DNA of 34,437 bases from Actinomycetes bacterium (GTDB lineage Bacteria; Actinomycetota; Acidimicrobiia; Acidimicrobiales; RAAP-2): positions 1-34,437 of the forward strand of contig JAKATH010000018.1 in the NCBI GenBank assembly GCA_021828055.1, in the 5' to 3' direction. The notes beneath the pieces are model-generated. The model saw nothing but the letters and a program-made list of their open reading frames with translations. It was not told where the DNA came from and did no database searches. Position numbers and translations under genes: made by a program. Shown here one piece after another: positions 1-34,437 of the stretch (position 1 is the stretch's first letter; each line of letters opens with the position of its first letter).

Positions 1-1
1 G

Positions 2-121
2 CGGGCGCTCATCGACGCCACCCGGCCGTTCGAGTGGCGTGACCAGTTCCCCCCGGTGAACGTCCCGCCGATGAACCAGCGCCGCGCCGCCCTGGAGCGG
101 TGGTCGTACCTGCTCGAGTGA
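2..121 (+). CDS. UbiD family decarboxylase, C-terminal end (partial)
   Basis: Only the last 39 codons are present; the gene begins before the window. The tail contains IDATRPFEWRDQFPPVN, which matches the usual C-terminus of UbiD-family prenylated-FMN decarboxylases (IDAT-x-PFEWR-(D/E)-x-(F/W)PPVN). These enzymes reversibly (de)carboxylate aromatic or alpha,beta-unsaturated acids in the cytoplasm. A second UbiD gene starts at the other end of the window (34140), so UbiD chemistry brackets the locus. No ubiX (prenyl-FMN synthase) is seen. The family call rests on the tail motif alone. Confidence 0.75.
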   Translation, partial: RALIDATRPFEWRDQFPPVNVPPMNQRRAALERWSYLLE

Positions 122-154
122 GCGGACGCCGCTTCTGCGCCTTCGGGGGGACCC

Positions 155-661
155 GTGACCACCACGAAGATCGAGACGACCGTGATCGACGGCGATGGCC
201 ACGCGCTCGAGGACGTCGCCGGCATCATCGACCACATGCCGTCCCAGCACCGAGACATGGCACAGACGGCGGCTCGCCTCGAGACGGTGGGGACGGCGGA
301 CATCTTCCCGCCGCTGGACCACCTCCACGCCGCGAGGGCTGTCGAGACCCCTCCGCTGCGTGATCGGCGCCCATTGGTGGGTCCCAAGGAGTGGCTGGCC
401 TTCCTCGACGACGTCGGCATCGAACGGACCGTGCTCTCTCCCACGCGGGGCCTGGCGTTCGGCCACATCGAGAGCCTCGACGACGCGGCGGTCGTCGCCC
501 GGGAGTACAACGACCGGCCGGCCGACACGTCCCTGCGGGCCGACGGCCGCTTCCACGGGATGGCGCTGCTCCCGATGCAGGACCCCGAGGAGGCGGTGAA
601 AGAGCCGCGCAGGGCGGTGTCCGAGCTCGGGATGCTCGCGATCATCGATCCGGCGCGGTGA
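155..661 (+). pseudogene. Amidohydrolase-2 family protein, truncated
   Basis: A GTG start at 155 opens a 168-residue reading frame. It begins with VIDGDGH, the metal-site strand of amidohydrolase-2 (TIM-barrel metal-dependent hydrolase/decarboxylase) proteins, and continues through WLAFLDDVGIERTVLSPTRGL, the AREYND motif and GMALLPMQDPEEA, in family order. Family members usually have about 350-400 residues. This one stops right after SELGMLAI, so the later barrel strands with the remaining metal ligands are missing. The stop lies 20 bp inside the 3' end of the convergent monooxygenase, which suggests a recombination junction removed the rest. It follows the UbiD tail by 33 bp and was probably in the same operon. 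Likely non-functional; a free-standing N-terminal domain is the less likely alternative. Confidence 0.65.
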
Positions 662-2288
662 GCCCGATCGAGCGTCCGGTGACCCGGGCAGCGAGCGCTC
701 GGGGGTCGGGGAGCTCGAAACCGCGCCAGGCCACGTGAAGGTCCGGCCGCACGAGGACGAGCGGATAGCCCTCGTAGACGGTCTCGGCCGCCTTCGAACG
801 CACGGCGTAGACCGCGAACGGGGCGCCGAGCTGCGCGAACGCCGCCGCCAGCGCCCCAGCTGTCTCGGCACCGGCACCAGACAGCGTGAGCAACGTATAG
901 CAACGACCGAGGCGGTCGTGGATCGCGTCACCTTCGTCGAGCCACACGTGAGGAAGGCGGGCGCCGGGCCACGTAGTGGGCGCGTACTGGAAGCTCTCGG
1001 GATCGGGACCCTGACCGGCCTCTCCGACGATGAGCGGTGAGCCTGTGTAGCGGTAGCCGAGCTCGATGCCCAGCAGGTCGTTGCTCCAGCGCTGCTCCTC
1101 TTCGACGACTCCGGCCAGCTCGGCACGCGCCTGTGCCCCGGCGGCGGTGTCGTCTCCGAGCACCGGACGCCACGCCGAACGCCACCGCTCGCGCCCCACG
1201 GCCCCCCGCCGGGAGGCCCGCACCGCTCGGGCGCCCACCGGTCGACGCTCCAGCTCGTAGGCGTCGAGCAGACCGGGCCCACCCCATCCGTGGAGGACGG
1301 CCGCCAGCTTCCAGGCCAGGTCCGAAGCATCGCCTGCTCCCGTGTTCATCCCCAGCCCGCCGGTGGGGATGACGAGGTGTGCCGAGTCCCCAGCGAGGAA
1401 CACCCGGCCGTCCCGATAGCGGTCGGCCAGCATGAGGCGCTGCGTCCAAGAGCCGACGTACAACGTTTCGTAGTGCAGCGGCCGTCCAACGATGGACTCG
1501 AAGAGACGCGGCATCGCCTCCTTGGCCCCGTTCTCGTCGACGGTGGCGTGGAGGGAGAAGTGCTTGGTGTCGTCCTGGACGATCATGAACGACCACTTGT
1601 CGTCGGCCACGTGGTAATGGCGCCCCTTGTGCGGGAGGAGGTCGAAGAGCGTGTCGCAGCGAAAGAGGGCTTGGCAGAGGCGACGCCGCGATTCGCCCCG
1701 CAGCTTGATCCCCAGCTCCTGGCGCACCAAGCTGGCGCCGCCGTCGCATCCAGCGAGGTATGTGGAGCGCATCTGCAGCGTACGCCCGTTCAGATCGACG
1801 ACGTCGGCCGTGACGCCGTCGTCGTCTTGACGGAAGCCCACCAGCTCGTGGCCGAAGCGCACCGATACCCCGGGCGTACGCTCTGCGATGCTGCGCAGCA
1901 CCGGCTCCAGCGTGTACTGGGAGATCAGCTGGTAGGGCTCGAGGGGAAGCGAGCCGTCGTTCACGGCGCGGATGCTCTCCTTGTACTCCCGCACCGACGG
2001 ATACCGGTGGTGGACCAGCGGTGGGTCGAGCACCGAACCGATGCAGATGAACACGTCCATCGGCACCCAATCGGGTAGGCCGGCACGGCGCACCTCGTCA
2101 GCGATGCCCATCCGCCGGAAGTTCTCCATCGTCCGGGGATTGCACCGCTCCATCTTGGGCAGCCGGCCAGGCGTCTTCCGCTTGTCCACCAGGATGCAGC
2201 GCACGCCTTGTTGGCCGAGCTCGATGGCCAGCGTCAACCCGACCGGTCCGCCACCGACGATCAGCACTCGAGCTGTCGGCCCGCTCAC
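642..2288 (-). CDS. FAD-dependent aromatic hydroxylase (PheA/TfdB/MhpA type)
   Basis: A 548-residue flavoprotein monooxygenase (GTG start). The N-terminal FAD Rossmann motif GGGPVG is at residues 12-17, the CDGG (DG) motif at 181-184 and the ribityl-binding GDSAH at 300-304, followed by the conserved [14 protein letters not shown] stretch. The C-terminal 150 residues form the thioredoxin-like tail of the PheA/TfdB group. Such enzymes use NAD(P)H and O2 to hydroxylate phenols or hydroxylated aromatic acids in the cytoplasm. It lies downstream of the double-cupin gene on the same strand, separated by 261 bp, and has its own near-start palindrome (2307-2322). The substrate cannot be told. Its 3' end overlaps the truncated amidohydrolase. 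Confidence 0.88.
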
Positions 2289-2306
2289 GCCGCTCGACCA
2301 GGGAGG

Positions 2307-2322
2307 CGGGTGACGTCACCCG
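2307..2322. promoter_or_regulatory. Perfect 16-bp palindrome upstream of the monooxygenase
   Basis: CGGGTGACGTCACCCG is a perfect inverted repeat with no spacer. It ends 19 bp before the GTG start of the FAD monooxygenase (minus strand). Position and symmetry fit a repressor operator. The binding protein is unknown. The rest of the 2289-2549 gap shows no convincing gene. Confidence 0.45.
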
Positions 2323-2549
2323 GGAAGACCGCTCGGCGGTCACCTTCGTCTTGGGGAATGGCTTCCCCGCTCGAGATGGTGGCTCGGTGCGCTCTGGGCA
2401 TGCCGTCGCAGCACTCCGAGACCTGTCGCCATGCGGTCGCAGGTCCCGATACCCGAAAGTGCTGAAGACACCGATGACTCCCCCGAGCATCGAGCTCCCC
2501 AGCGCCGTGCCCGCGACGCCAGCTCACGAGCACCGGGCACGCACCGGCG

Positions 2550-3671
2550 TCACCGCGGGACGGGCACGCCCATGGCGGGAGTCAAGCCGCGCTTGGCCAG
2601 CTCCTCCACGTAGAGACGGTGGACACGTGGGTCCTGGTCCTCGTACTCGATCTGGCGCCCTCCGTCCCGCACGCTCACGTCCATGCCCATGAACGTCCGG
2701 ACCTTGTCCTCGGTGAACGGATAGCGCAGACCGCCGAAGGCGACTGCGAGATACCGGGCAGGCTCCCGGCTGACGTTGAAGTGCTGGTGGTACATGCCGT
2801 CCGGCGGCGCGTACAGGACGCCGTGCTGCCAGTCGACGCGCTGGAAGTCCTCGTCCCCCTCGTACCACAGCAGCGAGTAGCCCTCTCCCGTCACGGCGAA
2901 GATGTGGAAGTCTGCGCCGTGCCGATGCGCTTTCTTGTACGTGCCAACGGGCATCTCGGAGATGTGGGCGTGCATGGTGCCGTCGGCCAGCACGAACATC
3001 ATGTTGCTCCCACCTGCGCCACGCGCCTTCCACCGCTGCAGCTCGAACCCGGCCAGGTCCGGGACGAAGTTGGTGACCCACATGTGCCGACCGGGTCGCA
3101 CCGGGACAAAGTCCCCCTCGCCGCCGAAGTGGCGGCCGTCTCCCATGCGTGCGCCGAAGTCCGCGTCGTTGTCGAAGAGGAAACGCTCGTCGCGAAAGGT
3201 CTTCATCATCATGGGGAGGTTGGTGGTGGTGGCGACACGAGCTGGCTTGGTCCCGTCCACGTTGAAGTGGCGGTAGCGCACGTTGAGCGGAAGGGCGAAC
3301 ATGCTCTTCGGGCCCCACTCGAAACTGTGCCGACGGGTGCGGTCGGGGGACTCGATGGTGGTGGTGCCGTGGCCGGACAGGACGTACACCACCTCCTCGA
3401 AGAGGTGGCGCTGAGGCTCGCTGCTCTGCCCTGGTGCCAGCTCGACCACCGTCACACCGATGAAGTCACCGCGCCCTTTCAGGTTCACGAACGCCGCATC
3501 GCCGCCGATCCGGTCCCACGGCTTCAGGTCCAGCGCCAGCAGGTCGACGCCGAAGTCCTCCACAACGGGAATCCCCTGGGCATTCGCCCACTCGAGGTAC
3601 GGGTCACGCAGGAAGGTCACGCCCTCCTTCTGCGAAGTATCGATCAGCTCTTGGTCGGAAATGTCAGTCAC
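2550..3671 (-). CDS. Double-cupin protein (bicupin dioxygenase-like) 1
   Basis: A 373-residue protein with two cupin barrels. The start is GTG 3671, preceded by GGAGG five bases away; a longer frame exists but lacks such a site. The N-terminal barrel keeps part of the metal motif (PQRHLFEE, His89/Glu92-93; RYRHFN, His135). The C-terminal barrel carries KAHRHG-x3-H (His249, His251, His256) and MYHQHFN (His295/His297), a three- or four-His metal site in which the usual Glu is replaced by His. The layout resembles gentisate/hydroxynaphthoate-type ring-cleaving dioxygenases, but activity is inferred. It is paralogous to the gene at 4424 (shared GTYKKAHRHG) and is followed by the FAD hydroxylase, consistent with hydroxylation followed by ring cleavage. 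Confidence 0.8.
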   Translation of the reverse strand: MTDISDQELIDTSQKEGVTFLRDPYLEWANAQGIPVVEDFGVDLLALDLKPWDRIGGDAAFVNLKGRGDFIGVTVVELAPGQSSEPQRHLFEEVVYVLSGHGTTTIESPDRTRRHSFEWGPKSMFALPLNVRYRHFNVDGTKPARVATTTNLPMMMKTFRDERFLFDNDADFGARMGDGRHFGGEGDFVPVRPGRHMWVTNFVPDLAGFELQRWKARGAGGSNMMFVLADGTMHAHISEMPVGTYKKAHRHGADFHIFAVTGEGYSLLWYEGDEDFQRVDWQHGVLYAPPDGMYHQHFNVSREPARYLAVAFGGLRYPFTEDKVRTFMGMDVSVRDGGRQIEYEDQDPRVHRLYVEELAKRGLTPAMGVPVPR

Positions 3672-3835
3672 CGAGCCTCCGGTGCGCTCGTTTGGAGGGC
3701 AGTGCGAACCATGATGAAGCATGTGTAGGACGTCTGCCATGCCACCTCGACGCCTTCGATCGCAGCTCGGCCGAAACCGTCCCGTCCTGGGCAACGACGG
3801 CTGCGGCCCTGCGCGATCGAGCGCTCAATGGTGAA

Positions 3836-3846
3836 TGGTTAGACCG
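3836..3846. promoter_or_regulatory. GntR/FadR-like operator candidate (TGGT-N3-ACC)
   Basis: TGGTTAGACCG fits the TGGT-N3-ACC(A/G) pattern bound by FadR-subfamily GntR regulators. It lies 165 bp upstream of the double-cupin 1 start. The same pattern occurs at 4363-4375 and twice at 17594-17628. The match is short, so on its own it could be chance. Confidence 0.35.
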
Positions 3847-3936
3847 TATTGTCGCCGGCTCGACGTGTCAACAATGACGCAGAGCGCGGCTGCTCCGAGG
3901 CGACGTCAGCTGTGACTTTCGCTGGAACCTGGTCTC

Positions 3937-3970
3937 CCGCTTGGAGACGGATCTTCCGCTTGGAAACGGA
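3937..3970 (+). repeat. 15-bp direct repeat, period 19
   Basis: CCGCTTGGAGACGGA (3937-3951) recurs as CCGCTTGGAAACGGA (3956-3970), one mismatch apart, directly before the ribosome site of the transposase remnant at 3977. Confidence 0.6.
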
Positions 3971-3976
3971 GGAGAC

Positions 3977-4369
3977 ATGGCAACGTCCAAGAAGCGCCTG
4001 GCCGAGGCCCGTGCGGACAGCCCGGCCGAGGCCCGTGCGGACAGCCTGGCCGAGGCCCGTGCGGACAGCCCGGCCGAGATCAAGGAGCGCGCAGTCCGCA
4101 TGGTCCACGAGCTGCGGCGCGAGGACCCTGAACCGGTGCCGCCCGGCACGAGCGGCCCCTCCGATGCGATCCGCGCAAGTTCGCCGCAATACCCCTTGAT
4201 CATCGGCTGCGGACTGGTTCACACTCCGGCGCGTCGGTATCGATCGGTGCCGCAGAAATCAAAGCGCCGGAGTGCCCACCGATCCAAGGCGGGTCACGGG
4301 AAGAAGAACGGCCTCTTGCACTTTCGCGTTCTCACAGGGACAGAGCAGCTATGCGAACGCCTATGGTAA
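3977..4369 (+). pseudogene. IS3-type OrfA remnant with 24-bp repeat expansion
   Basis: An ATG at 3977 with a strong GGAGGAG site opens a 130-residue frame. MATSKKRLAE followed, after the repeats, by EIKERAVRMVHELRREDPE resembles the N-terminal helix-turn-helix part of IS3-family OrfA transposase proteins. Three copies of an eight-residue unit (AEARADSP/L) are inserted between these parts. After RREDPE the similarity stops; the rest is unlike OrfA, and no OrfB (DDE) follows. I read it as a decayed insertion-sequence end sitting between two divergent cupin operons. A new small protein made from the good ribosome site cannot be excluded. Confidence 0.5.
4001..4072 (+). repeat. Tandem repeat, 24 bp x 3
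   Basis: Three head-to-tail 24-bp units at 4001-4024, 4025-4048 and 4049-4072, differing by one base in the middle copy, followed by the first six bases of a fourth. The unit preserves frame and encodes AEARADS(P/L). Confidence 0.9.
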
Positions 4370-4375
4370 TACCAT
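4363..4375. promoter_or_regulatory. Palindromic operator candidate upstream of cupin 2
   Basis: ATGGTAATACCAT is a perfect 6+1+6 inverted repeat and fits TGGT-N3-ACCA, the FadR/GntR operator form. It lies 48 bp before the GTG start of double-cupin 2 and overlaps a plausible -10 hexamer (TATGGT, 4362-4367). A repressor bound here would block transcription. Confidence 0.5.
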
Positions 4376-4423
4376 GGCGGCATTGGCCAAGAAGAAGAGA
4401 GAAGCTCGAGCAAAGGAGGGACC

Positions 4424-5530
4424 GTGGACACTGTTGTCGACGAAGGCCTCGCCATCAAGTTCGCCACGGAGAGAGACTCTTCCTACGCGCGCTGGGTGGC
4501 CTCGGAGGGACTCGACATCATCAGTGGCCACTATGTGGCCGACCTGAGGGCCATCGAGCTCAAGCCCTGGTCTCGCCGGGGCGGCCGCGGGGTCTTCATC
4601 AACCACGACGCGTCACGCACCTCCAACGACTGCTACGTGTGCGAGATCCCACCAGCCGGAGGGCTCGCACCCCAGCGCCAGCTGTTCGAGGAGATGATCC
4701 TCGTCCTCGACGGCAGGGGCTCGACGAGAGTGTGGAACGACGCGGGACGCCAGGTGAGCTTCGAGTGGCAGGCTGGCTCGATCTTCGCCATCCCGCTCAA
4801 CGCCTCGTACGAGCTGGTGAACCTCTCGGGCGTCGAGCCCGCGCGCTTCGTCTCGTCCACGAACCTCCCGCCCGTGATGAACCTCTATGACGACGTCGAC
4901 TTCATCTTCAACACCTCCCGCGACTTCCCCGAGCGCTTCAGCGGCGAAGCGGACTACTTCGCCCCCAAGCAGGAAACCAAGGGACTCTTGCTCGATACGA
5001 ACTTCGTCACCGACGCTGTCGAGCTTCCGCTGCTCTCGGCCAAGGAACGGGGCGCGGGTGGCGGGCACGTCCGCTTCTCGATGGCGAAGGGCTCGATGAA
5101 CAGCCACATATCCGAATTTCCGGTCGGCACCTACAAGAAGGCTCACCGCCACGGACCCGGCGCACACGTCATCATCCTCTCCGGCCAGGGCTACTCGTTG
5201 ATGTGGTCCGAAGGCGACGAGCCTCAGCGGTACGAATGGGGCCCCGGCTCGCTCATCATCCCGCCAAACATGTGGTTCCACCAGCACTTCAACGTCGGCG
5301 ACACGCCTGCCCGATACCTCGCCTTCAAGCACGAGGGCGTCGCAATCAGGAACTCACAAGGTGTGCCGAAGTCCTGGATCAGCCGTCGCATCGGCGGCGA
5401 CCAGGTCGACTACGCCGACGAAGTCCCCTACATCCGCGAAACCTTCGCCGAAGCTCTCGCGAAGGTCGGGCTGGAGCCGGCCATGGACGCGTCCTACGAG
5501 GCGGAGCTGGCCGACCTCCCGCCACGCTGA
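4424..5530 (+). CDS. Double-cupin protein (bicupin dioxygenase-like) 2
   Basis: A 368-residue paralogue of double-cupin 1, starting at GTG 4424 with an AAAGGAGG site. In the N-terminal barrel the metal residues are lost: PQRQLFEE has Gln86 where paralogue 1 has His, and ASYELVN has Glu in place of His. The C-terminal barrel keeps KAHRHGPGAH (His241, His243, His248) and WFHQHFN (His286/His288). A single-metal enzyme, or a partner subunit of paralogue 1, is therefore likely. The tail (LAKVGLEPAMD) matches paralogue 1 (LAKRGLTPAMG). It is followed after 82 bp by the EutA-like gene. Ring-cleaving dioxygenase activity is inferred from the fold and neighbours. Confidence 0.8.
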   Translation: MDTVVDEGLAIKFATERDSSYARWVASEGLDIISGHYVADLRAIELKPWSRRGGRGVFINHDASRTSNDCYVCEIPPAGGLAPQRQLFEEMILVLDGRGSTRVWNDAGRQVSFEWQAGSIFAIPLNASYELVNLSGVEPARFVSSTNLPPVMNLYDDVDFIFNTSRDFPERFSGEADYFAPKQETKGLLLDTNFVTDAVELPLLSAKERGAGGGHVRFSMAKGSMNSHISEFPVGTYKKAHRHGPGAHVIILSGQGYSLMWSEGDEPQRYEWGPGSLIIPPNMWFHQHFNVGDTPARYLAFKHEGVAIRNSQGVPKSWISRRIGGDQVDYADEVPYIRETFAEALAKVGLEPAMDASYEAELADLPPR

Positions 5531-5612
5531 ACGCGTACCCGAGGACTCCTCGCGCCGCGTGCGCCCGTGACATGGCCAGCTGCATCCGACTCGCGCGCCC
5601 GATCGTCCGGTC

Positions 5613-7136
5613 TTGACCACCTCCCACCCGCACGCTGGAGCCCCGCTCCCGTACCCCGACCACGACCTCGAGGACGAGGACGCGGGACCGCTCGAGGACA
5701 ACCCGATCTGGCAGCAGGAGAACGTCGCTCTCACGACTGTCGGCATCGACATCGGCTCGTCGGGGACCCAACTGGTGTTCTCCGAGCTGAAGCTGCGCCG
5801 CGCCGGGTCCGATCTCGCCACGCGCTACGTCGTGGTCGAGCGCAGGAGTGTCTACGAGTCACCTGTCAGCTTCACCCCCTTCACCGGTGAGGGGCTGATC
5901 GACGGCCGGCTGCTCGGCGAGATCATCGACAGGGCGTACTCGGCAGCTGGCACCGCGCCCGCCTCCGTCGAGACCGGTGTGGTGATCCTCACCGGCGAGG
6001 CGCTGCGCCGCGAGAACGCCGAGCAGATTGCGACGGTCGTCTCGCTCAAGGCCGGCGACTTCGTCTGCGCTGCCGCGGGCCACCACATGGAGGCGCGGCT
6101 CGCTGCGTTCGGCTCGGGCGCGGTGGCGCGCTCGGCGGAGACGAGCGGGCGCATACTCAACGTGGACATCGGAGGCGGCACGACCAAGCTGTCGGTTGCC
6201 GCCAGCGGCCAGGTGATCGCCACGGCGGCACTGTCGGTCGGTGGACGGTTGATCGTCGTCGACGAAGGCAGCCGCGTCGTGCGCCTGGAGGACGCCGGGC
6301 GGGACCGCGCCGCGGCCGCAGGGCTCGAACCACACCTCGGATCCCAGTTCTTCCCGGATCAGCGCCGCGCGGTCGCTGAGTCGATGGCGGACGTGCTCGT
6401 CGCCGCGCTGTCTGGCATGTCCGAGACGGTCCCCTACCTCACCGAACCGATCGGCGCGCTCGACGCGCTCGACGGCGTCGTCTTCTCCGGCGGGGTGAGC
6501 GAGTACCTCTACGGCCTCGAAGACCGGGACTTCGGCGACCTCGGACCGGGGCTCGCTGCGGCCATCGCAGATCGCTTGGCAAGCGGCGAGATCGGCCTTG
6601 CGTTGCTCCCTGCGGCCGCCTGCATCCGGGCAACCGCGCTCGGCGCCTCGCAGTTCAGCGTCCAGCTGAGCGGCAACACCTACTTCGCTTCGGATCCAGC
6701 GAAGTTGCTGCCCCGACGCAACCTGCCCGTGGTCCGGCCACCGATCGATCTGGGCGACGAGGTCGACGTCGAAGTCGAAAAGCTCGCTTCGAGCATCGCA
6801 CACCACCTGCACGCCTTCCTTGCCGACATCGAGCAGGATTTCGTGCTGGCGCTCAGCTGGTCAGGCGAGATCTCCCACGCCCGGTTGTCCGCCCTGGGCC
6901 GGGCAGTCACGCTCGGCCTCGGCGAGCGACTCGGCAACGACCGACCGATCCTCCTGGCACTTGACGCCGACATCGCAAAGAACCTCGGTCACCTGATGCG
7001 AGACGAGCTGGGCATCCACGCCGATCTGCTCGTGCTCGACGGGCTCACCTTGCTCGACTTCGATTACATCGATCTCGGCCGACCGCGCCAACCCTCCGGC
7101 GTCGTGCCGGTGACGATCAAGTCGCTGGTGTTCTGA
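5613..7136 (+). CDS. eutA: EutA-type reactivating factor
   Basis: A 507-residue protein of the ethanolamine ammonia-lyase reactivase family, an ASKHA-fold ATPase that swaps inactive cobalamin out of the adenosylcobalamin-dependent lyase. Supporting motifs: GIDIGSSGTQLVFSEL near residues 44-59, NVDIGGGTTKLSV near 183-195, LSVGGRLI, VFSGGVSEY, and the C-terminal DYIDLG...GVVPVTIKSLVF typical of EutA. The start is taken as TTG 5613; a 30-residue acidic extension precedes the fold. No eutB, eutC or other cobalamin enzyme is in the window, so the client is unknown. It follows double-cupin 2 on the same strand and faces the binding-protein gene across a 24-bp convergent gap. Confidence 0.88.
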   Translation: MTTSHPHAGAPLPYPDHDLEDEDAGPLEDNPIWQQENVALTTVGIDIGSSGTQLVFSELKLRRAGSDLATRYVVVERRSVYESPVSFTPFTGEGLIDGRLLGEIIDRAYSAAGTAPASVETGVVILTGEALRRENAEQIATVVSLKAGDFVCAAAGHHMEARLAAFGSGAVARSAETSGRILNVDIGGGTTKLSVAASGQVIATAALSVGGRLIVVDEGSRVVRLEDAGRDRAAAAGLEPHLGSQFFPDQRRAVAESMADVLVAALSGMSETVPYLTEPIGALDALDGVVFSGGVSEYLYGLEDRDFGDLGPGLAAAIADRLASGEIGLALLPAAACIRATALGASQFSVQLSGNTYFASDPAKLLPRRNLPVVRPPIDLGDEVDVEVEKLASSIAHHLHAFLADIEQDFVLALSWSGEISHARLSALGRAVTLGLGERLGNDRPILLALDADIAKNLGHLMRDELGIHADLLVLDGLTLLDFDYIDLGRPRQPSGVVPVTIKSLVF

Positions 7137-7160
7137 GCGCGCACTTGGGCAGCGCTGTCG

Positions 7161-8405
7161 TCACTTCTGCAAGACGCCGCCCGGGCCGGACACGGGCACG
7201 AAGGACGTGCCGTTGAAGGTGTCGATCAAGATGTCCTTGTAACCCGTGCCCCGGTGTGTCTTGGGGGTGGTTGTGTAGTACCCGAAGACGCCTGCCACAC
7301 GGTGGAGGTGCTCCATGTACGCCAGGATCTGCTTGGCAGTGGCGTGGATGCCCAGCCTCTTCAACGCTCCCACCAAGAGCAGGCCCGGGTCGTAGCCGAG
7401 CCCCCACGGGTCACCCACGTGACCGTTCGCCCTAGAGACGAACTTGTCGAACGTCGCCACCGTCGACCTCACCGCCCCGCTGAAGGCATGGAGCTCCTTC
7501 GGCGTGTAGTAGAGGGGGCCGCCCTCGAAGTAGATCTTCTTCGGCAACACTGTCTTCAGCTTGGTGAGCAAGCCGAAGGAAGCGTTGCCGTTGCCCACGA
7601 CGGTCGGAATTGTCTCCATCGCGAGCGACGACATCGCCTTGAACGCCGTCCCGACCGGCGGCCCGGTCACCCAGATGACGAGGGCCTGCGGGTTGCTGGC
7701 CTTGATGGCCGACATCTGGGTGGTGACGCTGGGCGCTGTGGGTGTGAACGTCTGGTGGTCGGTCACCTTGATGCCTGTCAGCTTCAGCTTCCTTGTCTTG
7801 AGCGCCTTCTGGAACTCCGTGTAGCCGTCGGCGCCGCTCGCTGTCGTGCCGTTGATGATGGCCACTCTCCTGAGGCCGCTCTCCTTCAGATAGGTGAGGT
7901 ACGCCTGCGCGTCGGAGAACGTCGAGAGGCCGGCGTCGAACACCGTGGTTGTCGGCTTCGGATAGTCGCCCGGCGAGAGGTCGTAGATGAACGGGCCCGA
8001 GGACGTCGCCAGCGCGTCGACTGGCCTGTCGGTGGCCGTCAGGCTGCCGACCAGGAGGAAGGGGACGTGCTGGCCCACCCATTTGCTGGCCAGGGCGACG
8101 GACGTCGTCGGTGTGGAGTTGTTGTCCGCGATGACGACCCTCATGGGATGGCCGTGGATGCCGCCCGTCGAGTTCACCTCTGCCTCCAGAGCCTCCAGAG
8201 CCTTGGCCTCTGTGGCACCGAGCACCGAGCCCCCTCCCGTCGTGGACAGGTCGGCGTGGAACACCACCGCGCTGCCGGAGGGCTTCTTCGAGGCGGCGGC
8301 CCCCGAGTTGGTCGCGGGCACGAGGCCGACCGCCACCAGGGCACTCACGCCCATCCCTGCGCACGCCCACTTCAGCAGTCGCCGACTGATGCTCCTTCTG
8401 AACAT
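7161..8405 (-). CDS. Liv-type ABC transporter solute-binding protein 1
   Basis: A 414-residue exported protein of the branched-chain amino acid/amide binding family (periplasmic-binding fold type I). The N-terminus (MFRRSISRRLLKWACAG...) is a signal peptide with arginines, a hydrophobic core and an Ala-rich cleavage zone; no clear lipobox. The mature part has GATEAKALEALEAEVNSTGG, ADNNSTP and ASKWVGQHVPF, shared closely with the second binding protein at 24375 and with a remnant at 23850. In this family such proteins often bind aromatic acids or other catabolic substrates. It is about 12 kb from the permease fusion, with which it probably works. Confidence 0.87.
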   Translation of the reverse strand: MFRRSISRRLLKWACAGMGVSALVAVGLVPATNSGAAASKKPSGSAVVFHADLSTTGGGSVLGATEAKALEALEAEVNSTGGIHGHPMRVVIADNNSTPTTSVALASKWVGQHVPFLLVGSLTATDRPVDALATSSGPFIYDLSPGDYPKPTTTVFDAGLSTFSDAQAYLTYLKESGLRRVAIINGTTASGADGYTEFQKALKTRKLKLTGIKVTDHQTFTPTAPSVTTQMSAIKASNPQALVIWVTGPPVGTAFKAMSSLAMETIPTVVGNGNASFGLLTKLKTVLPKKIYFEGGPLYYTPKELHAFSGAVRSTVATFDKFVSRANGHVGDPWGLGYDPGLLLVGALKRLGIHATAKQILAYMEHLHRVAGVFGYYTTTPKTHRGTGYKDILIDTFNGTSFVPVSGPGGVLQK

Positions 8406-8461
8406 ACGACTACGCCCCCCTCAGCCCTCGCGGCGCGTGCGCCACCGACAGTTCTGGACAG

Positions 8462-8494
8462 AAATAGTTTCTCATGGTTTCGGTCGGATGTCAA
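8462..8494 (-). promoter_or_regulatory. Possible promoter of binding protein 1
   Basis: In the 244-bp gap upstream of the binding-protein gene, the minus strand has a perfect TTGACA (8494-8489). It is followed after 18 bases by AAACTA within the locally AT-rich stretch AGAAACTATTTC. The -10 match is weak. Otherwise 8406-8649 shows no gene. Confidence 0.3.
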
Positions 8495-8649
8495 CTTCGC
8501 GACCAACGCGCCTCGCAGGTCTCGGCCACTGAGCCCGCCGGAACCCATTGCGCCAACGAGGTCCCCGCGCACGCCCTGGGCCAACGCGTCCTGTTCGGCG
8601 CTGCCGTCGTCAGCCTTGGCGACGCGCCTTGGCGGTATGAGATCGCTCG

Positions 8650-9681
8650 CTACGCGTTGGCGACGATCGCCGGCTCGGCTTGTTGGATCTCGACGTCGCG
8701 GTCGTCCTCGAGGTAGAGGACCGAGTCGTACCCGAGCAGCTTGAAGATGCGGTTCTGGGCAGAGAGGAGGCGAAGTGGGGGCCCGTCGGCCGCCACGTGC
8801 TGGGCGACCGTGTTCTGCGGCACGTAGAGGACGTCACCTGGCTCGATCTCGTGGCGCGACGGCTCGCGCGCCACCCGGCCGTAGTAGCGCTCGGCGATCT
8901 CCGCTTGCACTTCCCAGTGAAGGCTGTAGCCGGAGCCCGACAACACGTAGAGCACCTCGTCGGCCATGTGCCATCGCCGGCCCGACCGACCACCGGCAGG
9001 GACCTCGAGCTCGAAGATGTCCATGCTGAACGTGCGAACATCGGTCCGGTCCGCAGACGAGAGCACGCGAACCATTCCGAGTGGCGTGTCGTTCCACGTC
9101 GTGTCCTCGGGGTGGACCACCTTCTTTCGAGCGGTCGCCCCCGGCGTCCAGAGCCGGGTCCAGTCAAGCCGCTCGCCGAAGCGGTCAGGCTCCTCGATCG
9201 GCCCGCTGCGTCCCTGCTGGAGGAGCCCGAGGTACATCCACGCGCACTTGGCCTTCATCACCAGCACCGTCGCCAGCTCGCCGTAAGGATTGAAGTGACG
9301 GTGGACCGAGTCCGTGTGCACGAGCACCAAGTCGCCCTCGCGCCAGTCGTACCGCTCGTCGTCGTGGATCTCGTAGCCGCTGCCCTCCAGGATGTAGAAG
9401 GCCGCCTCGTTCTGGTGGCCGTGGCCATGGTTCGAGCTGCGCGGCGGGAACTGCTCGAAGTGCACCTGAACGGTCTGGGTCAGGAACGGGTCGTCTCCCG
9501 GACCCATTCGCCACCACGTACGAGACTGGTCAGAGTCGCCGGAATGGGCGACCGAGGCGTCGTCGACGACCACCGACTCGTCTCGGACCCGCGGCGCAGC
9601 CAACTGACGACGGCGGAGCTCGCCCAGTCCATAGTGCTCCGAGGTGATGCCCCTCAGGAACACCCGACCCGACTTCGACAT
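8650..9681 (-). CDS. Double-cupin protein 3
   Basis: A 343-residue two-cupin protein, ATG start 9681 preceded by AAGGGAAGAG. The N-terminal barrel has a full metal motif, HGHGHQNE (His85, His87, Glu92), and SVHRHFN (His127). The C-terminal barrel has RRWHMADEVLYVLSGSGYSL and a later TVAQHV, a weaker site. It is more distant from cupins 1 and 2 but shares the double-barrel design. It lies divergent from the ferredoxin/Rieske operon across a 133-bp region with a strong palindrome, so the two units are probably co-regulated. The specific reaction is unknown; an aromatic-ring dioxygenase is the leading guess from context. Confidence 0.75.
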   Translation of the reverse strand: MSKSGRVFLRGITSEHYGLGELRRRQLAAPRVRDESVVVDDASVAHSGDSDQSRTWWRMGPGDDPFLTQTVQVHFEQFPPRSSNHGHGHQNEAAFYILEGSGYEIHDDERYDWREGDLVLVHTDSVHRHFNPYGELATVLVMKAKCAWMYLGLLQQGRSGPIEEPDRFGERLDWTRLWTPGATARKKVVHPEDTTWNDTPLGMVRVLSSADRTDVRTFSMDIFELEVPAGGRSGRRWHMADEVLYVLSGSGYSLHWEVQAEIAERYYGRVAREPSRHEIEPGDVLYVPQNTVAQHVAADGPPLRLLSAQNRIFKLLGYDSVLYLEDDRDVEIQQAEPAIVANA

Positions 9682-9750
9682 GTCTCTTCCCTTCTTGCAC
9701 GCTCAGGGCGGCGCTCGGGTGCCGGAGCCACGCGCCACTTTCCTTCTCAG

Positions 9751-9769
9751 TGGTACGATGATCGTACCA
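9751..9769. promoter_or_regulatory. Perfect 19-bp palindrome in divergent control region
   Basis: TGGTACGATGATCGTACCA is a perfect 9+1+9 inverted repeat between the divergent cupin 3 (start 9681) and ferredoxin (start 9815) genes. Its length and perfection make it the strongest operator candidate in the window. The outer TGGT/ACCA halves resemble the other TGGT...ACC sites, but the spacing differs. Confidence 0.7.
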
Positions 9770-9814
9770 AGTCGTGTCCGCCGGGTCGGTTTTGCACGAG
9801 GGAGCGAAGCGCCG

Positions 9815-10009
9815 ATGCGGGTTTCGGTGGATCTCGATGAGTGCCTGGGGTACGCGAATTGCGTCGTCGACGCGCCACAGGTGTTCGACATCGTGGAGGA
9901 CGGCATGCAGGTGCACCTCCTGCAGGAGAACCCACCTGAAGAGCTTCGGACCTCAGTCGAGGCGGCGGCGCTCGACTGCCCGGCAAAGGCCATCACGGTT
10001 GTCGACTGA
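9815..10009 (+). CDS. Single-cluster ferredoxin (3Fe-4S/variant 4Fe-4S type)
   Basis: A 64-residue acidic ferredoxin with GAGGGAG upstream of ATG 9815. The cluster motif is Cys10-x5-Cys16 ... Cys55-Pro. The position where a classic 4Fe-4S ferredoxin has its second Cys is Tyr13 (CLGYANC). This is the pattern of the small actinobacterial ferredoxins that serve P450s and oxygenases and usually hold a 3Fe-4S or atypical cluster. It is 36 bp upstream of the Rieske oxygenase and is most likely its electron donor, recharged by the ferredoxin reductase at 18640-19953. Confidence 0.88.
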   Translation: MRVSVDLDECLGYANCVVDAPQVFDIVEDGMQVHLLQENPPEELRTSVEAAALDCPAKAITVVD

Positions 10010-10045
10010 GCGTTCGGAAGTGCAGCCGACGGATCGGGGGGGCTC

Positions 10046-11332
10046 ATGCTGACCTCGCAGGTCAACGAGCTGCTGACCCGCACCGGCCCCAGCACTCCCA
10101 TGGGCGCCTTGTTCCGCCAGTACTGGATCCCGGCGCTACTGGCCGAAGAGCTGCCCAAGAACGCCTGTCCCCCGGTGAGGGTGAAGCTGCTGTCCGAGCG
10201 GATGATCGCCTTCCGTGACTCGGAGAGCCGGCTCGGGCTCCTCGACGAGTTCTGCGCCCACCGTGGCGCGTCCTTGTGGTTCGGCCGGCCCGAGGAGTCC
10301 GGGATCCGGTGCGCGTACCACGGGTGGAAGTACGACGTGCAGGGCAACTGCGTCGAGATCCCGTCCGAGCCCGAGGGCAGCACGTTCTGCACCCGTATCA
10401 GGCTGACCTCGTACCCGCTCGTGAAGGTGGGCGACATCCTGTGGACGTACATGGGCGATCCCGCACACCGCCCGCCGCTCCCCGCCTTCGAGTTCGCCAC
10501 GGTTCCCGCCGAGCAGACGTACACCTCGAAGCGGTGGGAGGAGTGCAACTGGCTGCAGGCGCTGGAGGGCGGCATCGACTCCAGCCATGTCTCGTGGCTC
10601 CACTCGACGGGTCTCACCACAGATCCGCTGTTCGAAGGTTCGCGAGGCAATGACTACAACCTGCGGGACCTGCGGCCTTACTTCGAGGTGCGCGAAGCGC
10701 CGTTCGGTCTGTACGTAGGCGCACGCCGCAACGCCGACGACGGCCGCTACTACTGGCGGGTCACGCCGTGGATCATGCCCAACTTCACGATGGTTCCGCC
10801 GCGAGCCGACCATCCGCTCCACGGGCACTTCTGGGTGCCGATCGACGACGAGAACTGCTGGGTCTTCAGCTTCGACTACCACCCCACCCGTCGGCTCTCC
10901 GAGGGAGAGCTCCAGGCCATGAAGGACGGCCACGGAGTCCACAACCAGTACGTGCCGGGCACCTACCGCCCGCTCCAGAACAAGGACAACGACTACCTCA
11001 TCGACCGTGAGGCGCAGCGGCGTGGAGAGACGTACTCGGGTGTGCGCGGCATCGCAATGCAGGACGCAGCCATGCAAGAGAGCATGGGACCGATCGGCGA
11101 CCGGACTAGGGAGCGTCTCGTCGCCACCGACGTCGGGATCATGAAGGCGCGGAACATGCTGCGCAACGCTGCCCTCGCGCTGCGCGACCATGGGACGGTG
11201 CCGCAGGGCGTGACACCGGAGCACCACCTGGTCCGTTCGTTCGCCGTGGTGTTGCCGAAGGAGCAGTCCTACATGAGCGTCGTCGGCGATGCGGCGGCGG
11301 CGCGAGCAGGCAAGCAGCACGTGTCGGTCTGA
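10046..11332 (+). CDS. Rieske oxygenase, phthalate 4,5-dioxygenase-like oxygenase subunit
   Basis: A 428-residue Rieske non-heme iron oxygenase. The Rieske site is Cys70-x-His72 ... Cys89-x2-His92. The catalytic iron site is in EGGIDSSHVSWLHS (Asp178, His181, His186). The N-terminal TRTGPSTPMGALFRQYWIPALL is characteristic of the phthalate 4,5-dioxygenase/vanillate demethylase group, which acts as homo-oligomers without a small subunit. It dihydroxylates or demethylates an aromatic ring using electrons from a ferredoxin, here probably the gene just upstream. The two dihydroxyphthalate-decarboxylase-family genes in the window fit a phthalate-like pathway, but the substrate is inferred. Start ATG 10046 follows a G-rich site. 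Confidence 0.9.
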   Translation: MLTSQVNELLTRTGPSTPMGALFRQYWIPALLAEELPKNACPPVRVKLLSERMIAFRDSESRLGLLDEFCAHRGASLWFGRPEESGIRCAYHGWKYDVQGNCVEIPSEPEGSTFCTRIRLTSYPLVKVGDILWTYMGDPAHRPPLPAFEFATVPAEQTYTSKRWEECNWLQALEGGIDSSHVSWLHSTGLTTDPLFEGSRGNDYNLRDLRPYFEVREAPFGLYVGARRNADDGRYYWRVTPWIMPNFTMVPPRADHPLHGHFWVPIDDENCWVFSFDYHPTRRLSEGELQAMKDGHGVHNQYVPGTYRPLQNKDNDYLIDREAQRRGETYSGVRGIAMQDAAMQESMGPIGDRTRERLVATDVGIMKARNMLRNAALALRDHGTVPQGVTPEHHLVRSFAVVLPKEQSYMSVVGDAAAARAGKQHVSV

Positions 11333-11333
11333 C

Positions 11334-11876
11334 GTGCAGCGCCATCAGATCCTGGCCAGTAGCTGCGCTCGTGCCACCTCGGCAGAGGAGGCCCAGTACC
11401 GGATCGCATCGCCGATCGAGGACCGGCGGGCGACGGCGGTGGTCGCTCTCGACCCGCCGGCGCGGACGATCGTCGACGCCAGCCGGCACAGGCATTCGGC
11501 TCGAGTCCGGTTCATGACGTGCGAGGGAGCGAACGTCCACGCGTCGTCCGCAGACGGCAATGGGCACCTGGCGGGGCACCCGGCCACGCACGCCGTGGCG
11601 ACCGGGGATCCCGACGGACCGGCGCGCCCGCTGGCCGACGCAGTTGCCGGGGCGGACCTCGTCGTGATGGTCGCCACCTCACCTGCCGCTGGCGCCGCCG
11701 CGGCGACGATCGGGCACTGGTGCGCCGAACGGAAGATCATGACCGCCGGTCTCGCCGTCGGCCCCCACGAGGGGGCGGACGGCACGGCGGCGGCGTTGCG
11801 CCCATACGCCCGCATGCTGCTGGTCACCGAGGACGCCGGCGACCTCGACGAGATACTGACCGCCCTCCGGGCATGA
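11334..11876 (+). CDS. Unrecognised 180-residue protein coupled to the PanB-like gene
   Basis: A GTG at 11334, one base after the Rieske stop codon, opens a 180-residue frame ending in an ATGA overlap with the PanB-like gene. A shorter version could start at ATG 11514. I do not recognise the family. The C-terminal 70 residues look like a nucleotide-binding-type alternation: ADLVVMVATSP, then an Ala/Gly-rich helix, KIMTAGLAVG, RMLLVTEDAGD, and a final helix LDEILTALRA. The tight coupling on both sides says it is translated with the oxygenase and the PanB-like protein, and it may be a subunit or chaperone of the latter. Confidence 0.6.
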   Translation: MQRHQILASSCARATSAEEAQYRIASPIEDRRATAVVALDPPARTIVDASRHRHSARVRFMTCEGANVHASSADGNGHLAGHPATHAVATGDPDGPARPLADAVAGADLVVMVATSPAAGAAAATIGHWCAERKIMTAGLAVGPHEGADGTAAALRPYARMLLVTEDAGDLDEILTALRA

Positions 11877-12790
11877 GGAGGACGGCAGAGCTCCCGCAGG
11901 AGAGCCGACCCGACGCGATGACGGATGACCGAGTGCCCGACGACAAAGTGACGTTGGCCCGGCTGTCCAGCATGAAGCGCAGCAGCGAGAAGATCGTGGG
12001 CGTGGTGGTCTGGGACTACCAGCTCGCTCTGATCGCCGACCGGGCAGGCGCCGACGTGGTGGTGGTGGGCGACTCCGTCGGCACCAACCTGTGGGGGCAC
12101 GCTACGCCGTTCGAGGTGACGATGGACGAGATGCTCGTGGTCTGCCGAGCCGTGCGCCGCGGCGTGCGGCGGGCGCTGCTCATCTGCGACTTCCCGTTCG
12201 GGCCGCTCCAGGAGGGAGCGGCGAGCGCCGTCCGGAGCGCCGTCCGCCTGGTGAAAGAGGGTGGCGCCGACATGGTGAAGCTCGACGGCGCCGTCGACTT
12301 CCCCGACGCGGTGAGCCAGGTCGTGCGGGCTGGCATCCCGGTCATGGCACAGTTCGGCATCACCCCGCAGTCGGCGCTGCGACATGGCTTCGACTACGTG
12401 CAGCTGTCCCGGCCAGGGGCGGAAGTGACGCCGGCCATGGCCGAAGAGCTGGTCGCCGACGCCAAAGCGCTGGAGGAAGCCGGGGCGTCGTTGCTGGACT
12501 TCACCAACTCCGGGCCGGCCGTGGGACCGCGCGTCGCCCAGGCTGTGTCGATCCCGGTCGTCGGCGGCTTCGGCGGCGGCCCGTGGCTCGACGGTCGTAT
12601 CCGCATGGCCCACGCCGCCATCGGCTACGCCGCCACCGGCATCGACGAACCTCCGGACACCTACGCGAACGTGGCGCGCACGGCCTACGACGCCCTCCGG
12701 GCGTACGCCGCCGACGTCCGGTCGGCGCGACAGATCCGAGGGGGCCTCCCCGCGGGTGCGGCAAGCCAAGAGACGAGGGCCAAGCGTTGA
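11873..12790 (+). CDS. PanB-like (ketopantoate hydroxymethyltransferase superfamily) with altered active site
   Basis: A 305-residue TIM-barrel protein of the PanB family; ATG 11873 overlaps the previous stop (ATGA), with ATG 11918 an alternative (numbering below from 11918). VVGDSVG (Asp52), CDFPFG (Asp91) and MVKLDGA (Lys121) keep the metal and substrate positions. Other residues differ from the known enzyme: the Glu of K-x-E is Asp123, the His of GHLGLTPQS is Gln145 (AQFGITPQS), and the proposed catalytic Glu of LxLEC becomes Thr196 (LDFTNSG). The neighbours are a ring oxygenase and a hydrolase, not panC or panD. A catabolic aldol/retro-aldol or C-C bond role is more likely than pantothenate synthesis, but this is inference. 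Confidence 0.8.
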   Translation: MRRTAELPQESRPDAMTDDRVPDDKVTLARLSSMKRSSEKIVGVVVWDYQLALIADRAGADVVVVGDSVGTNLWGHATPFEVTMDEMLVVCRAVRRGVRRALLICDFPFGPLQEGAASAVRSAVRLVKEGGADMVKLDGAVDFPDAVSQVVRAGIPVMAQFGITPQSALRHGFDYVQLSRPGAEVTPAMAEELVADAKALEEAGASLLDFTNSGPAVGPRVAQAVSIPVVGGFGGGPWLDGRIRMAHAAIGYAATGIDEPPDTYANVARTAYDALRAYAADVRSARQIRGGLPAGAASQETRAKR

Positions 12791-13659
12791 GCGGTACCAC
12801 GGCGTTCGCCGACGCTGGAGGGATCGCCACCCACTTCCAGGTGGTCGGCTCCGGACCGCCAGCCCTCTTCTTGGCGCCCGGCGGCTTCAACGCCACCATG
12901 GAGAACTGGTCCACGCTGGGCAAGTACCGTGAGCTTCAGTTGGTGCGCCACGTAGCCGAGCGGCACACCTGCATCCTGTTCGACCGGCGAGAGGCAGGCG
13001 GCTCCGGCGGTCGCGTCGAGCGCTTGACGTGGCGACGCTACGCGGAGCAGGCGCTGGGGCTCTTGGACCACCTGGGCATCGACCAGGCCGACGTGGTGGG
13101 AGGCTGCGCCGGTTGCTCGGTGGCACTCGCCTTGATGACCGCCGACCGGGCGAGGGTCCGGCGCGCCGTCCTCTACTGGCCGGCGGGCGGCGCCAAGTAC
13201 CGGATGAGCCAGCAGGCGCGTTTCGCCCGGCACCTTGCCTTCGTAGACGACGAGGGACTCGCCGGCGTGGTCGCGCTCTCACGACGCACCGATCGGAGCT
13301 TCTCCGAAGAACCTCGGGTCGGACCGTGGGCAGGGCCCCTGCGTGCCGACCCCGAATTCGCCAGTGGCTACTCGGCGATCGACCCCGTCCGCTATCGGAC
13401 CCTGGTGGCCGGGACGGCGCGCACGCTGTTCGACCGCGACACCGTCCCAGGTGCCGAGTCGGAGGACCTGCTGACGCTCGACGTGCCTTCCCTCGTCGTG
13501 CCCGGCCGCGACGACTCCCACGCCACCTCGGCAGCGCGGTACCTCGAAGAGTGCCTCCTCCAGTGCAGCTACCTCGACGCCACGGTGGAGGAGCAGACCG
13601 AGGACCGGGTCGCTGACGCCGTGCTCGGCTTCCTGGCTGCCCGAACAGACCGGTCCTGA
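12787..13659 (+). CDS. Alpha/beta hydrolase with Cys nucleophile
   Basis: A 290-residue alpha/beta-hydrolase. The start is taken as TTG 12787, which overlaps the stop of the PanB-like gene (TTGA). LAPGGFNATMENW is the oxyanion-side loop. The nucleophile elbow reads GGCAG (Cys107) where Ser is usual, as in dienelactone hydrolase. VPGRDDSHATS supplies the acid/His region. Cytoplasmic; likely cleaves an ester, lactone or C-C bond in a ring-cleavage product, given its place after the oxygenase and PanB-like genes. Several actinobacterial hydrolases share this GGC-x-GC elbow, so the Cys is probably genuine. Confidence 0.8.
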   Translation: MSGTTAFADAGGIATHFQVVGSGPPALFLAPGGFNATMENWSTLGKYRELQLVRHVAERHTCILFDRREAGGSGGRVERLTWRRYAEQALGLLDHLGIDQADVVGGCAGCSVALALMTADRARVRRAVLYWPAGGAKYRMSQQARFARHLAFVDDEGLAGVVALSRRTDRSFSEEPRVGPWAGPLRADPEFASGYSAIDPVRYRTLVAGTARTLFDRDTVPGAESEDLLTLDVPSLVVPGRDDSHATSAARYLEECLLQCSYLDATVEEQTEDRVADAVLGFLAARTDRS

Positions 13660-13673
13660 GGTCGTCGACGCAA

Positions 13674-14960
13674 GTGGAAGCAGGCTCCGAGAGCACGGCG
13701 TCTGCGGTGCCGGCAGGTTGGCGACGCGGCGATCGCGAGCAGGTCGCGGTCGTCTCGTTCTCTCACACGATCCAGCACGCCTACGTCGCGGTCCTCGGAA
13801 TCGTCTACCCGTTCGCGCTCGCCGACTTCCACGTCTCCTATGCGGTGCTCGGCGTCGTCCTCAGTGTCGCCGGCATCGTCGGCGGGCTTCTCCAAGGCCT
13901 GGCGGGGTTGGTGAAGAAGTACTCGGCTCGGGTCCTGCTCGGCTGTCAGAACCTCGGCATCGCGCTCGCCAGCGTCCTCGGCGCGCTCTCACCGGGAATG
14001 GTCGTGTTCTCCGCCGTGCGGATCTTCGGCACCCTGGTCAGTTGGCCCCAGCACCCGGTCGGCAGCGCGCACCTGACCGATCGGGTTCCCCATCGCCGGG
14101 GGCTCGTCCTCTCGGCGCACACGACGGGCGGCAACGTCGGCACGCTCGTGGCGCCGCTCGCCGCCTCGGCAGCGATCGCCGCCTTCAGCTGGCGATGGGC
14201 CCTTGCCGGAGCCGGCATGGTGATGGCGCTCGGGTCGATCGTCACCTGGACCCGGGTGCGCCCGGGCCCGGACGGCGCAGCCCGCCACGACAGTCCCGCC
14301 CGCCCGGACGGCGCAGCGGAACGGGGCGTGACGGCACGTTCGCACGGCAGCTTGCGCTCCGCGCTCCGCCGTCGGAAGGCCGTCGCGGTCCTCGGGGCAG
14401 GCATGATCTCGGGCGCGGGCCGGGGGCTTGGCGTGCTCACCATCTACGTGCCCGCCTACCTGCGGGACGGCCTGCACGAGCGGGCGCTCACCATCGGGAT
14501 TCTCGTCACGGTCGTGAGCATCGGGGCGGTGCTCGGCCCGATGGTCTTCGGCCAGATCTCCGATCGAGCCGGGCGGCGACCGGTCCTCTACACGCTCTAC
14601 GCCTTCGGGGCGGCGGCGTTGGCCGGTCTCGTGCTCGTCGGCTCGAACGTGCTCCTCTTGGGGCTCGCGGGCCTCTGCGTCGGCGTGTTCAGCTATTCGG
14701 AGCAGCCGGTTCGCCAAGCGCTGTTCTCCGACGCCATGGACGGCGTGCCGGCACGTACTGCCTTCGGCGCGTACTTCGCCATCTCCCAGTCCTTCGGCGC
14801 GCTGTGGATCGCATTGATCGGGCTGCTCGTCACCGACGTGGGGTTCCACGTGGCGTTCTTCGTGATGGCGAGCTCCTTCGTGGCGGCGGGGACGGTGATC
14901 GCCCTCTTCGCCCGGGACCGGACCGTCTCGCAGGCGCGGCCCGAGGTGACTGCGGGCTGA
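13674..14960 (+). CDS. MFS transporter
   Basis: A 428-residue major facilitator protein starting at GTG 13674, 14 bp after the hydrolase. It has about 12 hydrophobic segments and a central charged loop around residues 195-225 (GPDGAARHDSPARPDG...). The second-half motif A, GQISDRAGRRPVL, is clear; the first-half loop is less canonical. It is an inner-membrane uptake or efflux carrier, probably for the substrate or product of the upstream operon, of which it is the last gene. Confidence 0.85.
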   Translation: MEAGSESTASAVPAGWRRGDREQVAVVSFSHTIQHAYVAVLGIVYPFALADFHVSYAVLGVVLSVAGIVGGLLQGLAGLVKKYSARVLLGCQNLGIALASVLGALSPGMVVFSAVRIFGTLVSWPQHPVGSAHLTDRVPHRRGLVLSAHTTGGNVGTLVAPLAASAAIAAFSWRWALAGAGMVMALGSIVTWTRVRPGPDGAARHDSPARPDGAAERGVTARSHGSLRSALRRRKAVAVLGAGMISGAGRGLGVLTIYVPAYLRDGLHERALTIGILVTVVSIGAVLGPMVFGQISDRAGRRPVLYTLYAFGAAALAGLVLVGSNVLLLGLAGLCVGVFSYSEQPVRQALFSDAMDGVPARTAFGAYFAISQSFGALWIALIGLLVTDVGFHVAFFVMASSFVAAGTVIALFARDRTVSQARPEVTAG

Positions 14961-14984
14961 TGCGCCGTGGAACAGCCTGCCGGC

Positions 14985-15896
14985 CTACCGGATCGCCAGG
15001 CGGGCCCGGACCTCGCTGGCCAGCTCGACCGAGCGGGCGGCGACGTCGGGCGTGCCGGTCATCGGACGGATCATGATGTCGGTGAACCCCAGCTCGCGAT
15101 AGACGACGAGTTGCTCGGCCACCGAGTCAGGGTCGCCGTAGGCGACCGCGGTTCGGTCGAAACCGCGGTACCCGGCCGCCATGAGGGTGTCGCCCGTCTT
15201 CTCTGCTTGCGCCCGCGACTCGGCGATGAGGACGTCTTTCCGGATGGGGACGCGGACCGGCTCCCGTCCGTGGCGAGCGCATGCCTGGCGGTAGCGGTCC
15301 AGGACCTCGGCCGCCGTCTGCGGCGTGAGATCGGCGTTGCCGTACCAGCAATCCCCAAGGCGTGCCGCCCGATCGACCGCCACCTCCGCGGTGGCGCCCA
15401 TCCACCACTCGACGCCCCGAGGAGGAAGGGGCGCGACGCGGGCGTGCTCGACACCCCACATCTCACTGCTCACCTCCTCGCCGCGCAAGAGCGCCTGGGC
15501 GATCCGGAGACCCTCCTCGATCCGCCGGCCTCGTTGCGAGAGCGGAGCGCCCATCGCCCGGGACTCCGACTCGACGTCCCCAACACCGGTCTGGACGACG
15601 AACGGCCCGGCGGCCAAAGCCGCGAGGGTCGCGATCTGCTCGGCCATGAGGACCGGGTGCCACATCGGCACGATGAAGAGACAGCCCACTGGCCGGGAGT
15701 CCCATTCGGCGAGCAGCCGCCCGATGGTCGGCACGTTCTGGAAGTAGCTGGTGGAACCGGTCCCGTGGTGGTCGCCGACCGTCAGCTCGTCGAGGCCGGC
15801 CTGGTACGCGGCCCGTGCCTGGGCGATGATCGAGCGCGGCCCCACGGTCGGGTCGCCTGTGGCGAACGCCGTCCTGACGGAGACGCCGATTCGCAT
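14985..15896 (-). CDS. LLM-class (luciferase-like) oxidoreductase
   Basis: A 303-residue TIM-barrel protein of the luciferase-like monooxygenase family: MRIGVSVRTAFATGDP at the start, GLDELTVGDHHGTG, PVGCLFIVPMWHPVLMAEQIATLAALAAGPFVVQTGVG, WWMGATAEVAVDRAARLGDCW. In actinobacteria these use F420 or FMN. Its ATG shares one base with the RpiB stop (TGATG), so the dehydrogenase, RpiB and this gene form a coupled three-gene unit. Substrate unknown. Confidence 0.87.
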   Translation of the reverse strand: MRIGVSVRTAFATGDPTVGPRSIIAQARAAYQAGLDELTVGDHHGTGSTSYFQNVPTIGRLLAEWDSRPVGCLFIVPMWHPVLMAEQIATLAALAAGPFVVQTGVGDVESESRAMGAPLSQRGRRIEEGLRIAQALLRGEEVSSEMWGVEHARVAPLPPRGVEWWMGATAEVAVDRAARLGDCWYGNADLTPQTAAEVLDRYRQACARHGREPVRVPIRKDVLIAESRAQAEKTGDTLMAAGYRGFDRTAVAYGDPDSVAEQLVVYRELGFTDIMIRPMTGTPDVAARSVELASEVRARLAIR

Positions 15897-16402
15897 CAGC
15901 GTCGAATCCCGGCCCGGGTGGGCGCCATCGTCTGCAGCTCCTCACCCCGCTCGATGGCGGCGATCTGGTCGAGCCTTGTGCGGTGCCGCCCGCCCTTGAA
16001 GGGGGTCGACAGCCAGACGGACAGGATCTCCCGAGCCATCGCCGGGGTGACCAGCTTCGTCCCGAGAACGAGAACGTTGGCGTCGTTGTGGCCCCGGGCG
16101 ATCTCGGTGGCGAGCAGGGAGTGGCACGTTGCCGCCCGGATGCCTCGCAGCTTGTTGCAGGCGATCTGCTCGCCCTGGCCGCTACCGCCGACGACCACCC
16201 CGAAGTCGGCGTCACCGGCCTGCACCAGCCGCCCGACGTCGACGCAGAGGGGCGGGTAGTCCACCACCTCGTCGCCGTCGGTACCGCGGTCGTCCACCTG
16301 GTGCCCGCGCGTCACCAGCCATTCGACGAGCTCCGCCTTGAGGGCCACCCCGTTGTGGTCGGCGGCGATGGCCACCCTTCGCCCGCTCTCGAGTCCGGTC
16401 AT
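15896..16402 (-). CDS. RpiB/LacA/LacB family sugar-phosphate isomerase
   Basis: A 168-residue protein of the ribose-5-phosphate isomerase B family. IAADHNGVALK is the phosphate/substrate strand. GGSGQGEQIACNK carries Glu78, the base seen in actinobacterial RpiB, where E. coli-type enzymes use Cys. RGHNDANVLVLG holds the ring-opening His105. ATG 16402 overlaps the dehydrogenase stop (ATGA); an in-frame ATG at 16414 is a less likely start. In this operon it may isomerise an unusual sugar-like or hydroxyacid intermediate rather than ribose-5-phosphate, an inference from the neighbours. Confidence 0.88.
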   Translation of the reverse strand: MTGLESGRRVAIAADHNGVALKAELVEWLVTRGHQVDDRGTDGDEVVDYPPLCVDVGRLVQAGDADFGVVVGGSGQGEQIACNKLRGIRAATCHSLLATEIARGHNDANVLVLGTKLVTPAMAREILSVWLSTPFKGGRHRTRLDQIAAIERGEELQTMAPTRAGIRR

Positions 16403-17514
16403 CGCTCTTTCCATGGCAAGAGCGAGACGTGGACGACCCCGTCGTCCTCTCCGCCTCCGACGGCTTTGATCGCGCGGTCGACCTCGTCCAGCCCGAAGGT
16501 GTGCGTCGTGAGCCTTTCGAGCGGGAAGCGGCGCGAAGCAAGCTGAGCGAGTGCGAGCTCGCAGGCACGGTAGCTGTGGCCACGGGCGCTCTTGAGGGTG
16601 ATCGCCTTCTCGGTGACCGTCTTGATCGGGAAGTCGGGGAAGGCGGCCATCTCGCCTTGGACGACGAGGGTGCCTCCTCGACGCCGCAACGCCGCGATCC
16701 CCAGCAGCACCGGGGCGGTGCCGGCACCAGCGGTGCAGTCCAGCACCACGTCCACCCCGGTCCCTCCGGTGACCTCGTGGATCCGCTCCAGCGGGTCCTG
16801 GCGGTCGACGTCGACGACCTCGTCCGCGCCGAGCGTCCGGGCGAGCTCGAGCCGTGCGGCGTCCCTCGCCGTCCCAGTGACGACCACGAGAGACGCCCCG
16901 GCCTGTCTGGCTGCCACCACCTGCGACAGCCCCTGCTGGCCCGGCCCCTCGACGAGCACGCGCGAGTTGCACCCCACGCCGCCGTCGAACAGCGCCCATT
17001 CGATGCCGTTGGACAACGGGGTCACGATGCCCGCCAGCTCTGCGGTCACCCCGTCGGGCACCCTGTGCAAGACCGCGTTCCACGGCAGGTAGAGGTAGTG
17101 CGCGAAGCCACCCCACAGGTGGTGCGGGTGCTCGGCCGAGGTGTACCCGTATCGCCGGGCGTCCGGGTTGGTGCGCCAGTCGGTGGCCCCGCAGTGCCGG
17201 TACTCGCCCCGATGGCACCACTCGCACCGCCGGCAGGGCACGTAGTGCTCCACGAAGACCCGGTCGCCCTCGGTGAATCCCTGACGCTCGGCGAACACGC
17301 GGCCGACTCGCACCAGGGTCCCCACGTTCTCGTGCCCCATGATGACCGGTGCCGTGAACGGCGGCGCGCCGTACATCTTCACGTCAGTCCCGCAGATGCC
17401 GGCCACGTCGACACGCAGCAGGGCTGCGTCCTCGGGGACGTCGGGCATCGGGAACTCCCGGAGCTCGGTCGTGCCCGGTGCGGTCCGAACGGCGGCCAGC
17501 ACCTGTTCGCTCAC
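16399..17514 (-). CDS. Zinc-dependent medium-chain alcohol dehydrogenase
   Basis: A 371-residue MDR dehydrogenase, GTG start 17514 with GGAGGGATCA upstream. Catalytic zinc: Cys41 (GICGTD) and His61-Glu62 (GHE). Structural zinc: Cys94, Cys97, Cys100, Cys108. The nucleotide-binding loop is EGPGQQGLSQVVAARQAG, followed by LGADEVVDVDRQDPL. It oxidises an alcohol or polyol with NAD(P)+ in the cytoplasm. First gene of the dehydrogenase-RpiB-LLM unit, divergent from the decarboxylase-family gene at 17648; the shared control region holds two operator-like repeats. Confidence 0.9.
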   Translation of the reverse strand: MSEQVLAAVRTAPGTTELREFPMPDVPEDAALLRVDVAGICGTDVKMYGAPPFTAPVIMGHENVGTLVRVGRVFAERQGFTEGDRVFVEHYVPCRRCEWCHRGEYRHCGATDWRTNPDARRYGYTSAEHPHHLWGGFAHYLYLPWNAVLHRVPDGVTAELAGIVTPLSNGIEWALFDGGVGCNSRVLVEGPGQQGLSQVVAARQAGASLVVVTGTARDAARLELARTLGADEVVDVDRQDPLERIHEVTGGTGVDVVLDCTAGAGTAPVLLGIAALRRRGGTLVVQGEMAAFPDFPIKTVTEKAITLKSARGHSYRACELALAQLASRRFPLERLTTHTFGLDEVDRAIKAVGGGEDDGVVHVSLLPWKER

Positions 17515-17593
17515 TGATCCCTCCGTCCCGAAGCGTCCAGTGCCTCTCGGGTGCTCGGTTCCAGCTCTTCGGTCGAAAGGTATCCTAATTAGT

Positions 17594-17628
17594 CATTGGT
17601 GCCACCGTTTTGGCCATTGGTACCACCG
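17594..17628. promoter_or_regulatory. Tandem 14-bp operator-like repeats (GntR/FadR pattern)
   Basis: CATTGGTGCCACCG (17594-17607) and CATTGGTACCACCG (17615-17628) differ by one base and are exactly 21 bp apart, two DNA turns, so both face the same side. Each contains TGGT-N3-ACC. They lie in the 133-bp divergent region between the dehydrogenase (17514) and the decarboxylase-family gene (17648), placed to control both. Confidence 0.65.
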
Positions 17629-17647
17629 CTCGGACGAGGGGAGCCGC

Positions 17648-18616
17648 GTGGCCGACGGGAAGGTTCGACTGAAGACGGTGACCCGCACCCAGGGCGCCAA
17701 CCGCGCCCTCAAGAACGGGTCCGTGCAGCCTTACCGGGCGACCCTCGAATTCGAGGAGGTGCCGGTGCTTGTGCATGCCTTCCGCAGGATGGTCCGCCAG
17801 CTGGAGTTCGATGTCTGCGAGATGGCCTTCACCACGTACCTGTGCGCCAAGGCCTTCGGCGTGCGGATGACGGCCCTGCCGGTGTTTCTCGTGAGGGGCT
17901 TCCACCACGGGGCCATCGTCAGGCGATCCGACGGGCCCCTACGCGAGCCGGCCGACCTGGTGGGCACCCGAGTCGGCGTGAACCGGGGCTACACCGTGAC
18001 GACCGGGGTGTGGGCGAGGGCGATCCTCGCCGAGGAGCATGGCGTCGACCTCGACCAGATCACGTGGGTGGTTTCCGACGACGACCATGTCGCGGCCTAC
18101 AGCCCTCCGCCCAACGTGGTGCCGCTCGACCCGGGGCAAGAGCTCGACGAGCTGCTCGAAAACGGGGCGCTTTCCGCCATCGTCGGTGCCACTGCACAGC
18201 CGCCGGACACCGAACCCTTCATCCCTGAGCCCGAGGAGGCGGGCTTCCGCGCGCTGGCCCAACGGGGCTTCTATCCGATCAACCACACGATCGTCGTGCG
18301 TGACGAGCTGCTCGACGACGATCCCGCGCTCGCCGCCGATCTGTTCGAGGCGTTCGCTGAGGCCAAGAGCCGCTACGTGGAGCAGCTGCACCGGCCGGTG
18401 GCCGGCGGCACGGCGGACGACGGCGCCGCCGGCCCAGACGTCATCTACCGGCGCGTCATGGAGATCACGGGTGGCGACCCGCTCCCCTACGGGATCCAGC
18501 CCAACTGCGCGATGATCGAGAAGCTCATCGATCATGCGCTGCGTCAGCGCATCCTTCCGGAGCCGCCGGCCGTCGACGCCCTGTTCGCACCGGCAACCAG
18601 GAACCTTGTCGGCTGA
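17648..18616 (+). CDS. 4,5-dihydroxyphthalate decarboxylase family protein 1
   Basis: A 322-residue protein, GTG 17648 with GAGGGGAG upstream. The order of features matches the dihydroxyphthalate decarboxylase (Pht5/OphC) family, which has a periplasmic-binding-like fold: FDVCEMAFTTYLCAKAFG, LPVFLVRGFHHGAIVRR, the loop EPADLVGTRVGVNRGY-x-VTTGVWARAIL, and the C-terminal DPLPYGIQPNCAMIEKLIDHALRQRIL. There is no signal peptide, so a cytoplasmic enzyme is more likely than a binding protein. The 17339-17647 part of the longer open frame is not coding. A paralogue is at 30156. Confidence 0.8.
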   Translation: MADGKVRLKTVTRTQGANRALKNGSVQPYRATLEFEEVPVLVHAFRRMVRQLEFDVCEMAFTTYLCAKAFGVRMTALPVFLVRGFHHGAIVRRSDGPLREPADLVGTRVGVNRGYTVTTGVWARAILAEEHGVDLDQITWVVSDDDHVAAYSPPPNVVPLDPGQELDELLENGALSAIVGATAQPPDTEPFIPEPEEAGFRALAQRGFYPINHTIVVRDELLDDDPALAADLFEAFAEAKSRYVEQLHRPVAGGTADDGAAGPDVIYRRVMEITGGDPLPYGIQPNCAMIEKLIDHALRQRILPEPPAVDALFAPATRNLVG

Positions 18617-18619
18617 AGT

Positions 18620-18635
18620 CGGACCCGGCGGTCCG
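18620..18635. terminator. Short hairpin in convergent gap
   Basis: CGGACC-CGGC-GGTCCG forms a perfect 6-bp stem inside the 23-bp gap between two convergent stop codons. There is no T-tract, so it would act, if at all, as a weak bidirectional terminator. Confidence 0.35.
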
Positions 18636-18639
18636 GAGC

Positions 18640-19953
18640 TCAACGGCGAACAGCAGTCGCGAGCTGCGACACAGTCGCCACGGCGTCGCCGACCCCGGCT
18701 CCCGACGCGGTCAGCCGGCGGCAGTCCACGCTGGCCCGTGGCCAGTTCACGGTGACGGCCCCTTCCAGGTGGCCGCCCTCGCCGGCGAAGAGCGCCGCCC
18801 AGCGGGGCGGTGTCTGCTCGGGATCGCCCACAAGATGGTGCTCCACCCCGCGGAGCGGACGCCCGACGATCTGGATCTTCCAGTCGTACTGATCGCTCCA
18901 GACGTACTCCACCGGGCGATGCGGTCGCAGGTCGTCGGGATGGGTGATGTTGTGCGCGACGCATGCCGCCTGCTCGACCGCGTTGGTCCAGTGCTCGACA
19001 CGGGTCGTTTCCCCGTGCCCGGGGTGCAGCCAGCGGGCAACATCCCCCGCGCACCACACGTCCCGAGCGTCGACAGCCCGGCAGAACTCGTCGCACAGTA
19101 TGCCGTCGTCGACAGTCAGGCCCGACCCGACGAGCCAGGGGTCGTTCGGGAGCGCGCCGATCCCGACTACCGCGACGTCGGCACGGAGCACGCGGCTGTC
19201 CGTCAGTCCGACCTCGATCCGTCCTTCCTCTCCCTCGAGCGACGCCACGCCCACGCCGAAGCGGGTCGCGACTCCATGCCGGGTGTGGACGGTCTCGAGC
19301 AGCTGCCCGACCTGGTCTCCAACGACGCGCGACGCGGGCGCCGTCAGCGGGTCGACAACCGTCACCCGGCACCCGAACGACGTTGCGGCCGCGGCCACTT
19401 CCGCCCCGATGAACCCCGCGCCGACCACTACCACCGAGCGGCCGGCTCGAAGGCTCCCCCGGAGCTGATCGCTGTCACCACGCGTTCGCAGGAGGTGAAC
19501 CCCCGAGCGGGCAGCCCAAGGCGACGGCCGCGCCGATGCACCCGTGGCGATGACGCACGCGCCGTAGTCGAGGAACGATGTGTCCGACACGTGCACGCGG
19601 TGACCGGCCACGTCGAGCTGGGTGGCCGCAACACCCAACCGAAGCTCGACGCCGATCGACGCCGCTCCCTCCGGGGTGAGCAGCTGGAGCTTTGCCTCGT
19701 CGTAGTGGCCGGTCAGGTACTGCTTGGAGAGCGGAGGCTTGTCGTACGGCAGCTCCTGCTCGTCCCCGACGAGGGCGATTCGCCCCACGAACCCCTCGCG
19801 CCGCAACGCCTGGGCGGTGCGAACCCCGGCCACCGACGCGCCGACCACCACCACGCGGGCCGGCGGCTCCGTGGCCCGGTCAGCGCGCAGGATTCCTGCC
19901 TTGCTGCGGCGAGCCGAGATGCGCCTGCGTCGTGAACAGGACTGCCTCCTCAC
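18640..19953 (-). CDS. Ferredoxin reductase (FAD/NAD(P)H, oxygenase-type)
   Basis: A 437-residue pyridine-nucleotide oxidoreductase of the ferredoxin reductase class serving Rieske oxygenases and P450s. FAD motif VVVGASVAGVRTAQALR near residues 34-50, the DKPPLSKQYL signature, NAD(P)H motif VVVVGAGFIGAEVA, the second FAD site DVWCAGDVA, then VEHWTNAVEQA. It passes electrons to the ferredoxin at 9815, inferred because no other ferredoxin is present. The first 30 residues are Arg-rich and not conserved, so GTG 19953 may be too early; no better ATG is available. It follows LivF by 95 bp on the same strand. Confidence 0.87.
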   Translation of the reverse strand: MRRQSCSRRRRISARRSKAGILRADRATEPPARVVVVGASVAGVRTAQALRREGFVGRIALVGDEQELPYDKPPLSKQYLTGHYDEAKLQLLTPEGAASIGVELRLGVAATQLDVAGHRVHVSDTSFLDYGACVIATGASARPSPWAARSGVHLLRTRGDSDQLRGSLRAGRSVVVVGAGFIGAEVAAAATSFGCRVTVVDPLTAPASRVVGDQVGQLLETVHTRHGVATRFGVGVASLEGEEGRIEVGLTDSRVLRADVAVVGIGALPNDPWLVGSGLTVDDGILCDEFCRAVDARDVWCAGDVARWLHPGHGETTRVEHWTNAVEQAACVAHNITHPDDLRPHRPVEYVWSDQYDWKIQIVGRPLRGVEHHLVGDPEQTPPRWAALFAGEGGHLEGAVTVNWPRASVDCRRLTASGAGVGDAVATVSQLATAVRR

Positions 19954-20048
19954 CTATTCCCAGGTTGCGGCTGACGACTGCCACGTCGGCCGCTGTCCCT
20001 GGGCCGCGATCAATCTGCCGGTCGCCACCGGCTGCCACGCCCACGGAG

Positions 20049-20822
20049 TCATATGGCAAGAGCGCGTCGGAGCTGCTCGCCGATTCCGCGACCGCGCTCG
20101 GTGTCGCCGATCGAGCTGCCCACCCCCAGGTAGCGCTCGACGACCGCGGGGTTCTCCAGCAGCTCCTTCCCGGTACCACTCAGGGTGATCCGTCCTTGCT
20201 CGAGCAGGTAGGCCCTGTCGGCATTGGTGAGCGCCTGCCAACCGTTCTGCTCGACGAGCAAGATGCCCACGTCCCGTTGGCGGAGCTCGACGATCACCCG
20301 GAAGATGACCTCTACCACGAGCGGAGCGAGGCCGAGGGAAGGCTCGTCGAGCAGGAGGTACCTCGGGAGTCCCATCAGCCCGCGGGCGATCGCCAGCATC
20401 TGCTGCTGGCCGCCCGACAGCGAGCCGGCGTAGTGGCGCAGCCGGGTGCGAAGGTCCGGGAAGAGGCCGAGCATGTCCTCGAGCCGGGACGCAAGCTCGC
20501 GCCTGCTCTTGAGTGCGTACGCGCCGAGCTGGAGGTTCTCCCGCACGGTGAGGTTGGCGAACACCTGACGCCCTTCCGGCACGTGAGCGATGCCCGCTCG
20601 CACCACCTCTCGTTCGGAGCGGAACTGGAGCCGCTCGCCGTCCACTGACACGGAGCCACCGGACCTGCGGATCAGCCCGGACATGGCGCGGAGCAGCGTC
20701 GACTTCCCCGCCCCGTTGGCGCCGATCACCGCGGCGACGGTCGAAGGCTCCACGGACAAGCTCACGCCGTGGAGCACGTCCGCCCCTTCGTACCCGGCGC
20801 GAAGAGCTTCCACCTGGAGCAT
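20049..20822 (-). CDS. livF: ABC transporter ATP-binding protein LivF type
   Basis: A 257-residue ABC ATPase: Walker A GANGAGKS (residues 34-41), the Q-loop region IAHVPEGRQVF typical of LivF, signature LSGGQQQ, Walker B YLLLDEPSLGLAP and the switch in LLVEQN (E/Q rather than H, usual in LivF). The ATG at 20822 shares one base with the stop of the upstream fusion gene (TGATG). With the LivHMG fusion it completes the importer and, having a full signature motif, likely carries the competent ATPase half-sites. Confidence 0.93.
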   Translation of the reverse strand: MLQVEALRAGYEGADVLHGVSLSVEPSTVAAVIGANGAGKSTLLRAMSGLIRRSGGSVSVDGERLQFRSEREVVRAGIAHVPEGRQVFANLTVRENLQLGAYALKSRRELASRLEDMLGLFPDLRTRLRHYAGSLSGGQQQMLAIARGLMGLPRYLLLDEPSLGLAPLVVEVIFRVIVELRQRDVGILLVEQNGWQALTNADRAYLLEQGRITLSGTGKELLENPAVVERYLGVGSSIGDTERGRGIGEQLRRALAI

Positions 20823-23800
20823 CACGACACCACTTGAGAGCTGCCGAAGTACGCCTCGATCACCTGCGGGTCCGATTGCACGGTCGCGGGGGGTCCCTCG
20901 GCGATCACCCGCCCCTCGTTCATGACGGTGACCGAGTCGGCGACGCCCATGACGAGCGCCATGTTGTGGTCGACCACCAAGAGGGTGAGGCCCGCCCTCC
21001 GCACGCCCAGAAGCATGGCACCCAGCTCCAGCGTCTCGGCGTCGTTCATTCCCGCGCCCGGCTCGTCCAAGAGCAGCAGGTCCGCCCCGGACATGAGCGC
21101 CCGCCCGAGGTCGAGGTGCTTCTGGGCCGCCAGCGGAAGGACGTGGGCCGGCTGGTCCGCCACGTGGTCCAGGCCCACCACCTCCAAGATGGCCCTCGCC
21201 CGCTTCACGGTGCGCTGCTGCTCACGGAAGGCCTTCGGCAACCAGAGGGACTGGGCCACGTACCCCGCCCTGCTGAACCGGTAGCCGCCGATGAGGACAT
21301 TCTCCAGGACCGTCAACCCGGGAAACACCCGGGACGTCTGGAAGGTCCGGAAGAGCCCCAGGCGCGCGATCACGTCCGGCCGCAGATCACTGATGTCCTG
21401 GCCATGCAGCTCGACCCGGCCGCGGTCCGACCTGTAGAGGTTGGTCACGAGGTTGAAGAGCGTCGACTTTCCGGCCCCGTTCGGGCCGATCAGGGCGGTG
21501 ATGGAGCCGGTGGCGACCTCGATGCTCACGTCGTCGACCGCCAGCACGCCGCCGAACGCCTTGCTGACGCCCTCGACGCGGAGTGCCGGCGGCACGTTCG
21601 CAGTCTCCGGACCTGCGGGGGAGGCCGGGGCGGAGCTCGTGCCGGCGCCGTCCCCGGGCCGGTGCACAGGTGGTGCTCGCCCAGTCCGGTCGTTCATGGC
21701 CACCACGGCGGAGCGGGATCCCGCCGCCGATTCCTGGCCGGTCCCGCCCTCGGAGCCGTTGCCACCGACTGCCTGCTGCTGCAGCGACAGGCGGGGCGCC
21801 GCCGTGGTCGATGTCCCCCTGGCCGCCTCAGTGATCGTGGCGCGGAGGGTGAGCCCTGTGTCGGGTGCCCCTGCCGACGCCAGAGCTGCCGCGCCGACTG
21901 CGCTACCGGCCAACTGCAGCGGTGCCTCGGTGTGGAGGCCGCGGTCAGCGCTCACGAGCCGCCGCTGCACCAGCCCGACGGCGCTGCGCACCGCCGTCAG
22001 CGCGCCGCCATAGAGGCCGGTCGGCAGGTACCGGAGGAAGAACACCAGCAGCGCGCCGTCGACCAAGGGCTCGTAGTTCTGCAGGTTCTGCGCCACCTCG
22101 GGGAAGAAGGTGAGCAAGGTCGTGCCGATCAGAGGCCCGGCGAGGGTCCCGCTGCCGCCCACGACGAGCATGGTGATCAGCTCCAGCGACATCGACGACC
22201 CCACCATCGTCGGGGCGAAGTAGCGGAAGTAGCAGGCATACAGCGTCCCTGCCACCGATGCCATGACGGCGCTGATGACGAACACGACCACCTTGTTCTT
22301 CACGAGGTTGAGCCCCAGGCTTCTGGTGCCGATGTCGTCGCTGTGCATGGCCCACAGCATGCGGCCGCGGTTCGACCGGAGAATGTTGGCAGTCACCAGC
22401 AGCGCTGCACCGACGAGGACCCAGATGAGGAAGTAGAAGTGAGTGTCTGTACCGAATGTGAGGCCGCCCACGCTGAAACTCGGTATCCCCGCGATCCCAG
22501 ACGGACCGCCGGTGAACGAGAAGCCGGTGGCGAGCGACTCCACGAGGACCCCGAAGATCAGGGTCACGATGGCGAGGTACATGCCGCGCACGCGGCTCCC
22601 AGCAAGTCCCAGGACGGCCGCCACCGCCGCCGAGAGGGCGACACCTGCCAGCAGGGCAAGGACGGGCGGCCAACCGTGCTCGACCATCAGCACCGACGAC
22701 GTGTAGCCGCCCACGGCCATGAAGGCCGCCTGGCCCAGACTGACCTGGCCGGCCACACCCGTGAGCAGCCCCAACCCCACAATGGTGAGGCAGAAGATGC
22801 CGGTGATGTTGATGGCCCGCATGTCGCCGGCTGTCGACACCAAGAAGGGCAAGGCGATCATGGCGGCGGCCACCGCCGCCGTTCCGACGCGGCTGCTTCG
22901 GGCCCCCATGCGAACAGGGAGCACGATGCGACCACCCCGTGTCTCCGCCACGTCGGCCCGCCCGCCGCGAACTCTCCCGAGCAACCCCTGCGGACGCCAG
23001 ACCAGCAAGAGGATGAGGAGCCCGAGACTGATCGCCGTCCCAAACGAGTCCGAGACGTAACCGCCGACGAGCGCCTCCACGACGCCCAGGACGAGCCCAC
23101 CGGCGCCCGCCCCGAAGACGGAGCCCAAGCCGCCCAACGTCACCGCGATGACCCCGAAGTTCGTGTACGAGGCCATCGAGCCGAATGTGAGCGAGGTCAG
23201 CGGCAGGATGACGGCGCCTGCGATCACCCCGAGCACCGCGCTGAGGCAGAACGACAGGAGGACGGTGCGCTCTGCGCTGATCCCCATGAGGCGCGCCGCC
23301 CGCTGGTTCTCGGCGGTGCCCCGGAATGCCATCCCCATCTTCGTCTTGTTGAGGAAGAGCCAGATGCCGGTCACGCACACGACGGCGACGGCGGCCACCC
23401 AGATGTCCTGGGTGGCGATGTCGACACCGTTCACGCTGAGCGGGCTGGAGCCACTGAACGGCGACAGCGTGTACGGTGTGGTCCCCCAGATGAGGAAGGC
23501 GACTCCCTCGTACGCCGTCAGCATGCCGCCCAGGAGCATGAGCAGGTTGGTATGCGAGACGCGCTTGCTGGCGGGACGGATGATGAGCCACTCCGTGGCG
23601 GCCATCACCACCGTCATGATGGCGAGCGACAGCAGGAAAGCGACGATCAGGGGCAGCTTGCCGTTGGCCCGCAAGCTGTACATGACGAGCGCGCCCATGG
23701 CGACGAAGGCGCCCTGGGCCAGGTTGAGCACCTTGGTGACGTTGAACACCAGAGAGAACCCGATGGCGAGCAACCCGTAGATCGCGCCGGTGACCAACCC

Positions 23801-23830
23801 TCCGATGAGGATGTTCAGAAACTCGACCAT
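20822..23830 (-). CDS. LivH-LivM-LivG fusion (two permeases and one ATPase in one chain)
   Basis: A single 1002-residue frame that fuses three normally separate branched-chain-type importer parts. LivH (about 1-290) starts NILIGGLVTGAIYGLLAIGFSLVFNVTKVLNLAQG and ends WRPQGLLG. LivM (about 305-620) has GVAGQVSLGQAAFMAVGGYT and GTLAGPLIGT. A low-complexity linker of about 125 residues follows. LivG (748-1002) has Walker A GPNGAGKS (782-789), Walker B LLLLDEPGAGMN (918-929) and the H-switch VVDH (His955). The LivG signature is degenerate: LPLAAQ (898-903) where LS-x-GQ is expected. LivF is coupled downstream. The binding proteins at 7161 and 24375 likely feed it. Confidence 0.93.
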   Translation of the reverse strand: MVEFLNILIGGLVTGAIYGLLAIGFSLVFNVTKVLNLAQGAFVAMGALVMYSLRANGKLPLIVAFLLSLAIMTVVMAATEWLIIRPASKRVSHTNLLMLLGGMLTAYEGVAFLIWGTTPYTLSPFSGSSPLSVNGVDIATQDIWVAAVAVVCVTGIWLFLNKTKMGMAFRGTAENQRAARLMGISAERTVLLSFCLSAVLGVIAGAVILPLTSLTFGSMASYTNFGVIAVTLGGLGSVFGAGAGGLVLGVVEALVGGYVSDSFGTAISLGLLILLLVWRPQGLLGRVRGGRADVAETRGGRIVLPVRMGARSSRVGTAAVAAAMIALPFLVSTAGDMRAINITGIFCLTIVGLGLLTGVAGQVSLGQAAFMAVGGYTSSVLMVEHGWPPVLALLAGVALSAAVAAVLGLAGSRVRGMYLAIVTLIFGVLVESLATGFSFTGGPSGIAGIPSFSVGGLTFGTDTHFYFLIWVLVGAALLVTANILRSNRGRMLWAMHSDDIGTRSLGLNLVKNKVVVFVISAVMASVAGTLYACYFRYFAPTMVGSSMSLELITMLVVGGSGTLAGPLIGTTLLTFFPEVAQNLQNYEPLVDGALLVFFLRYLPTGLYGGALTAVRSAVGLVQRRLVSADRGLHTEAPLQLAGSAVGAAALASAGAPDTGLTLRATITEAARGTSTTAAPRLSLQQQAVGGNGSEGGTGQESAAGSRSAVVAMNDRTGRAPPVHRPGDGAGTSSAPASPAGPETANVPPALRVEGVSKAFGGVLAVDDVSIEVATGSITALIGPNGAGKSTLFNLVTNLYRSDRGRVELHGQDISDLRPDVIARLGLFRTFQTSRVFPGLTVLENVLIGGYRFSRAGYVAQSLWLPKAFREQQRTVKRARAILEVVGLDHVADQPAHVLPLAAQKHLDLGRALMSGADLLLLDEPGAGMNDAETLELGAMLLGVRRAGLTLLVVDHNMALVMGVADSVTVMNEGRVIAEGPPATVQSDPQVIEAYFGSSQVVS

Positions 23831-23856
23831 GCTGATCTACCGGGCTGACCTACCGG
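23831..23856 (-). repeat. 13-bp tandem duplication at the start of the Liv fusion
   Basis: GCTGATCTACCGG and GCTGACCTACCGG (plus strand) lie head to tail, one mismatch, immediately next to the ATG (23830) of the fusion gene. They take the place where a ribosome-binding site would be; none is obvious. Confidence 0.7.
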
Positions 23857-24098
23857 GGCGCGCTCGAGCCCCCGCTCTTGCGACACCCGAGCGTGACAAG
23901 ACGTCCTTCTCCTCGAGGTGGGTTCGTGCGGTGTGCCCGTGCGCCGGTCAGGATCCAGAGGGCAGCGTCAAACACGGTCGTCGATGTGCTGTTGTCGTGA
24001 CCGTCGTGGAGGTGGCCCTTGATATCGCCTGTCGACTTCGCCTCCTTCCCCAGGGCTTTGAGAGTCCTGGCCCCCGTGGCACCTGGCGCGAAGCCCAC
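23850..24098 (-). pseudogene. Remnant of a third Liv-type binding-protein gene
   Basis: The minus-strand frame contains GATGARTLKALGKEAKSTG, then DIKGH and DNSTSTT. These line up in order with GATEAKALEALEAEVNSTG, GIHGH and DNNSTPTT of the intact binding protein at 7161, and with the equivalent stretch of the one at 24375. Both ends diverge, and there is no signal peptide or remaining domain. It is therefore a decayed fragment of a former third binding-protein gene, placed directly between the second binding protein and the permease fusion. Confidence 0.65.
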
Positions 24099-24374
24099 CG
24101 CCCGTGTGACTACGACTGACCCCGTACCGCGTTGTCACGTTTTGTCACGCCCGCCTCCGTTCTGGTTGGACGTACGGATGACGCTCACGGGTTTCCCAAT
24201 CCGCGAGAGAACGCATGGGGGCCCCCCTGTCGATCGCATCCCGCTGCCGCTTCGCCAGCAGCTATCAGAATCAGTTTCTCAACGCCCGGATCGCGTTGTC
24301 AAGGCAGGCCGTTCGCCTGTACGTCTCGCCTGTACGTCTGACCTGTACGTCGCCTCCAACCAAGCGCCGCGTCG
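24099..24374. other. Gene-free stretch with 13-bp repeats
   Basis: No convincing gene. It contains a doubled TTGTCACG/TTTTGTCACG motif near 24132-24149 and the 13-bp tandem repeat at 24314-24352. Probably eroded sequence left from the binding-protein remnant. Confidence 0.5.
24314..24352 (+). repeat. Tandem repeat, 13 bp x 3
   Basis: CGCCTGTACGTCT (24314-24326), an identical copy (24327-24339), and GACCTGTACGTCG (24340-24352), just after the stop of the second binding protein. Confidence 0.85.
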
Positions 24375-25604
24375 CTACTTGCCGAGCGGCCTGCCGCCTG
24401 TGCTGGACAGCAGCACGAAGGACCTTCCGTTGAAGGTGTACACGTGGACGTCGCTGACGACGGAGCCTCGATGTGTCGACTTGGGGCTCGTTGTGTGGTA
24501 GCCGAAGACTCCTGGCACATGGCGGAGGTGCTCCATGTAGCTGGTGATCTGCTTGGCGGTGGCGTGGAGGCCGAGCTTCTTCAACGCGTCCACCATGAGC
24601 AAGGCCGGTGTGTAGCCGAGGGCGAACCCGGTGCCCACGTGGGTGTGCTCTGCGGCGACGGCTCTGTCCATGCCGGCCACTGCAGACCTGACCGGGCCAG
24701 GCTTGAGCTCCGCCGGCCGGGCCAGCTCCGTGCCGGAGGCGATGTAGAGCTTCTTCGGCCTCACTGTCTTCAGCTTGGTGAGCAGTGTGTAGGAGCCGTT
24801 CCCGTCCGTCGTGACCGTCGGGATCGTCTCCATGCCCAGTGACGACATTCCCTTGAACACCGTGCCGACAGGCGCTCCGGTCACCCAGATGACGAGGGCC
24901 TGCGGGTGGCTCGCCTTGATGGCCGCCATCTGAGTGGTCACGCTGGTCGCTGTGGGTGTGAAGGTCTGGTGGCTCGTCACCGTGATGCCCGACAGCTTCT
25001 TTGTCTCGAGCGCCTTCACGAAGTCCCCGTAGCCGAACGTGCCGCTGCTTGTGGAGCCGTTGATGATGGCCACCTTCGTCAGGCCCTTCGCCTTGAAGTA
25101 GGTCAGGTACCCCTTCGCGAGTGTCTCGATCCCGACGCCGGCGGAGAAGACCGTGCTTGTGATCTTCGGTGTGTCCCCCGGCGAGAGGTCGTAGATGAAC
25201 GGCCCGGAGGGGGTCGCCAGCGCGTCGACCGCCTTGTCGACCGCGGTCACGCTGCCGTTCAGGATGAACGGCACTTTCTCGCCCACCCATTTGCTGGCCA
25301 GCGACACCGCGGTCGCCGGTGTCGAGTTGTTGTCCTTGATTGTGAGCACCATGGGGTGGCCCCGGATGCCTCCCGCCGCGTTCACCTCGTTCCTGAGGCC
25401 CTCCATTGCCTTGACCTCTGTGGCGCCCAATGACGCTGCGAACCCCGTCTCGGACACGACGACGTGGAACACCACCGGGCTGCCCTTGGGCGCCTTCGAC
25501 GTGACCGCAGAGGCAGCGGTTGCGGGAACGATCCCGGCGACTGCCAAGGCGCCCACGGCCGCCCCGGCACACACGACCCTTCGTAGACCACGATTGGTTC
25601 GCAT
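24375..25604 (-). CDS. Liv-type ABC transporter solute-binding protein 2
   Basis: A 409-residue paralogue of the binding protein at 7161 with the same length and domain order. ATG 25604 is preceded by GGGAGGGG; upstream in-frame codons are not needed. Signal peptide: MRTNRGLRRVVCAGAAVGALAV... with an Ala-rich end. Shared stretches include GATEVKAMEGL, KDNNSTP, ASKWVGEKVPF, DALATPSGPFIYDLSPGD and ALVIWVTGAPVGT. Located upstream of the LivHMG fusion and LivF on the same strand, it is the natural binding protein of that importer. The two paralogues probably let one permease take up two related substrates. Confidence 0.9.
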   Translation of the reverse strand: MRTNRGLRRVVCAGAAVGALAVAGIVPATAASAVTSKAPKGSPVVFHVVVSETGFAASLGATEVKAMEGLRNEVNAAGGIRGHPMVLTIKDNNSTPATAVSLASKWVGEKVPFILNGSVTAVDKAVDALATPSGPFIYDLSPGDTPKITSTVFSAGVGIETLAKGYLTYFKAKGLTKVAIINGSTSSGTFGYGDFVKALETKKLSGITVTSHQTFTPTATSVTTQMAAIKASHPQALVIWVTGAPVGTVFKGMSSLGMETIPTVTTDGNGSYTLLTKLKTVRPKKLYIASGTELARPAELKPGPVRSAVAGMDRAVAAEHTHVGTGFALGYTPALLMVDALKKLGLHATAKQITSYMEHLRHVPGVFGYHTTSPKSTHRGSVVSDVHVYTFNGRSFVLLSSTGGRPLGK

Positions 25605-25855
25605 CGTCCCCTCCCAGGGCCATCGCACCCTCCCACTCGGGAAGTGCGTACCGACGAGCAATCTTTCCACCGTGCGATCAGTCTCTCCGTCGTGCGGTCG
25701 TGTTGTCAAGAGGCCGCGCGGGCAGGCCCACGAGCGCGGCCCTGTCGAGTATTTCTTGATGAGGGCCGTGTGCGTCCACCGGTCGTGGTGGCGGCCCCGA
25801 GGCACCCGGGGTGCTTGCCGACAGACCAACGACCGAGTGGAGGTGCCCCACCATC

Positions 25856-26452
25856 GTGCGCGCGCTCGATCCCGAAGTGGTCGATGCCGTCTGGGCGGCC
25901 GTCGCGCGGCTGATCCCGCCCCATCCAGAGAGCCACCCGCTCGGACGGCACCGCCGACGCAAGTCGGACTTCGAGTGCTCCGCGGTGCTGCTCGTCGGGC
26001 TCGAGACCGGATGCTCGTGGGAGACCGGATGCTCGTGGGAGACCGGATGCTCGCGGGAGACCGGATGCTCGCGGGAGACCGGATGCTCGCGGGAGGACGC
26101 CGAACGGCTCTGCGGCGGGAAGGTTTCCGACACGACGGTGCGATCCCGACGCGACGAGTGGCGCGCAGCCGGGGTCTTCCCCGCCGTCGGCGAACAAGCC
26201 GTCACCGCGTACGACATAGGCATCGGGCTCGCTCTGGGCGACGTCTCGGCTGATGGTTCCTTGCACAAGAGTCCTTGTGGCCGTGAGGGAGCTGGGCCCA
26301 ACCCGACCGATCGGGGCAAGCTCGGGTGGAAGCGGTCGATCCTCTGCGACGAGCACGGGACTCCGCTCGGTGTCGCCATCGACGGGGCGAACCGCGTCGA
26401 GCGGACCAGCGTCTGGCTCTCGCCGCCAACCTCATCGACTGGATTGCGGTAG
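25856..26452 (+). pseudogene. IS5-like DDE transposase, internally deleted, with repeat expansion
   Basis: GTG 25856 with GGAGGTG upstream opens a 198-residue frame. LDPEVVDAVWAAVARLIPP, EDAERLCGGKVSDTTVRSRRDEW and KLGWKRSILCDEHGTPLGVAIDGANR follow the order of IS5-type transposases, the last being a DDE catalytic strand. GANR is directly followed by VERTSVWLS, which in the family occurs much later, so the middle of the catalytic domain appears deleted. The expected tail (LALAANLIDW) is then found in another frame, indicating a frameshift. Near residue 50 a six-residue unit, ETGCS(W/R), is repeated five times. Clearly non-functional; the exact family is from memory. Confidence 0.65.
26003..26092 (+). 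repeat. Tandem repeat, 18 bp x 5
   Basis: Five head-to-tail copies of GAGACCGGATGCTCG(T/C)GG. The first two have T and the last three C at the variable base. The unit keeps frame inside the broken transposase. Confidence 0.95.
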
Positions 26453-26475
26453 GGGCCGCCCTTTCGGGCGGCCCC
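26452..26475. terminator. Strong GC hairpin after the transposase remnant
   Basis: A perfect 10-bp stem (GGGGCCGCCC / GGGCGGCCCC) with a TTTC loop, overlapping the stop of the transposase remnant. No T-run follows. Likely the terminator or end structure of the element. The following 26476-26611 holds no gene; a CGTCC-TTAC-GGACG hairpin lies near 26528-26541. Confidence 0.5.
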
Positions 26476-26611
26476 GCGCACAGATCCCAGCGTGCGGCCT
26501 GCACGTACCCCTGTCAACGCTTCGCCGCCGTCCTTACGGACGTCAAGGCTTGGGCAACTGACTGCACCTCCTGTTCGGTTGGATAGGGAGACGTAGTGCG
26601 CGAGTTCGGAG

Positions 26612-28756
26612 TCATCGCTGACGCCGAGGTCGAACGTATCCTGCCGCGCGCCGCCGGGCTGCGTACGCGCTGGTCCGACAGGACACGCCGCAGTACTTGC
26701 GGATCTGTCCCTGCGCGGTCCGCGCCGCGATGGGCTTGCCGCACTTCGCGCAGGGGATCGGCTCGGCTGGCACCGGCGGAGCGTAGAGGCGCTCCCCCTT
26801 GTCGTTGTAGACCAGCGAGACGAGCTGGCCGCGCGACGCGCGGTCCTTCACGGTCTGGGGATGCACACCGAGTGCATCGGCCATCTCATCGAGGGTCAGA
26901 TTGCCCTTCTTGCGCAGGCGGTCAAAGCGCGACTCGAGCCGGTGGGCCTTGCGGATCTTCCAGACCATCCAGATGCTGAACCGCTCGCCGACGGGAGGTT
27001 GGTGGCCGGCGGCGTTGAGCGCGTCGGCGATCTCGGAGTCGGTGTGGTCGTCGAGCAGCCGGTCGATGTCGGCCACGACAGCGGGGTCGAGCTTGTGGAG
27101 ATCGGCAGCCGGCCTCGGACGTGCCAGGCGCAAGGTGGCGGTGTCGCCACCTCGGAAGCGCACGTGGACGACGAGGTCATCTTCCTTGAGCAGGGTCACG
27201 TCTTCGATCAAGAGTCGCGCCATGCGCTTGCGCTCGCGAGCTGGGGTGTCCGGGTCGCGCCACAAACGGGGAAAGTCGGTTGCCAGCGCGAGCACACGCT
27301 TTCGCTTCTCTTCGTCCAACAAGACGTCGGCTGCCCGTTGGCGCTCGTAGTCCTCCTGCGCCGAGTCGAGGGCGCGGAGCTTGTTGTTCCACTCGGCCTC
27401 CAACGTCACGGCCACGAGTCGGTTGTCGGGATCGACACGCAGGTAACGGCGCTGTGCGAGCTCTGCCTCGTAGCGTGCCCGCTCCACCTGCTGGTGACGC
27501 AAGCGGTCGGCGTCTTCGGCCCGGCTGGCGAGCTCGTCTTGGACGCACAGTGCGACCTCGAGGGCCAACGGGCTCACGGACTCGACCAGCAGGTCGCCGA
27601 CGGCCCGGTCGATGTCCGCGCCCAAGATCCGCTGGCAGGGCGGCTCGGCACGCTTGATCCCCTCGCTCTGGCAGGTGTACTGGGGAAGAATCTCTCCGTG
27701 CCGGGTGTAGTAGCGGACCGTCATGCGCCCACCGCAGCGTCCACAGACGCAGATCCCTTGCAAGAGCGCGGGACCCTCTCGTGGTGGGCCGGCCCTGCGG
27801 TCCGAGCCATAGGCGGCCGAGTTGGCGCGCAGCTGGGCCAGGTTCTCCTCGTAGTCGGCCCAGGTGATGTAGCCGGGATGCGCGTCCAAGATAAGGGTGT
27901 GCCACTGGTCCTTTGGAAGGCGCTTTCGAGATCCGTTGCCGTGCAGCGTCTTTTTGGCCTGAGTCCTGCCATAGGCAAACGCGCCGGCATAGCGCGGGTT
28001 CTTCAACACGTTCAGGGCTCGGTAGTGCAGCAACGATCCCCAGACGAGCTCGCCCTTGCGGGCACCCGACTGCACCCGGCGGGGGAAGAGCAACCCTTGC
28101 TCTCGGAAGCTGCGCACCGTCGCCGTCGCAGATCCCGTCCGCCGGAACGTCTCGAAGAACTGAGCGACGGCCTCTTGGACGGAGCGGTCGGGGTCGAGCA
28201 CCACCTTGCCGGTGGCGTCATAGACGAGACCGACAGGCAGGGGGACCTCGAGCTCGCCTCGGCGTGCCTTCGCGAGCTGGCCGCCGATGAGCCGGGCCTT
28301 GAGCACGTGCAGCTCGGCCTCCGACATGGTGCCCTTCATGCCCAAGAGCAGTCGGTCGTTGAAGTGCGCTGGGTCATAGAGACCGTCTTCGTCCAAGATG
28401 AGCGTGTCGGAGAGCGCGCAGATCTCCAAGAGGCGGTGCCAGTCCGACGAGCTGCGGGCGAGGCGGGAGACCTCCAGGCCGAGCACCACGCCAACCTCGC
28501 CCATGCCGACGGCAGCGACGAGACGCTGGAAGCCCGCCCGGTCGGTGTCCGCTCCGGACTGGCCGAGGTCGGAGTCCACGACCACCACCTGTTCGGGCCG
28601 CCACCCGAGCGCCACCGCGCGCTCGCGCAACCCATACTGGCGCTTGGGCGACTCGGTGTTCTCGAGCACCTGCCTCAGGGTGCTCTGCCTCACGTAGAGA
28701 TACGCCTGGCGCGACAGGTGGGCCGCGGTGATCTTGTGGTGGGCTTCTGCGTTCAT
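26612..28756 (-). CDS. Large serine recombinase (mobile-element integrase/transposase)
   Basis: A 714-residue recombinase, ATG 28756 in an ATGA overlap with the preceding small gene. The resolvase domain has the catalytic Ser25 in YVRQST, DLGQSGADTDRAGFQRL and the Arg-containing SRLARSSSDWHR (98-108). A recombinase domain follows with KNPRYAGAFAYGRTQ, a zinc ribbon (CVCGRCGGRM ... C ... C) and a coiled-coil region. The C-terminus adds a helix-turn-helix (LDEMADALGVHPQTVKDRASRGQL) and a second Cys-x2-Cys...Cys-x3-Cys ribbon. It moves DNA through a covalent Ser intermediate. Part of a coupled three-gene module with the two upstream genes. Confidence 0.92.
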   Translation of the reverse strand: MNAEAHHKITAAHLSRQAYLYVRQSTLRQVLENTESPKRQYGLRERAVALGWRPEQVVVVDSDLGQSGADTDRAGFQRLVAAVGMGEVGVVLGLEVSRLARSSSDWHRLLEICALSDTLILDEDGLYDPAHFNDRLLLGMKGTMSEAELHVLKARLIGGQLAKARRGELEVPLPVGLVYDATGKVVLDPDRSVQEAVAQFFETFRRTGSATATVRSFREQGLLFPRRVQSGARKGELVWGSLLHYRALNVLKNPRYAGAFAYGRTQAKKTLHGNGSRKRLPKDQWHTLILDAHPGYITWADYEENLAQLRANSAAYGSDRRAGPPREGPALLQGICVCGRCGGRMTVRYYTRHGEILPQYTCQSEGIKRAEPPCQRILGADIDRAVGDLLVESVSPLALEVALCVQDELASRAEDADRLRHQQVERARYEAELAQRRYLRVDPDNRLVAVTLEAEWNNKLRALDSAQEDYERQRAADVLLDEEKRKRVLALATDFPRLWRDPDTPARERKRMARLLIEDVTLLKEDDLVVHVRFRGGDTATLRLARPRPAADLHKLDPAVVADIDRLLDDHTDSEIADALNAAGHQPPVGERFSIWMVWKIRKAHRLESRFDRLRKKGNLTLDEMADALGVHPQTVKDRASRGQLVSLVYNDKGERLYAPPVPAEPIPCAKCGKPIAARTAQGQIRKYCGVSCRTSAYAARRRAAGYVRPRRQR

Positions 28757-29025
28757 GACGTCGCCAGCTCTCGTCTGGACCCGAGCGCCATCTCGGTGAG
28801 GACGCGCACCACCTCTTGGCCGGCGGCCGCTGCCATCGGTCGCGCACCGGTCGGCGCGATCGGCGGAGCTGGCGGGAGCGGGCGAACGACCCGCATCCAC
28901 GCCGCCAGGCCCTGTGCGAGAAGGAGCGCAAAGCCCCGGGGGGTCTCGGTGAGCGGGCCACCCGTTGCCGCCGCTCGCAGGGCCTCGTAGCCGGCGCAGA
29001 GCTCGTCTGGCGGCCGGCCGCTCAT
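28753..29025 (-). CDS. Small protein of the recombinase module
   Basis: A 90-residue protein between the HTH gene and the recombinase, coupled to both by ATGA overlaps (29025-29022 and 28756-28753). The middle has a hydrophobic helix (GFALLLAQGLAAWMRVV) and a Pro-rich stretch (PLPPAPPIAP). I do not recognise a named domain. The double coupling implies equal translation with the recombinase, perhaps as an accessory or directionality factor. Confidence 0.7.
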   Translation of the reverse strand: MSGRPPDELCAGYEALRAAATGGPLTETPRGFALLLAQGLAAWMRVVRPLPPAPPIAPTGARPMAAAAGQEVVRVLTEMALGSRRELATS

Positions 29026-29498
29026 CGCGTCGGCCCCCGCTGGTCTTTTGGGCGTCGGGCGAGGGCGCGCTCGATGCTTCGTGGGTGGACGCTGACGCCG
29101 AACTCGGCATTGACCAGGTCGGCGAGGTCCGCGGACGAGAGCGACGGGTCCTCCGCCAGTGCCTCGGCCAACCGCTCAACGACTGCCACCGAGAGCTTGT
29201 GCGCGCGTCTCGGTCCGGGCCGCTTGGCCAAGAGCCCCGGGATGCCCGCCTGCTCGTAGGCCGACTTGGCTTCGTAGAACGACGGGCGGGAGAAGCCGAA
29301 GGCGGCGGCCGCCTCCCTCACGGTCGAGCCGTCTCTTTGGACCCGGCGCAGCATCTCGTACTTCACCTGGACGAGGTCGCGTGCGTCGAAGAACTCCGAG
29401 GTCGAGAACTCGGCGGCGGTCACCGCCTCGGGCCGGGGGTTGAGCGCCCGGTCCGCCCGCAACGCTTCCTCCTTCGGATCCGTCCTCTTCTTGGCCAT
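29022..29498 (-). CDS. Helix-turn-helix protein of the recombinase module
   Basis: A 158-residue DNA-binding protein, ATG 29498 with a strong GGGAGGAG site. It begins MAKKRTDPKEEALRADRALN and contains DLVQVKYEMLRRVQRDG, then the helix-turn-helix VREAAAAFGFSRPSFYEAKSAYEQAG, a linker RPGPRRAHK, and a second winged region ending VSVHPRSIERALARR. Proteins of this kind accompany serine recombinases and some insertion sequences. It likely binds the element's repeats (three copies at 29522-29675) to regulate or guide recombination. First gene of the coupled three-gene module. Confidence 0.85.
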   Translation of the reverse strand: MAKKRTDPKEEALRADRALNPRPEAVTAAEFSTSEFFDARDLVQVKYEMLRRVQRDGSTVREAAAAFGFSRPSFYEAKSAYEQAGIPGLLAKRPGPRRAHKLSVAVVERLAEALAEDPSLSSADLADLVNAEFGVSVHPRSIERALARRPKDQRGPTR

Positions 29499-29521
29499 CG
29501 CTCCTCCCCGAAATCACACGA

Positions 29522-29675
29522 GTGTAAGTAGCATTATGCCGCATAATGACGCGATGTCAAGCATCGCTGCCAATCAGCCCTGCTCGCTAGCTCATTCCAG
29601 TCATGGGCATCAGAACGGGAGTAGATCATGTCCGGCATAATCCACCTTGCACACACGGCATAGTTGACCTTACAC
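29522..29675. repeat. Array of about 20-bp repeats at the edge of the recombinase module
   Basis: Three related copies: CGGCATAATGCTACTTACAC on the minus strand (29541-29522), CGGCATAATCCACCTTGCAC (29633-29652) and CGGCATAGTTGACCTTACAC (29656-29675) on the plus strand, the latter two with a 23-bp period. The consensus is CGGCATA-(A/G)T ... CTT(A/G)CAC. The first copy is also half of a palindrome, CATTATG-CCG-CATAATG (29532-29548), 34 bp upstream of the HTH gene. Likely binding or recombination sites of the mobile module. Confidence 0.65.
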
Positions 29676-30116
29676 GCCGCGCCGCTTCGCGGGCCGCAGC
29701 CTGTCGAGGAGATCTGCCAAGGCGAGCAGATCCTCGGGGCGGAACAGCGACCGCCCGGCGGCAACCACCACGAACGCGTCGGGTTCTTCGACGTCGGTCC
29801 AACTGGCAGGCAGCGAACGGACACGCTGGTCACCTGTCTCGCGGAAGAACACCCGGTGCTCGCCCCAGGTGTGGGCGAAGCCGACCATCTCGTACTCCTC
29901 GCCCTTCAAGGGATGGAACGGGTGGGTGATACGGAACCGCTGTCGATCGCTGCTGGCTCGAGCAGTCGATGGTGAAGGGCAACGAACGACTCGAGGCCAT
30001 CGTGGGTGGCTACCCCTTCGACGTAGCGCGCTCTCATCTCCTTCCTCATGCCGGTGTATCCCGGCGCTCCGCAACCGCTGGTCACCGAGATGTGCCCACA
30101 TCCGCTGAGCCTCCAA
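29670..30116 (-). CDS. DUF5372-like small protein, N-terminus uncertain
   Basis: The last 90 residues (from about 29939) read RFRITHPFHPLKGEEYE, WGEHRVFFRETG, SLPASWTDVEEPDAFVVVAAGRSLFRPEDLLALADLLDRL. This matches in order a small uncharacterised family (DUF5372, as I remember it) often found beside insertion elements. Function unknown. The 148-residue frame starts at 30116, but residues before RFRITHP are not family-like and no good start lies close to it, so the gene is probably truncated at its 5' end. Its stop overlaps one of the module repeats, which suggests it belonged to the same mobile element. Confidence 0.5.
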   Translation of the reverse strand: MEAQRMWAHLGDQRLRSAGIHRHEEGDESALRRRGSHPRWPRVVRCPSPSTARASSDRQRFRITHPFHPLKGEEYEMVGFAHTWGEHRVFFRETGDQRVRSLPASWTDVEEPDAFVVVAAGRSLFRPEDLLALADLLDRLRPAKRRGV

Positions 30117-30155
30117 GCTCTCCCGGCAGCGGGCCTGCTACGCAGAGCTCCCCTC

Positions 30156-31139
30156 TCAGATGACCGCGGTCTCGAGCGTCTCCCTGGCGAACAGCTCGGC
30201 GGGCTCGTTGAGCCGGTCGCTGAGATGCTGCTCGTGCAGGTAGCGGAGGAACGTGCGGAGCACGTGCTCGTTCGGTGCGAGCCCGTAGGGCCAGAAGTCC
30301 TCGCCCATCAGCGCCCTTGCGTCCCGCACCTCTTCGTAGCCCCACGGCAGCATGGTGGCCATGGCCGCCGTCTCGGCCAGCCGCACCTCGGCCAGCCGCT
30401 TGGCTTCGACGAAGGCGTCCATGAGCGACCGTGCGAGCCACCTGTCCTGCTCGTAGACGTCCCGGCGCAGCGCGAGGACGTGCATGATCGGGAACACCCC
30501 GGTCGCCCGGAAGTACTCGCGTTCAGCGGCCGGGCTGTCTCGCCACAGCCGCCGTACGGCTGGGTGCCCGGCGGCGAACGGCGACGGGAGCCGGGGGGCG
30601 TACAGGGCGTCGATCTCCCCGGTCACGAGCAGCTCAGAGAGCGTCCGATCGGGATCGATGGGCTCGATCGCCACGCCGGGAACGTCGACAGCCAGCTTCT
30701 CGACCCGGCCCGGGGACTCCAGGCCGCCCGTCCGGTAGGACACGGACTCGACCGGCACCCCGTAGTGCTCGGCCAGCATGCCGCGGATCCACACCACCGC
30801 CGTCAGCTGGTACTCGGGCACGCCGACGATCCGCCCGCGCAGATCCTCGGGCTCGGTGATGCCGGAGCCGGCGTGGACGTACACCCCGTTGTGCCGAAAC
30901 GCCCGCGAGGGGAAGACCGGGAGAGCGACGAACGGCGCTGTACGCGAGAGGCTGATCACGTACGTGGAGAGCGAGAGCTCAGCCGCCTCGAACTCGCCGA
31001 AGCGCGCCATGCGGAAAAAGATCTCCTCCACCGCCATCGAGAGGTACCGCAGATCGACGCCGTGGGGTCGGACGCGGCCGTCGGCCAGTGCTGCCGTCCG
31101 GTCGTAGTCCCAGCAGGCGAGGGTCAGCGGCCGCCTCAT
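30156..31139 (-). CDS. 4,5-dihydroxyphthalate decarboxylase family protein 2
   Basis: A 327-residue paralogue of the gene at 17648. ATG 31139 (MRRPLTLACWDYDRT) is chosen because the family starts close to this strand; an upstream in-frame ATG (31223) adds 28 unconserved residues. Family features: GVDLRYLSMAVEEIFFRMARFGEFEAAELSLSTY, LPVFPSRAFRHNGVYV, EPEDLRGRIVGVPEYQ, YAPRLPSPF, and the C-terminal FWPYGLAPNEHVLRTFLRYLHEQHL. No signal peptide. Cytoplasmic non-oxidative decarboxylation of a dihydroxylated aromatic diacid is the family activity. It is divergent from the IclR regulator. Confidence 0.87.
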   Translation of the reverse strand: MRRPLTLACWDYDRTAALADGRVRPHGVDLRYLSMAVEEIFFRMARFGEFEAAELSLSTYVISLSRTAPFVALPVFPSRAFRHNGVYVHAGSGITEPEDLRGRIVGVPEYQLTAVVWIRGMLAEHYGVPVESVSYRTGGLESPGRVEKLAVDVPGVAIEPIDPDRTLSELLVTGEIDALYAPRLPSPFAAGHPAVRRLWRDSPAAEREYFRATGVFPIMHVLALRRDVYEQDRWLARSLMDAFVEAKRLAEVRLAETAAMATMLPWGYEEVRDARALMGEDFWPYGLAPNEHVLRTFLRYLHEQHLSDRLNEPAELFARETLETAVI

Positions 31140-31607
31140 GCGGGCGATGTGCTGGTCGAACCGACGCCAGTGGAGATGGCTGCAGCCATGCACGCTCCTT
31201 GCTTGGTCGCTGTTGCTCGACAAGCGCCAACCCTCCAGATGACCTGGCTCGGCGTGGAGGGGTCGATGTGGCGGAAGGCACCGTCGAGCTCTTTGGGTGT
31301 GCCCCGCTCAGCTGCCCCGGTTGCTCAGCGATCGCTCCGGAACATCCACCTGATTGTAGATCTCCCCCGCGCCGCGGCGGGTACTGCGATGCGCGAAGTG
31401 CACACCGGCATCGATGAGAGCGACGACGTCGAGCGACCGCGCCTGCGCGCTTCGCTCGATCGGGGCCGCCCCCGGGAAGCGATCGAGGTGCCGGACGGCC
31501 AGAAAACCCTCGAGCTGCGCCGCTTCCACCGGTGCCACCTCCGGCGGCAACGCCGTTCGCTTGCTCGGCGCACGGCACCGGCCGGCGCGGCATTACGATT
31601 GCCGTCT
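31140..31607. other. Divergent region between decarboxylase-family gene and IclR regulator
   Basis: A 468-bp gap. An 80-residue minus-strand frame (31550-31308) ends GEIYNQVDVPERSLSNRGS and has fair GC3, but no recognisable domain and no clear ribosome site. It may be a small unknown protein or chance. Promoters for both flanking genes must lie here, but none stands out. Confidence 0.35.
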
Positions 31608-32438
31608 ATGACCACGCGGGCGGGAGACGGCGCCGCAGCCTTGCGCGGGCCGACGTACCCGATCGAATCGGTCGACAACGCGCTGCGGCTTCTGCTCCTG
31701 CTCACCGAGCGCAAGCAGGTGCGCGTGTCGGATGCCGCCTCAGAACTGGGCATCGCCATCTCCACCGCCCACCGCCTCCTCGCCATGCTCGTCCACCGCG
31801 GCTTCGCCGTACAGGACTCCGAGAGCAAGATCTACCGCGTCGGGCCGGTCCTCCTGCGCACCGGGTTGCTCGCCACCCGCGATCTGGACGTGCGCACCCT
31901 CGTTCAGCCCTACCTCGAGCAGTTGCGCAACGAGACCGGGGAGACGGTGCACGCCGCGGTGCTCGACGGCGACCACGTGCTGTTCATCGCCTGCGCCGAG
32001 AGCCTCAACGCGCTGCGAGTCGCCTCGCGTGTCGGCACGCTCATGTGGGCGCATTGCACCTCCATCGGCAAGGCGTGGCTCGCCTGTGAGAGCGACGACT
32101 TCCTGCGCGGGCTGTACCCAGCTGCCAAGCTGCCCGCACTGACCGAGAAGTCGATCATGTCTCGGGCCGCGCTCATGACCGAGATCAATGCCGTACGCCG
32201 CAAGGGCTTTGCCCACAACGACGGCGAGAGCGAAATCGGAATCGGCTCGGTGAGCGTCGCGGCGTGCCAGCACGACGGGCGTCCTCTTGTCGCGGTCAGT
32301 GTGTCGGTCCCTCTTGCCCGGATGCCCGCGGGCCGCTGGAGCGACCTCGTCGAACCTCTGCTCAAGACGAAGAGCTCCGTCGAAGCAGTGCTCCCCTGGT
32401 CGGCTTCTTTGATCGGCTCCCCTGATCGGCTCCCCTGA
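31608..32438 (+). CDS. IclR-family transcriptional regulator
   Basis: A 276-residue regulator starting at ATG 31608. The N-terminal winged helix-turn-helix is around residues 25-75 (SVDNALRLLLLLTERKQVRVSDAASELGI..., STAHRLLAMLVHRGFAVQD). The C-terminal effector domain has TGETVHAAVLDGDHVLFI, GTLMWAHCTSIGKAWLA, RRKGFAHNDGESEIGIGSVSVA. IclR proteins often control aromatic catabolism and sense a ring metabolite. It lies between the decarboxylase-family gene and the OCD/UbiD unit, both likely targets. The last residues (SLIGSPDRLP) and the stop codon are made by a 13-bp tandem repeat, so its C-terminus may vary. Confidence 0.93.
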   Translation: MTTRAGDGAAALRGPTYPIESVDNALRLLLLLTERKQVRVSDAASELGIAISTAHRLLAMLVHRGFAVQDSESKIYRVGPVLLRTGLLATRDLDVRTLVQPYLEQLRNETGETVHAAVLDGDHVLFIACAESLNALRVASRVGTLMWAHCTSIGKAWLACESDDFLRGLYPAAKLPALTEKSIMSRAALMTEINAVRRKGFAHNDGESEIGIGSVSVAACQHDGRPLVAVSVSVPLARMPAGRWSDLVEPLLKTKSSVEAVLPWSASLIGSPDRLP

Positions 32439-32468
32439 TCGGCTCCCCTGATCGGCTCCCCTGATCGG
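32411..32468 (+). repeat. Tandem repeat, 13 bp x 4.5, spanning the IclR stop codon
   Basis: GATCGGCTCCCCT occurs four times head to tail (32411, 32424, 32437, 32450) plus GATCGG (32463). The IclR stop codon (32436-32438) lies at the junction of copies two and three. All full copies are identical, which suggests recent expansion. Confidence 0.97.
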
Positions 32469-32550
32469 AGGGCCGTTCGAGCGCGCAGGCCGGACCGGCG
32501 TTCGTCCGGGACCTCTTCGGACACCGGGAGCTCGTGGCCCTGGCGCAGCC

Positions 32551-32612
32551 TTGACATGCAGGGACCCGCTCCTTCTATGTTGTTGTCTATGTTGTGCTGA
32601 AGAAACGGTTTC
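32551..32612 (+). promoter_or_regulatory. Promoter and operator candidates of the OCD/UbiD unit
   Basis: TTGACA (32551-32556) is followed 19 bases later by TATGTT (32576-32581), a TAnnnT-type -10. TCTATGTTGT is present twice (32574-32583 and 32586-32595), overlapping the -10. Downstream, GAAAC-G-GTTTC (32602-32612) is a perfect inverted repeat of the short kind bound by IclR proteins. The IclR gene lies just upstream. The remainder of 32439-32703 shows nothing else. Confidence 0.45.
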
Positions 32613-32703
32613 CGCCCGGTGCGGCTTCTTGGCAGGCGGCCGGAGAGGTCTGAAGACGAGGGGCAGTTGCGTGCACCCTCAGACGAGCGGGGGTGCGACA
32701 CCC

Positions 32704-33780
32704 ATGGGTGACACGACGCATTGGATCTCCGAACACGACGTCGTGTCGGTGCTCGGCCTCGGCAACGCGCTCGAAGCGCTCCGCGCCGGGTTCGCCCAGG
32801 AGGGCGACGCCCTGGCCGCCGAGCTCGAAAAGACGATGCTCGGGTACGGCGACCATGCCACCTTGCACGCCCTCGGTGCGGCATTCACCGGTTTCGGCCT
32901 GGCTGGCGTCAAGGTCTGGACCCACACCCCGGGTGGAGCCGACCCAGTGCTGTGCATCTTCGACACCCGCACGGGCTCCCTCGTCGCCTGCATCGAAGCC
33001 TTTGCGCTCGGGCAGCTGCGGACGTCGGGAACCGCGGCCCTGGCCACCGATCTCCTGGCACCGCCAGACGCATCGGTGCTCGCGATCGTCGGCACGGGCA
33101 AGCAGGCACTGCCTCAGGTGGCGGCCGTCGCACAGGTGCGCTCCCTCAGTGAGGTGCGCGCGTTCAGCCGCACTCCAGAGCGGCGAGAATCGTTTGCCAC
33201 GACGGTGGCCGACGCGCTGGGCCTGCACTGCCGTGCCACCTCCTCCGTCGAGGAGGCCGTCGACGGGGCGGACATCGTCACGCTCGTGACCCGAGCGACC
33301 GAGCCGGTGCTCCTCGATCCGATGGTGGTACCCGGCATGCACGTGAACGCAGTCGGTGCCATCGACCTCGAACGCCGTGAGTTCGAGCCGGTGATCCTGT
33401 CGCGATGTGCTGCGGTGGTGACCGACAGCGTGCCCCAGGCCAAGCGGCTGTCGAGCGAGTTTCGGGAGCTCTACGGGCCCGGCGAGGGGGAAGCGGGCAC
33501 TGGAGCCTGGCAAGCCGTCCGCTCGCTCGGAGCCGTCGTCGCCAGCGTGCCTCTGACCCGGGACCCTGACGACATCACCCTGTTCAAGGGCATGGGATCG
33601 GGGATCGAGGACGTGGCGCTCGGTGCGGCGGTCCTGCAGCGACTGGGGATCGGACCGGGCTCCGCCGCCGAGCCAGGCGCATCCGGGACCCCAGCAGCGC
33701 CCTCGGACGCACTGCTGGCGGTGAGCCGCCGGGGCCGGGCGGAGGTTGCGTTCCGACGACGGTCCCCCGCCCGGCCGTGA
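32704..33780 (+). CDS. Ornithine cyclodeaminase/mu-crystallin family protein
   Basis: A 358-residue NAD(P)-binding protein starting at ATG 32704. KVWTHTPGGADPVLCIFDTRTGSLVACIEA and LRTSGTAALATDLLAPPDASVLAIVGTGKQA (dinucleotide loop GTGKQA) are typical of the OCD/mu-crystallin family, as is GMHVNAVGA. Members include ornithine cyclodeaminase, alanine dehydrogenase and imine reductases. Its place between an IclR regulator and a UbiD decarboxylase suggests it reduces or dehydrogenates a pathway intermediate rather than acting on ornithine. A C-terminal extension of about 40 residues (SAAEPGASGTPAAPSD...) is low complexity. A 6-bp-stem hairpin (33795-33809) follows the stop. Confidence 0.87.
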   Translation: MGDTTHWISEHDVVSVLGLGNALEALRAGFAQEGDALAAELEKTMLGYGDHATLHALGAAFTGFGLAGVKVWTHTPGGADPVLCIFDTRTGSLVACIEAFALGQLRTSGTAALATDLLAPPDASVLAIVGTGKQALPQVAAVAQVRSLSEVRAFSRTPERRESFATTVADALGLHCRATSSVEEAVDGADIVTLVTRATEPVLLDPMVVPGMHVNAVGAIDLERREFEPVILSRCAAVVTDSVPQAKRLSSEFRELYGPGEGEAGTGAWQAVRSLGAVVASVPLTRDPDDITLFKGMGSGIEDVALGAAVLQRLGIGPGSAAEPGASGTPAAPSDALLAVSRRGRAEVAFRRRSPARP

Positions 33781-33886
33781 GGAGGGGCGGGCCCGTCTCG
33801 AGGCGAGACCGCGGGCTGGGCCGGCCCGACGAAGGGACTCGAGCCGCGAGGACGACCCGGCCAGGGCGCACGTCGATGAGAGCGAC

Positions 33887-33922
33887 GGCGCCCTCGGCGA
33901 AGACGGCACCCTCGGCGAAGAC
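33887..33922 (+). repeat. Tandem repeat, 18 bp x 2
   Basis: GGC(G/A)CCCTCGGCGAAGAC at 33887-33904 and 33905-33922. It lies in the same reading frame as the small ORF that follows, where it would encode G(A/T)LGED twice. Confidence 0.8.
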
Positions 33923-33943
33923 GAGAAAGGGTGGGTCCACGAG

Positions 33944-34123
33944 ATGCCGGACCGAACCGACAGACCGGACCGAACCGACCGGCCGGACCGAACCGACAGA
34001 CCGGAGGAGCCGAGACCGCGCCGGCTGCTGGCGACACGTGGGCGCCGGTTCCTGGAGGAAGCCGGTGACCCTTTCGACGACGTCAACGACACGACGTTCA
34101 TGCACGACACGACAAAGAGATAG
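33944..34123 (+). CDS. Small hypothetical protein upstream of UbiD
   Basis: A 59-residue frame from ATG 33944 to a TAG 16 bp before the UbiD start. It begins with three copies of DRTDRP and continues EEPRPRRLLATRGRRFLEEAGDPFDDVNDTTFMHDTTKR. It has no Cys, so it is not the zinc-ribbon partner found with some UbiD decarboxylases. The frame stays open upstream to 33746 without a good start. It might be a small co-expressed subunit or simply an open frame; I do not recognise it. Confidence 0.4.
   Translation: MPDRTDRPDRTDRPDRTDRPEEPRPRRLLATRGRRFLEEAGDPFDDVNDTTFMHDTTKR
33949..34002 (+). repeat. Tandem repeat, 18 bp x 3
   Basis: GGACCGAACCGACAGACC, a copy ending ACCGGCC, and a third copy identical to the first. 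In frame it encodes DRTDRP three times. Confidence 0.93.
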
Positions 34124-34139
34124 AGAGCAGACTGCACAC

Positions 34140-34437
34140 ATGAGCGACAGTGAGACGAACCCGTCCAACGAGCGGAAGCGCCCGGCCACCTACGACCTGC
34201 GAGCGTGGCTCGAGAAGGTCGAGCAGGTGGGCCAGTTGCGACACGTCTCGGGCGCGTCCTCGGAGCAGGAGATCGGCGACGCGACCGACCTGCTCCAGCA
34301 CAGCGAGAGCGCTCCCGCGGTGCTGTTCGACGACATCCCCGGCTACCAGCCGGGCTTCCGCGTCCTCGTGAACGGCCTGGGCACCGTCGACCGCATGGCG
34401 CTGGCGCTCAACGCGGCGCTCGGCCTCACCAAGCTCC
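34140..34437 (+). CDS. UbiD family decarboxylase, N-terminal part (runs off the window)
   Basis: ATG 34140 opens a frame that continues past the end. YDLRAWLEKVEQVGQLRHVSG, EQEIGDATDLL, PAVLFDDIPGYQPGFRVLVNGLG and RMALALN follow the UbiD N-terminal pattern. UbiD enzymes need prenylated FMN and (de)carboxylate aromatic or unsaturated acids. Downstream of the OCD-family gene and the small ORF, probably in one transcript. Substrate unknown; the nearby dihydroxyphthalate-decarboxylase relatives suggest aromatic carboxylates. Confidence 0.88.
   Translation, partial: MSDSETNPSNERKRPATYDLRAWLEKVEQVGQLRHVSGASSEQEIGDATDLLQHSESAPAVLFDDIPGYQPGFRVLVNGLGTVDRMALALNAALGLTKL

Follow-up and report, generated by a model that had tools for sequence, protein, structure and literature searches.

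What does a protein of the PanB family do in a catabolic operon, where its gene lies downstream of a Rieske oxygenase and overlaps that of a hydrolase, and how much of the known PanB chemistry could it still perform there? The question is raised by a stretch of 34,437 nucleotides (the window), which is contig 7 of a 2.6 Mb actinobacterial genome, 84% complete.

Organization of the locus

The operon occupies positions 9815-14960 and is read in one direction, in the order ferredoxin, Rieske oxygenase, P0001, the PanB-like P0002, hydrolase P0003 and MFS transporter. Downstream of the MFS gene lie an RpiB-family isomerase, an MDR dehydrogenase, a protein similar to 4,5-dihydroxyphthalate (DHP) decarboxylase and a ferredoxin reductase, and a double-cupin and EutA-like pair is found upstream (4424-7136). 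The features are given below, with locus counts that refer to the P0002-type loci described in a later section.

4424..5530, + strand: CupB, double-cupin protein (Cupin_2), paired with the EutA-like gene; 25 of 80 loci, 20 of 43 long loci
5613..7136, + strand: EutA-like actin-fold ATPase (PF06277, 342 bits); 22 of 80 loci
9815..10009, + strand: small ferredoxin that probably passes electrons to the Rieske oxygenase (Fer4_15 / Fer4_13)
10046..11332, + strand: Rieske oxygenase alpha subunit, 47% identical to isophthalate dioxygenase (9ina, 443 bits)
11334..11876, + strand: P0001, truncated homologue of the FtsZ N-terminal domain ("mini-FtsZ"); GTG start, 180 aa
11873..12790, + strand: P0002, PanB-like protein with the KPHMT fold (PF02548, 221 bits); annotated ATG start
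12787..13659, + strand: P0003, alpha/beta hydrolase with nucleophile Cys107 (PF00561, 34.6 bits); TTG start
13674..14960, + strand: MFS transporter (PF07690, 154.6 bits)
15896..16360, - strand: RpiB-family isomerase (NF004051, 149.6 bits, above cut-off); 20 of 80 loci
16399..17514, - strand: MDR (Zn) dehydrogenase, candidate dihydrodiol dehydrogenase (Tdh/IolM-like, under cut-offs); 55 of 80 loci
17690..18616, + strand: DHPdec1, DHP-decarboxylase-like protein (PDB 9jp7, E 3.6e-25); 58 of 80 loci
18640..19953, - strand: ferredoxin reductase-like FAD/NAD protein, read from the sequence; relatives in 25 of 80 loci
30156..31223, - strand: DHPdec2, second DHP-decarboxylase-like protein; 32 of 80 loci

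The two DHP-decarboxylase-like proteins fall into one conserved group across 68 loci. CupB has a weak match to gentisate 1,2-dioxygenase and is a possible ring-cleavage dioxygenase; ethanolamine ammonia-lyase (EutB) was not found in 10 of 11 cluster genomes, the window's own genome included. An earlier, sequence-only reading of the locus had the coordinates and gene order right, and had described P0001, P0002 and P0003 as joined by overlaps. As annotated, both junctions overlap by four bases. The P0002/P0003 overlap stands; that of P0001 and P0002 is uncertain, because most homologues of P0002 start near its residue 16-25, and the true start may be, and probably is, the ATG at 11918.

The active site of P0002

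Pfam assigns P0002 to Pantoate_transf with 221 bits, and its AF2 model is a KPHMT barrel, with the best match to 1o66 (Z 31.9 over 229 residues, 2.1 A); other members of the PEP/isocitrate-lyase superfamily score clearly lower, at Z about 17-18. Identity to canonical PanBs is 28-38%, and the protein remains below the NCBIfam cut-offs for PanB (TIGR00222, 165.9 against 207.55 bits; NF001452, 202.7 against 272 bits). With PanB/KPHMT (EC 2.1.2.11; PDB 1m3u, 1oy0, 1o66, 3ez4 and 3vav) P0002 shares the fold, the metal-binding Asp pair, the Lys and the Asp of the DG motif, but it has DGR for DGQ, one extra residue before the GFGGG loop, and catabolic neighbours.

In E. coli numbering, the metal ligands Asp45 and Asp84 are retained as D67 and D106, and Lys112 as K136; all three are invariant in 81 members of the P0002 clade and in 25 canonical PanBs. 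Three other positions are replaced. Glu114 has become Asp (D138 in P0002; 81 of 81 clade members), His136 has become Gln (Q160; 80 of 81), and Glu181 has become Thr (T211; 78 of 81, with Gln in the other three), and none of these changes is seen in any of the 25 canonical PanBs. These calls rest on alignment to solved PanBs and on the counts of 81 against 25. The retained Asp pair and Lys and the Asp, Gln and Thr swaps had all been called correctly from the sequence, and the Glu and His that a proper alignment might have put back at the catalytic positions were looked for and are absent. Judged from the alignments, the swaps are not a matter of chance. N72, W74 and R242 are further marks of the clade (alignment of 79 sequences), and the residue signature of P0002-type proteins is KLDG, AQFG, FTNSGP and GGPWLDGR.

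Glu114, His136 and Glu181 are what we take to be the transfer-end residues of E. coli KPHMT. P0002 might still be a hydroxymethyltransferase that uses methylene-folate with a new 2-oxo-acid acceptor or donor, as its clear KPHMT fold and metal site would allow, but as each of the residues normally assigned to the transfer end is replaced throughout the clade, and no folate-linked gene was recognised among the recurrent neighbours, we hold this to be improbable.

A separate clade of PanB-like proteins

When 84,980 species were scanned with a profile, 192 relatives of P0002 emerged, and the best 80 of these 192 (at least 58% identity) were retained; they span Actinomycetota, Proteobacteria, Acidobacteriota and Chloroflexi. 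Four orthologues, 62-68% identical to P0002, were found among 396 genomes of the phylum. In a maximum-likelihood tree of 27 clade members and 25 canonical PanBs, the latter drawn from one phylum, the P0002 clade is split from the canonical enzymes by a branch with 100/100 support. The tree proposed in the sequence-only reading as a check thus shows a distinct clade, set among Rieske and hydrolase genes. The window's genome has, on a different contig, a second PanB of the canonical type (342 bits). Searches of further genomes from the same genus and family yielded no more than one PanB-family match per genome, at ~32-40% identity.

Could P0002 nevertheless be a PanB copy of the ordinary kind, drifting or redundant, that came into the cluster by accident? 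The overall fold and the 28-38% identity to canonical PanBs are all that speaks for this, whereas conservation of at least 58% over four phyla, fixed changes, the same adjoining genes and a canonical PanB encoded elsewhere by the host speak against it. We give it a negligible chance, and regard an ordinary PanB as ruled out by the swapped residues, the separate clade and the second, canonical PanB of the host. The earlier suggestion that the PanB fold has been put to a new use, through neofunctionalisation, is in contrast well supported, because the active-site changes are fixed, the clade is monophyletic, the neighbours are catabolic (Rieske oxygenase, hydrolase and decarboxylase genes), and the canonical PanB is encoded separately.

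Genes that accompany the PanB-like gene

A core catabolic gene is present in 78 of the 80 loci, the remaining two being short pieces. Counted by blastp over the 80 loci, many of which are truncated, the hydrolase is found in 68, DHP-decarboxylase-like proteins in 58, the Rieske oxygenase in 56, the dehydrogenase in 55, an amidohydrolase homologous to oxalomesaconate (OMA) hydratase in 46, RraA in 43 and P0001 in 41. As the most constant neighbour of the PanB-like protein, P0003 is the better candidate for the step adjacent to that of P0002. Its Cys nucleophile, already recognised in the sequence-only reading, is C107 in the motif GGCAGC; about 99% of the 67 homologues compared have it, and D242 and H245 are invariant among them.

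In related loci the amidohydrolase is a close homologue of 4-oxalomesaconate hydratase (2gwg, 546 bits), and the RraA of the clusters resembles carboxy-hydroxy-oxoadipate aldolase. RraA or HpcH is present in 27 of 43 long loci and the two never co-occur; HpcH/HpaI aldolase can substitute where RraA is missing. An idea suggested by a Phyllobacterium plasmid, that RraA is a non-homologous replacement of the PanB-like protein, was discarded, as the two are found together in 21 of the 43 long loci; the true swap is RraA for HpcH. The aldolases and the hydratase homologue suggest that many hosts have an oxalomesaconate tail, with a close LigJ homologue and RraA or HpcH in related loci, as in the protocatechuate 4,5-cleavage and gallate pathways (LigJ/GalB, LigK/GalC). 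The counterparts of these enzymes are, however, absent from the window, and such a tail cannot be assumed for it, because neither RraA nor a close OMA hydratase was found in its genome (84% complete). In several alphaproteobacterial loci the PanB-like gene is directly preceded by genes for a RidA protein and an extradiol dioxygenase of the LigB type; no one ring-cleavage enzyme recurs in all of the clusters.

Rhizobial clusters retain the Rieske oxygenase, mini-FtsZ, hydrolase, dehydrogenase, OMA-hydratase homologue and RraA, and no PanB-like gene was found in these clusters or on the same replicon; the PanB-like protein is therefore dispensable in some versions of the cluster.

This inventory bears on whether P0002 may be a tautomerase or isomerase, which would enolise a 2-oxo acid and reprotonate it elsewhere, in a role like that of LigU or GalD before oxalomesaconate hydratase. 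The enolising half of PanB is retained and the transfer half lost, and the OMA-hydratase homologue occurs in 31 of 43 long loci, yet the PrpF family (LigU/GalD fold) is absent in 6 of 12 cluster genomes searched, all of which fits a tautomerase. The fit is spoiled by PanB-like genes that have no OMA hydratase nearby (loci L054, L079 and L102, and the window), by the rhizobial clusters, which have the hydratase homologue and no PanB-like gene, and by RpiB, an equally good isomerase candidate in ~20 loci. We consider a tautomerase rather unlikely.

The Rieske oxygenase and its probable substrates

The nearest solved relative of the Rieske oxygenase in the window is the isophthalate dioxygenase of Comamonas testosteroni KF1 (9ina). 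According to PMC12445078, R234 and H257 of that enzyme hold the two carboxylates of the substrate, and their substitution abolishes activity, while V178 and F249 restrict which isomers fit. Both carboxylate anchors are retained in all 56 Rieske relatives from the clusters. The window enzyme differs from its solved relative at two positions, with Arg for F249 and Asn for L198, and 55 of the 56 relatives have the same two changes. We infer from these residues that the substrate would be a meta-dicarboxylated aromatic compound with one more anionic group near the position of F249; trimellitate-like compounds would be compatible with this. Validated genes for isophthalate-type oxygenase operons are found only in Comamonas (PMC13040137), and the available part of PMC12445078 names no FtsZ-like or PanB-like gene in the Comamonas iphA2CBA1 cluster. 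In the literature searched, no paper connects Rieske, phthalate or oxalomesaconate genes with PanB, EutA or FtsZ as they are connected here, and none deals with trimellitate degradation.

P0001, a truncated FtsZ domain

The sequence-only reading had called the 180-residue P0001 an unrecognised protein. This holds as far as families are concerned, since Pfam and NCBIfam scans gave no usable match, but not as far as ancestry is concerned: predicted structure and a bridging sequence identify the N-terminal domain of FtsZ. The AlphaFold model, built with 40 homologues, has pLDDT of 81.5, and above 90 across most of the core. The leading Foldseek matches are FtsZ, as are all 50 among the matches listed by VIA (Z 10.8-12.4), the best of which (Z 12.4, 129 residues) places P0001 30-179 onto FtsZ 10-198. 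Direct comparison of the P0001 family with FtsZ by hhalign is weak (probability 35%, E 4e-4). The bridge is a 185-aa protein of another genome (G274), which is 40% identical to FtsZ (5e-18), matches PF00091 (Tubulin/FtsZ) with 45.3 bits against a cut-off of 33, and is aligned by hhalign to the P0001 family profile with E 8e-10. The same genome additionally encodes full-length FtsZ, and in 36 relatives the same query retrieved FtsZ solely as reading frames of ordinary length (about 300-390 aa). Bridging sequence and predicted structure together settle the FtsZ kinship of P0001.

The mini-FtsZ proteins, 150-190 aa long, stop at the end of the N-domain and have no C-terminal domain with its T7 loop. 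The GGGTGTG loop is missing in every short form compared, and the T1 glycines are replaced in P0001 and its relatives. P0001 thus has the fold of the FtsZ N-terminal (GTPase) domain, to which its homology runs via the bridging sequence, and differs from FtsZ in its length (about half), in the absence of the GGGTGTG and GxGGxGxN loops, and in its place in catabolic operons. On the model and the alignments, it is a truncated, degenerate FtsZ N-terminal domain, and it is probably GTP-blind. In the records examined the protein is annotated as hypothetical.

The suggestion that P0001 is a dedicated partner of the PanB-like protein has to be given up. In 45 of 58 cases P0001 lies immediately downstream of the Rieske gene, and it is retained in the PanB-free clusters on rhizobial plasmids. 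The G274 short form adjoins an MDR dehydrogenase and a related Rieske oxygenase, and a divergent mini-FtsZ is found in a Rhodococcus plasmid operon, in the order Rieske, zinc dehydrogenase, mini-FtsZ, reductase, adjoining terephthalate-type genes. Because the association with the Rieske gene persists where PanB is absent or located elsewhere, P0001 belongs to the oxygenase/dehydrogenase module and not to PanB.

A possible role in the catabolism of aromatic polycarboxylates

We propose, with confidence evenly divided, that P0002 is a neofunctionalised PanB (KPHMT) fold in a cluster for aromatic polycarboxylate catabolism, where it would act as a 2-oxo-acid enolate enzyme. The Rieske oxygenase, with ferredoxin and reductase, would attack an aromatic acid bearing two meta carboxylates and, probably, a further anionic group. 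Rearomatisation of the product and loss of carboxyls would fall to the MDR dehydrogenase and the DHP-decarboxylase-like proteins, and the ring would then be opened. P0002 would bind the resulting 2-oxo acid via Mg2+ on the retained Asp pair, with the Lys and Ser/Thr residues gripping it in the manner of PanB with ketoisovalerate. The half of PanB that holds Mg and the 2-oxo acid is presumably the one retained, and the half for hydroxymethyl transfer the one lost. P0002 would form the enolate and, as the His136/Glu181 end is gone, would exchange no hydroxymethyl group with folate. The enolate could then undergo either C-C cleavage (retro-aldol or retro-Claisen) or keto-enol or allylic isomerisation, and the neighbouring Cys hydrolase P0003 would handle an adjacent step. 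The C-C cleavage of a ring product suggested in the sequence-only reading may therefore be what P0002 performs, but a tautomerase role would fit equally well. P0001, its GTP loop gone, would serve the Rieske/dehydrogenase part. The PanB-free rhizobial clusters, the lack of RraA and of a close OMA hydratase here, and the lack of a constant ring-cleavage enzyme are points against this explanation.

The cleavage branch can be made more specific, with P0002 as a retro-aldol C-C lyase that would run the PanB reaction in reverse, without folate, and split a branched 2-oxo acid with release of formaldehyde, glyoxylate or pyruvate. The aldol reaction of PanB is reversible; P0002 retains the metal site and Lys while the Glu181 end is altered, and its structural relatives 2-methylisocitrate lyase and dimethylmalate lyase, of the same superfamily, cleave C-C bonds. 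However, an aldolase (RraA or HpcH) is already present in most complete clusters, and a second one would need a separate step; such a lyase is possible, if doubtful. Within the PEP/isocitrate-lyase superfamily, 2-methylisocitrate lyase, 2,3-dimethylmalate lyase and oxaloacetate acetylhydrolase combine Mg-bound 2-oxo-acid enolate chemistry with a similar barrel, but they are distant in sequence from P0002, which is derived from PanB.

Returning to the enolate enzyme, we tentatively suggest, at somewhat less than even confidence, that the cluster as a whole encodes an undescribed route for aromatic polycarboxylates, for example benzene tricarboxylates or hydroxylated forms of them. In this route the PanB-fold enzyme, with a new activity, would process the ring-opened 2-oxo acid, and the GTP-blind FtsZ domain would be an accessory subunit or chaperone of the Rieske/dehydrogenase system.

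Implications

PanB is regarded as an enzyme of vitamin synthesis with one function only, and genes of the P0002 type match its family by overall similarity despite their swapped catalytic residues. The signature KLDG/AQFG/FTNSGP/GGPWLDGR allows such genes to be recognised. The mini-FtsZ is the more surprising part of the locus, a short FtsZ without the GTP loop that has been kept in aromatic-acid operons of several phyla. If its role is confirmed, the FtsZ/tubulin fold would have been recruited to small-molecule metabolism, and mini-FtsZ would provide a cheap marker for isophthalate-type oxygenase operons.

Gene content of the related clusters

Two aldolase families alternate in clusters of this type: an HpcH/HpaI aldolase occupies the place of RraA at L042, L055, L056, L057, L075, L103 and L117, and none of the 43 longer loci used for gene-content counts contains both. 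Many proteobacterial clusters have a CobW-type metallochaperone gene directly 3' of the MDR dehydrogenase gene (L097:13044-14129 and similar loci), an arrangement that suggests dedicated delivery of metal.

Betaproteobacterial clusters also carry a gene, c12, for a conserved protein of about 99 residues without a Pfam match (L050:1978-2277 and similar loci), located ahead of the decarboxylase and PanB-like genes. Actinobacterial forms of the cluster repeatedly include a phosphoglycerate-mutase-like gene (L039, L067, L078, L083 and others; 15 of the 43 longer loci), for which no role in an aromatic pathway is evident.

A plasmid-borne set of genes was found in Rhodococcus pyridinivorans P23:

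L131:10001-13987 (plasmid pA), Rieske, zinc dehydrogenase, mini-FtsZ (short FtsZ N-domain homologue) and PDR/VanB reductase genes

The Rieske protein of this locus is 57.6% identical, and terephthalate-type genes adjoin the set, which is a candidate isophthalate operon of Rhodococcus.

Other features of the window

The window contains two tandem repeats, the first of them close to a recombinase-like gene:

26003-26095, tandem repeat, 18 bp x 5.2, 98% identity
26612-29179, large serine-recombinase-like gene
32390-32468, tandem repeat, 13 bp x 6.1

An EutA-like ATPase gene and a double-cupin gene are paired at 4424-7136, as they are in about 20 of the 43 longer related loci:

4424-5530 (+), double-cupin gene
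5613-7136 (+), EutA-like ATPase gene

EutB, the ethanolamine ammonia-lyase, is missing from 10 of the 11 cluster genomes searched, including that of the window; the EutA-like ATPase of the window must therefore have some other role.
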